This document shows, piece by piece, positions 1 through 64,000 of a stretch of DNA of 64,000 nt. The notes beneath the pieces are model-generated. The model had not been told where the DNA came from and did not search any database. It was given only the letters and a program-made list of their open reading frames with translations. Both the position numbers and the translations under genes were made by a program. Location: NCBI GenBank assembly GCA_018398585.1, contig JAGTTD010000022.1:771501-835500 (forward strand), given 5' to 3'. Position 1 is the first letter of the stretch. Each line of letters opens with the position of its first letter. Origin of the DNA: Simmondsia chinensis (lineage: Eukaryota; Streptophyta; Magnoliopsida; Caryophyllales; Simmondsiaceae).

Positions 1-69
1 TTCGCCACAGATCGCGTAAATTAGGGTTTTCGGAAATTAGGGTTTGGAAGGAATCTTGGAGCTTCAGAG

Positions 70-104
<35 letters not shown>

Positions 105-170
105 CTGGTGGGAATGATGAATGCGTTCCCGCGCGAGAGAGAGAGAGAGAGAATTCATCATGTGAACTGT
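1..170. repeat. GA microsatellites in probable gene 5' flank
   Basis: Two GA runs lie at about 75-102 and 135-152. Two copies of the telo-box-like motif ttagggttt lie upstream at about 24-50. This combination is typical of leaders and proximal promoters of plant genes, so the start of a gene that continues left of the window is plausible. No reading frame here is convincing, so no gene is called. Confidence 0.5.
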
Positions 171-299
171 GCCGGTGAGACAGTTGTTTTATAGTATAGA
201 TTTGTGGATTTTGTTTACCGGTAAAAGCGGTAGCCTGTTGATATTTTTGCTTTTCCCGCTGACAGAATTTTTATAATTTGTAACACTAAAATTTAATTT

Positions 300-760
300 G
301 AATCGATTAATTTCTTTAAATTTGTTGTGTTAATTAAATATTACCTCTATTTTAGATGTAGTTTTAAAAAATTATTTTTATTTTTAATTTTTTTAAAAAT
401 TACCTAAACTTTTTAAATTTTTTTAATATCACACATTATTGTTAACGTCGTTATTTTCTGTTAGTTTTTACTTAAATGTCATTTAAAAATATATTTTTTT
501 TAAACATATACAAATTTTTAGTATATTTGAAATATCTTTTTTAAATATTTAGAATTATTTTAAATATGACTTTGAATTTTTTAAAATTATTTTATTTTTT
601 TAAAATTTATGTTAGTAAAAACTAATAGATGTTAATTGCATTAATATTAAGGTGTGAATTGAAAAATTTTGAAAAAGTAGGGTAATTTTTTGAAGAATTA
701 AAAGATGTAGATGGTTTTTTAAAACCTCACCCAAAAATTACATAATTTTCAATAAAAAGC
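300..760. repeat. AT-rich inverted-repeat element (MITE-like), copy 1
   Basis: The left part reads as repeated 'attacct...tttttaaaatt' blocks and the right part is roughly their inverse complement. The same arrangement, including the core words 'cacacatta' and 'gttaac', recurs at about 25110-25340 and 49785-50365. The termini are diverged and I could not fix a target duplication. It is a low-complexity non-coding repeat family. Confidence 0.45.
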
Positions 761-1392
761 CCCCTATTTAGATTGCATATTATCACTGTTTTTAAGTCTA
801 TAATTCGAAAAGTACTATGAATTTCTCACTCCTAGCAATATTGTGCAGATAATATGTTAAATTACGAATCTATCTATACTACTTTATATATTAATTAGAA
901 GTTGTCCTCCCAAAAAGCTTTACTCTCTCATCCTTTAATTTTTAGGCTATCACTTCAGCTCGTACTCCCTTATATGAGGTTTAATTTATGAAAAAAATTA
1001 CTTTTCTGTTAATTTAAATGTATTTATGCCATTATATAAGCAAACTCTATTTTTATTTACGTTAATAATGTAATTTATTAGTTATAATATATAATATAAT
1101 TTTTTAAATTTTGATTACACAGTGTGCATTGCACGGGAAAACTCTAATGACATAATAATCCAAAATGTAATGGTAACTTGGCTATGGGGTCGGGTCAGTC
1201 TCGAGTTGGATCAAGCTCGGGTTAGGTCAATCTTAAATAAGGTCGATATCGGGTTGGTTAAGCCTTTGGCTGGGCTAATCTCAGGTTAGATCTACCTCAA
1301 GTCAATTCGAATTTCAAGTTAAACAGTTAGTTTATTTTGATGATCTACTTTAGCAAAAGTTTCGTTGAGGCACTGGATTTTCTGTTATTGGT

Positions 1393-1565
1393 GTTTTTTG
1401 ATAACGAGGAACCTGGCTATCCAGTAAACCCGGCCAATGCAACAACCAACACACCACATAAGCTAGTTAAGTCAAAGATTCCTCTGGGAGAGGTTCAAGC
1501 GGGAATCGAATTCTAAACCTTTTGGCCTAAAACAATACTCTATCATCCAACTTTTCTTCATTAGA
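1393..1565 (-). mobile_element. tRNA-derived SINE, family L, copy 1
   Basis: Read on the minus strand, it has a tRNA-like B box (ttcgattcccgc) and ends in 'ttcctcgttatc' followed by A residues. Relatives with the same layout lie at about 13489-13650, 15040-15212, 34366-34555 and 58728-58917. In the better copies the A box reads like 'TGCCTcAGTGGTAGGAGG'. It is non-coding and flanked by AT-rich sequence. Confidence 0.6.
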
Positions 1566-2001
1566 AGTGTCACAACATTACAGTCCGTATGTAGAATGAG
1601 GGAAATAGAAAGGGATGATGGGTTTGCCAACAAATACCGATATCCCTTTTGGACAATGTAAATACATATAACCTCTAGACTAAAAATTATATCACAAAGT
1701 TTATAGACTAAAAAATTAGTATATTAAATTTCAGGGTACTAATATGTAATTCACCCAAGAATAAAAGTTGAAGAGATAAGATACAATGTCACTTGAATTA
1801 CATTTTGGGAAAGAAATAGCACAAATGTATGAGTTCCACAGAGGGAGACACAAATACAACAATGTTAGTTACAACTATTTTACAAGGAGATTTCAAAGAC
1901 AAGCCCAGAAATCAAGGTTTCAGAACCATAAGTATCAAGCTTAAGAATTAATCACAGTTAAAGTAACATTATTACCGCAAATCGTGACCGAAGGATCAAT
2001 C
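1566..2001. other. 3' flank of the unknown-protein gene
   Basis: No gene or recognised repeat is visible. On the minus strand this lies directly downstream of the stop codon at 2002-2004 and would include the gene's 3' untranslated region. I see no canonical AATAAA signal that I would rank above the AT-rich background. Confidence 0.4.
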
Positions 2002-3449
2002 TTAGAGAGCCCTCAAAGCAAGTTTACTAGTTGAGTGAACCCCTTTGGCTGCAACTTTTAATACTGCACGGCTCTTGTACAACCTGCAACACAACAAAGT
2101 TCATGGGAAAATTAATCAGGTGAAATAATGTTACATATTTACCACTTTTCATCACACAGAGTTAGAGATAATCACTGGGTTCCACGCACCGCTCACTTAG
2201 AAGTTTCCTTATATGAAACAGGGTAAGTAAGGACAGATCTATTGGTGGGGTCTAAGTGTTTGCTCCCAATGGCAAATTTGAGCCCTATAACCGACATTTC
2301 ATAAAGCGTAAATGCTAACGGACATCTAACATCCAATTGATGTTGATGTGTTCTACCTAATACACAATTAGTTTGGAATGGAACCTCGCATAGACCTATA
2401 TGTAGGACTTGCGTGTGCCAACTCTTTTGGCTAGGCCAAGAGGACCCCATGAAACTTCCCATGGTATGCAAGGATGTTAGGGATTTTGCAATTCTATTGT
2501 TAATCCTCCCTTCTTGTGACCATCACAGCTGGCAATTTAGAGGAGGATGCCCATTCGTATTGCATAAATTAAGTGTCCGTGAAGCAATGAATCTCAAATT
2601 GACTCACGTGTGAAGGGATTCTTCAAGCTTCAACATTCCCAATGCCCCAAGGGCTCCCGCCTAAGTAAGGGTCTGGGAGGTGGATGTACGCAGCCTTCCC
2701 CCTTCAGGGTAACACCCTAAAGGAAGGCTGTTTCCGAGAACTCCCAACCCGAGGGGTGCAACACGAGGACTTCCCAGGAGGTCACCCATCTTGGTACTAC
2801 TCTCGCCTAAGCACGCTTAACTGTTAAAGACTCACATTTAGGTCTAGTAACAAAAAAACTCCCATTGAAGTTATGACAAAAATATGTTTAACACATACAT
2901 CTAGTGGATACTCCTAATGCAAATTCGTTTGGGATGGAACACTACTGGGACTTATATGTGCAACTCATGTGCCAACTTCTTGGGCTAGGTTGGGACCCAA
3001 CAAAATTTCACAATTGTCACATGCACATCTCACATCAAATTGATTTTCAAGCGTTCTAATGAGATCAAGTTCATCAATAAGGAACTAAAGCTCAGAAAAA
3101 TTGTCACTTGTAATCTGTTTTAAACTATGGGCATGTTTGATTTTGGAGTAAAGGATGTCAGTAACTACAAGGGCAATGCGACACCCATGATTGAAAAGAT
3201 CTGCAAAAACTTTCAGATTTGTAAAGTAAATGTTTCTTGGGAGAGAGTAGTTATCCCATCAAATGTTGCAGTATGAATACAATAACAACAACAACATTCT
3301 CAGTGTCCCAAGGGCTCCGGCCGGAGCAGGGTCAGCGGGGAGAGGGGGACGTAAGTGGCCTTATCCCTTCAGGGTGCTACCTTAAAGAGAGGCTGTGTCC
3401 ACGGGCCCCCAACTCTAAAAACAAAAGGTAAAAACAAAGTACAAATGGC

Positions 3450-3480
<31 letters not shown>

Positions 3481-6400
3481 GCAAGACAACATTAATACAA
3501 CAACAATCCCAGTGCCTCAAGGGCTCCCGCATGTGCAGGGTTTGAGAGGGTGGAATGTACGCAGCCTTATCCCTTCAGGTGCTACCTTAAAGGGAGGCTG
3601 TGTCCGAGGCAAGACAACATGAATGGTTAACCAAAAAAATAAAATAAAATGGAGACACCTTCATACCAAATATGCCCCACATATACCAAGAATGATGCAA
3701 TCGGCTATAATGTGCAACTCTGAATAGCTTCTGAGAGCTAACAAAAGCGAGACGAGTGATACTAACCCTGCCAAAGCAAGTCCCCATGTGGCAAGAGCAT
3801 AAAACAGCTCGCCAGCATGCCATATATTTAGCATTTTCTCAAACTTGCTTGTCCCACCCAGTGATCTGGCCACAGCTGCAATAGATTATGAATCAGTTGG
3901 TGTAAGATAGTCGTCAATCAATATTGGGAAATTATCATAGAAGTATTAACACTCTGGATAGATATATGGACAATGATGGCTGAGCAAAGTAGCTCAAGAC
4001 AACATGAAATGGAAAATTGGGGATATTCAAAGATGTGCAAAGGGAAGGCATGGAATGCAACATCAAGGCTTGGTTCAGATATTTTCCTTCCAGAAAATAC
4101 TTGTCCGCGAGATATTTCCACCCAAAATTGTTTTTCTTTCAAATTTTCTTTTATCCGGTTTTGGAAATAAATTTCATTGCACAGCACTTCATGGACTTGG
4201 GGTTTAGCACACTCAAGAAGAGAATGAGGCTCGAGGCAAGTCAAGAGTGGTGGCGGGATGGAAAATGACTTCATTGTTCTTGTCAGGAATTCATTTTCTT
4301 CCATATGAGGGAAATTGTTTTCCCTTCAAAACATTCATGTAAGCAAGTACAAACAATGGCATGGAAGAGGACTTCACAAAAAAAGGATAGGACGCTGTGG
4401 TTTCAGAGTCCATGCTTATTAGATTGAGAATTTTTCTTACTCAAAGCCAAAACAATCAATGACATGAGCAGCCTTAGCTAACATAACTTACTCTTCTGCA
4501 GTTGCTCTGGAGTTAATTTCTGCGATATCAAACAAAAAATGAGTTTTGAGTACGCAGAAATATGATACACAGTTAAAAGAGGGACGTAAAAGAATCTCTA
4601 GGCGATGAAAAACCTGAGCTTTTGGATTTGATAAGATACATCTGGCAATGAAGTTGGCAACCCCATCTACCACTTCTTCCTCCCAAACAATCACATAATT
4701 CTCGTTGTCTATTCCACTTCGCTCCTCAATAATGCCAGGAACCATATCACCAGTGACCCATACCCACCAGCTTTGCTCTCCTTTATCAAGATTCACTAGG
4801 ATTTCAGCAGACTCCAAGTCAGCTCCTATATTGAAACATAAAACGAACACGTAAGACCTAAAGATACATTAATATGAAAAACATAAATATTTGGGTTATT
4901 TACACCAACGGTCCCTATATTTTTCTCATTCTACCAATTTAGTCCTTATACTTTTAAATATGTCAATTTAGTCCATTGGTGGCTGAACCATCAACAACTT
5001 AACATTAATTTTACTTTAAGGACCAAATTAACACAATATGAATTGTACTGGGACTAAATTGACATAATTAAAAGTACAATTAGTACATTGACACAATGGC
5101 AGAGTACAAGTATTTTTGGTGTAAATAACCCTAAATATTTTTACCTGCCTATCAAAAGATAATAAAAGGAAACCTGTTGGCTCTTTGAAAGGAAACTTGA
5201 CACCAGTTCCATTAAGCGATTCATCACGGAGGGAATGAAGGCGACTCAAGAAACTTTCCGAGTCAACAGTGGCTATGAGACGATCATGCAGCTGCAGATA
5301 AATACATCCGGATAAATGCAAATACAAAAACTTCCATAAAATCATGTGAATCTGTGCAGCATGGCAGTCTGCTATGGTTACATTAGTATCAGAGCATCAT
5401 CATATTCAAACTGTTGGCTGCTTACAGCAACAGAGTGATAAGAAAAATGCACACACAATGCCTGTGAATTGGAGAGATATGCTGCAGCTTACCCTTGTAC
5501 AAGTAAGCGGGGTGTCCCAACCAACCTATGCAAAGCTCGACTAATCTCAGGGTTACACACACCGACCACTCAAATGTTTTCCCACGTGCAAGGGCAAGTT
5601 GGTCCCCAAAGACTCCATGGATGGCCCCAAGGAATAGTTTGCACCAATTAATATTCGAATCCTAGGCCTAATGCTTCATGAGAAGCTAAGCCTACGTACA
5701 TTATCACATGAGGTACCCCCCAGGATATCGTAAGGAATTACATTCAAAATGACCAGCCCAAAGGATCTACACTTTACCATGTTCATATAAATCTTCAATT
5801 CTCCATACATAGGGGCCTTTATTTCATTCCTAAACCACGAAAATGTGCAGTACAAGAGTCGTAAGATAAGCATTCCATGCATTGTCATAGTGACTCGGAA
5901 AAGAAAAAGAAATACCAGAGGAATATCAGTATGCATAAGTAAATTTCATTCATAAGCATATCATCCAATCAAGTATATTCAGAAATTGAATATGCTACTT
6001 AACCATAGATCCACAGTTCTCAGTTTTAATCAAACCATTATATCACACATTATTCTATGAACTCCATAACAGTATGAGCATCATCTCCCAATTAGCCACA
6101 GAAGTCAATCATAAAAAAAATTAAAAAAAAAACCCAAAATCCAACCCAATTTTTCTCATACATAATTGGTATGTATCAAGGAACCAATTATCCAAAAAGC
6201 TTAAGGTGACAGGTCAAGACCCAAAAATGGTTCTATATCTAATACGCCCCCTCATATGCATATGCCCATTGGGTTTGAAAACAGGCTAGCTCATGCCTTG
6301 TACTTAATTATGTTAATATTAAAAGTGATGGCTACAAGAATTCGAACTTGTGACCTCTTGGTTAACATGGGACCAACTTTCCCAAAAGCTTAAGCTGATG

Positions 6401-7014
6401 GGTGAAGACTTTCTGATTTTAATGCTGTGAACTCCACAACAGTATTAGCATCATTTCCCAATTAGCCACTGAAGTCAAACCATATATACAAAAACAACCA
6501 AAATCCAACCCAATTTTTCTCATACATAATTGATGTGCAATCACAAACACACAATTTATTAAACTTCATCAGACCCTTAGGTTCGACCCACGGAGTTGGC
6601 ATAAAACAGGTTGTATCCTAAAACCAAAGCTTATATATTGAGCTCTTTTCTCTTACTAACTCCAATTTTGGGATTCTTGCTAGATAGGAGTTCTTAACAC
6701 AATTTCCAGTATGCAAACGAAAATTAGCAATAAGATCAATTATCTAAACATACATCGGGAGGACAATCATTCAATACGCAAGGAGACTCAGAGACATTCT
6801 TCAGAAGCTTCAAATTCTGCTCCAATAGATCACGAAGATGCTTGTTTTCAGCGCGCAGAGACTCAAATTCTTCCGTAGAGACGCAACAGTTGCGATCGCC
6901 GCCATGATTATCATCATGGTGGTGGTGGTGGAGGTGCTCGACGGCGGACCAGGCCACGTCGGCGACCTCCATCACCGTCTTCGCCGCCTCTACCGCCCCG
7001 TGCCCGTGGCCCAT
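2002..7014 (-). CDS. Plant-specific protein of unknown function, 6 exons, 269 aa
   Basis: Exons on the minus strand are 6754-7014, 5174-5291, 4614-4825, 4492-4519, 3767-3875 and 2002-2083. All introns are GT-AG and the joined length is 810 bp, 269 codons plus stop, with frame kept at every junction. The N-terminal exon has an alpha-helical stretch (VEAAKTVMEVADVAWSAVE), a run of histidines and acidic residues near residues 24-34, and a probable coiled coil (ESLRAENKHLRDLLEQN). The middle exon has the Trp-rich segment QSWWVWVTGDMVP and the segment VVDGVANFIARCILSNPKAQ. The penultimate exon gives NIWHAGELFYALATWGLALA, hydrophobic enough for a short membrane or buried helix. From memory, similar proteins occur across land plants without an assigned function. 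Introns 1 and 5 hold TRIM, MITE and SINE insertions. The 5' half of exon 1 is duplicated at 26278-26520. Function is unknown; the gene model is well supported. Confidence 0.86.
2635..2823 (-). mobile_element. 5S-headed SINE, 5'-truncated, in intron 5
   Basis: Read on the minus strand, the element starts within 5S-rRNA-like sequence (gcgtgctt, then the C-box region gtgacctcctgggaagtcct). It continues into the common body (aaggctgcgtacatccacc, then gggagccctt). The first part of the 5S head is missing. No flush target duplication was found. It lies inside intron 5 of the unknown-protein gene. Confidence 0.7.
3290..3420 (-). mobile_element. SINE body copy without 5S head
   Basis: On the minus strand it reads 'ttgggggcccgtggacacag', then the common body, and ends 'aatgttgttgttgttattgt', i.e. 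the TTG-repeat tail of this family. No 5S-like sequence precedes the body. A poly(A) run at about 3450-3477 separates it from the next copy. It lies in intron 5. Confidence 0.65.
3493..3607 (-). mobile_element. SINE body copy without 5S head, with 13-bp target duplication
   Basis: The element is flanked by exact direct repeats ggcaagacaacat at 3480-3492 and 3608-3620. On the minus strand it starts TCGGACACAGCCTC, runs through the common body and ends in 'gattgttgttgta'. The 5' end lies at the same place as in the copy at 61999-62124. That suggests a genuine headless subfamily and not random truncation. Confidence 0.78.
4893..5131. mobile_element. MULE-type MITE, 9-bp target duplication
   Basis: The ends are gggttatttacacc and its inverse ggtgtaaataaccc. 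The direct repeat taaatattt (9 bp) flanks both sides at 4884-4892 and 5132-5140. A 9-bp duplication is characteristic of Mutator-like elements. The interior is a mirror of 'tcaatttagtcc' motifs and encodes nothing. Relatives lie at 16473-17130, 44395-44735, 49031-49416 and near 28651 and 59319. It sits in intron 2 of the unknown-protein gene. Confidence 0.75.
6052..6532. repeat. Direct repeat of about 115 bp flanking a TRIM
   Basis: Bases 6052-6167 and 6420-6532 are near-identical direct repeats. Both contain 'caattagccac', 'gaagtcaa' and 'ccaacccaatttttctcata'. The 250 bp between them is mostly the TRIM described separately. The duplicated stretch is far too long for an integration site duplication, so a local duplication or unequal exchange is likely. 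It lies in intron 1 of the unknown-protein gene. Confidence 0.6.
6173..6425 (-). mobile_element. SMART/TRIM-like mini LTR retrotransposon, diverged
   Basis: Two LTR-like copies (both with 'aaaagcttaag' followed by 'gtgaagac' or a variant) bracket an internal stretch containing 'aattcgaacttgtgacctct'. The intact relative at 29092-29385 shows the same order. The primer-binding site is degraded here. No protein is encoded. Confidence 0.55.
6565..6685 (-). repeat. Fragment of short LTR family (cf. 46728-47373)
   Basis: It shares 'cgacccacggagttggca', 'cctaaaaccaa' and 'actccaat(t/g)t(t/g)ggga' with copies at about 10036-10205 and 46318-46490. These resemble the terminal repeats of the TRIM at 46728-47373 in minus orientation. 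It is a fragment only. Confidence 0.45.
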
Positions 7015-7402
7015 CGCATTCCTCGATAGGTGAAGGTGAAAAATCTCTCGTTCGCGAAACCCTAATTTTGGTGGTTTCTTCGTCTTGCTTGGTGGTCCTC
7101 GCTGGCGTGCCGTGGTGTTTCGTTTTGGTAAAGGAGATTTCAGATAATAAGGGAATTTTTTTTTTAATGGAACGTAATGACAAGGGGTATTCACAAAAAA
7201 CTGAAACAAACAAAATGGAACTGAAATGGAGAAAACCGAACAGAAAATTTCAGTTACTGATTTAGAAAGTTCGGTTCAGTTACCGAACCGATAAAAAGTC
7301 TAGTTAATTTGGGCAGTTTTGGTTCTCAGGTTTGACTTAAACCGTTAACCAAAAAAATCGAATTATATATTTTTATACTACTACATAAACACATGTCCAA
7401 AT

Positions 7403-7490
7403 ATAGCCTAGTGGTTAGCTGCTTATCTCTTGGCCTAAGAGGTTCGGGGGTTTAACTCTCCTCCTCTCGTGACATTTCTATTACTTTTTA
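7403..7490 (+). mobile_element. tRNA-derived SINE fragment
   Basis: It contains an A-box-like 'tagcctagtggttagctg' and a B-box-like 'gttcgggggtttaactctc'. There is no acceptor-stem pairing or tRNA fold, so it is not a tRNA gene. It is embedded in the hAT-like element. Confidence 0.5.
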
Positions 7491-7747
7491 ACTTTATTCT
7501 TGTATTTTTATTTTGTTTACAATTATATGCTAACAATACCCTATATATGAGTATAGCGGATCAATTCAAAGCTATCATATCATATTTAATAGATTAGTAT
7601 CTAGTTTTCTTTTTTATTTTAAAAAAAAATAGATAAAAAAGGATTTTATTATCGTATCAAACAAACACCACATATATTTAAAAGTCTCGATGTTAAAAAA
7701 GCATGGGTATATCGATGAGCTTCTAAACAAGTAAATAATATTTCTAA

Positions 7748-8790
7748 AGGCATGTTTGGTATAGGTTTAACAAGGGTTAATGGGTTACAGGGGTAACTAT
7801 TGCACTCCTTTTAACCTTATTTGGTTTACCATTAATATTTAACTCATAAAAAATTTTATACCCAAATAGGGTTAAAACTATTACACTACTCCCCCTAGTA
7901 CAACATCCATAATAAGGGAAGGGGTAAAAAAATTTCAACTTGTTTATTGTTTGAAAAATTTGGATATTTAAAAAATTATCTAAATATTTAATAAAATATT
8001 ATAAATAGTTTCTAAATATTTAATAAAATATTATAAATAGTTTCTAAATATTTAATATTAAGAAAAATATTTTAAAAATTCGCAAAATATTTTTTTGTCA
8101 AAATAAAATATTTGAAATATATACAAAATATTTTAAATATTATTATGATATTTAAAAAATATTCTAAATATAAAATAAAAATAATATGTATAAAAATTTA
8201 ATAGTTAAAAATATATAATAATACTTAAATATTTTATATATTTAAAAAAAATATTTTGTATATTTATAGAAATAATTTAAATACTTAAAAAAATATTTTA
8301 AGATTCAAAAAGTACATTAAATATTCAAAAAAGCAAATAGAAAGTAAGAGTGATCTATTATGGTGATGTTAGTGATGACCAAAGGTCAGCAATAATAGCG
8401 ATGTCAGTGAGGATAGGTCGCCGGTGTTGTAATAGGGATTATCTGATTTTTCCAATAATTTCAAAATTATATTTTAGATATTTAAAGCTTCGTCAAGTAT
8501 ACAAGGGTGATTTTGTTCAATATTTTAATAAATAGTTATATTTTATTATAATTAAATTTAAAAAAATTAGAAATAACATAAAAAATAAATTAGCACATGA
8601 AAGATAAAAAAGAACTATGTTACGCTCAAACAAAACATAATGAAAGATTCATGGGTTAATGTTTGCTCTTTTAAAAGTACACAACCAAACAAGGTGAAAG
8701 AAAAATATTTTCATAGTGTAATGATTACCCCATTAATAATTACACCATTAAAAATTACCCTCTTTTTTTAAACCCATATCAAACATATCC
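7748..8790. mobile_element. PIF/Harbinger-like MITE, about 1 kb
   Basis: The termini aggcatgtttggtat and the inverse of atatcaaacatatcc form imperfect inverted repeats. Each is bordered by taa (7745-7747 and 8791-8793), the 3-bp target preference of the PIF/Harbinger group. The interior is very AT-rich with many 'aaatattt' words and no credible coding region. Confidence 0.5.
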
Positions 8791-9039
8791 TAACTAGGAA
8801 AAAAATGGTTAAAATTGATGAAAAAAACTTAAATTTCTTTTTCAATAAGTGGTTACTTTTTAACCGAACCGAATTAACCAAGACCGAAATTCCGGTTAAC
8901 CGAATTTAAACAGGTGGTAATCGTTATTGAATTTGCACTAATTTCTTAAATGGTTACCGAACCGATAAGCTAAACGGTATGGTTAACCGATATTGAACAC
9001 CCCTGATAATAATAAGGGTATACTTAGCTAAACAAGATA

Positions 9040-9255
9040 ATGCCCGAAGGCAAGAGCTAGGATGTCATAACATTGGACATTACAATAGCGTTTAGGGTAG
9101 GTGGAGGGAACCGCCACCAATCATCATTACAGCATAACGACTCATGCATCTTAGCTACAAAATGGATAGCCCTATTATACGATCTAGGGGCCCAAACAAA
9201 GGAAATACGATCAAAAGAAGGAGAAAGAAAAAGACCATCACAGGACAATAGCTAA
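9040..9255 (-). pseudogene. LINE RNase H (RVT_3-like) fragment
   Basis: One minus-strand frame gives FVWAPRSYNRAIHFVAKM followed by a Trp-Trp and Pro-rich tail. This resembles the C-terminal end of the RNase H domain of plant L1-type elements (consensus style PR..NR.AH.VA). No reverse transcriptase or initiation context lies nearby, so it is a dead fragment. Confidence 0.5.
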
Positions 9256-10512
9256 TCCTTCAGCTGGAGGGCGGGATTTTGATACAAAGCTAGTATAAAT
9301 CTAGCTCAATATCAACTGAAATCATAAGCTAATATTATATATTTGATAGATTACCTCTAAATAGAGGATTTACATAAGAAAAAAGGGGGGAAATTAGAGA
9401 ATAATAAGGAGGGAGAGAGAGAAGAACATAAGGGGGAGGGGGAGTCGAGCTAAGCTCTACATAATATTTCATTTGCATACCTAACCCTAATGACCTCCTT
9501 ACTTATTTATAGTAGTAATGGGGTGCTGAGGTGGCAAGTGCTTGAACATTCTAGAAGAGGTGAGGTAGCACGTCTGGTTGGCGGTGGATATCGGATTGGC
9601 GGTAGATTGGCGGTAGGAGACCCATGTTGCTGTATGAGCGTTGCCGTAAGTATCTGAATTATATTAAGATTGATTTTGACCGTGTTAAGGATAAAAATGA
9701 CTCAATCGCCAGACCTTACCGACATCCGGGTTCGATGGACCCAGACTGAGTAAGATCTCCTTCGAGCCAGAAGAGCCCGGTCTAGGTAAGATGGGTCACC
9801 ATCGCCCTTAGTTGGATCGACACTGGGGAGAGTACCCTACTTGCATCTGAGTTGGTTGAGCCTCATTCGAGTAAGGTACGACCAAGTTGGCTGCGTCTAG
9901 AACGGGTAAGTAATCTCGAACCGAGTAGATCTAACTGAGGTAGGCCCATCCCAGATTTGATAGCATGGGGTGAGTACTATATACTCGCTCCCTAACAGCA
10001 AAACTGAATTCATTTACCAAGTCCTTATGATTGTTGCTAAATTTCACCGGGCCTTTTGGCCCGACCCACGGAGTTAGCACATACAAGACCCACATATAAA
10101 CCCAAGTGAGGTTCTATCCTAAAACCAATTGGCATTAGGTGGAATAACCCACTACGCTTATAAAGTAATCTTTTATTTCTAAATAACTCCAATGTGGGAT
10201 TACACAAGATTCACATGGGGAGTCATCAACAACTGTCTTCTTTAGGAGCCTCAAGGAAGTATCTAAACTTGAGCTTAATCTTACTCGATCTTTATTGTTG
10301 AAATCATAATTGTCATAACTGAAATATTTACAGCAATCAAAACGACATTCACACGAAAATCACGCGTTCATTAAAATTAAAATTACAAAACCTAAGAAAA
10401 ATGATTTGACATGATGGTCGATCGCTCTTGCACCAGAAAATTTTTATTTTTTAATCATTACAATTTTCCCCAAATGGATTACACATATATATAACATAAT
10501 GAGATGTTAATG
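9256..10512. other. Non-coding stretch shared by both duplication units
   Basis: No gene is seen. Segments such as 'gagtactatata(ta)tactcg', 'aactgaat(t/c)cat' and 'gaagtatctaaa' recur in order near 27836-27945 in unit B, so it belongs to the duplication. An LTR-family fragment (about 10036-10205) is present only in the unit A copy. Confidence 0.5.
10036..10205 (-). repeat. LTR-family fragment, unit A only
   Basis: It contains 'cgacccacggagttagcaca', 'cctaaaaccaattgg' and 'aataactccaatgtggga'. The same words occur at 46318-46490. Unit B continues across the corresponding point (about 27900) without it. Confidence 0.5.
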
Positions 10513-13500
10513 TTATGTGGGATGCGATGTAGGCATCTTGATCACAGACATTCCAGTCAATCCATCATCATCATGAACATCACCATTATGATTTGTAATA
10601 GGCAATTCCTGTTAAATAAATAATTATTAATTAATACAGTACACAAAATAAAGTATTAGAGTATAAAATCATTCATGGGTCTTCCTTCACCTATTAATTT
10701 TAGCTTTTGACAAAGTTATTTCATTGACATGGTCTCGGGGGTTTTTTTTTTTAATCAAAAGGTCACGAGTTCGAATCCCAACGAGGATAACTCTAAATTT
10801 TAATCTATTTTAAATACAAGTTATAGCTGGGCCTTTGTATTATCTACGCTTCTGATCTAATGAACATTAGTGTGAGGGTCATGTTAGAGTATAAAACCAT
10901 CATTAGGCATTCACTCATCAGCTTAAGCTTTTGGGATAATTAGTTCTTAACATTTTTACAAAGGGGGCAACCCTCTCTAAATCGCCCATAAATCCCCTTA
11001 TCCGTGATAAACGCGAGATTTAGTCTCAGGTCTCGGGTATCAACCCTAGACACTTCATCAATCGAGGTTGACACCTTCAGGTACATTGATATTGCTTATA
11101 GCATAAAAACTCGAAATTCTCTCGAAATAAACAATTAGTGTATGTAGCCGCACCTTTCCCTTTTCCTTTGTGAGAGTTTGAGGGGTGGTTTGATCCCTGG
11201 TTTTTCCCCACACCACGGTGTACAATCCGCTCACTATCACAACTGCTCCTATAATACTGCACCCCACACCATAATCGACATCATTGAGAACCAACTGTTC
11301 CGAAAGTTAAGCTAATGGGAAAATGTTAAAGACGGGTTTTAATACTGTAATAGAACATGACATAAAATTACTGAAAAAAGCACAAATACAATAAATTATG
11401 TACCTTCCAAGGTGGAGTTGCTCATGCAAGATAATGGAACCCAGAGCAGTGGTGATTATCATACAGAGAGGCATGAAGGCTGTCACGAACACAGGTCCTC
11501 GTTCTCTATTCACCACTCCTTGCACATAGAATGCAATTCCAGAGCAAACCACACCCTAATAAAATTAATCACAGATTATGATGTTTAGTAATTTTATTTC
11601 ATGTTTTGTTGCTAAATAGAGGGTTTTCAAGGTCAGTTAAGAACCTAAATAAACAAAAAAAAAAAAGCCGTTGTTTGGGTAATGTTGTCTTCTAAAAACT
11701 AGTTATATTATCAATTTGCTTCTAATAACGTGTATATCAATATTTATAATTTTTTTTTTATCATGGTAAATTCAGGGGAGGGGGGTGCTCGAACCCCGGC
11801 GCTCTCACATAGGCGACCGGGAACCACACCACTAGGCTATGAGCTACTTGCTCATCAATATTTATAATTAAAGAAACTGATATATTGTTTTGATACATAG
11901 AACAAGAATAGGAGGAACGTGATAGAGAATACCCTCCATGGAGATATCGAGCATATAACATAAAATGGATTATTTGAGTTATGTTGAACCTACTAAAAAA
12001 CGTCTTGCTGGTCAAACTTAATTTGGATTCCTAGAATATCGTGAGCAGTTAAGTGTAGAGAAAAATGAAACTTACAGAATAAACAGAGGCAAGCAGGCGG
12101 GAGTCCCAGCCGAGGGCCCAAGCAGACACATTACGCTCCGTCACAAGCGAGATAACGCCGCCTTCTGCCGCGCCCATGAAGCATATCCATGCTGTCAATG
12201 ACAACGCTGCTGGGTACTCCTTCAACGTGAACGACTACGCAAAAATTACGAGCTTTGATCATCTAGGTATATTACAATCTCAATTTATAAAATCCATTTT
12301 AGTGATAAAAATCAGTTTGTTTGAATATCAGAAAATATTTTCAATCAAAAAAATGTTTCAAAAATTTTATTTTTTAGGTCAGAAAGACAATTTCATCATA
12401 TATCTGGTACAAGTTCACGTTTGGAAAATTATGATGAAAAATATTTTCCTCTTTATTGAGAATAATATTTTTTCCTTTCGTTTAATGGAGGAAAAATATT
12501 TTCTACGTAAATAATGAACACTAATTGCTATAGACTTAAGGAAAAATATACTACAATTGAGATGAAAAAAAAGTTGATGTGAAACCAAAAAGTTTTGTCA
12601 GTCTATTATGTACTCTATTTTAATGAGAGTCTTATATACAGAGTTATATTAGAGAAATTAACTTACCTGAAGAATCAAGAAACCAGACCAACAACTGCAA
12701 CCGCAAAGAAGGAGAATGGTGCCAAGGATCCAATGTGGACTAGAAGATGAGCTAGAAGCAGCACTGCTATGGGCGACGTTGTGTGCACCGAAAAGGTTCA
12801 CAACAGGGCCACGGTACAAAGTCATGACCATGGCCCCGGACACGGTGACAATGGTGCCTATTATTTTGGCTTGGCTTGGTATTTTTCTCAAGTCCACTTT
12901 CTCCAACCTGATTAGTAGGAAATTAATTTTTGAGTCAGCTAGTTCATATATTGATGTTTGTGAAAGAATTTTTTTTTTTTCTGAAACATATTTTTTTAGG
13001 ATTTAAGGATTATTGAAACATTTTAGATAAAAGTAAAAGTTATTTATCTGTTTTTAAGTAGAAGCAGAAAAATAATGCTTCTCCTTTGAAACAAAAGCAA
13101 AAGTAGGAACTAAAAATTTTTCAGACTAAAATATCCTTATAAAAGACACTTTTATTGAAGAAAAGCGTGAGGGTGATAGTAATTAATATGTATTTCTCAT
13201 CCTAACAACCAAACACTTTGTACCTATTTCCTAAAATATTTTTGAATTGAAATATAATATATTAATTATGTGATCGATATTTTATCACAATAGGTTTGAT
13301 TTATCAAGGTAAGTACACGTGAGAAAACCACTTTCTAAAATTAGAAAATATTTATTTATTAATTAATTATTTTAAAAATTGTAAAATAATAATGGATATT
13401 CTTAATTATATGACCTCACTCCACACTACGAAGTAGTGGAGGTAGAGCATCATCAATAATAAAAAAAAGACTTTTTATACAATTTTTTTCCTACTAACGA

Positions 13501-16171
13501 GGAACCCGGTTATCTGGTAAACTCCGACCTATGCAACAACGCACATACTACCGGAACCAAAGATTTCTCAGTGAGAGGTTCAAGGGGGAATCGAAGTGCA
13601 AACCTTTATCCCTTCACGCGCCTCTTACAACTGAGGCAAAGTGTTGGTGGATCATAATTTATATTTTTATTTATGTTTTTAATATAAAAAATAATATAAT
13701 TTCATGATTTTGATAAGCATTTAAGAATCTTAATTAGTATAATTTATATGTAGTACTGATATGATTGCTATATCTTCAGGGTAGCCCCCCGAAGGGGGAA
13801 GGCTGCGTACATCTATCCCCCCCCCCGACCCTGCTTAGGCGGGAGCCCTTGGAAGCACTAGGTTTGTTGTTGTTGTACCGATAATATTGCTATAAGAAAA
13901 AGCACTAGAAACATATTCATCCGACGTCCTTAGATGCTTCCCCCATATTGGCCTTGTCCCGACAAAATATTCACGATAGTGTTAAATTCAGAATATTTGT
14001 TGTCATTTTCAGTCATTTTTAATTAAAGATTAAAGCGTATAATGCTTTAGATGTCCTAACAGTAACAAATATTCTCATGAATTTAACATTACCCAATATT
14101 TATTTCTCATAATTTTATTTTAGCTTATTTAATTTGTGAATCTAATAACGTATATTTAATTATATTCTAATTATCAAAAAATATTATTATCTTATAAAAT
14201 TGTTTTTTATTTTTTGACAAATAGAGAGAACGCTCTCATTACCAGCAGGTGCACACACCGAAGCGGGGCCCTAGAAAGACCGCAAGAATGGAAAAAAAAG
14301 CAAAACAAAATCGAGCTTATAAAATTGTTACTAATCCAATGCTATATTTTATAATAATTACTTTTACCACCTTAACTGGTATATAAATTAGATACCTAAA
14401 TCGAGTATATTTTGACCAAAGAGGGCACCAACACGCTGTCACCGGATCCCATGAGAACTCCGAAGTTAAGCGTGTTTGGGCAAGAGTAGTACCAGGATGG
14501 GTGACCTCCTGGGAAGTCCTCACCCTCAGGTTGGGGGTACTGGGAAACAGCCTTTCTTCATGTTAACACCCTGAAGGGGGAAGGCTGCGTACATCCTTCC
14601 CCCCAGACTCTGCGTAAGCGGGAGCCCTTGAGTTGAGGCATTGGTACGTTCCTTTTACCTAAATCGAGTATATTTAACAATTTTCAAACTAAAACGACAA
14701 ATATTTAATTAAAAAATTATTAATATAAAAATAAATACCTGAAAAGAATAGCCATAATGAAAGTAATGGCAGGAAGAACATTGATACAGGCAGAAGCAAA
14801 GGTTGCTGATGTGCTTTGTAGTCCCACATAGTATAGATTTTGATCCATCACTGGCCTGTTATTTATTTTCAGGAAAATATATAATTAATTAAATAATACA
14901 TAAATTTAAAAATATTTAAAATATTTTGTTTGTAGAAAATATATACGCTTCTTATTGCATGTAAGAGAACGAGACACTATCCTCTCTTATCGGAGCTGAT
15001 ATGTTTTAAGTCTTTCTGTCTTTACCTTTTTTTGCTAGCGAGAAATCTGATAAACCTCGTCCCATGCGGCGATCCACACGCGACAGGAGTCAGATAAGTT
15101 AAGGATTTACTAAGGGAAAGGTTCAGGGGAGGAATCGAACTCCAGACCTTTTAGTCTAAATCATGGCTCTATCCCCTCACTTACTTCTTACCACTAAGGC
15201 AAGACCCTGTAGATAAAGTATAAAATTATTCTTGAGCCTTAACTTGACAATTTAATATTTTGTCGTAATTAATTACTTGACATGTTAGCAAATTTGTTCT
15301 GACGAATAAGTCGCGAGTTTTGAAAAATCTCACTCTTAATATTAATATAATTTTAATAGAAGGTAGGAGCAAAGAGTGTAAGCCGATAAATATTTTTGAA
15401 TGTTAGAATTGAAAACTCCAAGAGGGTGGGGGCAAGAGGGTACCAACATACCGTCACCGGATCCCATTAGAACTCTGAAGTTAAGCGTGCTTGGGCAAAA
15501 GCAATACTAGGATGGGTGACCTCCCGGGGAGTCCTCACCCTTAGGTTGGGGGCACTTGAAAACAACTTCTCTTTAGGGGTAATATCCTGAAGGGGGAAGG
15601 TTGCTTAGGCGGGACCCCTTAGGGCACTGGATATATTGTATGTTGCAGAATTGAAAACACAAAAAATTTAACCAAAAAATGCAATAAAAATTTTGTATTA
15701 ATTTAATATTATTATTACAAATTCTATAAATATTAGAATCTTATATTTTAATATTTATTTTCGAAGATAACGACTAGAATCAATAGGGGATGAGAGCATA
15801 CTCGAGGAGCCCAAGCAACACAATCTTGAAAAAGACAGAAAGAGTCATCTTCGGTCTAATTTTCCTGTACAATCCAAAATATAGCTCAATCAACTCCTCC
15901 CACCAACATATGTTTACTGGAAAAACACTATATATACAATAGAATAGAGCAGAACAAACCTCTCAAAGATGAGAGCGAAGGGAGCAATTGCCAAGAAGGC
16001 AGCCACGTGGCGATAAACCGTGAGAATAAAGTGGTTCATACCACGCTTCAAACACACCATAGTAATGATATACATACCAGCAAAACCGAACTGAAGGGAG
16101 ATAATTGCCAGATACGGTTTTAACTTAGCCGAAATTTCATATATTTTTCCCAACATCGCCTTGTCTTCCAT
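10513..16171 (-). CDS. WAT1-related / nodulin MtN21-type EamA transporter, copy A
   Basis: Eight exons on the minus strand: 15960-16171, 15802-15864, 14739-14855, 12667-12907, 12076-12234, 11404-11555, 11154-11256 and 10513-10608. All junctions are GT-AG and in phase, giving 1143 bp and 380 residues, the normal length for plant drug/metabolite exporters of the WAT1/UMAMIT class. Diagnostic stretches include KPYLAIISLQFGFAGMYIIT, TVYRHVAAFLAIAPFALI, SATFASACINVLPAITF, the gene-typical GTIVTVSGAMVMTLYRGP, and GVVCSGIAFYVQGVV. Two EamA domains (about residues 18-150 and 190-325) predict ten membrane helices. Family members move amino acids or auxin across the plasma membrane or tonoplast; the substrate here cannot be read from sequence. 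Compared with copy B it departs from the family pattern in places (FMPLCMIITTALGS, LLLCGCSCWSGFL). Introns carry several copy-specific insertions. It is intact, so expression is plausible. Confidence 0.93.
10655..10952 (+). mobile_element. SMART/TRIM-like element in intron 7 of transporter A
   Basis: LTR-like copies at about 10655-10733 and 10882-10952 share 'agagtataaaa(t/c)cat' and 'tttagcttttg'-type words. The internal part has 'ggtcacgagttcgaatccca' and a purine tract (gtgtgagggtc) before the right LTR. The same element occupies intron 7 of copy B (about 30905-31205), so insertion predates the tandem duplication. Confidence 0.65.
11752..11853 (-). mobile_element. tRNA-derived SINE, post-duplication insertion
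   Basis: Direct repeats atcaatatttataatt lie at 11736-11751 and 11854-11869. On the minus strand the element begins with a tRNA-like head: A box 'tagcctagtggtgtgg', B box 'ggggttcgagcac'. It ends in poly(A). Copy B at about 31985-32005 is an empty site (ctattcataattggagaaa). It lies in intron 5 of transporter A. Confidence 0.82.
13489..13650 (-). mobile_element. tRNA-derived SINE, family L, shared by both units (A)
   Basis: It contains 'gaggaacccggttatctggt' and 'gggggaatcgaa' in plus orientation, i.e. the tail and B box of family L on the minus strand. Its counterpart is at 34366-34555 in the same place in copy B, so the insertion is older than the duplication. It lies in intron 3. Confidence 0.62.
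13773..13875 (+). mobile_element. SINE body, 5'-truncated, (TTG)n tail
   Basis: It begins in the common body (cttcagggtagcc), continues 'ggctgcgtacatct' and 'gcgggagccctt', and ends 'gtttgttgttgttg'. Diverged 19-bp direct repeats (tactgata..attgctata) lie at 13754-13772 and 13876-13894. Unit B has the empty site 'tactgataatattgct' at about 34611-34627. It inserted in transporter A after the duplication. Confidence 0.75.
14205..14315 (-). mobile_element. 5'-truncated LINE 3' end with 14-bp target duplication
   Basis: The repeat cttataaaattgtt flanks it at 14191-14204 and 14316-14329. The T-rich left end is the poly(A) of a minus-strand copy. The remainder shares 'gagagaacgctctcatta' and 'gcacacaccgaagcgggg' with other LINE 3' ends in the window (18829, 57566). 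It is absent from copy B. Confidence 0.72.
14413..14655 (+). mobile_element. 5S-headed SINE, full length, 20-bp target duplication
   Basis: Perfect direct repeats tacctaaatcgagtatattt lie at 14393-14412 and 14656-14675. Bases 14422-14520 closely follow plant 5S rRNA from 'caccggatccca' through 'gaagttaagcgtg' (A box), 'ggatggg' (intermediate element) and 'gtgacctcctgggaagtcct' (C box). The body then reads 'aaggctgcgtacatcc' and 'gcgggagcccttgag'. There is no run of four T before the last bases, so an RNA polymerase III transcript could span the element. Copy B has the uninterrupted target at about 35060-35085. It lies in intron 3 of transporter A. Confidence 0.85.
15040..15212 (-). mobile_element. 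tRNA-derived SINE, family L, copy-A specific
   Basis: On the minus strand the head reads 'ttgccttagtggtaagaag' (A box) and 'ggagttcgattcctcc' (B box). The 3' end is 'ttctcgctagc' followed by an A-rich tail. No equivalent is seen in intron 2 of copy B. Target duplications are not clear. Confidence 0.6.
15417..15646 (+). mobile_element. 5S-headed SINE with 12-bp target duplication
   Basis: The repeat agaattgaaaac lies at 15405-15416 and 15647-15658. The 5S-like head covers about 15438-15540 (caccggatcccattagaact, gttaagcgtgcttgggc, gatgggtgacctccc). The body is internally shortened (gggaaggttgcttaggcggg) and the TTG tail is degraded to 'atattgtatgttgc'. Copy B lacks it at about 35912-35935. 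It lies in intron 2. Confidence 0.8.
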
Positions 16172-16296
16172 TTCTCTCTTTTTTTTCCTAATAAATAATT
16201 TATATATAATTTTTTTAATTTTTTTCCCCTCTCTCTAGCTCTCTATTCTAGTTAGAGACATTAAGGATGAGTTCACCAAATGGAGAAATGGTCCAT

Positions 16297-16329
16297 TTTT
16301 ATACAAGTGAAAGAGTACAAGTGACGTCA
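16297..16329 (-). promoter_or_regulatory. TATA box and TGACGTCA motif of transporter A
   Basis: On the minus strand, TATAAAA (rc of 16297-16303) lies about 125 bp upstream of the ATG. The palindrome TGACGTCA, a bZIP/TGA-factor type site, lies at 16322-16329, about 20 bp further upstream. Both are conserved at the same spacing in copy B (36575-36607) while nearby sequence has diverged. Confidence 0.6.
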
Positions 16330-16472
16330 GCTATTTTAATAATATAAAATAATTCTTCCTATGTCTTTACTTTAACTTTCAAAATTTTATTAATACGGTA
16401 TCGAAGCTTTATTTATTTAAGAATTTCTTATATGTATCCAAGTAATGCATTTCAAATTAATGAAATATATTT

Positions 16473-17130
16473 GGGTTATTTATTTATGTAGGGTTCATTT
16501 ATTAGGCACTAATGCACCGAATTCTATTAGAACGCTGAAGTTAAGCATACTTGGGCGAGAATAGTACCGGGATAGGTGACCTCCTAAGAAGTCCTCGTGT
16601 TGCCAACCCTATAAAGTTGGGGGCCCTCGCAAATAGCCTCTCGGCAGGGTTACACTCTAAAGGGATAAGGCTGCGCACATTCACCCCCCCCCAGACCCCG
16701 CTTAGGCGGGAGCCCTTGAGGCACTGTGTTTGTTATTGTTGATTTGGGTTATTTACGTGAAAGGTCCTGGTACTTTACCCATTGTATCAATTTAGTCCGT
16801 ATAGTTTAAATTGTGTCAATTTAGTCTCTGTACTATTTATTTATTTCAATTTAATCCCTGGAGTAAAATTAGCATCGAATTGCGACAAAAATTTAAATGC
16901 TCGGGTGACGGGTGAGTTTAAATTGAGTTAGTGAATGAGTTTTTACCTGATCATTTGCATTTATATGTAACCAAATCATTAAAATTGCGTCACTAATTTA
17001 ACTTTAATTTCCACCATAAGACCAAATTGACACAATTTGAATTATATATGGACTAAATTGATATAATTAAAAGTACAAAGACTAAATTAACGCAAGGGGT
17101 AAAGTATAGGGACCTTTCGCGTAAATAACC
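16473..17130. mobile_element. MULE-type MITE interrupted by a 5S-headed SINE
   Basis: The element begins gggttattta at 16473 and ends gcgtaaataacc at 17130, like the intact MITE at 4893-5131. The flanks aatatattt and gatacattt match at 7 of 9 positions. A SINE (16483-16741) sits ten bases inside the left end. Neither is present at the matching site of unit B (about 37105-37130). Confidence 0.65.
16483..16741 (+). mobile_element. 5S-headed SINE, subfamily 2, in a MITE
   Basis: Direct repeats atttgggttattta lie at 16469-16482 and 16742-16755. The head (ggcactaatgcaccg, gaagttaagcatacttgggc, gtgacctcc, gtcctcgtgttgcc) follows 5S rRNA further 5' than subfamily 1. The body 'aaggctgcgcacattc' and 'gcttaggcgggagccctt' leads to the tail 'gtttgttattgttg'. 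The host MITE is itself younger than the tandem duplication. Confidence 0.85.
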
Positions 17131-17581
17131 GATACATTTTAAAAACTTATTTTGTCAAACTTTTTTTCAGAAAAAAAATTTCAGGAAAAAATACATTTTT
17201 AAAGAACTTGAGAATGTTTAGCTGGAAAAGAATGTGTTTTTAAAAGTAAAAGGCTTTGTTTTTTTTAACGTTTAAATAGAAGCAAAACAAAAAAAATATA
17301 TGTTGTTTCCTTTTAAGAATAGATGAAAACAAAAGCTAAAAAATTTCATTAAAAAATACTACTATAAAAATAATTTTTATTAAATTCTTATATAAGAAAT
17401 AAATTTTTTCACAACTCGAGTTCCGAGAGAACACACGTATGTAGGTCCTCGGAAAATATTTTGCAAAATTCATATATGTTAATATATTTGGATTCTAAAA
17501 TTTCTATTGTACATAGAATTTACATACAAAAACATATAAAATATACATAATAATGACTTTTCTACGACAGAGGACTTTGAT

Positions 17582-17618
17582 TTTTTTTTCCGATAATTAT
17601 CGGCATAGCCGAAGAACT
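17582..17618 (-). mobile_element. 37-bp severely truncated LINE insertion
   Basis: The repeat cagaggactttgat flanks it at 17568-17581 and 17619-17632. Between them are eight T residues, the palindrome ccgataattatcgg, and a few more bases. This is the extreme 3' terminus plus poly(A) of the LINE family seen at 18829, 54880 and 57566, in minus orientation. Confidence 0.7.
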
Positions 17619-17639
17619 CAGAGGACTTTGATACATTAT

Positions 17640-18065
17640 TTTTTTTTTACAACTGTAGTTAAAAGGAGAAAACGTTAGGAGAGCCTCATAGAAATAACCC
17701 TTTCCAATGCAGCAATGCAGACAATGGAGCCTAGCTTCGAGCTAGGCAACAAGGATCACCGGACCACAAAGAGGATATGATGACCAGACTTCGTTGCCCA
17801 ATCACTAGCCATATTCGCTTCTCTAAAACAGTCATTGAAATTGACATTTCTTCTTGTACCTTTTGTCGTTGTGATATTGATCGTGAATAATTTCCAGTAT
17901 CTGCCACTGAGGTTTGAACTTTCCATTAAGAAAACTGATCACAGTTTCGTTATCATCTTCTACTTGAATACTGTTGAATCCCAATAAGTTGATTGCTCTA
18001 AGAATATTGTCTCTTACCATCACAACTTCAGTAATCACAATAGATACATTTCCTATCTGTCTCAT
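17640..18065 (-). pseudogene. LINE RNase H domain remnant
   Basis: Minus-strand frames give QVEDDNETVISFLNGKFKP and, after frame changes, CFREANMASDWATKSG. These match the layout of the RNase H domain near the C-terminus of plant L1-type LINEs (D..NV...L, then REAN..AD.LA). Frames are broken and no reverse transcriptase is adjacent. Confidence 0.6.
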
Positions 18066-18828
18066 AACAACATTTCGTACGAGAATTTTTCATATCTTTC
18101 CCCATATCTATATAATGATAATTCATATTTAAAAAAAATAAAAGTTGTGGTAGATGATCCAATGAAATGGGGCACTGTGCCTGTTGCATATTGGGACCCT
18201 TTTTCTTTTTTAGGTTTGTTTTCCGTTCATCCCTAAACATCGAATGCATCGAGAGTTGGATCGGGTTGAAGCTGTTATTTTCGGTGATTATGTCAGTTAG
18301 TTTTTCATCTGATATATCTCCTTTTTTATATTATTTTGCTTCTTTTTCACTTTGGTGAGTTCTTTCAAGCTCCATTCTTACGGGCGTACTAACTTTTGTA
18401 TTAACAGTTCTCTCATTAAGTATTGAAAAAAAAAAAAAAAATTTCCTCCCCACCTCTCTCCATCTAAAAGATGGAAAAGAAATCCCAAACACATAATTTG
18501 TTAAAATTATATATAAATACATATTTCATTTTCCATATAATAGAAATAAATGTGCCAAATTAGAGAGCATAGCGCTTAATAATTAATAATGCATTAGTAC
18601 CAAACAGGCTATGGAGATCCCATATGAGATATGACTGCTTATTAAGCACCGGAGATAATATCGGCCAAAGGCGGCCCGTGACAGAGTGCTCTATTCTTCT
18701 TGCTCTTCTTTGCTTTGCTTTGCTTGTGAGTGTTAAGGGGTAAATGAGTGGACACCATTATCTCTTAATATGCCCCTTAATCTCTTCACTAACCCATATT
18801 AGACCAAGATTATTGCTATATCTACGTT

Positions 18829-18945
18829 ATTTTTTTTTTTGATAATTAGAGAGATAATTCTCAATACAAAGACTGGTGTATCCACCAAAGCGGAGTTTGA
18901 GAAAGCCACAAAAGTGGAAAAAGAGCAATACAATGCAACAACACA
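18829..18945 (-). mobile_element. LINE 3'-end fragment with poly(A)
   Basis: A T run is followed by 'gataattagagagataattc' (a hairpin-forming LINE 3' terminus on the minus strand) and 'ccaaagcggagtttgagaaa'. Related ends occur at 14205, 43449, 54880 and 57566. It is absent from the corresponding point of unit B (about 43370). Confidence 0.6.
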
Positions 18946-18947
18946 AT

Positions 18948-19032
18948 AACAACAACAATCGCAGTGCCTCAAGGGCTCTCGTAAAAGCGGGGTCTAGGAG
19001 GTAGATGTACGCAGCCTTTCCCCTTCAGGGTA
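18948..19032 (-). mobile_element. SINE body fragment, minus strand
   Basis: The stretch 'aacaacaacaatcgcagtgc' is the reverse of the (TTG)n tail, followed by 'tcaagggctctcg' and 'gatgtacgcagcc' of the common body. The element stops inside the body and no 5S head is present. Confidence 0.6.
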
Positions 19033-19084
19033 TTGTATTTATGTTATATTTTTATATAAATGGACCTCTCTTCTAATATATCCT

Positions 19085-19354
19085 ATTAGAGTATAAAATC
19101 ATTTTTGGAATTTTACCCATCAGTTTAAACTTTTCTGGGACCTTCTGGGAAGTCCTTACCTTCAGTTTGGGGGCACTCGAAAACAGCCTCTCTTCAAGGG
19201 TAATACCTTAAAGGGGGAAGGCTGCATACATCCGCCCTTCCCAGACCCTGCTTAGGTGGGAGCCCTTGGGGCACTTGGTATGTTGCATTAGCTTAAATTT
19301 TTTGGGACATAGCCTCTATTTAGGGTGACACCACAAAGGCATAACGCTGCGTAC

Positions 19355-19398
<44 letters not shown>

Positions 19399-19740
19399 TA
19401 GACCCTGCTCAGGTAGGAGCCCTTGATTTATTGTTGTTGTTTTAAACTTTTGGGACAGTTGGTTCTTGGACATGATATTAGTGTCTTGTTGACGAAGATT
19501 ATGTTATGAATTCGAATTCCAACAGCTCTCACTCTAAATATTAGCATATTTAAAGCATAAGGTATGGTTATGTCCCCAGTGAACACATTTTCTGGATCCG
19601 CCACTGGTTGGACCTATGCATTATTTACCCTTTAAGCCCAATTAACATTTGTGATGAGGCATGTTAGAGTACAAGACTGTTTTTGTTTTGGATCTTTACC
19701 AATTAGCTTAAAATTTTAAAACAGCTGGTTTTTAATCATA
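19085..19740 (+). mobile_element. SMART/TRIM-like element broken by two SINE bodies
   Basis: LTR-like words 'tattagagtataaaatcat' at 19085 and 'tgttagagtacaagact' near 19660 mark the two ends. Internal words 'gaattcgaattccaaca' and 'ttgtgatgaggca' match the TRIM internal region. Two partial SINE bodies (about 19138-19285 and 19309-19440) sit inside, the second ending 'attgttgttgttt'. Confidence 0.5.
19356..19396 (+). repeat. 41-nt cytosine homopolymer
   Basis: Forty-one consecutive C residues replace the short C tract normally found between 'ctgcgtacatcc' and 'agaccctgc' in the SINE body. The complementary strand could form G-quadruplexes. The length may also be an assembly artefact. Confidence 0.85.
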
Positions 19741-19843
19741 TCCAGTCTTTTTTTTCTCTTTTTATGCAATTGAAGTGTTGAATTCTCTAGTAAGTTACTC
19801 CTTTTACTATTTTTTTCATTTTTTTTCATAATTTATTTGAGTA

Positions 19844-21234
19844 ATGGCTTCTAATCTGAATCGATCATACGCTAATGCCCTAACCTCCCTCCCCTCCTCC
19901 CCCCCTAGCGGCGCCCGCTCGGTGACAGAGCCCGTCCCTCCCCATGCTAGTACTCTGCCCACCACTACGGCTCCTAGGCCACCAGGGGTGGTGACCGACA
20001 CCTCCATTGTCGGAACCACCACCATCGGTGTTTCTTTCTCTCGGTCGGTGGATGCCGGTGTCGCCATCTCCGGTACTCTACCACCACTTGGGAAGTCATT
20101 GTCAAACCCGACACTTAATCTGGGCATCCCTTCATTGTCGAACCCTTTTCCTGCCTTCCCTGCACCCTCGGTAGGTGCTAGTTTCGCCGGACCCACCCTG
20201 TCCGGTGGATTCCGGCCAGCCGATGGTGGTGGCTCTGCCCCGACACTCTTCCCGACCCTTTCCCATGTCGGTGGGGATGCCGGTGTGGCGCCGTCAGCCG
20301 CCCTCCCCCTTCCCTAAACCCTAATTACTTAAATATAAATTACTTCAACCCTAATATCTATAATCATCCCGCTTCCCCAATTGTTCTTCCTTTATCCAAT
20401 ATCACTAGCATTGTCACAATTAAACTCGAATCAACTTCTGATTATTCCCCGTGGAAAGAACAATTTAACATGTTACTACTTGCACATCAATTATTAGGGT
20501 TTATTTATGGATCTTACCCCTGTCCTCCCGCTCAAATAACTCTCCCCACAGGATCAACTTAGTCTAATCCGGATTACATTATATGGCTACGCACAGATCA
20601 GAGTGTCCGATCTTGCATAGCTGCCACTCTCTCCCGCTCCCTTATTAGTGATATTGTTCGCTATCCAACTTCCAAAGACATGTGGGATGCCCTGGCTAAG
20701 CGTTTTCGGGATCACTCCATGGCTAAGGAGTATGACCTCCGAACTCAACTCATAACCCTACGTAAAGATGGCAAAACCATGGATGCCTACCTTTTTGAAC
20801 TTAAATCAATTGCCGATGATTTAGCAACCATTGACTCGCCTGTGTCTGCTAGAGAATTCTAACACTTTGCTATTCATGGGTTACCTCCTGAATATGCAGC
20901 TTTTGCAACTTTTACCCGATAAACTTCAAAATTGTATTCTTATGATGCGTTAAAATCTGATTTACTTAATGAGGAAGGTGCCCTCAACCGTAACAATGGC
21001 CCTACCAACCCGGACCCCGCCCATGCCATGGTTGCTTCCGGGCAACCCCCCCAACCGAACCACATGAACTGTGGCCACGGCCGTGGTCGTGGTCGAAAGG
21101 GGAAAGGGGGCCGTGGGGGCCGCGGTGGCAAGCCACCCCATACCGGCCCACCGTACGGGTCCCACCCCGGGGCTCCATCCTCTAGTGCTCCTTATTCTGT
21201 TCGACCTCCGGTCGGTCCCCCCCTTCCACTCTAA
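19844..21234 (+). pseudogene. Copia gag remnant
   Basis: It opens MASNLNRSYANALTS, a Ser/Pro/Thr-rich leader. A UBN2-type gag segment follows from about 20400 (YSPWKEQFNMLLLAHQ, then MWDALAKRFRDHS and KSIADDL). In-frame stops occur near 20563, 20860 and 20922. A Gly/Arg-rich tail (GRGRGRKGKGGRGGRGG) follows at about 21070-21130, and I see no CCHC knuckle. The fragments are not joined here. The gag identity rests on order and motif style. Confidence 0.7.
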
Positions 21235-21361
21235 TGCAGGTGTGCTCGGCCCTGCTCCCCAATTTTGACAGATCTATTCACAAACTGGTCATACTGCCAT
21301 TACCTGTCATCATCGCTTCGACAACTCCTCGTTCCTGGACCCCAGCCAATCCTTCACTGCC

Positions 21362-22570
21362 ATGACGATGGGGGAACCATATGACTACAACTGGTATCCT
21401 GACTCGGGTGCTTCCAACCATATGACGCCGAACCCAGGTATCCTCTATAACCTACTTCCTTATTCTGGTCATAAAGGTGTTCCTGTTGGAAATGGGGCCT
21501 TATTGCCTGTAACACATGTGGGCTCTACTACAATACCTAAAACACCCCTTCATTTAAACAATTTTATGCTCGTCCCTAATTTAACTCACAACCTTATGTC
21601 GATTAAACAATTATGTCGTGAAAATAAATGTCGAGTTGAATTTGACTCAAACTCTTTTTGTGTTAAGGAGCGAGCTACGGGGACACCGCTTCTACAAGTG
21701 CCCAGTAATGGACCACTTTATAACTTCTCACCGCATGATATTAGGCTCCTTGCACAGGTCACTCACGGCGCATTATGGCATCAACGACTAGGGCATCTAG
21801 GCAACTCTGTTCTGGATACTTTGTGTAAACAATATTTTTGTTCTTCTGTTAAGTTTCTAGATAAATGTTCCTCATGTTGTTTGGGTAAATCTAGAAAACT
21901 GCCTTTTGAGCGTTTGCTACATAATAGTACTATGCCTTTGCAACTTATACATTCTGATGTTTGGCAATCGCCTATCTCTTCTAATTCCACATTTAAATAC
22001 TATGTTCTATTTGTTGATGATTTTTCCCACTTTACATGGCTCTATCCGATGCAACGCAAATTTGAAATTTATGACATATTCACCGGTTTCAAAAATTTAG
22101 TTGAAAACCAATTTAGTCTGAAAATTAAAGTTTTCCAAATTGATGGTGGGGGTGAATTCGATCATCGGCGCATGAATGCGCTATGCCGGGATGCTGGAAT
22201 TCACTTTCGACTATCTTGTCCTGATACCCCTGAACAAAATGGGGTGGCGGAACGTAAGCATCGACATCTATCTGAAATGGCACGGACTCTCTTAATTCAC
22301 TCAAAACTTCCTTATGAATTTTGGGACGATGCTTTTTGCACGGCACGTTTTACAATGAATTGTCTCCCTACACCAAATCTTTCTAACTTCTCGCCCTTTC
22401 AAAAATTCTTTCATACTAACCCTGATTATAATTGTTTTAGAGTCTTTGGGTGTGTTTGTTACCCCAACATTACATCCCGTGCCCCTCATAAATTAGCCCT
22501 CGGTCCACTCTATACATTTTTCTCGGGTATGCGGCTCGATATAAAGGTTACTGGTATTTTGATGTCTTAA
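21362..22570 (+). pseudogene. Copia protease-integrase segment
   Basis: The aspartic protease motif reads WYPDSGASNHMTPN near residue 12. The GAG-pre-integrase zinc-binding region follows (LWHQRLGHLG ... CSSCC). The integrase core has its Asp in HSDVW, a second Asp in FQIDGGGEF and the Glu in PEQNGVAERKH. The frame is lost near 22500, where the conserved continuation switches to another frame, so the product is truncated. Integration function is not expected from this copy. Confidence 0.85.
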
Positions 22571-22578
22571 ATAAAGGA

Positions 22579-23992
22579 ATGTATGTTAGTAGGCATGCAG
22601 TCTTTGATGAATCTAGATTCCCTTATCCTGAACTTGTTAGCCCTGACGTGCCCAAAACAGATGCTTCCCATAATGCACCATTGGTAATTTGCACTTCCCC
22701 TTCCCTGGGTGTTGCATCGGCGTCTCCGGCTCCGGACCAACCCGCCACAACACCTTTTGACCGTGGGCTACCCCAGCTGGTGCCTGCAGTGCCTCCCGTC
22801 CCCGCTAGTGTCGGTGCCCCGGCCCGACTGCAGTCCCTGCTCGCGCTACCCGACGCCACCCCCCTCCTCCCCTCCCGGGTCTCCGGTCCTAGTATCCAGT
22901 GACGATATTCCTTCGTCACCTATTCCGATTGTCGAGTCCGACCCTAGTCCCGTGTCTGACCCACCGCCTTCCCCTACTCATAATGTGCATCCCATGCGTA
23001 CTAGGCTTAAGGATGGGATCCGCAAAACTCGTTACCCACTTTCCCTATCATCTATTACGGTAATTCAAGGGCCCACATGTTACTCGCAGGCCGCTAAAAA
23101 TCCCCAATGCCAGCAAGCCATGGCAGATGAATTTAATGCCTTACTTCTTAACAACACTTGGGATCTTGTCCCACATGACCACTCGAAAAACCTTGTAGGC
23201 AGTACTTGAAAATATAAAGTGAAGTATAAAGCAGATGGCTCGGTTAAACGGTTCAAAGCCCGCCTCGTTGCTCAAGGCTTTCATCAACGTGAAGGCCTTG
23301 ATTATAAGGAGACTTTTAGCCCTATTGTTAAACCGACCACCATACGCTTTATACTTACACTTGCTGTAATGTACAACTGGCCTATACAGCAGTTGAACGT
23401 TAAAAATGCATTCCTACATGGTCACCTTAAGGAAGAAGTTTATATGAAACAACCACAAGGCTTCATACATCCAAAGTTTCCTAATCACGTATGTCTCCTT
23501 CGGAACGCGTTGTATGGGTTAAAGCAGGCTCCTCGGGCATGGTTCCAACAGTTTAGTACGTTCCTTCTTAGTCTTGGCTTCGTCTGTTGTCAGGCTGATC
23601 CTTCACTATTCATCCATAAAACACGTTCTCATCTGACCTGTTTCCTCCTCTATGTTGATGACATTATCCTCACTGGGTCTGACCACTTGCACCTCACATC
23701 TCTCATCCAGTCCCTTTCGACCCAATTTGCGATGAAAGACCTTGGCCCGTTACACTTCTTTCTCGGTATTCAGGCCACCCGCAATTCTAGTGGGCTCTTT
23801 CTCTCCCAACACAAATACACTGGGGACCTTCTCACCAAACTTGGTCTCTGTGATACCAAACCGGTCAAAACCCCCCTACCCACCCAAGCACATCTCTCTT
23901 TTAGTGACGGGGACCTGCTTGAGGACCCTACTGAGTATAGGAGCGCAGTGGGTGCCTTGCAGTACCTCACTATGACCCGTCCTGACATATGA
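22579..23992 (+). pseudogene. Copia integrase tail and reverse transcriptase, broken
   Basis: The integrase C-terminal tail (YVSRHAVFDESRFPYP) is read in one frame, then a Pro/Ser-rich linker in another. From 23219 the reverse transcriptase runs with [29 protein letters not shown] and the catalytic YVDDIIL. A TGA at 23207-23209 interrupts just before RT. Another TGA near 23990 separates RT from RNase H in the same frame. Confidence 0.85.
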
Positions 23993-24019
23993 TATGCTGT
24001 CAACCTGGTCTCCCAGTTT

Positions 24020-24604
24020 ATGCATGCTCCCCGTGATCCCCACTGGCAGGCTGTGAAGCTTATTCTTCGGTATCTCAAATCCACTCCTGATCATGGTCTC
24101 CTCCTACAACCTGCTTGCACTCTCACTATCACAGCCTTCGCAGATGCTGACTGGGGTGGTTGCCCTGACACTCGTCGCTCTACCACTGGTTATGCCGTCT
24201 ACCTTAGACCAAACCTCATTTTCTGGAGAGCCAAAAAGCAGATAACCGTTTCCAAAAGTACGACCGAATCTGAGTATCGGGCTGTGGCTCAGGCTGTTGC
24301 TGAAAGTGACTGGCTTCGGTACATCATGCGCGACTTGGCTATCCGACACCTAGGACCTATCATCGTCTACTGTGACAATGTTTCCGCCTCTTACCTTGCT
24401 GCTCAACAGGTGTCCAACGATCGTAGCAAGCACATGGATGTTGACTTTCACTATGTTCGGGAGAAAGTCCTCAAGGGTGACCTTCAAGTTCACTACACTC
24501 CAACCACAAAGCAGGTGGCTGATATTCTCACCAAGGCTCTTGCGGCTGATCGCTTCTTTCAACACAAGGCCAATCTTCGCGTGCTATCACCCCGCTCAGA
24601 TTGA
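24020..24604 (+). pseudogene. Copia RNase H domain
   Basis: It contains the RNase H signature ADADWGGCPDTRRSTTGY, the Glu-bearing SKSTTESEYRAVA, the Asp in VYCDNVSA, and the C-terminal HYVREKV and VADILTKAL. It is open from after the upstream stop to a TGA at 24602-24604, and is followed at once by the polypurine tract. It cannot be made as part of an intact polyprotein because of the upstream stop. Confidence 0.85.
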
Positions 24605-24611
24605 GGGGGCC

Positions 24612-24808
24612 TATTAGATTATATTCTAGAACATTCCTAGGGTTTTGTAGTTTACTCTTTTGCCCTTTGACTTATGTAACCCTAGGGGTATTTTCAGTCT
24701 TTTAGTTCTTGATGTTTGCCTATATATTGAGGCCTCCTATATACTCTTTTATTCATTCAAATATAATTATTCATAAGGCATCACAAGACTTGTGTTTTGG
24801 GTGCATCA
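24612..24808 (+). repeat. Copia 3' LTR
   Basis: It starts right after the polypurine tract with tattagattat (expected TG start changed to TA) and ends in gcatca. It contains 'tatatattgaggcctcc', a plausible TATA and start region. A SINE body has inserted at its right edge. Its 5' partner was not found. Confidence 0.65.
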
Positions 24809-24819
24809 GTGTTTCCTAA

Positions 24820-24906
24820 ACCCGGAAGAGGGAAGACTGTATATATCTACTCCCCAGACCCTGCTTATGAGGGAACCCTTTGAGGCACTGGGTTTGTTGT
24901 TGTTGT
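24820..24906 (+). mobile_element. SINE body, 5'-truncated, at the Copia LTR edge
   Basis: It reads 'agaccctgcttat', 'gaggcactgggtttgttgtt' with a TTG tail. Short direct repeats agtgtttc(c/g)taa lie at about 24808-24819 and 24907-24918. The SINE is therefore younger than the Copia insertion. Confidence 0.65.
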
Positions 24907-25109
24907 AGTGTTTCGTAATCCTGGGATTAATTATTGAGTTAAGTTTTCTTCTGCTTTTTCCTATACTTCATGATCGAGAAGAGGACTCTACATCGCTTGT
25001 AAGATTCCATGAGTAGTTGTCAGCCAATTGCCCCCATTGTTTTATGCTTACGTCAGTATTTTAGGTTAATAAATAATAAAAATTTGACGTGTAAGTTTAT
25101 TAAAAATTT

Positions 25110-25340
25110 TAGGATCTTTTTCTAAAAATTATCTAAATTTTAGATTTAATTTTAAAAAATTATCTAGATTTTTTAATTTTTTAAAGTCACACATTAATGT
25201 TAACACCGTTAACATTTGTTAGTTTTTGCTGATGTGGCATTTAAAAAATATTTTTTTAAAGCATAAAAATTGAAAATATATATGATTTTTTTAATTTGCA
25301 CCTAAAATTTAGATGATTTTCAGTAAAAAAAACTCAAGGT
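25110..25340. repeat. AT-rich inverted-repeat element, copy 2
   Basis: It shares 'taaagtcacacattaatgtt' and 'gtcggca/gatgtggcattt'-type words with the copies at 300-760 and 49785-50365. No coding content or clean target duplication is seen. Confidence 0.45.
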
Positions 25341-25374
25341 TTTATGTAGGAGTTGTGTGAGAAAAAGACCTACG

Positions 25375-26277
25375 CATAGATCTTTTAAATTACTTCAACT
25401 AATGCCAATTTGTTCTAGGATGAAATCACACCTCATATATGTTAACACCATAGATCGAGTCTAAGATCCGGTGAAATTTCACAGTAAAAGCATTAGACAC
25501 ATCAGCAAAAAATAGTTCTATTTAATGCGTTGTTAACCAAAATAGATAGAAACTTATGTAAAAGAATAATGGAGAAAGCAAAGGGTTAACAATATGCTGA
25601 AACAATAAAATTATTAGAAACGTATTACTCTATTTTAAATTTTATTACAATAATTAAAAAAAAAAAAAAAAAAAGATTCAATCTATTACTATTGAAAAGA
25701 TCCTCTATATATCCAATTTTAAGTGCATGATTCGTCATATCCAGTTTGACGTCACTCTAAAGCCAAATTTGGAGGAATCTCACTCTTTCGGTGATACTAA
25801 TTAACTGATTATAGTGTTCTCATAGACAAATTTACATATGAGTCCAGTAATAAAACCTCGTTAAAATTATTTGAAAAAGAGATCAACATATAAAATTAAT
25901 AATAATTAATCACTCCAATAAATGTCCATCAGTTTCAAAGTAATATCTTTCTTAAACTTATATACAAACTTCATATAATGAAATTTTACATGGTATTAGA
26001 GTAAAATTGTCATCGTTGATTTTTATAAGACGAGTCTTATTCGAAAAGATTTTCGAGATTTGGCTTTAGTATGATAAATCTATGAAATGTGAAAAATGAC
26101 CACTTAGAGGCTATAAGAATTTGTTCCTATCATGTCTACGAGTATGTGCCTAACCAAGAATTATACTATAAGGTATCGAATAACCACCTTATAATATAAA
26201 TCAAATGAGCATCATATCCTATGATTAGTTCTATGTATAATTCGCATGTACTATACATCCCACATCATCCGCATGAG
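25375..26277. other. Non-coding right end of duplication unit A
   Basis: No gene is seen. An LTR-family fragment occupies about 25375-25475. From about 25640 to 26250 the sequence is colinear with 45175-45732 in unit B ('tctattactattgaaaagat', 'aattttaagtgcatgatt', 'aaaatgaccacttagaggc'). This fixes the right limit of the duplicated unit. Confidence 0.6.
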
Positions 26278-26520
26278 GCAACAGTTGCGATTGCCGCCAT
26301 GATGTAGTGATGGTGGAGGTGCTCGATAGCGAACTGTCACATACTAAAGGAGGTTCTATCTCAAAACCAATTAAAAATGAGTGGAGTACCTCTTATAGTA
26401 TATAAGATGGTATATTTCTTTTCCACCCACCTATATGTGGAATTGTATCACGGACCAGGCCATGTCGGCGACCTCCATCACCGTCTTCGCCGTCTCTACC
26501 GCCACGTGCGCGTGTTCCAT
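26278..26520 (-). pseudogene. Truncated exon 1 copy of the unknown-protein gene
   Basis: It matches 6883-7014 (gcaacagttgcgat.gccgcc, then ggaccaggcca.gtcggcga and ccatcaccgtcttcgccg). The ATG survives (26518-26520) and the minus-strand translation starts MEHAHVAVETAKTVMEVAD. The exon is cut at 26278, where the sequence changes to the end of unit A. It is also interrupted by an LTR (26335-26450). No further exons follow, so it cannot encode the parent protein. Upstream leader sequence homologous to 7015-7160 continues to about 26800. Confidence 0.82.
26335..26450 (-). mobile_element. Short solo LTR inside the exon 1 pseudogene
   Basis: It begins tgtcacatac and ends attgtatca. It is flanked by cgaac (26330-26334) and cggac (26451-26455), where the parent sequence reads continuously. 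Read on the minus strand, it carries 'attggttttgagatagaacc', as in the TRIM at 46728-47373. Confidence 0.65.
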
Positions 26521-26584
26521 CGAATTACTCGATCTATAATTGTGAAAATCTCTCGTTCGCAAAACCCTAATTTTGGTGGTTTCT

Positions 26585-26708
26585 TGATACGGACAAATCT
26601 AATCCCACATTGGTAGGTTAGTGAATAGAATGCTAATTTATATACCAAAGAAGTTACTCCACTCATTACCAATTAGTTTTGGAATAGAACCTCCTTTGAT
26701 TTGCAACA
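26585..26708 (+). mobile_element. Solo TRIM LTR with 5-bp target duplication
   Basis: It begins tgatacggacaaatct and ends ttgcaaca. The repeat tttct flanks it at 26580-26584 and 26709-26713. The parent locus (about 7074-7086) reads ggtggtttcttcgtc without it. It is about 90% alike by eye to the 3' LTR at 47249-47373. Confidence 0.8.
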
Positions 26709-26848
26709 TTTCTTCGTCTTGCTTGGTGGTCGTCGGTGGCGTGTCTGGGTTGTATTTCGTTTTGGTAAAGGAGATTTCAGATAATAGGGAATATTTTTTT
26801 TTTGGGTTGGAAGATAATAATAAAGGTCATTATTATTAATTAATTAGC

Positions 26849-27172
26849 GAGTTATTTACACTATTGGTCTCTTATCTTTTCGAGTTTGTTCAAATTAGTT
26901 TCTTATTTATTTTTCTTCAAATTGGTCTCTTCTTTATAACTTTGTTAAAATTGGTCCCTAATCTTTTTTTTTGTTCAAAATGGTCCCTTATGTTTTATTT
27001 TAAGATAAAATTAGTCCCCCACATAGTGACCTAATTTGACGTAATATAAAATATTAGTGGCCATTTTGAACAAAAGAAAATGTGAGATACTTAATTTAAA
27101 CAAATTTAAAAAGATAAGTGACTAATTTTAACAAACTTATAAATACAAGAGACCAATGATGCAAAATAACTC
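26849..27172. mobile_element. MITE with inverted repeats, 10-bp near-exact duplication
   Basis: The left end gagttatttacactattggt pairs with the inverse of the right end accaatgatgcaaaataactc. Flanks attaattagc (26839-26848) and atcaattagc (27173-27182) differ at one base. Internal 'tggtccctta' words echo the MULE-type MITE family. It is non-coding. Confidence 0.65.
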
Positions 27173-27182
27173 ATCAATTAGC

Positions 27183-28595
27183 TTACATGAGATTTAACGA
27201 TTTTTATTTAGATACTCTAATCTTTTAATATATATAATATATATTTTTTATCTTATATATATATAGTTATATATAAATATTACCATTGTCTTACCATATT
27301 TGTACTATTTTAAAGCTCCACATGTTAGTTAGCAAATAATTAAAAAAAGGATAAAAAACCAAATCAAGGTAGATGTGTCGTCATCGGCCGAGTTAGCTAG
27401 ATCAAGATTGGGTAGATATATTGATAGCCGATACAATCAATTCAAGCCAAAGGATCACAAACGAACACCAAAATTGCTCAAATCTAGCTACGGGGCAGCA
27501 ATAGCTGTCCCAATTTGCATCTTATGTATAGTATAAGCTCCAAGAGAAGTAGTAGAAGTATAGGTAATAGTACGAGAAGGGGGAGGAAGAAAAAGATAGT
27601 TTAGAGAGAGAGAAATGGCACAAATATCTCACCATAACTAACTCTCCTCAAAGATAGTATTTATGGGGGATTATTAGGGTTAATGTAAGTGAGGTAGCAT
27701 GGTGATGTGGCAGTTAATGAGTCAGGCAGTGATGTGGCGTGAGCTGCGTGATTCAATTGTTGACGTGGCGAGGAGGGAGTATGAATATTCATATCATATA
27801 ACTCGGGTAGGTCCATCCTCGATGAGATAGCCATGAGGTGAGTACTATATATATACTCGTTCTTCCCAACAACTGAACTGAATCCATTGACCAAGGCCTT
27901 ACGACTCCCTTATTCGGGAGCCTCGACGAAGTATCTAAAAACTTCATCATTTCTTGCTATAAATACTCCTGATCCTCTTTTAAGGGCAGAACAATAGACA
28001 GGAAAAAGAGGTGCGTTCGGTTCATCTTATTTCAACTTATCTTTTTTCAGCTTATCTGTTTCAATAAGAACTGTCCATTTAAGATTTGTATCTTTTTATA
28101 ATGAAGTGTTTGGTTGTACAGTGCAGAAAGATTTTTTTTTTTTTTTTACACAAATAAAGCATTTCAATACAAGTTAAAAAAGTAACTTATATACTATAAT
28201 CACAAAAATAATTTAATAATATACATTTCCTATTTATATAGGTAAGAGCGAATCATAATAATAGCTTGTCATGCTAGTGGAAAGTGGTGAGTGTAGCGAC
28301 CCATGACCATAAAAGGTTGGTGGTTGGTGGGAGTGGTGATCATAAGTAAAAGTAGGTCATGGTGGTGAAGATTTAATATTAATATAATATTTTTAAGCAT
28401 TTCTCTGAAATAAGGTATGAAAAAGATTCAGTTTTGCATCTTTTTCTTTTGTTATAAAACATTTTTTTTAGTTTTCTATTTAAACTATGAAAAAAATATA
28501 AAAAGATTTTTTCTGCCAACCAAACACAAGGTCTTCTTTGATCTTTATGGTTGAAATCATAATTGTTATAACTGAAATATTTATAGCAATCCAAA
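27183..28595. other. Non-coding upstream part of unit B
   Basis: No gene is seen. The parts around 27540-27950 and 28540-28595 are homologous to unit A at about 9400-10300 and 10300-10345. A poly(T) tract lies at about 28131-28147. Confidence 0.45.
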
Positions 28596-29091
28596 CGAGA
28601 CATAGAGAAGTTCATGTTGAAAGTGTCAAAATTGTTGTATTTTGATGGTTTATTTACTCGAAGGGTCCTTGTACTTTATCATTTGTGTTAGTTTAGTCCT
28701 TATACTTTTAATTATATTAATTTGGTCCCGCTACTATCCATATTGTATCAATTTAGTCCTTATTATCAAATGGAAGTTAAATTAATTATATAACTTTTAA
28801 CAGTACAATCATGTTAGATGCAAACAATCCATTACAAATCCAACTATTGACTCAATTTAACCTAACTCGTGACCGAACTATTAAGAATTTCATTAATAAC
28901 TTAACATAAATTTACTAGTAAGTAAGCACCAGCCGAGCCTCAAGCTTGATAAGCTTGAGCTTGGCTTGACTCAACTACACCCCTAATGAAATTGATAGGA
29001 CATAGGACAGAGAGGAGAGGAAGTATGCAAACAACCAGGAAGCTACCTCCTATCCACGTGTAGGCTATTAAGCAACGGTTTTCGAAGTTAA

Positions 29092-29385
29092 TGTCAGGGA
29101 ACCATCTTTCCCAAAAACTTAAGCTGATGGGTGAAGGTCTAGGAATAGTTTTATGCTCTAACATGTCCCCTCACGCAAATGCCAATTGGGCTTGAAGTAT
29201 GGATAGTGCACAAGTCAACCTCATACCTTGTGCTTAAATTGTTTTAATATGGAAAGTGAGGGCCGTTAAGATTCGAACTTGTGACCTCTTGGTTAACAAG
29301 GCTCTGATACCATGTCAAGGAACCAAGCTTACGCTTAAGCTTAAGCTGATGAACAAAGGTTTAGGAATAGTTTTATACTCTAACA
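29092..29385 (-). mobile_element. Complete 294-bp SMART/TRIM retrotransposon
   Basis: Terminal repeats of 72-73 bp (29092-29163 and 29313-29385) both begin tgtca and end ctctaaca. The target duplication gttaa flanks it (29087-29091 and 29386-29390). On the minus strand the 5' LTR is followed by tggtatcagagc (rc of 29301-29312), the standard primer-binding site for initiator methionine tRNA. The internal part ends in a purine tract (gtgaggggaca) before the other LTR. No protein is encoded, so it depends on enzymes supplied in trans. The size is close to that reported for SMART elements. Confidence 0.88.
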
Positions 29386-29991
29386 GTTAATAATCAAGTT
29401 CATAAACAACATATGTTTACTATAATCCTGAACATACGGCAGTAAATTACATGCCTTGTTTCAGCAGAATTTCAATTACTTGCTCAGATATTTTTTATAT
29501 TCCTAATTTCATTGTCTAAGTCCTCATTAAAACAGATTAAACATAAAACAAAATGCAAATTCTATGAAATGGAACCTACAATTGGTAATCTAGGTCAATC
29601 TGTCAACAATTTTGATCAACGAACTGGAAAACACATTCATCAAACTGTTAATTTCAACTATTAAACCACAAAATAACGATCAATATATACAAGATTCTTC
29701 AGAAAATCTCAAACAAAAACAAAGAATCAATTATAAATATAAATAAAATTGAAAGACTACCTGAGATCGCGAGATTTATGTATGATAATTGAGAAGAAAT
29801 CAACGCTGATTTTGCACGAAGAAGCTCGAAGCATTCGATGAAAAGTTTGAGCTTAAGAAATCAAATTTTTGCTAATAACCGACAGATTTGGGCAAATATT
29901 AATAATTGGGCTTCAATGGGGATATATTAATAATTGGGCTACTTAAGTTGGGCCGAAATTTAAATTTAGGGCTTGTTTAAGTTGGACTATA

Positions 29992-30220
29992 AGAAGGTTC
30001 ATTTACCGGGCACTAAGGCACCGGATCCTATTAGAACTCTGAAGTTAAGCGTGTTTGGACGATAGTAGTATCAGATGGGTGACCTCTTGGGAAGTCCTCG
30101 TGTTGCCAATCCTATAAGGTTGGGGGTCCTCGAAAACAGCCTCGGTAGGGTTACACCCTGAAAGGGTAAGGCTGTGTACATCCACCCCTCCCATACTGGG
30201 TTTGTTGTTGTTGTTGTTGT
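29992..30220 (+). mobile_element. 5S-headed SINE, subfamily 2, with TTG tail and 13-bp duplication
   Basis: Exact repeats aagttggactata lie at 29979-29991 and 30221-30233. The head spans nearly the whole 5S rRNA: ggcactaaggcaccggatcc, gaagttaagcgtgtttgg (A box), gatgggtgacctcttgggaa (intermediate element and C box), gtcctcgtgttgcc. The body has 'gggtaaggctgtgtacatcc' and then an internal deletion. The tail is gtttgttgttgttgttgttgt. No T4 terminator interrupts it. It is the cleanest family member in the window. Confidence 0.88.
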
Positions 30221-30578
30221 AAGTTGGACTATAGGGTTTCTCTTATTATGAGAGGGTGCTATACAAACCCCTGTTTAGGGTTTCAACTATTTTGTACAGT
30301 GATAGAAAACACATCGACAATAAAACAATTGAGAGAGTGAATGGGTGAGTGAAAATTTCTCATGTAATGCTCTAATTTCGATCTAATAAATTTGTTTACT
30401 TCTGCTCGTGGTTTTTTCCTCTTCTTGACGGTTTTCCATGTAAATACTGTTATCTTCATTGCTCTTTCTCCTTTACTTTCTTCTTTGCTTTTCAGATTTC
30501 GATTAATATATAAATCGAATCCAAATCTTACGTATTTTCGCCTTACATGTTTCGTTTTTCCAATCAGTCGCACATACA

Positions 30579-30766
30579 ATAAAAAGACATTTTCACACGA
30601 AAATTACCTGTCAATTAATATTAAAATTACGAAACTTAAGAAAAATGATTTTACATGATGGTCGATCGCTCTTGCACTAGAAAATTTTTTTAAAAAAAAA
30701 AAAAATTATTTTTTTTTTATTTTTATTTTTTAATCATTACAATTTTCCCCAAATGAGATGTTAATG
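30579..30766. other. 3' flank of transporter B
   Basis: It is homologous to 10347-10512, including 'gatggtcgatcgctcttgca'. An extra A/T homopolymer cluster at about 30686-30733 is specific to this copy. No gene is seen. Confidence 0.5.
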
Positions 30767-33700
30767 TTATGTGGGATGCGATGTAGGCATCTTGATCACA
30801 GACATTCCAGTCAATCCATCATCATCATGAACATCACCATTATGATTTGTAATAGGCAATTCCTGTTAAATAAATAATTATTAATTAATACAGTACACAA
30901 AATAAAGTATTAGAATATAAAATCATTCATAGGTCTTCCTTCACCTATTAATTTTAGCTTTTGACAAAGTTATTTCATTGACATGGTCTCGGGGGGTTTT
31001 TTTTTTAATCAAAGGTCACGAGTTCGAATCCCAACGAGGATAACTCTAAATTTTAATCTATTTTAAATACAAGTTATAGCTGGGCCTTTGTATTATCCAC
31101 GCTTCTAATATAATGAACATGAGTGTGAGGGTCATGTTAGAGTATAAAATCATTATTGGGCCCTCATCTAGCAGCATAAGCTTTTGAGATAATTGGTTCT
31201 TAATATGTACAATAATATATGTATATTTATTTTTTTTTACAAAGGGGGCAACCCTGTCAGATTGCCCATAAATCCCCTTACCCTCGATAAAGGCGAGATT
31301 TAGTCTCAGGTCTTGGGTATCAACCCTAGAGACTTCATCAATCGAGGTTGACACCTTCAGGTACATTGATACTGCTTATAGCATAAAAATTCGAAATTCT
31401 CTTGAAATAAACAATTAGTGTACGTACCTGCACCTTTCCATTTTCTTTTGTGGGAATTTGAGGGGTGGTTTGATCCTTGGTTTTTCCCCACACCACGGTG
31501 TACAATCCGCTCACTATCACGACTGCTCCTATAATACTGCACCCCACACAGCAATCAACATCATTGAACATGTCAAGGAACCAACTATTCCTAAAATTTA
31601 AGCTGATGGATGAATGTTTGGGAATGAGTTTTATGCTCTAACAGAATATGACATAACGCAAGTACCTTCCAAGGTGAAGTTGCTCGCGTAAGATAATGGA
31701 ACCCAGAGCAGCAGTGATTATCATACAGAGAGGGCTGAAGGCTGTCACGAACACAGGTCCTCGTTCTTTATTCACCACTCCTTGCACGTAGAACGCAATT
31801 CCGGAGCAAACCACACCCTAATACAATTAAGCACCGACCATGATGTCTAGTAATTTCATTTCATGTTTTAGTTATCAAATAGTGGGTATTCAAGGTCCAT
31901 TAAGATCCCAAACAGAAAAAGTTGTTGTTTGGGGCAGTAACATCTTTTAAAAATTAGTTATATTATCAATTTACTTCTACTTATATCTCACTATTCATAA
32001 TTGGAGAAATACCAGATTATAAATCATTATACATCTATAATAAAAAGGATTACCACATATTAGCTGATATATAATTTTTTGGATAGAACAAGAATAGGGG
32101 GAATGTGAGGGAACGTACCATCAGAGGAGACACTGAGCTGATATTATAATATTAAGTGGATTATGTCATTAGGGGTGTAAACGAACCGAACGTTCAATGA
32201 ACTGCTTGTGTTCGAAATCAATTATGGCTCGTTCGTGTTCATAATTAGGGCTCGATAACGTATCGAGCCGAGTTCGAGCAGGCTCGATAAGCTTAACGAG
32301 CCGAGTTCGAACAAGGTGATGCTCGGCTCGTTAATGTTCGTGAACAGCTCAATAAGAGCTCGTTAAGGGCTCGTTAAGAACTCGTTAAAAGCTCGTTAAA
32401 AAACTCTTTAAGAGCTCGTTAAAGGCTCGTTAGCATTTAATATTAACTTCAAAATAGTTTGATAATGGCTCGATAGTAACTCAAATAACTCGGCTCGATA
32501 GGGAGCTTGACTCAATAATAAGCTCATGTTTGTTATGTGCTCGATTTCATTCGATAACCAACTCGGCTTGGCTTGATAAGGAGCTCGAATTGGTTCGATT
32601 AGCTTAACGAGCCGAGCCGAGCACAACAAAATCTTAACGAACCGAGCTCGAACAAGGGGTTGGAAAGCTTGATAAGAGCTCGACTCGAACTCGAGCTCGA
32701 TAAATCTTAACGAACCGAGTTTGAACAAGGGGATGCTCTGCTCGGCTCGGCTTGTTTACACCCCTAGTAAGATATGCTAAATCTAGTATGGACATTACTA
32801 AAAGAAACCCTATTAGTCAAACTTAATTTGGATCCCCAAAATCTCGAGAGCAATTAAGTGTAGAGAAAAATGAAAACTTACAGAATAAACAGAGGCAAGC
32901 AGGCGGGAGTCCCAGCCGAGGGCCCAAGCAGACACATTACGCTCCGTCACAAGCGAGATAACGCCGCCTTCTGCCGCGCCCATGAAGCATATCCATGCTG
33001 TCAATGACAACGCTGCTGGGTACTCCTTCAACGTGAACGACTACGCAAAAAAAATAGAATTTATAATTTATATACGAGCTTTGATCATCTAGGTATATTA
33101 CAATCTCAATTTATAAAATCCATTTTAGTGATAAAAATCAGTTTGTTTGAATATCAGAAAATATTTCAATCAAAAAAATGTTTCAAAAATTTTATTTTTT
33201 AGGTCAGAAAGACAATTTCATCATATATCTGGTACAAGTTCACGTTTGGAAAATTATGATAAAAAATATTTTCCTCTTCGCTAAGAATAATATTTTTTCC
33301 TTTCTTTTAACGGAGGAAAAATATTTTCTGTGTAAATAGTGAACACTAATTGCTACAAACTTAAGGAAAAATATACTACAAATGAGATGGAAAATTTTTT
33401 CTGCCAAATCAAAAAGTTTTGTCAGTCTGCTCTATACTCTATTTTAATGAGAGTCTTATATACGGAGTCATATTAGAAAAATTAACTTACCTGAAGAATG
33501 AAGAAACCGGACCAACAACAGCAACTGCCGAGAAGAAGAATGGTGCCAAGTATCCAATGTGGACCAGAAGAGGAGCCAGAAGCGGTACTGCCGTGGGCGA
33601 TGCTATGTGCACCGAAGAGGTTCACAATAGGGCCACGGTACAAAGTCATGACCATGGCCCCAGACACAGTGACAATGGTGCCTATTATCTTGGCTTGGCC

Positions 33701-36460
33701 TTGTATTTTTCTCACGTTCACTTTCTCCAACCTGTTTAATACGAAATTAATTTTTGAGTCGGGCCATTCATATGTTAATCATGTCCGTGAAAGCAGAAGT
33801 TGTTTATCTGTTTTTAAGTGTAAGCACAAAAATAATATTTTTCCTTTAAAATAGTAATAGCAGGAATAAAAAATTTTCAGATAAAAGTATCCTTATAAAA
33901 GACACTTTTACTCAATAAAAGCATGAGAGCGATATAGTAGTTGATATCTATTTCTCATTTCCTATAAAGTTAACACATGAATTAAATTCGTAAAAAATAC
34001 AATTTCCTATAGGAATATAATTTCTATATTAACTAAACAAGGCCTTTGTTTCTTAATTTACTTGTATTTTTTGTCATAATAATAAAGAATATTATCATAC
34101 TTTTATTAATTATATGTAATATTTGTTAATTAAAATATAATATATTAATTATATTATTGATATTTTATCACAATAGGTTTGATTTATCAAGGTAAGTACA
34201 CGTGATAAAACCCCTTTCTAAAATTAGAAAATATCTATTTAATTAAATAATTATTTTAAAAATTGTAAAGTAATAGTGGATATTCTTAAATATATGACCT
34301 CACTACACACTACCTATACATTCGAAAAAGAACCAATAATTAAAAAAAGATTCTATATATATATATATTTTCCCTAACGAAGGAACCCGGTTGTCTAGTA
34401 AACCCCAACTCATGCAGCGATCCACACATTACAAGAACCAGTTAAGTCAAGAATTTCTCAGGAAGAAGTTCAGGGGGAATCGAACTCCAAACATTTTTGG
34501 CCTAATGCAGCACTCCCTTCACTTGCCTCCTATCATTGAGGCAAGGTCCTGATGGATCATAATTTATATTTTTATTAATTTTCTAATATAAATTAAGAAT
34601 TTTAATATAGTACTGATAATATTGCTCTAAGAAAAAGTACTAGAAACATTTTCTTTTTGATAATTAAGAGGAACATAGAGAGAGTCTCTACAATAATAAT
34701 GAATCAAAATAAACGTACTACAAACATATTCATCTGATGTCCTCAGTTGGCCTCATATTGGCCTTGTTGGGAAAAAAATATTTACAACAATGTTAAATTC
34801 AGAATAATTTTTACTATTTTCAGTCATTTCCAATTAAAGGTTAGAGCATATAATACGTTAGATGTCCTGACAGTAACAAATACTGTCATGAATTTAAAAT
34901 TACCTATATTTCTCAAAATAATTTTATTTTAGCTTATCTAATTTGTGAATCTAATAACATATAATTGTATTCTAATTATCAAAATAATATTATTAGCTTA
35001 TGAAAATGTTACTATTCCAATATAATAATTACTTTTACCACCTTATCCGGTATATAAATTAGATACCTAAGTCGAGTATATTTAACAATTTTAAAACTAA
35101 AACGAAAATATTTAATAAAAAAATAAATTAAAAAAATTATTAATATAAAAAATAAATACCTGAAAAGAATAGCCAAAATGAAAGTAATGGCAGGAAGAAC
35201 ATTAATACAGGCGGCAGCAAAGGTTGCTGATGTGCTCTTTAGTCCCATATAGTATAGATTTTGATCCATCACTGGCCTGTTATTTATTACCATATTAATT
35301 AATTAGCATGAAATATATAATTATTTTACATTATTTACATAATATATAAAAAAAATATATTTTGTTTGTAGAAAGTATATTTCTTATTGCATGTAATCTA
35401 AGAGGGTACCAACAAGCAAACACCAGATCCCATTAGAACTCTAAAGTTAAGCGTGTTTGGGTGAGAGTAGTACCAAGATGGGTGACCTCCTGGGAAGTCC
35501 ACGTATTGCACCCCTCAGATTGGGGCTTCTCGTAAATAGCCTCCCTAAGGGCTACTAGGAATGTTGCTTTGCATATTTCTTATTGCGTGTCAGCAAAACT
35601 CATGTTTTTTTATAAGTAGAAAGATGGGAGAATTATCAAGAAAATACATATAATGTTTTCCAAGAAGAAAAGGCAAAAAGCGAGAATGCGAAAGAAATTC
35701 GTATATTATTTTTATGTAAAGTAAAGTATAAAATCAATCTCGAACATTTACTTAACAGTTTAATTTTTTCACGTGAATAATTTTGTGACATGTTGGCAAG
35801 GTTTTGTGGACAAATAAGTCACGAGCTCCAATTCTGAATTTCAAATAATCACATTCTTAATATTAATATAATTTTAACATAAGTTATGAGCCGCGCTTGT
35901 AAGCCAATTAATATTTTTGTATTTTAAAACACGAAAAATTTAACCAAAAAAATGCAAAAATATTAATTTAAACTAATTATAATAACATTTAGAAAAATGT
36001 TAACAAATTCTATAAATATTAAAATTTTATATCTTAATATTTATTGGAACATGAGGAGTAGGGTTGATAGGGGATGAGAGCATACTCGAGTAACCCAAGC
36101 AGCACAATCTTGAAAAAGACAGAGAGAGTCATCTTGGGTCTAATTTTCCTGTACAATCCAAAATATAACTCAATAAATTTCTCTCGCTAACATATTCTTA
36201 CTAAAAAATCACTTTACATACAATAAAACAGAACAGAACAGAACAAACCTCTCAAAGATGAGAGCAAAGGGAGCAATTGCCAAGAAAGCAACCACGTGGC
36301 GATAAACCGAGAGAATAAAATGGTTCATGCCACCTTTCAAACATACCATAGTAATGATATACATACCAGCATAGCCGAACTGAAGCGAAATAATGGCCAG
36401 ATACGGCTTTAACTTAACCAAAATTTCGTATATTTTTCGTAACATCGCCTTGTCTTCCAT
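30767..36460 (-). CDS. WAT1-related / nodulin MtN21-type EamA transporter, copy B
   Basis: Eight minus-strand exons at 36249-36460, 36086-36148, 35160-35276, 33491-33731, 32882-33040, 31676-31817 minus ten at its low end (31666-31817), 31434-31536 and 30767-30862. Exon lengths (212, 63, 117, 241, 159, 152, 103, 96 bp) are identical to copy A, giving 380 residues with no frame change. Markers include KPYLAIISLQFGYAGMYIIT, GTIVTVSGAMVMTLYRGP, LGSCCCWSGFFILQ and TAFSPLCMIITAALGSIIL. Two EamA domains and ten predicted membrane helices match the family. Where the two copies differ, this one is generally closer to the family pattern. The N-terminal exon has GG for RG at the MVCLK(G/R)GMNH loop. Substrate is unknown; amino acids or auxin-related compounds are the family precedents. 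It is intact and has its own conserved TATA and TGACGTCA upstream. Confidence 0.93.
30905..31205 (+). mobile_element. SMART/TRIM-like element in intron 7 of transporter B
   Basis: It is the duplicate of the element at 10655-10952, with 'gtattagaatataaaatcat' at the left and 'tgttagagtataaaatcatt' at the right LTR. The internal 'aaaggtcacgagttcgaatc' is conserved. It was copied with the tandem duplication, not separately inserted. Confidence 0.65.
32171..32765. mobile_element. Non-autonomous hAT-like element rich in CTCGTTAA words
   Basis: The ends aggggtgtaaac and gtttacacccct are perfect inverted repeats. The interior repeats 'gagccgag', 'gctcgttaa' and 'gctcgataa' many times. Unit A lacks it at the homologous place (about 11975). 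The 8-bp flanks do not match cleanly. Part of the same family appears at 28925-28985 and 62990-63372. Confidence 0.6.
34366..34555 (-). mobile_element. tRNA-derived SINE, family L, shared by both units (B)
   Basis: Minus-strand A box (ttgcctcaatgataggagg) and B box (ggagttcgattccccc) are well preserved, and the 3' end is 'gggttccttcgtt'. Same intron position as 13489-13650 in copy A, hence ancestral to the duplication. Confidence 0.65.
35395..35572 (+). mobile_element. 5S-headed SINE, 18-bp duplication, unit B only
   Basis: Flanks atatttcttattgc(a/g)tgt at 35377-35394 and 35573-35590 differ at one base. The head reads 'cagatcccattagaactcta', 'gttaagcgtgtttgggtg', 'gatgggtgacctcctgggaa', 'gtattgcacccct'. 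The body is cut short after 'atagcctcc' and lacks the TTG tail. Unit A holds the empty site (cttcttattgcatgtaagag at about 14948-14967). Confidence 0.82.
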
Positions 36461-36574
36461 TTCTATTTTTCTAATAAATAATTTTTATATTTTTTTAAAA
36501 TTTTCTCTCTCTCTAGCTCTGTACACTTGTTACAGAGATTGAGGATGAGTGCACCAAATGGAGAAATGGGCCCT

Positions 36575-36607
36575 TTTTATAGAAGTGAAAGAGTACAAGT
36601 GACGTCA
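36575..36607 (-). promoter_or_regulatory. TATA box and TGACGTCA motif of transporter B
   Basis: On the minus strand TATAAAA (rc of 36575-36581) lies about 115 bp upstream of the ATG. TGACGTCA lies at 36600-36607. The arrangement repeats that of copy A. A bZIP/TGA-type factor is a possible regulator; this is inferred only from the motif. Confidence 0.6.
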
Positions 36608-36724
36608 GCTATTCGAAGAATATAAAATGCTTTTTTTAATGTCTTTACTTTAATTTTTTAAAATTTTATTAATATGGTATTAAAATTTTATTTATCTGTA
36701 TATAAGTAATTTATTTCAAATTAA

Positions 36725-37104
36725 TTTTTTTGATAGATAGCGGAAAAACCACGGATACAAAAATCCGACATTCCCCAACAGGGGAACCCGACCAGGGACA
36801 GAGAAAAGAAACAGAAAGCGCAACAATCGAAGTACTAATCCACAATGAAACAAAAGACAGCAGAAAGACAGCAAAAGGGGGGCAACAGGCCCCTCGTACA
36901 TATATAAAGCACTCTACATTAAAAATCCATCAACAGAGCCCATAGTCCATTCGTGACTGAAGTCTTCAACCTGGTGGAGCACTCTAATAGTAGGAACATC
37001 AGATTTTTCTGTTGTATCGCCAACTCTTCACACAGTCTAAGTTTCTTGCAGTTTTATCAGCTGCATAAGAGAATTCTTCACACCATGCCTTGGTCCAGAA
37101 GGTT
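36725..37104 (-). mobile_element. LINE 3' fragment with 11-bp target duplication, unit B only
   Basis: The repeat tttcaaattaa lies at 36714-36724 and 37105-37115. The left edge is a T run, the poly(A) of a minus-strand insertion. The body is non-coding LINE 3' sequence ('gatagatagcggaaaaacc'). Unit A has one copy of the target (about 16451-16461). Confidence 0.7.
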
Positions 37105-37508
37105 TTTCAAATTAACGAAATATGTTTTAAGGACTTTTTTGGTCAAATCTTTTTACTAAAAAAAATTTTAAGAAATTTTTTTTTTTTGAAGAACTTGAGG
37201 AAGTTTGGCTCGGAAAAAAATATTTTTAAAAGTATAAGGTTTTTCTTAATATTTAAGCAGAAACAAAAAAGATATTCTTTCTTTTAAAATAAATAATAAA
37301 AGTTAATTTTTTTTAAAAAAAATAATTTTTTCACAACACGAGTTATGGGATAACATACGTATGCATGTCCGGATTCCATGCACTTTGTTTTCGATCCCTT
37401 TCACACAATTTACTAGCAAAAATTCTAGACGCACAAGATTGTTTTAGAAAAATATTTTACAAAAATTCACATATATTAATATATTTGGGTTCTAAATAAA
37501 TTAATCAC

Positions 37509-37856
37509 ATGTTAAATATGTGATTAAGTAGTATTTTAATAGTGAGATTTATGTTAATGATAATATAAGTAATTTTTCTTTTATTATGCAATTAATATCC
37601 TAATTAATGATCCTCTTCCACAATCTCTATAAATAGGGTATTAGAGCTGTAGTGAATGTTATGATTTAAATGTTAATAAAATTCTCTCTCGACCTTACTA
37701 TTCTCTCTCCTCTCTCTCTCAATTTCTTCTCCCTTTCCCCAATTTTACTATCAAACTCTAGTTAAGCTTCAAAGAGGGTAATCTAATCACTCTTCCTGGT
37801 TTTAACTGCGCCAGACATTTTGTAATAATACCTGTCCTAATTTTCTTCCCATGTCA
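37509..37856 (+). repeat. Possible solo LTR
   Basis: It begins tgttaaatatgtg, has 'ctctataaataggg' (TATA), a CT-rich leader (ctctctcctctctctct), and ends in catgtca. This resembles a long terminal repeat with promoter. No 5-bp duplication could be verified and no partner LTR is seen. Confidence 0.35.
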
Positions 37857-37872
37857 TAATGATAGTTCATAT

Positions 37873-38248
37873 AGAGTGCTAGCATATGGGTAGTTGATGT
37901 AGTGGTTTAGTATACAGGAGCATAATCTAGCTAACGTTAGTACCCCTAGGCTTATATGTCTGCTTGTTTGATTTACTTGATATGGCTGTGAGTTGTTTTA
38001 TTGTCTATAGCCATTTTATGCTTTTTATTTGCATGTTCTGTACCGTTGTTTCTTTTTTGCTCTTATGCTATTATGCCCAGATGCTTCTATACTTTAGGTT
38101 TTTATGCTTTTTAGGTTGGGGGTCCTCAGATACACCCTCCCTTTAGGGTAGCCCCTTAAAGGGGTAAGGTTACATACATCCTCCCCCACCCCCCCGACCT
38201 TCATATGCGGGAGCCCTTGAAGCACTGAGGTTGTTATCGTCATCGTCG
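37873..38248 (+). mobile_element. Chimeric SINE: unrelated head on the common TTG-type body
   Basis: Near-exact 16-bp repeats taatg(a/g)tagttcatat lie at 37857-37872 and 38249-38264. The right 130 bp is the common body (gttgggggtcctc, aaaggggtaaggtt, gcgggagcccttgaa) with tail 'ttgttatcgtcatcgtcg'. The left 240 bp (37873-38110) is neither 5S-like nor obviously tRNA-like, apart from 'gatgtagtggtttag'. Unit A has the empty site at about 18110-18128. Confidence 0.72.
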
Positions 38249-38465
38249 TAATGGTAGTTCATATTTTAAGTTCAAAAATCAAAGTGATGGTAGATGATCG
38301 AATAAAAATATTTTCTTTTCTTTTTTTTTTTTTGGTTGATATGATCCATTAAAATGGGGCACTCTGCCTTGTAATGTTATATATTGGGTCCCTCTTTTTT
38401 TTTTTTTTTTTTTTCTTTTTTAGGTTATTTGCCATCCATCTCTAAAAAGCAAAAAAATAACATTT

Positions 38466-38625
38466 TTAGTGCCACAAGGACTCCCGCCTCAACAGGGTCG
38501 GAGGGTGGATGTACACAGCCTTCCCCCTTCAAGGTACCATCCTGAAGGGAGGCTGTTTCTAAAAACCTCCAACCTGAGGGGTGCAACACGAGGACTTCCC
38601 AGGAGGTCACCCATCTTGGTACTCA
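38466..38625 (-). mobile_element. 5S-headed SINE, 5'-truncated
   Basis: On the minus strand it starts 'taccaagatgggtgacctcc' within the 5S C-box region, then 'gtcctcgtgttgcacccctc' and the body. The tail end is worn. No target duplication was identified. Confidence 0.65.
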
Positions 38626-38940
38626 TGCCATTCATCTCTCTCCTTATAAAAGATGGAAAAGAAAATTACACCCATAATTTTTTTAAATTATATATAAATA
38701 TCCATTTTCATATAACAACTTTTTTATAGTATTATACCGAAGGTGACAAACGCTGAAACTGACCAACAATTTCTAGATAATAGAAATAAATGTACGAAAT
38801 TAAGAAGAATATTGCTTAAAAATTAATAATGCATGGTTCTGATATTAAAGTAGCTTATAATAATGTGTATTAATTAGTATATGATAAAAATATTAATCGT
38901 AAATTCATGCAATATCTTATTCATTATTGTTTACTTTCTG

Positions 38941-38971
<31 letters not shown>

Positions 38972-39082
38972 GTCGTTTTCCGGAGTAGGGACAAAAATTC
39001 ATCCCCTACATTGTGGAACAAGCAATATCATGAGTATCTACAAAATATATTGTATATACATACATACATACACACATATATA

Positions 39083-39380
39083 GGGTGATATTCTTATAAG
39101 AGGGTAAGAGCGTAAGAGGGGGCGAATCTTGATCCTCCATTGCAATGGACAGCCAAGATTTATAGCACATTAAAAAAAATAACTATTTATGGCTCATATC
39201 CCTTTATGGGGCAGACAGAAAGAAGGGATAGGGGAGAGAAATTATTTTTTTCAATACTGAATAAATCTTGATCATAAATTGTTATTTTTTTTAATATTCA
39301 ACAAATTTTGGCCGTCCATTACCATGAAGGGTCATGATTTATCCTTCTTACACTCTCGCTCTTTTATAAGAATGACACTC
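39083..39380. mobile_element. MITE of 298 bp with inverted repeats
   Basis: The left end gggtgatattcttataagag pairs with the inverse of the right end ttttataagaatgacactc. It lies within TA repeats on both sides, so the target is probably TA-rich and its duplication cannot be measured. The interior has two inverted 'gatc.tgatcctccatt' or 'ggccgtccatt' segments. Non-coding. Confidence 0.65.
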
Positions 39381-39502
39381 TATATATATATATGTAATTA
39401 TTTAATATTAATTTGTATAATTTAATTAGATTTATTTTCTAAGGTGTAGATCTTAAATGTCTTGAGGTCATCTCCTGTCAAATTTTGATGGATATATGAA
39501 GC

Positions 39503-42500
39503 TAGAGGTGGCCAACGGGCCGGGCCGGCCCGAAAACCAGCTCAGCCCGGCCCGATGGCACTGTAGCGACTCGGGCCTCGGGCCTGGTTTTTTCAGGGGC
39601 GTAGGCCCGGCCCAAAAGAGCCAACGGCTCTTTTTTTACAAAAAAAAAAAAAAAATTATATTTTTTTTCTATAAATATTTAAACCTCCCCAACTCATTTT
39701 CTCACAAAATCTTCAATTCTCTCTTCTCTCTCTATACATTCATCATCTCCCATCTTCTCTAATTTGCTAATTGCAAAATTGTGCTCTAAAGTTCGAAGTT
39801 CATAAAGTATTTGGCTGAAGCGTGAATTTCATTGTTCTCTCGTTTCAGTAATTTTAGTACCGTAATTTTTTTTGATTTGCATTTTTAGTTATTTAATTTG
39901 CATTACTACTTGTATTTTATAAATAATAATCATTTATACTAATATGGCACACAACTCTTCATCATCATCTGGAGCCAGTCGTGCTAGTTCTAGCTCTTCT
40001 CGGCCACCTAGAATCCCTAAAAGGACTAAAATTATCTTACTTGATACTGAAGAACGAGCTTTTATACAACCAGACCCAACACCTCAATACACTGATGATA
40101 GCATAGATTATAACTTTTCACAACCACAAGATTATCATGAGTCAGGTAGTGGTGGGATTGGAGACTCACAAACTGATGAGGAACCCACCCCCACCACCGA
40201 AGCCCAACTTGAAACTAGTACCTTGACTAGTAGGCGTACAACTAGTGGGGTATGGAAGCACTTTACCCTTAATAAGACAACTAATAAAGCAACTTGTAAA
40301 TTATGTGACCCACCTAAGAATTTTAGCCATCAACCCGGCAGTGGGACGAGCACACTAAATAGACATATACTTAGGTGCCACCCGGAGCAATTCCCGGAAA
40401 AGAGCCAACAACGTTTAGTACAACAAGTGACCGGTGCACTTGCTAATTTTAGGTTCTCTCAGGAGAGCAACCGTAGGGGGCTAGCTAAATATGTAATTTT
40501 GAGTGAAAGGCCTTTTAGTACCGGATAAAACCCACATTTCGTCGACTACCTCCAACGAAATGTGAACCCCGCCATTGTAAGGATTCCTCGGAACACCGTA
40601 AAGCGGGACGCTTTTACATTGTACCACAATATTAAAATTGGGATACATACACTTTTTGCGACGAACACGAGCATGTTCTCGTTGACGTCGGACGTATGGA
40701 CGTCCAAACCCGGCCAACCTTATATGTGCATAACGGCACACTGGACCGATGAATCCTTCATCATCCAGAAGAGAATAATTCATTTTGGGCTTTTAGATTG
40801 CCCCCACACTGCCGAGATAATTACGGGTACGATTATGTCGGCAGTCCGCGATTGGGGCATAGAACAACGTATCTTCAGTATTACGTTTGACAATGCTTCT
40901 AATAACATTGCATCCGTAGCACATTTAATTAGGAAAATGAGACCCATGTTAGGTGGAAAGTGTTTTCATATTCGTTGCATCTGTCACATTTTGCATTTAA
41001 TGGTAATGGATGGTTTAGATCTTATAGACGTATCCCTTGCCACCTTAAGATCTGTAATAATATCAATTAAATCATCCGTCGCTAGGACAAAAAGATTTAA
41101 AAATGTATGTAGGTTGCATAACATAGAATATAAACAATTTAAATTAGACTCCAAAATTAGGTGGTCGTTTACGGTAGTAATGTTAGAGCGCATTCTACCA
41201 TACAAAGACGCTCTAATGGAATTCGCCCAGGAAAATCGTGTAGAATGGCGCGATTACAACCTGGACGGTATACATTGGGAGACAATAGATGAAATTTGTA
41301 AATTTTTTAGCATGTTTAAAGACGCGACAACATTTTTTTCGGGTTGCTACTATCCGACCATGCCTCAAGCAATATCAATATTGCTTGATATTGTAAATTG
41401 GATGGTGGGTAATGAATCCAACCCCATTTTGTTCGAATCGATTATGGCAATGAAAGAAAAGTTTGCCAAATATTTTTCTAAACTACCTCTTATTGCTTTG
41501 CAACTATTTAAGACACTCGTTGTAAACGCGGGGGTTTCAACTTGTTTTGCCAACATTTTTTTAAATATTTGCATCCTACTCTTAATGTCGACACTTTCAT
41601 TACCGATGTCGATAACGACTTGCATAATTTATTTTCTGAGTATTCTCATAAATTATCATTTAATTATCCTAGTACTACTACAGTAGGATCTTCCACATCT
41701 AGTGGAAGTAGTTCACATATGTCGTATTCGTGGAAGTTGTTGGAGCAATTTACGCCCGCAGTAGTCCCCACGTCATGTGATGAGCTAGATTATTACTTGC
41801 GGATACCGTTGGTCCATATTTTCCGGCCGCCGGCCAACCCGCATTTTGACCTTTTACAATGGTGGAACACAAACCAAACCCAATATCCCGTGCTTTCCAC
41901 CATGGCACGTGATATACTAAGTTGTCCGGTGTCTTCAGTAGCATCGGAGTGTGTTTTTAGTCTTGGTGGCAGGTTGCTTGGAACGAAGAGGGCAAAGCTA
42001 TCGCTGTCGAGCTTGGAGATGTCCGTGTGCTTGAAGGATTGGCTGCTAGCTGAGGCAAGAGATCAACAGAGAATGAAGCTGGATTCATCGAGCGATAAAG
42101 AAGACGACCGCACAACTGATACGTCAAATGATGGCGTAGAAACCCCCCCGATATGACTGATATCAAGATTCAAGACTTTTGTATGTTAATTATTTACTTT
42201 CAAATATTTACGTCAAAAGATGACCGCACACTCCATATATCAAACTTTATATATTTTGATAAATAAATTTGTATTTTTAAATATTAGGCCCCAACTTTAT
42301 ATTTATATTTGATACGTTATTTATTTACTGATATTTTTTTGATAATTACTTATTGTGTATTTTATTTTATTTATTACATATATTTCATATTATTTTTTTT
42401 GAACATGTATACTTGGAAAAAATATATTTGTATCTCATATTATTTATTAATGAATTACAATAATTTTAGTACAAAACGACTATGTATTTTTTAAATTTTT

Positions 42501-42579
42501 TTTTAATTTAGTTAAAAAGGCCGGGCCTGGGCCCCGGCCGGTCCCAGGCCCGGCCCAACCCGGCCCGTGGCCACCACTA
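39503..42579 (+). mobile_element. hAT superfamily DNA transposon
   Basis: The ends tagaggtggccaacgggccg and the inverse of cggcccgtggccaccacta form inverted repeats that begin TAG.GGTGGCC. An exact 8-bp duplication tatgaagc flanks the element (39495-39502 and 42580-42587), the hallmark of hAT insertion. The GC-rich subterminal 'cgggccgg' repeats contrast with the AT-rich surroundings. It is found only in unit B. The encoded transposase is interrupted. Confidence 0.93.
39944..42156 (+). pseudogene. hAT transposase, broken
   Basis: The first open part (39944-40525) carries a BED-type zinc finger around residues 100-150 (SGVWKHFTL, CKLC, then H and RCH). A TAA at 40526-40528 interrupts the frame, which continues in the same phase to about 41500 with the catalytic-domain region (TSDVWTSK, KCFHIRCICHILHL). 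Near 41500-41560 the conserved reading moves to another frame. This gives the C-terminal dimerisation region (WWNTNQTQYPVLSTMARDIL, SSVASECVFSLGGR). One nonsense codon and one frameshift make it non-functional here. Confidence 0.88.
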
Positions 42580-42587
42580 TATGAAGC

Positions 42588-43290
42588 ACAGCGCGTGGAA
42601 TAGCATTGCGAGTTGTGTATCGACTGAAATATTGGTGGCAAGTGGTTCCGGTCGTTTGGCTCTATGTTGGACTGTTTGGGCCACTGTGATCGGATTTCTG
42701 ACTAGAACGTTGGCGGAAAGTGGTTTTCATCATGCGAAAAAGGGGTGATTCTCTATGCCATTTGTGAATTTTTAGGTTTGTATAGACTATTAGAAGTTTG
42801 ATTGTGGGAATGGTTAGGAGTGGGTTTGTTAAACTAGGATTCGGTGTCTGGTCTAAGCATAGTAAAACTTAACTCTATATACACATGCAGAAATTGCTGG
42901 AAACTCTGAATACTTCAAGAGTTGACATGGGTGTAAGCGTCTAGGTTTTGTGAGGTGTTTTGCTTATGGATTTGGAAGTTACTTCCTTTTAATTTCCTTT
43001 GTCCCGCTTTTGTGGGTTTCTCGAGCTTCGCTTCGGTGGTTGCATCAGTTTTTATATCTTGAGTTGTTCTCTCTAATTATTGGAAAAAGAAAGCGGTTTG
43101 TGGTAATCTGTTGAATCTTTCAGCCATGGCCTATAAATTATGTGTATGAGTTGCATGTAAGCTGGCCTGAAAACCTCATATAATTACAAAATTCAATTAT
43201 ATTTTGTCAATATATTTATATATAATTGTATATTTTAATTTAAATAAATAAAATATTTTCAAGTATGAAAAATGGGGTGAATGAATTAAT
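42588..43290. other. Spacer with LINE 3' end, unit B only
   Basis: A plus-strand LINE 3' terminus is visible at about 42965-43090 ('gtcccgcttttgtgggtttc', 'gttctctctaattattgg' then A-rich). The rest (42588-42960) shows no gene. Confidence 0.5.
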
Positions 43291-43448
43291 GGTACGGTTG
43301 GACACTGTTATCTCTTAATGTGCCCTATAATTTCATCACTAATCATATTAGACCAAGATTTAATTTATATTTTTAAATATACATTATGTTTGGGAAAATC
43401 GAACTTTCTAGTGAATAAGATCAAGTATTTACCTTCATTACAGGCTTT

Positions 43449-43625
43449 TTTTTTCAATAAATAGCACCGAAGCGCATTAGAAAACAGGCGCACTCGCAAA
43501 GAGCGAGGCCTAAGCCAGCCAAAAATGGCCGGGAAACAAGAAAGCCAAAAGGAGCCAAAGAATCAAGGAAAAGAGAAACCCGGGAACCACAAAAGGAAAG
43601 AACGAGACCCAAAACCAAAAAAAAG
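43449..43625 (-). mobile_element. LINE 3'-end fragment
   Basis: A T run, then 'caataaatagcaccgaagcg', 'gagcgaggcctaagcc' and A/G-rich sequence, similar to the piece at 45735-45870. It is oriented with poly(A) to the left. Coding frames are short and meaningless. Confidence 0.5.
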
Positions 43626-44394
43626 CTTGACTTGTAATGTATTTTGCAGTTATCAATTCAATTTGAGAGCCAAGAAATATACTTATTTTCCGAATTCACT
43701 CCCTGATTGTGACCATATTCTTGATATTACAAAGCTGAGGGTCATAACTTGATTTTGAGCTCTACTTGGCTATCACGATGTCTCAACCCATCATTGTTTG
43801 GAGGACCCCCTAAAGATTGATGTCCTCGGCTAAAACAAAAATATTAATCAATAGACATATGATTATTTAGTGTTATTTTTTTAAAATTTGATAAGTTTTA
43901 AGCATAAAAATTTAAATTCTTTACGTCAAAGATTTTATACTCCTAATGTCCAGGCTCGAGCAACCTAATTTGATTTTGTGGTGCTTGAATCCTCTGGTAT
44001 AGTTTCCGGTCTGTGTCAGAGAACTATCTTTTCCAAAAAAGCTTAAGCTAATAGGTCAAAGCCCATGACTGATTTTATATTCTAACAGTGTACGTGGCTC
44101 TTTTCTGCAAGGCCTTCGTGATGGTCGATGCTTTTGAATCAATATTGTTATGAAGGGTTAATGTTTCTTGCTTTTCCTTCTTGTATTTTTATTTTTTGTA
44201 CTGGCTACTCATTTGCGTTGTTTCGGGTTTTGCTTTTGCAAAATACTGAATTTTGTATTACAATTTTTCGCTATTTATCACAAACAAAAATACTACTAAT
44301 AATGCCCTTATGATTGACGTACGGCTTTAAAATTGCATGTAAGACTCCATCATTATTTTTTAATGCTTATGTCAATATTTATTATATAATCAAA

Positions 44395-44735
44395 GATGAC
44401 TGTATTTTTCTTATTACGTCAATATAATTCTTGTACTTTTAATTATGTCAATTTAGTCCCTCTATAATTCATATTGTGTATGTTTAGTCCTTTGGTCAAT
44501 TTCAAGTTATGTTATTGACGTAATTTTTAGTAGCACAATTCCGTTAGATATAAGTAATCCACTCAAGATCCACCCTTTGGCTCAATTTAACCCAACTCAT
44601 GGCCGAACTATTAAAAATTTTATTAATAATTGAACAAAAATTTTATTTTAGGGACTAATTTGACACAATATCAATTATAGAGAGACTAAATTGACGCACT
44701 GGGAAAATACATGGCCTTTTCGTGTAAATAACCCT
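44395..44735. mobile_element. MULE-type MITE, left end worn
   Basis: The right end 'ccttttcgtgtaaataaccc' and the internal 'tcaatttagtccct' and 'gactaaattgacgca' motifs match the intact MITE at 4893-5131. The left terminal bases are lost. Unit A lacks it at about 25060. Confidence 0.55.
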
Positions 44736-44910
44736 AAAAATTATATATAAGAGTTGTGACAGAGAAAGATCTATATATAAACCTATTGAATTTTTTAATT
44801 AATGTCAAATGAAACTCCACGCTATATGTCGCCTCCATGGGTCAAGTAAAAGGCATGGTGAAATTTCATACCGGTTGAAAAACAATAAAATTTATTAAAA
44901 TATAGTATAA

Positions 44911-45146
44911 AGGGACATACCTAGTGCCTCAAGGGCTCCCACCTATGCAAGGTCTGGAGGGGCGGATGTACGCAGTCTTCCCCCTTCAGGATGTTAACCT
45001 GAAAAGAAGCTGTTTCCCAGTGCCTCCAACCTGAGGGGTGAGGACTTCTCAGGAGGTCATCCATCCTGGTACTACACTCGCCCAAGTACGCTTAACTTCG
45101 GAGTTATAATAAAATCCGGTGACGGCGTGTTGGTGCCCTCTTTGGC
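44911..45146 (-). mobile_element. 5S-headed SINE, full length, 19-bp duplication, unit B only
   Basis: Flanks ttattaaaa(t/c)atagtataa at 44892-44910 and 45147-45165 differ at one base. On the minus strand the element starts 'agagggcaccaacacgc', 'gtcaccggat', 'gaagttaagcgtacttgggc', 'gatgacctcctgagaagtcc', then the body (gaagactgcgtacatcc) to 'gaggcactaggtatg'. Unit A at about 25600 has the empty site. Confidence 0.83.
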
Positions 45147-45734
45147 TTATTAAAACATAGTATAACGTTTTAAATTTTATTACAATAATAATAATAAAAA
45201 AAAAGATTCGATCTATTACTATTGAAAAGATCCTCCACATGTCCAATTTTAAGTGCATGATTCCTCATATCGAGCTTGACTTCACTCTAAGGCCAAGTTT
45301 GGGGAATCTCACTCTTCGATGATCCAATTGACTGACTATAGTGATCTCACATATGAGTCCCTTAATAAAATCTCGTTAAAATTATTTCGAAAAGAGATCA
45401 AAATATAAAATTAAGTATGGTTAATCACTCCATTAAAAGTTCAGCAGTTTCAAAATAATACAATAAAATTTTACATCGTATCAGAGCAAAATGGTCATCA
45501 TTGATTTTTATAAGACGGGTCTTATTCGAAAAGATTTTCGAGGTTCGACTTTATTACGATAAATCTATGAAACGTGAAAAATGACCACTTAGAGGCAACA
45601 AGAATTTGTTCTCGTCATGAGTAAGAAATGTGCCTAACCAAGAATTATACTATAAGGTATCGAATAAACAGCTACTAATCAAATGAATATCACATCCTAT
45701 GACTACCACAATGTAGAATTCGCATATATTATTT

Positions 45735-46050
45735 TTCGATAATTAACGACAAAGTTGCAATATAAAACAGGTGACTCGAATAAGCGAGGCCTAAGAGGAC
45801 CAGAATAACGGGAAAAAGAAACACAAAATAGGTACTCAAGAAAACAGGAAAACAACAAGCAGGCACTACATGGCTATATCAACACTGGGGAGACGGTCTC
45901 GGTGTAAGGGAAGACGGCGAACCTTGACACAGCTGGAGAAAATGGTCAAAATAAAGCCTTACTCCGACCGTGCAAAAAGCTCAACCATATCCGCATCATC
46001 GCCATCATATGCCAAATCAAACCTTTTCTCGAACTCCCACCTGACACTAA
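45735..46050 (-). mobile_element. LINE 3' portion with end of a reading frame
   Basis: The left edge 'atttttcgataattaacgac' is the poly(A)-linked 3' terminus on the minus strand. Further upstream on that strand a frame ends WEFEKRFDLAYDGDDADMVE shortly before a stop, possibly the C-terminus of a LINE protein. It sits at the right limit of unit B. Confidence 0.45.
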
Positions 46051-46084
46051 AATATATACACACACACACACACACATACACACA
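46051..46084 (+). repeat. CA microsatellite
   Basis: Alternating CA/TA dinucleotides (tatacacacacacacacac). No other function is apparent. Confidence 0.8.
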
Positions 46085-46119
46085 GAGTAAGTTACTCTAC
46101 CTGTTGTTGATGGGTTTTT

Positions 46120-46317
46120 ATTGGAGTATAAAATTATTTTTGAACCTTCATCCATTAGCTTAAACTTTTGAGAAAGCTGATCTCTTGAGATAGTATCAGA
46201 GCCTTGTTAGCCAAGATGTCACGAGTTCGAATCTTAACAGCACGCCTCCACTTTCAATATTGTCATAATTTAGGCGTGAGGTATGAGGTGGGCCTGTGCA
46301 TGCTCCACATGTTAAAT
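46120..46317 (+). mobile_element. SMART/TRIM-like element, 3' LTR lost
   Basis: An LTR-like start 'ggagtataaaattatttttg' leads to 'gatagtatcagagccttgtt' (primer-binding-site region) and 'gtcacgagttcgaatcttaa'. The internal part ends near 46317, where a different LTR fragment begins. Confidence 0.55.
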
Positions 46318-46490
46318 TTCGCTAGGCCTTTTAGGCCCGACCTATGAAGTTGGAACATACGAAGTTCAAATATAAGCCCAAGTAGGATTCTATTTTAAAA
46401 CCAATTGGTCATAAGTGGAGTAACTCATTATACTTATAAATTGATCTCTTCATTCATACAACTCTAATGTCGGTAATATATTAAAATATA
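46318..46490 (-). repeat. LTR-family fragment
   Basis: It shares 'ggccttttaggcccgacc', 'aaaccaattggtcataagtg' and 'caactctaatgtcgg' with 10036-10205. It abuts the TRIM fragment on its left. Confidence 0.5.
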
Positions 46491-46727
46491 GAACTAATTT
46501 TAAACTTTAATAAATCAATTAACTTAAACTTTTAGAATAATAATTTTATGACATATACTGTAAAAATTTGATTATCACAGAAACTATAAACTATATAAAA
46601 GGTACACGCCTTACCAAGAACATAGAGACAACCCCTAGGAGATATGCAGAGAATCGAGAATCATAATTAATGTATTGTTAATTACCAGAATCATGATTAA
46701 TGTACTGTTAATTACCATCACCCACAC

Positions 46728-47373
46728 TAATACGGAGAAAATCTAGTCCTATATTGGTGGATTAGTGAATAAAATATCAATTTATATATCAAAGGAGTTA
46801 TTCCATCCATTGCTAATTAACTTTGGTCTGTATCCTTAGTATCAGAGTCATTGACCTTGCACCGTAGATTGCCGGTCACATGGGACTGGTCATATGGAGG
46901 GTACATGTCATTCAATGATCTAATGGAGGGCCTATGTGTGACGTGTTACAAAGTTGATTGTCACATTTCAAGGAGCTCATTCTCAGTCTTACGGAAGTCC
47001 GTGAGTCTCCTCTGGAGTTGCACTCGGCTTGGTAAAGTCTTGGGCCTAGTTGACATGTTGTTCGGTCTCTTATCCCGAGTCTCAAATAGTGATGCTGGTA
47101 TTGCTGTATTCGCCTGGGACTAGAATAATTCTAGTGCAAAGCCATATCCATTACGTCGTAGTGACGTCGGAATTGCAGTGTTCACCCATGACTAGAAATC
47201 TAGTGTAAAGCCAACTCGCGTGAACACGAGATACGGAGCGTGGTGGTCTGATACAAGTAAAATCTAATCCCACATTGGTAGGTTAGTGAATACAATGCCA
47301 ATTTATATACCAAACGAGTTACTTCATCCATTGCCAATTGGTTTTGGGATGGAACCTCATTTGGTCTGTATCA
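46728..47373 (+). mobile_element. Complete 646-bp TRIM retrotransposon
   Basis: The 5' LTR (46728-46835) and 3' LTR (47249-47373) share 'ttatata(t/c)caaa(g/c)gagtta', 'catccattgc(t/c)aatt' and 'ggtctgtatc'. The exact target duplication cacac lies at 46723-46727 and 47374-47378. The primer-binding site ttagtatcagag follows the 5' LTR. A purine-rich tract (acggagcgtggtggtc) precedes the 3' LTR. The 413-bp interior encodes no protein, so it must be mobilised in trans. Solo LTRs of the family lie at 26335-26450 and 26585-26708. Confidence 0.85.
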
Positions 47374-47726
47374 CACACATTCATGCAATTAAATAAAATT
47401 AATGGATTATATCAATCACTCTATATATTAATCTAGTTGAATCCCATATTAGAGTTGTGAGACAGAAGAGACCAACATATAAGCATAGTAAATTACTTCA
47501 CCTAATGTTAATTTTGAGATAAAATTTTACTTAAACTTTTGTATGAATCTGCATGTGTCAACTGCCTGAGTTGGGTCTACATTACTGATTTATTTTTTTT
47601 TTCTTGAAAGTAAAGGGGAGAAATCCTAAAGCAAAGAAGAGGAGTAGTGCTATCGTGCCTGGATTCCAATGTGAATCAATTCATTATTTGTTGGATTCCC
47701 ACCTTACCCATTCCATGTATCACAAA
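47374..47726. other. Non-coding spacer
   Basis: An LTR-family remnant may lie at about 47420-47570. No gene is visible. Confidence 0.4.
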
Positions 47727-47841
47727 AAAGGAATATACCCAGTGCCTCAAGGGCTCCCATCTATGTAGGGTTTGGGGCCTTTCCCCTTCAGGATGTTAAC
47801 ATGAAAAGAGATTGTTTCTTAGTGCCCCTAACCTGAGGGTG
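47727..47841 (-). mobile_element. SINE body, truncated, with 15-bp target duplication
   Basis: Exact repeats tccatgtatcacaaa lie at 47712-47726 and 47842-47856. On the minus strand it begins 'accctcaggttaggggcact', lacking the 5S head, and ends 'gaggcactgggtatattcc'. Internal deletions are present. Confidence 0.75.
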
Positions 47842-47856
47842 TCCATGTATCACAAA

Positions 47857-48694
47857 TATTTATATTTATATATCTATATAAATAGCGAAAATTATTACTT
47901 AGATATTATAAGAACTGACCATGTTTGTATATAAAATTATTCTTGAATTTGCACTAATCAGATTGAGTTTTTATAATAGTTGGTTTCTTGACAAACCATT
48001 TATTATTTAAGTTGGGCGTCTTGAAACAGAAAATTTTATCAAACATGTATCCTTCTGCAGAAATTCATGATTTTTGTTGGAAAATGATAAAGTGAAATAC
48101 GACTTTGATAATATATTCATTAAAATTTGTTGATCTTTTTCTAAAAACTGTTAGCATGATACATGATTCTGACAATATATAAACAAATTACATAAAAAAT
48201 CGGTTATATTTTGTTGTAATTCAAAGTTTTTGCTAAAAATATTGACATGGTATAATTGTTATTGTAACCATGTACTATATTAATATTTCATATAAAATTG
48301 GTTAGATTTTTACATAAATTTATTAATTTTTGATATAGAATACTTAAGTAATTAATTTTTTTTATAATTAAATATTTAAAATTTAAGGTAACTCATTATA
48401 CATTTTAAAAAGCAAGGCCACATAGGTAATAAATAATTGAACTTCAAGATACTAAATCTTTTTTTTTTCCCTATATAATATGATAATTTCACAAAATCGT
48501 TTTTACCTTAATAATTTTACTCTTAACAATTCATTACTTTTATAGTTTTAAATGGAAATAGCTTTCTGCATTTTCTTTGATAATTAAATATTAAGACTAA
48601 ATCCTCAAAAATATATATTTTTCTTCAATTTTTTTATTCATTAAAATTACTAAAAATCCAAAAATAATTTCAATAATTACATGGAATATCATAC
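47857..48694. other. AT-rich non-coding stretch
   Basis: A TRIM LTR remnant is visible at about 47928-47998 ('aaaattattcttgaatttgc', ending 'ggtttcttgaca'). Otherwise I see only AT-rich sequence with no gene. Confidence 0.45.
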
Positions 48695-48853
48695 TTTTTT
48701 TTTTTTTAGCATGGTAAGGACTGGGGGGAGGGGTTAGTAAACCCCACAAACTCCTCAATTAAGAGGACCACTTTCAAGGCAAGTGGGAATCGAACCCGGG
48801 ACCTCCTGAATGGGTGCCGGTGTTGCAAACTACTATGCCAACGCCCTAATGGG
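48695..48853 (-). mobile_element. tRNA-derived SINE with 15-bp target duplication
   Basis: Exact repeats catggaatatcatac lie at 48680-48694 and 48854-48868. On the minus strand the head has 'ttggcatagtagtttgcaac' (A box) and 'cccgggttcgattcccac' (B box). The 3' end is 'ccttaccatgct' plus poly(A), like the copy at 11752-11853. Confidence 0.83.
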
Positions 48854-49030
48854 CATGGAATATCATACGTATGCATGTCTAATAGAGTGGAGAGGGTGGC
48901 TAGATCTTTAAAAAAATAAATAAATAAATTAATAAATATTTGAAATAAAGGAAAAAAGGAGTGATTCCTCTGTCCCATGTGTCACCCTGCATCACTGATT
49001 CCATCCCATTTTAGAATAAAAGAATATTGA

Positions 49031-49416
49031 TTTATTTATCCTTAAAGTCCTTGTATTTTATTTATTATATTAATTTAATTCTTATATTTTTAGTTATATT
49101 AATTTAATTTTTATATAATTTAAAATGTGCCAATTTTATCCTTAGAAAAAAATTTTATGTTAAGTTTTTAATAAAATTTTTAATAGTTCAATTACGATTT
49201 GGGTTAAATTGAGTAAACAGATGAATGTTTAATAAGTTACTTGCACTTAAAATAATTTTACCGTTCAAAATTACCTAATTAATATAATTTAAATTTAATC
49301 AAAGGACTAAATTGACACATTTTAAATTGTTTAGGAACTAAATTGACACAATTAAAAGTACAAGGACCAAGTTGACATAATGAGCAAAATACAAGGACTT
49401 TTAGTATAAATAACCC
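49031..49416. mobile_element. MULE-type MITE
   Basis: Mirror-image 'ttatttatcc.taaagtcctt' and 'caaggacttttagtataaat' ends, with internal 'attaatttaat' and 'actaaattgacac' motifs. The flanks are too AT-rich to score a 9-bp duplication. Confidence 0.5.
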
Positions 49417-49784
49417 AAGAATGTTTTAGGTACTGTTATTATCAGAGGAAAATTATTTATATTTATACAGTTTTGTGAAATTTTATTATTAGTATTTACT
49501 ATAAATCATGTCATGGATATTGCTTTGATAATAACAATACTGCATTATAAAGAATATTTATTGATTATTACGCACAGGCATTAGATTTGTTGTTGTTGTT
49601 GTATTACACACGTGTAATAGGATAAGCCTTTGTACTTAGCTAGAGCCATATATTCGACAAATTTTTTAGATTCCAAATGTTTTTTCTTGATCTTTTTTTT
49701 GAGTTGAGCTTGAGCGCGCTCGATTGATTCGCTGTATATAGGCAATTTTGATATATATAATATACCTCTCTTGTCATAGAATTT

Positions 49785-50365
49785 TTTTTTTTTTAATTGA
49801 AAATCACCTACATTTTAGATGAAGTTTCAAAAAACTACCTAAGTTCTCTAATTTTTTAAAGTTGCATCTAAACTTTCCAAGAGTTTTTAATGTCATACCT
49901 AATGCTGACGCCATTAGCCTTCTATCAAATGAAACGCTGTTTTGGGGTATAAATGCATCAAAATATCAAATTTAACTTAATTTAATTTAATTATATTAAA
50001 TAATATATTTTGCAAATGACGAAGTTACCTTTCACCTCTGAATTTGTAAAATTGTTAAGGAGCTGGTGCGTTGCTACAGCCTTTTGCCACCAAAAAATTT
50101 AAAAGTATTTTTTATTTGTAAATTTTTTTTACAATTCATTAAAAAATTCTAATTACTAATTCATTAAAAATCAAAAGAAACAAAGTTTTATTGAGGGTAA
50201 TTTGGCAATTTCCTATTTATTGTTACAGAAAGTTAACGATATCAGTATTAGGTGTGGATTTGAAAATTTTTGAAAAGTTCAGGTGTGAGTTTGAAAAATT
50301 AGAAAAGTCAGGTAATTTTCTGAAACCGCACTTAAAATGTAGGCAGCTTTTAGTAAAAAAACCCA
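49785..50365. repeat. AT-rich inverted-repeat element, copy 3
   Basis: The left end (tgaaaatcacctacatttta) pairs with the inverse of the right end (taaaatgtaggcagctttta). The interior contains 'aagttgcatctaaactttcc' and 'taatttggcaatttcc'. No reading frame is meaningful. Confidence 0.5.
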
Positions 50366-50435
50366 AAATAATTTTGTGAAACATTGGTTCTAAAAACAAT
50401 AATGATTTTATAGTATGCAAAACATGTATATAGTA

Positions 50436-50679
50436 TCTAAGAGGGTACCAACACGCAAGCATCAGATCACATTAGAACTTGGAAGTTAAGCGTGCTTGGA
50501 CGAGAGTAGTACCAAGATGAGTGACCTCCTGGAAAATCCTCGTGTTGTAACCTATGGGTCAGGGGTTCTTGACAACAGCATCTCTTCGGGATAACACTCT
50601 ATAGGGGAAAGCTACGTATATCCATGGCCCCAGTCCTTGCTTAGACGGGAGCCCTTAAGGTACTGCAAATGTTACTTGC
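50436..50679 (+). mobile_element. 5S-headed SINE, full length
   Basis: Short exact repeats tatatagta lie at 50427-50435 and 50680-50688. The head reads 'agagggtaccaacacgc', 'gaagttaagcgtgcttggac', 'gtgacctcctgg', 'gtcctcgtgttg'. The body (gctacgtatatcc, gacgggagcccttaag) is complete, but the TTG tail is reduced to 'aaatgttacttgc'. Confidence 0.78.
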
Positions 50680-50689
50680 TATATAGTAG

Positions 50690-50958
50690 AAATAAATAGA
50701 TATACTAATCTATTTTTAAAACTTATATTATTAAATTATTATTTGATGATTATGTCAGCCTGGGTGACGTATTTATAAGTGGCTCGCTTCTTTTATATCC
50801 ACATAATATGTGAGAGGATCCCATGCCATGGGTACTGATTTTTTAATATTTTATATTAGATTTTTCTGAATTTGTTATTTAATTAAAAAGTTTTCTTATT
50901 GTATATAAGAATATAATTTATATATTTAATCTATTTAAATTTTTATTCTATTTAATAA

Positions 50959-51007
<49 letters not shown>

Positions 51008-51720
51008 TAATTGGTACTAAATTTTTAGTATATAGACATACTTACCATATATAATTTATATATTTTGTATATATATAAATAATATCAAATTTTAAAAAAA
51101 TTATATTTAATATTATTAAATTAACATGTACTTATAATAAATCTAATTGATACCTAAAATTTAAAATATAGTTTTTATTTTTGAATATAAAGATATTATT
51201 TCTAATTTATTAAAAATTCAATTTTTTATATATAAAATATATTATTTTATAAACCAAAATTCAATAGCATTATTAATATATTAAACTAGATATATGTTTA
51301 TATATGTATTAAAAATTTAAGTATTAACTAAATATATTATTAGTAAATATTAATTTAGTATAATTGATTTATAATATTTTTAAAAAATTTAATACAAATT
51401 TTCGTGCAGTAGACATATTGCATGGTAAGGATCCTACTACCCGCTGGTTTTTTTTTTTCTAAATTATTATATTTTTAAAAATTATTTTGTTATAAAAATT
51501 TGTGTGCTTTTTACATAACAAATTCAGTGTAAAACACACAAGATATACTTAATTCATGAGGTATTATTGAATTAAAAAAAGTATTAACTTTATATTATTT
51601 TCTATATTTTAATATGGTTCTGTATAATTATATAGATAACTTATATAATAACATATATGTAGTATTTTTTTATCAGATTATATAATAATATATGTCATAT
51701 TTTTATAAGACGAGAGTGTA
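50690..51720. other. Extremely AT-rich spacer with a TA microsatellite
   Basis: A perfect TA run lies at about 50964-51004. The remainder is A/T homopolymer-like with no gene or recognised repeat. Confidence 0.6.
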
Positions 51721-51744
51721 TAGCAGTGTACTTAAAAAGGACAA

Positions 51745-51845
51745 CAATATTTGAGAAAGGGGAAAATGAGCTTCAAATTCAAGACTATATACTTGAGAGG
51801 TGAGTACTCTGACCATTACACCAAATACACGGTTATGCAGTCAAG
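51745..51845 (-). mobile_element. Worn tRNA-like SINE fragment
   Basis: On the minus strand 'tttggtgtaatggtcagagt' resembles an A box and 'gtcttgaatttgaagctc' a degraded B box. No tail or target duplication is clear. Confidence 0.4.
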
Positions 51846-52059
51846 CCCGACCCTAACAATTGCGGGCCCAAGCGAAAACAATTTATAAGAACTTTAATCG
51901 TAAAACTTGTCAATATTAACAATTATGACTTTAGAAAGACCAACCACCAGAGTCTTGGGCCCCTAAAATTCTAGGGCTCCAAAGAGTAGCTTGGGGTCAT
52001 GTCCATCCCAGTATGCAATATTGTCCTCCAATAAAATACGCAACATTGATTAGCTTGAT

Positions 52060-52150
52060 CTAGTGATAATAATTACTGTGGACTAAAGACGCCACTCGAG
52101 ATCGAATTCCACCAGTAACAAAATCCATCCCTGACCCCCCCCCCCCCGGG
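52060..52150 (+). mobile_element. tRNA-like SINE fragment
   Basis: 'ttgatctagtgataataatt' and 'gagatcgaattccaccag' have the spacing of A and B boxes. A C-rich stretch (52138-52149) follows. No target duplication was found. Confidence 0.45.
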
Positions 52151-52199
52151 GACCCCGCGGACCCCGGTAAGTAGGAGGGTTGAATGCTAAGGAAGGGGA

Positions 52200-53945
52200 A
52201 GACGGTGATCTTAGATATAGAAGGTAGATGGTGTTAGCTGACAAATAAGTATTTTTATGTCACGTCTTGGCTCCTCGGGTCCTTTCCGAACACCGATTTT
52301 TGTATTGCAATCCTTTCGTTGTTTATCCAAAAAAGAAACGTCTTGGAAAGCAAGGGCAAAGAAAGAAGGGCTTAGAGGACCTTCACTTTCTAAATTTTTC
52401 TTAGCTTTTAAGGAAAAAATTCCATGAAAAACTCTTTTTTTTTTTTAAATTACGTTTAAAAAAATTTGTTTTATAACTTCTAGAAAAATATATTTTTAAT
52501 ATTTCTCCTTTATATTGAAAATTTAAAAATACCCGTCCATATGTTTAATTTTTATAATAACACTTGTAAAATTAAATTTTCTTATGAAGTCATCCTGCCT
52601 TCATCATACATGAGTTCTGAAGGGAAATAATAATAATAATAATAATAATAATCCTATTACATTCTTTATTTTTAATTTTCTGTTTTCTCCTTTTCATCAT
52701 GAGTTGGGATATATAGGTCATATTGACTGAAAAATACTAAGGCTTCGTCTGGTAGAGGAAAAATCCATTTCCACCAGAAAATATTTCGGTTTGGAAAAGA
52801 TTTTTCAAGGAAAATTAAATTCCACTATAGGTTTTCCGCCATTTATTTCAATGGATTGTTCCCATCTTGTGATATTCCTTTGCTTATTTTAAAAGAAAAT
52901 ATTTTTCACCAATCATCTCCCATACCTTTTTATAGGCAACATAAACTCAAAAAAAAAAAAAAAAAAAGACAACATAAACTCGATATGATCCAAATTTGGA
53001 CAGATGAATACTTGGAAGCTTTAGAATGATGACTTCCCTCATTTAACAAGAGAAGTCATTTTCAACCCTTTGGGAAAAAAACCTTTTTCCCCCGGACAAT
53101 CCTTTCCGTCAAAAAACACTCGCCAAACAACGAAAAATAGGAAAATCAGTTCCTAAAATACGGTACCTAAAATCTAATTTCTCTCTAATTATTGAAAAAA
53201 AAAAACCTCATAATATAACAAAATATACATGATTATTGCAAAAGGTAAAATTTAATTAATTATTAATTATATAATTTAATTAAGTTATAATAAATAAAAT
53301 GAAATATGAGTATAATATGGGTGGGTCTTAGTAGGCAAAATAAATGGAAATGACTTGCAAGCAATAATATGTGTTTTAGTCTCCCACTTGTCACTGCTTT
53401 TGGGGCCTCCCATTTTCTCATAAATTTCATATTATATGCTTCCACCCCCATATAATTTTTATTTTTTTATAATTAAGAATAGCACAGGGAGAGTCTCTAC
53501 AATAATAATGAGCAAAACAAAGAAATAAGAAAAAATTTCAAGAGAAAATCATGAACTGGAAGCGCAACATTAGTATAGCAAAGCAATGCAATGCGAGCCA
53601 GCTTTACCCATGGTTTGCAACATGAATGATTGAAGTCTAAGTAGCATATACAACGGCGAATCTTTGTCTTCCACCCCGATATAATAATTCATCATTTTAT
53701 GCGTATTTACATATTGGATTGTTCTATTCGAATTCAAGTAACTTCTTCATAAAATGGGGAAGATAGAGAATGCTTTATTACTTTCTTTATAAGCAAGATA
53801 CGAGAAAAGTTCTTCCAGGTGATATATAGAGTCAAACTGTAAAAAAAGAAGTAAAATAACGAAGAAATTAATAGATAAAATCATAGGCCATAGCCTAAGT
53901 GTGTACCATATATAATCAAAGCCCAGCAAAATGTAGACCAAGTGG
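52200..53945. other. Non-coding spacer
   Basis: No gene is seen. A possible degraded inverted-repeat element spans about 52741-53140 ('ggcttcgtctggtagagg' to 'cgccaaacaacgaaaaat'). A LINE-type 3' terminus (ttataattaagaatagcac) starts at about 53464. Confidence 0.4.
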
Positions 53946-53949
53946 TTCC

Positions 53950-54700
53950 TACGTTTAATACTTTTGTGAAAATTGATTTTTAGGGCCCTTTTTATATTTT
54001 AGAGTGCTTCCTCTTCAACTTTTGCAAAAGATCAAGTCACCCGCATGCTACATGTAAGAGAGGTTAACCCGGGTGAACTTCAAAGTGATATTTGAAACCT
54101 AAGAATAGAGATTGATTATGCCCGTGATAAAAAATGGTTGAGAACCTCAGCTATGACGATGAAGAGGAAAGGGTGGATTTTGAAAGGTTTCATGAGTCAG
54201 CCATTTACTATAATTAAGATTTCGGTTATAAAGGTACAACGTTTAATCCATTGTCTTCACTTGGCTGGATTTATACTCGAGTCCAATCAAGGAAATGACA
54301 GTATACCGAGTCAAAGGCTTAGTTAAGTCTATCTTAAAGCGTATCGCCTTTTCTTTTTTCTTTTTGATCCAGCTAATGACTTTGTTGATAATAAGGGCTT
54401 CATCTAAGATTTGTCTTCCTTTGACGAAGGCCTTTTGGATTCACCTATCAAGGAGGGGATGACTTGATTAACAAGATTAATGTTCCTAATGTCCTTGTGA
54501 TCCATAGCACGGGAGACTTTGCGAATCAAGGTGATATTTATCGAAAGGGAATCGATATTGTTTGTTCAAAGAACTTGACGGTCTGAATGATGTTGGATCC
54601 TATATGATGTGCCAAGAAAGTTTGATGAACGTGAAGTTAAACCCATTGAATTGCGGGACCTTTTTCTGCAATACGTCTTAAAATGAATTGCTTACTTTTT
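53950..54700 (-). pseudogene. Fragment of an L1-type LINE reverse transcriptase
   Basis: A minus-strand frame at about 54355-54440 reads AFVKGRQILDEALIINKVIS, a recognisable plant L1-type reverse-transcriptase motif (FVKGRQILD..L..NE). Upstream on that strand the conserved reading is split over several frames. No long open frame remains. Confidence 0.65.
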
Positions 54701-54879
54701 TTAAAGAAAAAGAAAAATATTATTATTTTTTTTTTTTCAAAAAACATGAATAACTCACAAATATAAAGTTGAGAAAATAAAATGGAAAATTCTAGATAGT
54801 CATTATTATAATGGAAACGTTATCCAAATCATTAATTATCTTTTTTATTTGAGCAATAAATAGACTATAAAGGCTATCA

Positions 54880-55025
54880 CCTTTTTTTTCCGATAGATAA
54901 CGAGAAACGCAATACAAAACCCGGCGAACCACCGGAGTGCAAGCCGAACCACCAGAAGCACAAAAAGCAACCAAAAAGCAAAAAAGAACAAGAAAAAGCA
55001 CAAAAAAGAGCAAATGCAGGAATAA
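54880..55025 (-). mobile_element. LINE 3' end with A-rich spacer
   Basis: A T run followed by 'ccgatagataacgagaaacg' is the family 3' terminus in minus orientation. The adjacent repetitive 'aaaaagcaac' and 'aagaacaag' stretch is low-complexity. Confidence 0.5.
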
Positions 55026-55499
55026 AGGCTATCACGTAATCTTTGCAAAATCAAACTCCTCATATTTATCCCCAAATAATTCAAAACTTTAGTGAGATTT
55101 CTTCTCGATAATTAACAAGGTAGTTATAATACATTTCAGGCAACTCAAACAATTGGAATAAAGAAAGGCAGAAAAATAATATCCTAATCTGAGCAAACAG
55201 GATTGCAAAAGGATTGCAAACAGAGCCAACAGATGCTATAAGACTATACGACCTCTGAAAATAAAATAGCAAGTGACAAGATTAGTGGGGAAAGAGAGAC
55301 CAATGCATAAGAGCCGAGGATGAATATGGTTGTCAATCATAGCCCTAGTCCATTATTACCAATTGCTCAATCATTATAGAGTCATGATCACCATCAAATC
55401 TCAACCCAAGCTTCTACCTAATCCCCACGCACACTACATTGAAATGAGTTTTCTATATTCAATCATATCATATACATTCTCACATATATTTTTTATAAT

Positions 55500-56050
55500 T
55501 ACGAGAGGATAAGACTTTAAGAGTGAAGATTGCAGTGAAATAAGGAAGTAATAACACAAAAAGACTTTACAAAAAAGACTTGGGAGTGCAACCAAATCAA
55601 AGCCAGGCAATAAGAGGAGCATCCCCCGTGACGCCTAGACTTGCAAAATGGTTCACTATTAGACTCTTTGCGGGCATGTGAACAGAATATATTGTTCAGA
55701 ACTTTAGAAGTAATGGTTGCATTTTGTTTATCCAGAAATTCCACTTTCATAGGTATAAAATTGGCTGTCGCATTCAAAAAACTACTAAAGGAGGATCAGA
55801 TTTGATAATTATGTCATGTTCAAATAGCTAATATTTTTTTAAAATTATGATATATCAAGTGGTGAATCGAATTGCAAAAAGTTCTGCATAGTTGGATGGA
55901 GATCCAATGGGAGCTGAGAAAATGATAATAACGTTTCCTTTAGAGTTTTTGGGTACTCCGCCTGTATACAGCAGCTGTTCTTAGTTCACTGATTGAAGAA
56001 CCATCAACATTCCATTTTACAGCATTATCCAGAAGGTGGCAACCAAGGAA
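55500..56050 (-). pseudogene. LINE RNase H domain remnant
   Basis: On the minus strand a frame near 56020 gives KWNVDGSS followed by a degraded stretch, the typical beginning of the plant LINE RNase H domain. A downstream frame gives FCKSRRHGGCSSYCLALIWL. Order relative to the reverse-transcriptase fragment at 54.4 kb is reversed, so they are separate pieces. Confidence 0.5.
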
Positions 56051-56099
56051 TCTTAGAAGGTCCGTGCCTTGTAGGACTTAATAGTTTTGGAATGCATTA

Positions 56100-56660
56100 A
56101 CATTCAAATCCTACTTCATTTTCAATACAAGGGCACATGTATGATGCATCCCGAGTATTTTAGGATTCAAAACAAGTTTTTAGTACGAGATTGAAGAAAA
56201 GATATTTTTCTTTCTCAATAATTTTTTTCAAAAGGTTATGAACTTAACCTATTTTTTTCTTCACTTTTTTATACGGCTCAGAAAATTAATTCGACTGTAT
56301 AAATTATACAGGTCGTAAATGACTTTCCCGATGATTAGAACAACTTTGAAAAGAGCGATAATCAAAAGTTCAAAGAAAAACTTGACAAAAAGCTGGTAGA
56401 ACACGTAATAATAAAGCTCAATAAACATGCAACTTAACATAACAAGTTGAGTTCCATGCTTTTTGGATTGCAAAAATTTGATTAGTAACTTTCAAGATGC
56501 ACTTGCTCGTGTTTTTCTATTGGTTCTTTGTGGTGTTCATGATGTTTTCATATAGTTATATCGGGTTCTTTTTGGGTGTTCAATTCAAAGTCGTTTGGTA
56601 TTTGGGTTTGAAAGAGAAAAGTAGATGGAATTGCCACTAACGGGGCCGAATAAGATGTTT
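56100..56660. other. Non-coding spacer
   Basis: No gene or repeat was recognised beyond AT-rich sequence. Confidence 0.4.
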
Positions 56661-56671
56661 TTAAAGCTTCT

Positions 56672-57023
56672 GTTAAGCGTGGAGACTGATGGTTTTCCTT
56701 AACAGCTGCATATTCAAGACTGGCGTTATCAGAGTCCCTTCAAATGAGCGCATTAAGTGGTATAAATGACAGTGTTGATGGTAATGGTTGGGCTTTCGAC
56801 TGTTATAGTTGTAAGAGGGCTATAAATAGAGTCTTCTTGTACTGGTGGTGTGGTGTGTGAGCCAGAAGAAGAAAATAACAAGTATGAGAGAAACACTGTT
56901 TTAATCCTCCTTTTATATGATGATTTTCGTTGCTTCCCTTCCATGGACGTATGCTTCGGGCGAACCACGTAAATTTCAGTGTTCTATTTTTTTCTCTCAA
57001 TCCCCTTTGATATTTCTTGGTCA
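56672..57023 (+). repeat. Possible solo LTR of a Copia-like element
   Basis: It starts tgttaagcgtggagac, has a TATA box (gggctataaatagagtc) and a Copia-LTR-like 3' part (cttcgggcgaaccacgtaaa), and ends in ttggtca. No matching second LTR or 5-bp duplication could be shown. Confidence 0.4.
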
Positions 57024-57029
57024 TTCTAA

Positions 57030-57560
57030 TAGCTTTGACCTCTGATTGTTTAGGAGTTCGTCTATCACAAAACTAGGCCCCCATTTCCTTTCCCCCGGGA
57101 TCCTTATTACTATATGTGTTTTCTTGAATTGTAAACTTTCTGATGATCACCCGTTGAACCAGCTGCATCCGACTTATCGTACATAATGCATATATTATTG
57201 TGAAGTATTAACTTTAATTTTACTGTTTTGGTTCTTATATCTCCCGGAGATCATTTCTAATATACTTATGAGGATTTTATCCTCGAATAGAAGACATCAA
57301 ATTACCATTCAAAGACAACTAGATCCAAAATTTTCCTCTTTATATATTTTTTTAATTTTTTGTTTTTTTGAAATTTAAAAAGAAACCCATTAACTTTTAA
57401 AATAACACTAGATATTATATATTTTTCCAACATTATTGCTTATTTATTTGGATTTTTTGGTGACTACTTTTAGGTCAAAAAGAGAAAAGATGGTTGAAAA
57501 ATGATGTCAGGTGGTTTTGTTGCTTACAAGTCTCTAATGCCTGTGTCAATAATCGATGTT
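57030..57560. other. Non-coding spacer
   Basis: Nothing recognisable. Confidence 0.4.
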
Positions 57561-57565
57561 CTTTT

Positions 57566-57670
57566 TTTTTCCGATAATTAGAGAGATAACTCTCAGTATA
57601 AATTGATACATTTACTTAAACAGAGCTCGAGAAAGCCCGCAGGAGCGGGACAAAAGAAATATAAAACAAT
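57566..57670 (-). mobile_element. LINE 3'-end fragment
   Basis: T run, then 'ccgataattagagagataac' and 'gagctcgagaaagcccgcag', matching other LINE 3' ends here. On the minus strand the terminus contains a short hairpin (gagagttatctctc), a feature often used for recognition by the LINE reverse transcriptase. Confidence 0.62.
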
Positions 57671-57679
57671 AAACCCCAA

Positions 57680-58725
57680 ATTGCTAGATGCCTATAAACA
57701 CGCAATTGGTTGGCTCATTGTTATGTCTTTTGTTGTTCGTTTTCCAAAAACATATAATATCCTAAATATTTATTCGTACTATGGTATGGCCATCTAAATT
57801 ATTTTGATAGTAAAAATGCTTTAGAGAGACACGGTGTTTAGAAAAAAAGTATCGATATGCATATAATATTTGTTGTATACACAAGTAGAATAACATATTT
57901 GGGAAATGAATCGGGAAGGTGCATTTGTTTTGAAAAAAAATACCAAAAAGGGAATTAACTTCGTCATCAACTACATTATGTTGTATGCGTCTATTCTGTG
58001 TTATCTTAAGTAAGATGAAGGGCTTTCTTTATCAACAGTGCTTGTTTTTCATGTTTAAGGGTTTTTGCTTAGATTGGTGTGGCCCACTTGGCGTTTTCAT
58101 AGCCCAAGGGTTGGTGCAGGTATATTTCTCCGCATCTATAGATTTTTGAGTCTTGTGTTTTGTTTTGCTTTTTTCTTGCTCATACTGGCTTTCTCGAGCT
58201 CCACTTTGGTGGATGCGCCAGCTGGGACTCATCAACCACATTATATATCTTTCCAACTGTCGTATCATCTTCCACATGATAATTTTTTTCGATTGTCATA
58301 TCATCATTTTGGTACCCAAGATATAGCTGATATCCTTCTTAGTCAGTTTTTTAAACATATTTTCCTTCTTATCCATTGGGCTATTGTTATTGTCGTTACT
58401 ATTTTTATTAATGTCATAGCAATTTCAGCCTAACAAGCTCTAAAAAATCTTCATAATTACACTACATTAACAAAAATCGTCCTGAAATAACACCGGCCTA
58501 TAACATAGCTCATCGCCATCTTTTTCTTGGTAAAATTATTTGTTAAGTACTCTACATGTAAGTGTCTAATTCAATATCATGTTAGAGCCATGAGAGAAGA
58601 GATCAATATATAAGTCTAATGGGTTACTGCACCTAATATCAATTGATTTTAGGATGAAACTTCACTTGACTTTATATAGTCAACTCTGGTGGTTTGAATT
58701 TAAAAAGCCCATTAAAATTTAACAT
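57680..58725. other. Spacer with a plus-strand LINE-like tail
   Basis: At about 58140-58225 the sequence 'gctttctcgagctccacttt' and 'ggtggatgcgccag' corresponds to the LINE 3' region in plus orientation. The rest shows no gene. An LTR-family remnant may lie at about 58570-58680. Confidence 0.4.
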
Positions 58726-58727
58726 TT

Positions 58728-58917
58728 TGCTAATGAGGAACCTAGTAACCCAATAAACCCTGTCTATGCAACGATCCACGACTCACAGAAGCCAATTAAG
58801 TCAGGGATTTTTCAGGGGAGGTTTAAAGTAGGAATCGAACTCTAAACTTTTTAGTCTAAAGCAATACTTTATCTCTTCGCTTACCTCCTACCACTAAGAC
58901 AAGATCTTGGTGGGTCC
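58728..58917 (-). mobile_element. tRNA-derived SINE, family L
   Basis: Minus-strand A box 'cttgtcttagtggtaggagg', B box 'agttcgattcctac' and 3' end 'taggttcctcattagc' match the other family L copies. Confidence 0.6.
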
Positions 58918-59356
58918 GGTGAAATTTAGCAGTAATAACCTTTGGGATTATTTTTGCAATATTTTAAAGGGATAAGATAGAAAGATACGACAACGATAAA
59001 GAGCAGCGTTGAATCTCCGTGAATATTCGGTCAAAGATTCAAATTGAAAAGCCTGCATTCATTTAGAATCTCCCATTGCATTATTTAAAATAAAAAATAA
59101 AAAAGAATTCCTAGAGAGCATTGTTGTAAATATCTTATTTTTAATATAGTATATAAAGAGTGGAAGATAATGCATGAAAATTTGTTTTTATTTATTAAAT
59201 TATGAATTAATTAAAAGCAAAGGAAACCATATATTATACAAAGTGAGAAAATTTTTTTAAATTAATTTTCAGACTTTCTAACAAAGAGATATCCATTATC
59301 CAATAATAATATTCAAAAGGGTTATTTACTCCAAATATCCTTATACTTTGCCTAAT

Positions 59357-59539
59357 AAGGAACATACACATACCCAGTGCCTCAAGGGCTCCCGTCTACG
59401 CAGGGTCGGGGGGGATGTACGCAGCCTTCCCCCTTCTGGGTGTTAACTTGAAAAGAGGCTGTTTCCCAGTGCCCCCAACCTGAGGGTGAAGACTTCCCAG
59501 GAGGTCACCCATCCTGATACTACTCTCGCCCAAGCACGC
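59357..59539 (-). mobile_element. 5S-headed SINE, 5'-truncated, 15-bp duplication, in a MITE
   Basis: Exact repeats tatactttgcctaat lie at 59342-59356 and 59540-59554. On the minus strand it starts 'agcgtgcttgggcgagagta' within the 5S head, has the C box (ggtgacctcctgggaagtc), then the body and tail end 'gcactgggtatgtgt'. The target is a MULE-type MITE beginning gggttatttact at 59319. Confidence 0.8.
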
Positions 59540-59554
59540 TATACTTTGCCTAAT

Positions 59555-60569
59555 GTTTCAATTTAATCCTTGTACTTTAATTGTATCAATTTAATCTTGA
59601 GATTGTGTCAAATTGATCCTTAGAGTAAAATTTATATAAATTATTGATGAAATTTTTAATAGTTCTACCATAAATTGGATTACATTGAGTCAATGTAATC
59701 AGTATCTTAAACTAGTTAGGAACACTCGACTACCCAAAATTTAAGTACTACATAACATTTAAGTACTATATAAATAAGCCAAAAGTGTTGAAAATTATCT
59801 GACTCGAACCAAACTCAAATTCAATCCAATTGACTAAACTGATTAAATATATCAATCTAGATTAAACCGGATTCTAAAATCTCGATCGAAACCCGCTATC
59901 TTTGTGTCATGTTAGATTTTGTCAGCTCTAGTTTCATGAAGTTGTGTTTCTCGATTTGATATAGGATTGCATGTAAACGAGGATAGCTCTAAACGTAAAA
60001 TGGAGAACGTCTTGTTTTTTTTTCTTTTCCGATAATTTAAATAATCAAATTTGTGTTAACTTCCTAGAAATCAAATTTGTAAGTTTGATTACAAATGTCC
60101 CAATATTTTTTATAAGAAAATTCACATGTGATACAACAGAAGCGAGAAAATAACAACAAAAAAAAAAATTTACGTATAAACCCTCTCTACTAAAAGAAAA
60201 AATCACAAGATCCGAACGTGTACCTCATCCACTATAGCTTTGGACAAAGAAAGCTACAAATTATTGAAGTTGCAAATCAGTTCCCAATCAAAAACTCGAG
60301 CATAATTCCCTTCATGCTCAAGTAAACGACACACAACATCAAACACGAGAAACACTTACAATAAAAACACACAAATACAAATCTCGAACTCTCCCCCTAC
60401 TCAACTGGCTACTGGACACTCTTTTATAAACACCCACACACTGCATATTTCGTCTCCCTTCTTCTCTTGCACACTAAAACCACAAAAATAGGCCCTAAAA
60501 AACATAACATTGCCTAAATTGACATAAAAATTCAAAATCAATTTTTAACCTAATTTTAGGAAATATATC
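59555..60569. other. Non-coding spacer
   Basis: MITE-derived 'caatttaatc' motifs continue to about 59700. Beyond that no gene is seen. Confidence 0.4.
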
Positions 60570-60775
60570 TGTCAAGGAACCAACTATATGGATAATGCAC
60601 AGGCCCACCTCATACATACCTTGTGTTTTTCAGTGGGGGCTGTAGAGATTCGAACTCATGACCTCTTGGTCAACAAGATTCTGATGCCATGTCAAGAAAC
60701 CAACTATCCCAAAAGTTTAAATTGACAGATGGAAGGCCAGGAATAGTTTTATACTATTATCAAAATCTTAAGTAC
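60570..60775 (-). mobile_element. SMART/TRIM-like element, one LTR truncated
   Basis: The left LTR is reduced to 'tgtcaaggaaccaactat'. The internal region carries 'gattcgaactcatgacctct' and 'gattctgatgccatgtcaag' (rc of the primer-binding site region), then a longer right LTR ending 'gttttatactatta'. Confidence 0.6.
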
Positions 60776-61089
60776 TGCTATGGCTAAGACAATTTTTATA
60801 AATGTCAATGTAATTTCAACATAATGAGCCCAAAAAGTTTTTATAATTTGCCCTGACGTCAACAAAAATTGTCCTAACAATAAAAACTAACCTAAATCTT
60901 ACCCAAAATAGATCTTTCAGCTTTAGTCTCTTTTTTCACCTTTTCTTTTTCTTTAAATATATTGGTGACCCTTTAGGGTAATGTTATACCTTCTTAACAC
61001 GGGCGGAAAAAAAAAAAATATTCCTACAGGTATCTGTTTACGAAGGTAAAAGACATCTTAGACACCTCCTCGGAGCAAGTAGCAACCTA

Positions 61090-61185
61090 AGACATTTTAT
61101 ATTGGAAAATGGGGCGATCGAGATTTAAACCCGAGTCACTCCCAAGTTGGGGGCATTGTAAGTACCACTACACAAACCTCTAGAG
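61090..61185 (-). mobile_element. tRNA-like SINE fragment
   Basis: On the minus strand 'tgtgtagtggtacttacaat' (A box) and 'tcgggtttaaatctcgatcg' (B box) have SINE spacing. No target duplication was measured. It lies just downstream of the p24 gene. Confidence 0.45.
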
Positions 61186-61429
61186 CCTCTATATAAACTC
61201 TGTAGCTAACCACCAAAATTTTCAGCAGATGAGGTGTGTTAAATTATAAAGTAACTAGGATTCTCCCTACACAATGAAACGTTTCGTCCTGTATAAATTC
61301 ACAAAAAAAAACGTCCTATTGAACATGAAAAGAAATGCCCAGCAAAATACTTCTCAATCTCTCTCTCTCTCTACCCATCATCCATTTCATGGCTTTTGTA
61401 TGAGGTAAATGTGTTGAAAAGATGGAAAC

Positions 61430-64000
61430 TTAAATAAGTTTCTTCTTCTGAAAGTAACTCTTCAAATGCAAGACTTGAAAAACCGACACTGCAATGCACA
61501 TACCGAGGGAAATCAAGCTGAACCACGCAACCCTTGCGTTCGTCTTCTCGCTTACTTCCCTCATGTCCACTTCCCTGCACGTTAATATGGAACGAAAACT
61601 TTTGTTAGATTCAAAAATAAATGAAGGGATTGTGATCATTGTTTATGAATAGTTGCATATTGGTATATCATCTCTAAAGAATGATGTGAGTACTGGGATA
61701 ATCATAACTCATGCACGACACGTTGATTCATAATAATTTAGGTAATTTTTTAACTTTCTAGTAGGTGATCAGGGTTTGCAGGGTATCCAATCCAACAACC
61801 ACCAAAAAAAAAAAGTTCCTGAAAGGCTTCGGCCAAAGAGGGGGTCTTGGAAGAGAGGTGAAATGTACGCAGTCTTAGCCCTACAGGATGCTACCGTAAA
61901 GGGAGGCAAGTTCAGAGGGCCCACAACCCTAAAAAAGTCAAGTAAAGTGAAGCAAAAGTAAAAATAAAAAGTCATAGGTTGAATGGGCATCGAGGAATAC
62001 AACCACCACCACCACTTTCCCACTGCCACAAAGGCTCCCGCCGAGGCAGGGTCGGCGGGCCGCGGGGAAGGTGTACACAACCTTACCCCTTCAGGGTGTT
62101 ACCCTAAAAAGAAGCTGTATCCGAGCATCGAGGAATGAAATGAAAATTGTCAAAAAGCTTTCTCACGTGTCCCCCCATTCTCTAATTTCTCTCCCCTTTC
62201 TCCCTATAAAATTCTCATAAGAATTTAGCTGAAACAAATTTCTAGCTGGGTTTCAAACCCAAATGAAAGAAGTGGGTTGAGCTAGATAACTGACAACTAG
62301 CGCAATGCTTTGTCAGATCTTTTAGTATGGATTCCTGAATCCAAGTAGCCAACTACACAGGATGCCAATGTAAAACACTAATTGTCTCAGCACTTCAAAG
62401 TGCTTGGGGGCAAAATAGTACTAGAATGGATGACCGAGACTGTCTTGGAATTTTTCATATTAGCAACTTGTAACCCTTTCCCTTCAAAAACAGTCTCTAG
62501 AGGATAGCACCCTATAGGGGTAAGTCTATGTACATCTTACCCTCTTCAAACTTTGCCTTGACGGGAGTATCTTTGAGATACTGGTTTGTTGTAGTTATTG
62601 TTGTTGTATCTCGTAACCATTTGAAAGTGGAAAAAGGCTTGATATGTAATGTAAGTATCAGTGGACACTATAGTGCCGTGATTCCTTGATTGACCATTTC
62701 TAACTCCATTTCACCGCTGTTGAGAATTCCACATACGAGTTTAGAAACAAAGTTTCATACGATAGTTGTAACAAAGAAGAATCAAATCTAAGCCTAGGGA
62801 ATTACTCCATCTAAAATAATGAAATTTCACTTGGACTAATACGTGGACCTCACGTATTGACTCATTAGGGAACTTTTTCGGTAACTTGCGGCAAGTCAGC
62901 AGTTGCTGATTGACTTCTCAATTCCCAGTACTATGAGCTTTGGAATTAACTAATTTTATAGAAGGCACAGCCATCACAAGCACTGTTCAGGAATCAGTAG
63001 CTACTGCATTGAAAGGCTCAGCTTGTTTCAAGCTTGAGCTATGTCGAGCTAACTCATTTAGCTGGGCCATCCAATCTTAAGCTTGGTAGGATAGGTGTCT
63101 CTTGGTTTTAAACTTGCCAAGATCAAACCAAATTATAGGCCAAATTTGAGCCACAATGAGCTAAGCTTCGACCAAAATGACCCTAAATAACTTTTCGAGC
63201 TAGGTCCAAGCTCAACCAAGCTAAGCCAAGCTTGAAATAACGTCAACCCAAGCTCTGGTACAATGTCTCTAGGCTCAGCAAGATTCAAGCCAAGCTCAAG
63301 CAGAGCAAATGATGGAGAGTAAAGCCTCAAACTTGATTAGCTCGGGATTGGCTTGGCTCATTCATCTACACCCCCTGGATCCTAAATATATTGAGAGCCA
63401 CCATATTAATGTTCACGAAGTGTCTCATCACTGATCGACACAAGCTTATGCCTATCAAATGCGCTACTGGGTACCAACAATACTGACATAAAATGAAGCA
63501 ACCAAGTTAGAATTAAGGAACAAGGATAAATAGAAGAGAAGGGGGGGATTCCAAAAACGCATCATCCAACTGCTGAGTAGGGCAAAACACCTCGTGTCCG
63601 AGAAGGAAAATCACCTGCTTTTTAAATAAAGTAGATTCTCATGGATAGCTTCTACAGCTCCTTCCAGTTTCCTCAGCTCAAGTTCAACACCCTGCAAGAG
63701 TTGGCGTCATTAGAATGACAAGATCTCATGAATATACTCCAAAAGAAGCAACAACCAATGGGGATGGGTAGGTTTAGTTTGCGAAAAATTTTCTTAGAGT
63801 GTTTTCCAATTTTGAATAACAAAAAAAAACAGAAAACTAAAAAAGCGCATTTTCCTAGAAAATTCTAAAAACGAGGCCATTTGAACAGAGTTTTCAAGAA
63901 AACACAGGATCTGAAAATTTTTCTCAGAAATCTAGAAAGTCTTCTTCGTGAAGTGAACATAACCTATATGTCACGTAAGTCATTGGTAGTTACCTCAATC
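61430..64000 (-). CDS. p24-delta (emp24/GOLD, TMED-type) protein, 3' part only
   Basis: Three minus-strand exons are visible: 63994-64000 (continuing right, coding ..KIE), 63615-63691 and 61430-61574, all GT-AG and in phase. The second exon gives [20 protein letters not shown], the membrane-proximal coiled coil of p24 proteins. The last exon gives [20 protein letters not shown], a single hydrophobic membrane helix ([19 protein letters not shown]), and the cytoplasmic tail ending YFQKKKLI. The dilysine-type tail is the COPI-binding retrieval signal of the delta class. Such proteins are cargo receptors cycling between ER and Golgi in COPII and COPI vesicles; plant delta members help export GPI-anchored proteins. 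The signal peptide and GOLD domain would lie beyond the right edge. The 2-kb last intron is packed with SINE bodies. Confidence 0.9.
61814..61918 (-). mobile_element. SINE body without 5S head, in p24 intron
   Basis: It carries 'gatgctaccgtaaagggagg', 'aaatgtacgcagtcttagcc' and 'ggcttcggcc' of the common body in reverse. The poly(A)-like stretch at its left end replaces the TTG tail. Confidence 0.55.
61999..62124 (-). mobile_element. SINE body without 5S head, 12-bp duplication
   Basis: Exact repeats gcatcgaggaat lie at 61987-61998 and 62125-62136. On the minus strand it starts TCGGATACAGCTTC, at the same position as the copy at 3493-3607. It ends in 'gtggtggtggtggttgta', a TGG variant of the tail. 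Confidence 0.78.
62370..62615 (+). mobile_element. 5S-headed SINE, strongly diverged, TTG tail
   Basis: The head keeps 'cttgggggcaaaatagtact' and 'aatggatgac' of the 5S region. The body has 'taggggtaagtctatgtac' and the tail is 'ttgttgtagttattgttgtt'. Target duplications have decayed, so this is probably an old insertion. Confidence 0.6.
62990..63372. mobile_element. hAT-like element rich in GAGCT words, left end worn
   Basis: The right end 'ggctcattcatctacacccc' and interior 'caagcttgag' and 'gagctaa' motifs match the family member at 32171-32765. It lies in the last intron of the p24 gene. No target duplication was identified. Confidence 0.5.

Follow-up and report, generated by a model that had tools for sequence, protein, structure and literature searches.

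A probable plant SINE family with a 5S rRNA-derived head in Simmondsia chinensis

The 64,000-nucleotide stretch of Simmondsia chinensis DNA analysed here (the window) contains a WAT1-related transporter gene at approximately 11.1-16.2 kb (11100-16234) on the minus strand, whose exons, once assembled by hand, give a match to EamA. Homologues of its protein number 1534, and among the 120 that were listed the best is 76% identical, while the named ones at 72-75% come from Ancistrocladus, Saponaria, Gypsophila, Spinacia, Silene, Heliosperma, Chenopodium and Amaranthus. Ancistrocladus and Saponaria belong to the Caryophyllales, as do the other six genera. Judged by this one gene, the plant is a eudicot and probably a member of the Caryophyllales, though no near relative of these genera. 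Reading frames of a Copia-type LTR retrotransposon (integrase, reverse transcriptase) lie at 20182-24604, and interrupted reading frames of a hAT-type transposase at 39923-42156. The window also holds a 68-base direct repeat in three copies (29096-29385 and 31575-31642), near a sequence at 29301-29312 (-) that is similar to an initiator-Met primer-binding site, and a 110-base direct repeat, 77% alike between its two copies (46727-46836 and 47248-47357), outside the SINE copies described below.

A profile search of the window reveals a repeat family with 21 copies of one shared body. The profile was built from 12 hand-picked copies and, at a threshold of E<=10 on the window, gave 34 matches; the same profile gave none on the reversed window. 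We counted the 12 profile-building copies and nine more at E<=6.4e-15, leaving uncounted two fragments (19288-19364 and 19393-19442), eight opposite-strand matches that fall inside counted copies and three weak matches (E 1 to 9.3). Twenty of the 21 copies were aligned, the degenerate copy 61931- being omitted, and were sorted by reading the alignment into seven with full heads, five with truncated heads, one that retains the last 5S bases alone and seven that are body-only, such that the full head is absent from 13. A sequence-only reading had described 5S-like sequence on a common body in about ten copies. That observation is real, and the family is larger than proposed, with a recognisable 5S rRNA head in 12 of the 20 aligned copies (seven of them complete).

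We infer that the family amplified as at least three subfamilies. Subfamily A (29992 and 16483) has TTG-repeat ends. Subfamily B1 (2629-2829-, 35395, 38625- and 50436) keeps the 3' end of the 5S sequence, whereas subfamily B2 (14413, 15417, 19138, 45146-, 59539- and, probably, 47841-) lacks some 11 bases at this point. The aligned copies, with strand and target duplications, are as follows.

29992..30219 (+): full-length, subfamily A, (TTG)n tail, internal tail deletion of about 30 bases; duplications 29978-29991 (5') / 30220-30233 (3'), 14 of 14 identical
16483..16741 (+): full-length, subfamily A; duplications 16469-16482 / 16742-16755 (14 bp)
14413..14655 (+): full-length, subfamily B2, inside the WAT1-related gene; duplications 14393-14412 / 14656-14675 (20 bp)
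15417..15646 (+): full-length, subfamily B2, additional 5' bases, inside the WAT1-related gene; duplications 15405-15416 / 15647-15658 (12 bp)
35395..35572 (+): full head, subfamily B1, most of body deleted; duplications 35377-35394 / 35573-35590 (18 bp, 1 mismatch)
44911..45146 (-): full-length, subfamily B2; duplications 45147-45165 / 44892-44910 (19 bp, 1 mismatch)
50436..50679 (+): full-length, subfamily B1; borderline 9-bp duplications 50427-50435 / 50680-50688
2629..2829 (-): 5'-truncated, subfamily B1, head preserved from roughly the A box onwards; ends from homology alone, no clear duplication
38444..38625 (-): 5'-truncated, subfamily B1; duplications 38626-38639 / 38430-38443 (1 mismatch)
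59357..59539 (-): 5'-truncated, subfamily B2; 15-bp duplications 59540-59554 / 59342-59356
47727..47841 (-): 5'-truncated, starts at the head/body junction, B2-like body; 15-bp duplications 47842-47856 / 47712-47726
19138..19290 (+): 5'-truncated, subfamily B2, head from inside the C box; no clear duplication
62395..62607 (+): diverged, partial 5S head, TTG-rich tail, start uncertain; no clear duplication
3497..3607 (-): body-only, TTG tail; duplications 3608-3624 / 3480-3496 (1 mismatch)
3288..3413 (-): body-only, (TTG)n tail; no clear duplication
13773..13870 (+): body-only, TTG tail, inside the WAT1-related gene; imperfect 24-bp duplications 13749-13772 / 13871-13894 (4 mismatches)
18948..19034 (-): body-only, (TTG)n tail; no clear duplication
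24820..24906 (+): body-only, (TTG)n tail; borderline 12-bp duplications 24808-24819 / 24907-24918 (1 mismatch)
38110..38250 (+): body-only; no clear duplication
61999..62124 (-): body-only, (TGG)n end; 12-bp duplications 62125-62136 / 61987-61998

In the copy at 3497..3607 (-), homology to the body extends to 3612 and overlaps the duplication by five bases. The three copies within the WAT1-related gene (13773, 14413 and 15417) are antisense to it and apparently located in its introns. The 20 aligned copies have diverged by 0.10 to 0.30 from the consensus of the whole family, and therefore the insertions are not recent and it is unlikely that the copies in the window are currently active. Two body-only copies, 3612- and 62120-, begin at nearly the same position of the body, with TCGGA(C/T)ACAGC, and share with 3413- and 38110+ a set of differences from the headed copies. 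They may belong to a separate family whose members are truncated here, or may represent the ends of a partner LINE.

The head is recognised as 5S rRNA by Rfam. Seven matches to RF00001 score above the gathering threshold in the whole window (E 2.3e-14 to 1.1e-4), five of which fall on copies listed in the sequence-only reading. At a relaxed threshold (E<=5) there are nine, the additions being 16488-16608 (E 0.0019), which corresponds to the sixth listed copy, and 38578-38673 (E 0.2). Overall, the copy at 29992 is not the best preserved: about 30 bases of its tail are gone, and the best 5S scores belong to the copies at 35402 and 14415.

These matches bear directly on the proposal that the family is an ordinary tRNA-headed plant SINE of the Au or TS type whose likeness to 5S arose by chance. 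Both Au and TS SINEs have tRNA heads, unlike the 5S heads of the window copies, but the body motifs of Au, as well as Au/TS-type tails more generally, may be similar to the bodies found here. The (TTG)n ends, too, agree with a report on TS (PMC3747384). Set against this are Rfam 5S E-values that reach 2e-14 and the absence of any tRNA from the window, where ARAGORN finds no tRNA gene and Rfam gives no tRNA match at E<=5. The proposal is contradicted by these results for headed copies, and we give it almost no weight overall, although it may apply to body-only copies, whose heads are lost.

The position of the head within the element is also informative. In a plant 5S gene the A box begins at base 50. 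In five of the seven complete copies it starts at element base 49, 50, 51, 52 or 52, where one of the five (50436) has a 5' end that relies on a borderline 9-bp duplication, and in the remaining two it starts at bases 57 (16483, +7 relative to the 5S gene) and 63 (15417, +13). We compared 10 of the 12 heads with a plant 5S reference sequence, and found that the promoter control regions are identical at 333 of 359 positions and the remaining positions within 26-107 at 305 of 354 (Fisher p 0.005, with the relatedness of the copies ignored), while the outer parts have diverged (76 of 166 identical for positions 1-25, and 66 of 105 for positions 108-121). This pattern, in which 26-107 is kept, the promoter slightly better than the rest, fits selection on the promoter before insertion and not a functional rRNA, even though the difference within 26-107 is modest. 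Single-strand folds of six heads have z-scores from -1.9 to +2.0, and a consensus fold of the body contains only eight pairs, one of which has a two-sided change, so we claim no conserved RNA structure. A point against the 5S-headed SINE reading is that the full copy 45146- has TTTT, a potential polymerase III stop, within its head and another within its body. One could speculate that the sequence that follows the junction resembles a tRNA B box.

We scored the best direct repeat between the flanks of each of 20 copies and compared it with 380 flank pairings across different copies, using copy ends that were set by hand after earlier looks had revealed some of the repeats. For 12 of the 20 copies the score is equalled by only 0-4 of the 380 mismatched pairs, with duplications of 12-24 bases; two more (24818+ and 50440+) are borderline, at 15 of 380, and for the other six the duplication is indistinguishable from chance (at least 43 of 380). 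A first run with profile-defined ends gave scores of at least 11 (at most 5 of 420 mismatched pairs) for 10 of 21 copies, one of these repeats being a run of T. The 12 copies with duplications include all six for which the sequence-only reading had reported 12-20 bp repeats, each of them confirmed with the ends then given, and six that are 5'-truncated or body-only (59539-, 38622-, 47843-, 13773+, 3612- and 62120-). Duplications around copies of this latter kind are a signature of target-primed reverse transcription.

The same flanks allow evaluation of the possibility that the copies are solo LTRs or fragments of Cassandra, an LTR retrotransposon found widely among land plants, with 5S sequence in its LTR (PMC10886601). 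Two observations in the window lend this some appeal. An exact match to an initiator-Met primer-binding site is located 680 bases from the 29992 copy, and the copies at 14413 and 15417 are 1 kb apart in direct orientation and 86% alike over 140 bases, as an LTR pair might be. However, the exact match is on the minus strand and the 29992 copy on the plus strand, and 14413 and 15417 are each flanked by a separate duplication (20 bp and 12 bp, respectively), which makes them two insertions and not an LTR pair. Furthermore, the duplications of the listed copies are 12-20 bp long and not the 5 bp of Cassandra, the unit opens with the 5S sequence at its very 5' end, and truncation accompanied by duplications is non-LTR behaviour. 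With the initiator-Met motif, the window contains four primer-binding-site-like matches, one of them exact; the two matches that lie nearest to copies are 680 and 330 bases away from them, both on the other strand. Likewise, no paired LTRs were found in three searched regions, which did not include those around 35395, 50436 and 2629; direct repeats in the searched regions are the SINE copies themselves plus the 68-base and 110-base repeats noted above. The comparison with Cassandra that the sequence-only reading had proposed therefore comes out against it, on 5-bp duplications, paired LTRs and primer-binding site alike where these were tested. We reject Cassandra on these grounds, and consider the chance that the copies are its fragments to be slight.

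A different concern is that no self-propagating family exists, and that a LINE reverse transcriptase has repeatedly joined 5S rRNA to an existing tail to create independent pseudogene chimeras. There is precedent for such events in mammals, where chimeric insertions of LINE-1 and 5S have been described (PMC13174262), yet the mammalian 5S chimeras are described as typically antisense and truncated (PMC13174262), whereas in 11 of the 12 headed copies, those with a readable junction, sense 5S enters the same body start. Subfamily B1 keeps the 5S sequence up to approximately its natural 3' end, where some 120 bases of body and tail follow directly. The heads of B1 and B2 begin with a common sequence that is absent from the 5S reference. 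Moreover, the head deletion is co-inherited with a body variant. The sequence (C/T)ACT follows the junction in all five readable deleted B2 heads and in none of the six readable undeleted A and B1 heads (Fisher p 0.002), which indicates that head and body travelled together as propagating units. On this evidence, repeated independent chimerism is quite improbable.

Considered together, these results favour a 5S rRNA-headed SINE family of the SINE3 type in a plant, to which we assign a probability of about 0.88, with elements presumably transcribed by polymerase III and presumably inserted by target-primed reverse transcription. Support for a non-LTR origin of these 5S-headed elements comes from the variable-length duplications, the truncated copies that have duplications, a distance between 5' end and A box that hardly varies among five of the seven complete copies, and the failure of the Cassandra features that were tested. 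In this respect the plant 5S-derived SINE put forward in the sequence-only reading is supported. The copies have the 5S-derived 5' head that defines SINE3 elements, together with short target duplications of variable length and 5' truncation. The evidence for this reading is at the level of sequence: anatomy, duplications, truncation, a 5' end that varies little among five of the seven complete copies, and co-inheritance of head and body.

The mechanism that we envision begins with a 5S-type internal promoter, via which polymerase III and TFIIIA would start transcription at the 5S +1 position. A LINE reverse transcriptase would then recognise the tail of the transcript, and target-primed reverse transcription would insert the element, with duplications of at least 12 bp and frequent 5' truncation. 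The founding chimera might have been created when a reverse transcriptase, while copying the tail of a SINE or LINE, changed template to mature 5S rRNA at its 3' end; the chimera would then have been amplified. This origin by template switching is plausible because the join lies at about the 5S 3' end and the 5S is in sense orientation. In mammalian LINE-1 chimeras, sense small RNAs have been ascribed to template switching or ligation (PMC13174262). Polymerase III transcription and LINE mobilisation of the window copies should both be understood as predictions from sequence.

The tails provide a hint about the partner LINE. A (TTG)n tail, which had been noted for the best preserved copy, is indeed present on 29992, but it is not general. 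TTGTTG occurs within the last 30 bases of eight of the 20 copies, namely both members of A, five of the seven body-only copies and 62395, and in none of the 10 B copies; a sixth body-only copy ends in a TGG repeat, and several B2 copies end in a CCTTT-like sequence instead of (TTG)n. Seven plant RTE LINE families are tabulated with ends in (TTG)n or (TTGATG)n, and the TS SINE of tobacco has been paired with one RTE LINE (PMC3747384). From the eight TTG-ended copies and this published pairing, an RTE-clade LINE is the most likely partner for (TTG)n-ended copies, and an RTE-type partner is likely for subfamily A. The 10 B copies, none of which has a TTG-repeat end, may have had a different partner. 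No partner LINE was recognised in the window among 39 open reading frames of at least 100 amino acids, which were judged by eye, with 10 scanned against Pfam.

It might also be that the family is a 5S-headed SINE that depends on a non-RTE LINE, such as an L1 able to read short T-rich ends, or that its head derives from Cassandra and not from 5S rRNA. The CCTTT-like ends of B2 would suit the former, as would the fact that Au-like SINEs end in short T stretches and have a partner that is given as unknown (PMC3747384). Against a non-RTE partner are the TTGTTG ends seen in the two members of subfamily A and in five of the seven body-only copies, along with the TGG repeat of the sixth. A 5' end within two bases of the 5S start in five of seven complete copies speaks for 5S rRNA as the source of the head, although it is also compatible with a Cassandra source. 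We regard these variants as unlikely, and in either of them the elements would still be 5S-headed SINEs.

The closest known elements in anatomy are the SINE3-class elements of animals, whereas the host here is a plant. The nearest parallel is HaSE3 of the moth Helicoverpa armigera, in which a 5S head is attached to the body and tail of another SINE, and whose tail is related to an RTE LINE that ends in trinucleotide repeats (PMC3272025). This likeness is one of description, and the hosts are an animal and a plant. The TS SINE and RTE-1_STu of tobacco offer a (TTG)n end like that of subfamily A and a proposed RTE-clade partner (PMC3747384), and the short T-rich ends of Au are similar, again by description, to those of some B2 copies. 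Cassandra is likewise a plant mobile element with a 5S promoter (PMC10886601), but it is an LTR retrotransposon, and the window copies have no LTR pair or adjacent primer-binding site where tested. Outside animals, SINEs related to 5S rRNA are reported in the fungus Aspergillus fumigatus (PMC5063351), and this is also a likeness by description.

No plant SINE with a 5S head was found among the titles and abstract openings that searches of an open-access library listed, although such elements may be catalogued in Repbase, SINEBase or subscription papers. A search with the exact pattern of the head/body junction returned nothing from viral or prokaryote collections, as expected for a plant repeat; the pattern matches just two places in the window and thus is insensitive. 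When the B1 and B2 consensus sequences were translated in antisense and compared with proteins of other plants, there were 27 and 1 matches. No spurious protein spanning the junction was seen among the 13 of these 28 inspected by eye, all of which align with the 5S portion and none with the body, and the other 15 were judged by their coverage of 34-37%; the family may still occur in other plants. Novelty in plants is judged from the open-access searches, and on that basis we lean somewhat towards the view that these are the first 5S-headed SINEs known in plants, and that they form a high-copy Caryophyllales family of at least three subfamilies, which arose by fusion of a plant SINE/RTE tail with 5S rRNA at its 3' end, an independent repeat of the route taken in moths and springhare. 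If true, the 5S type of promoter would have been captured by non-LTR elements in plants as well. The family would then also provide a plant example of the kind of donor from which Cassandra has been proposed to derive its 5S sequence, namely a SINE3 element inserted into an LTR (PMC10886601).
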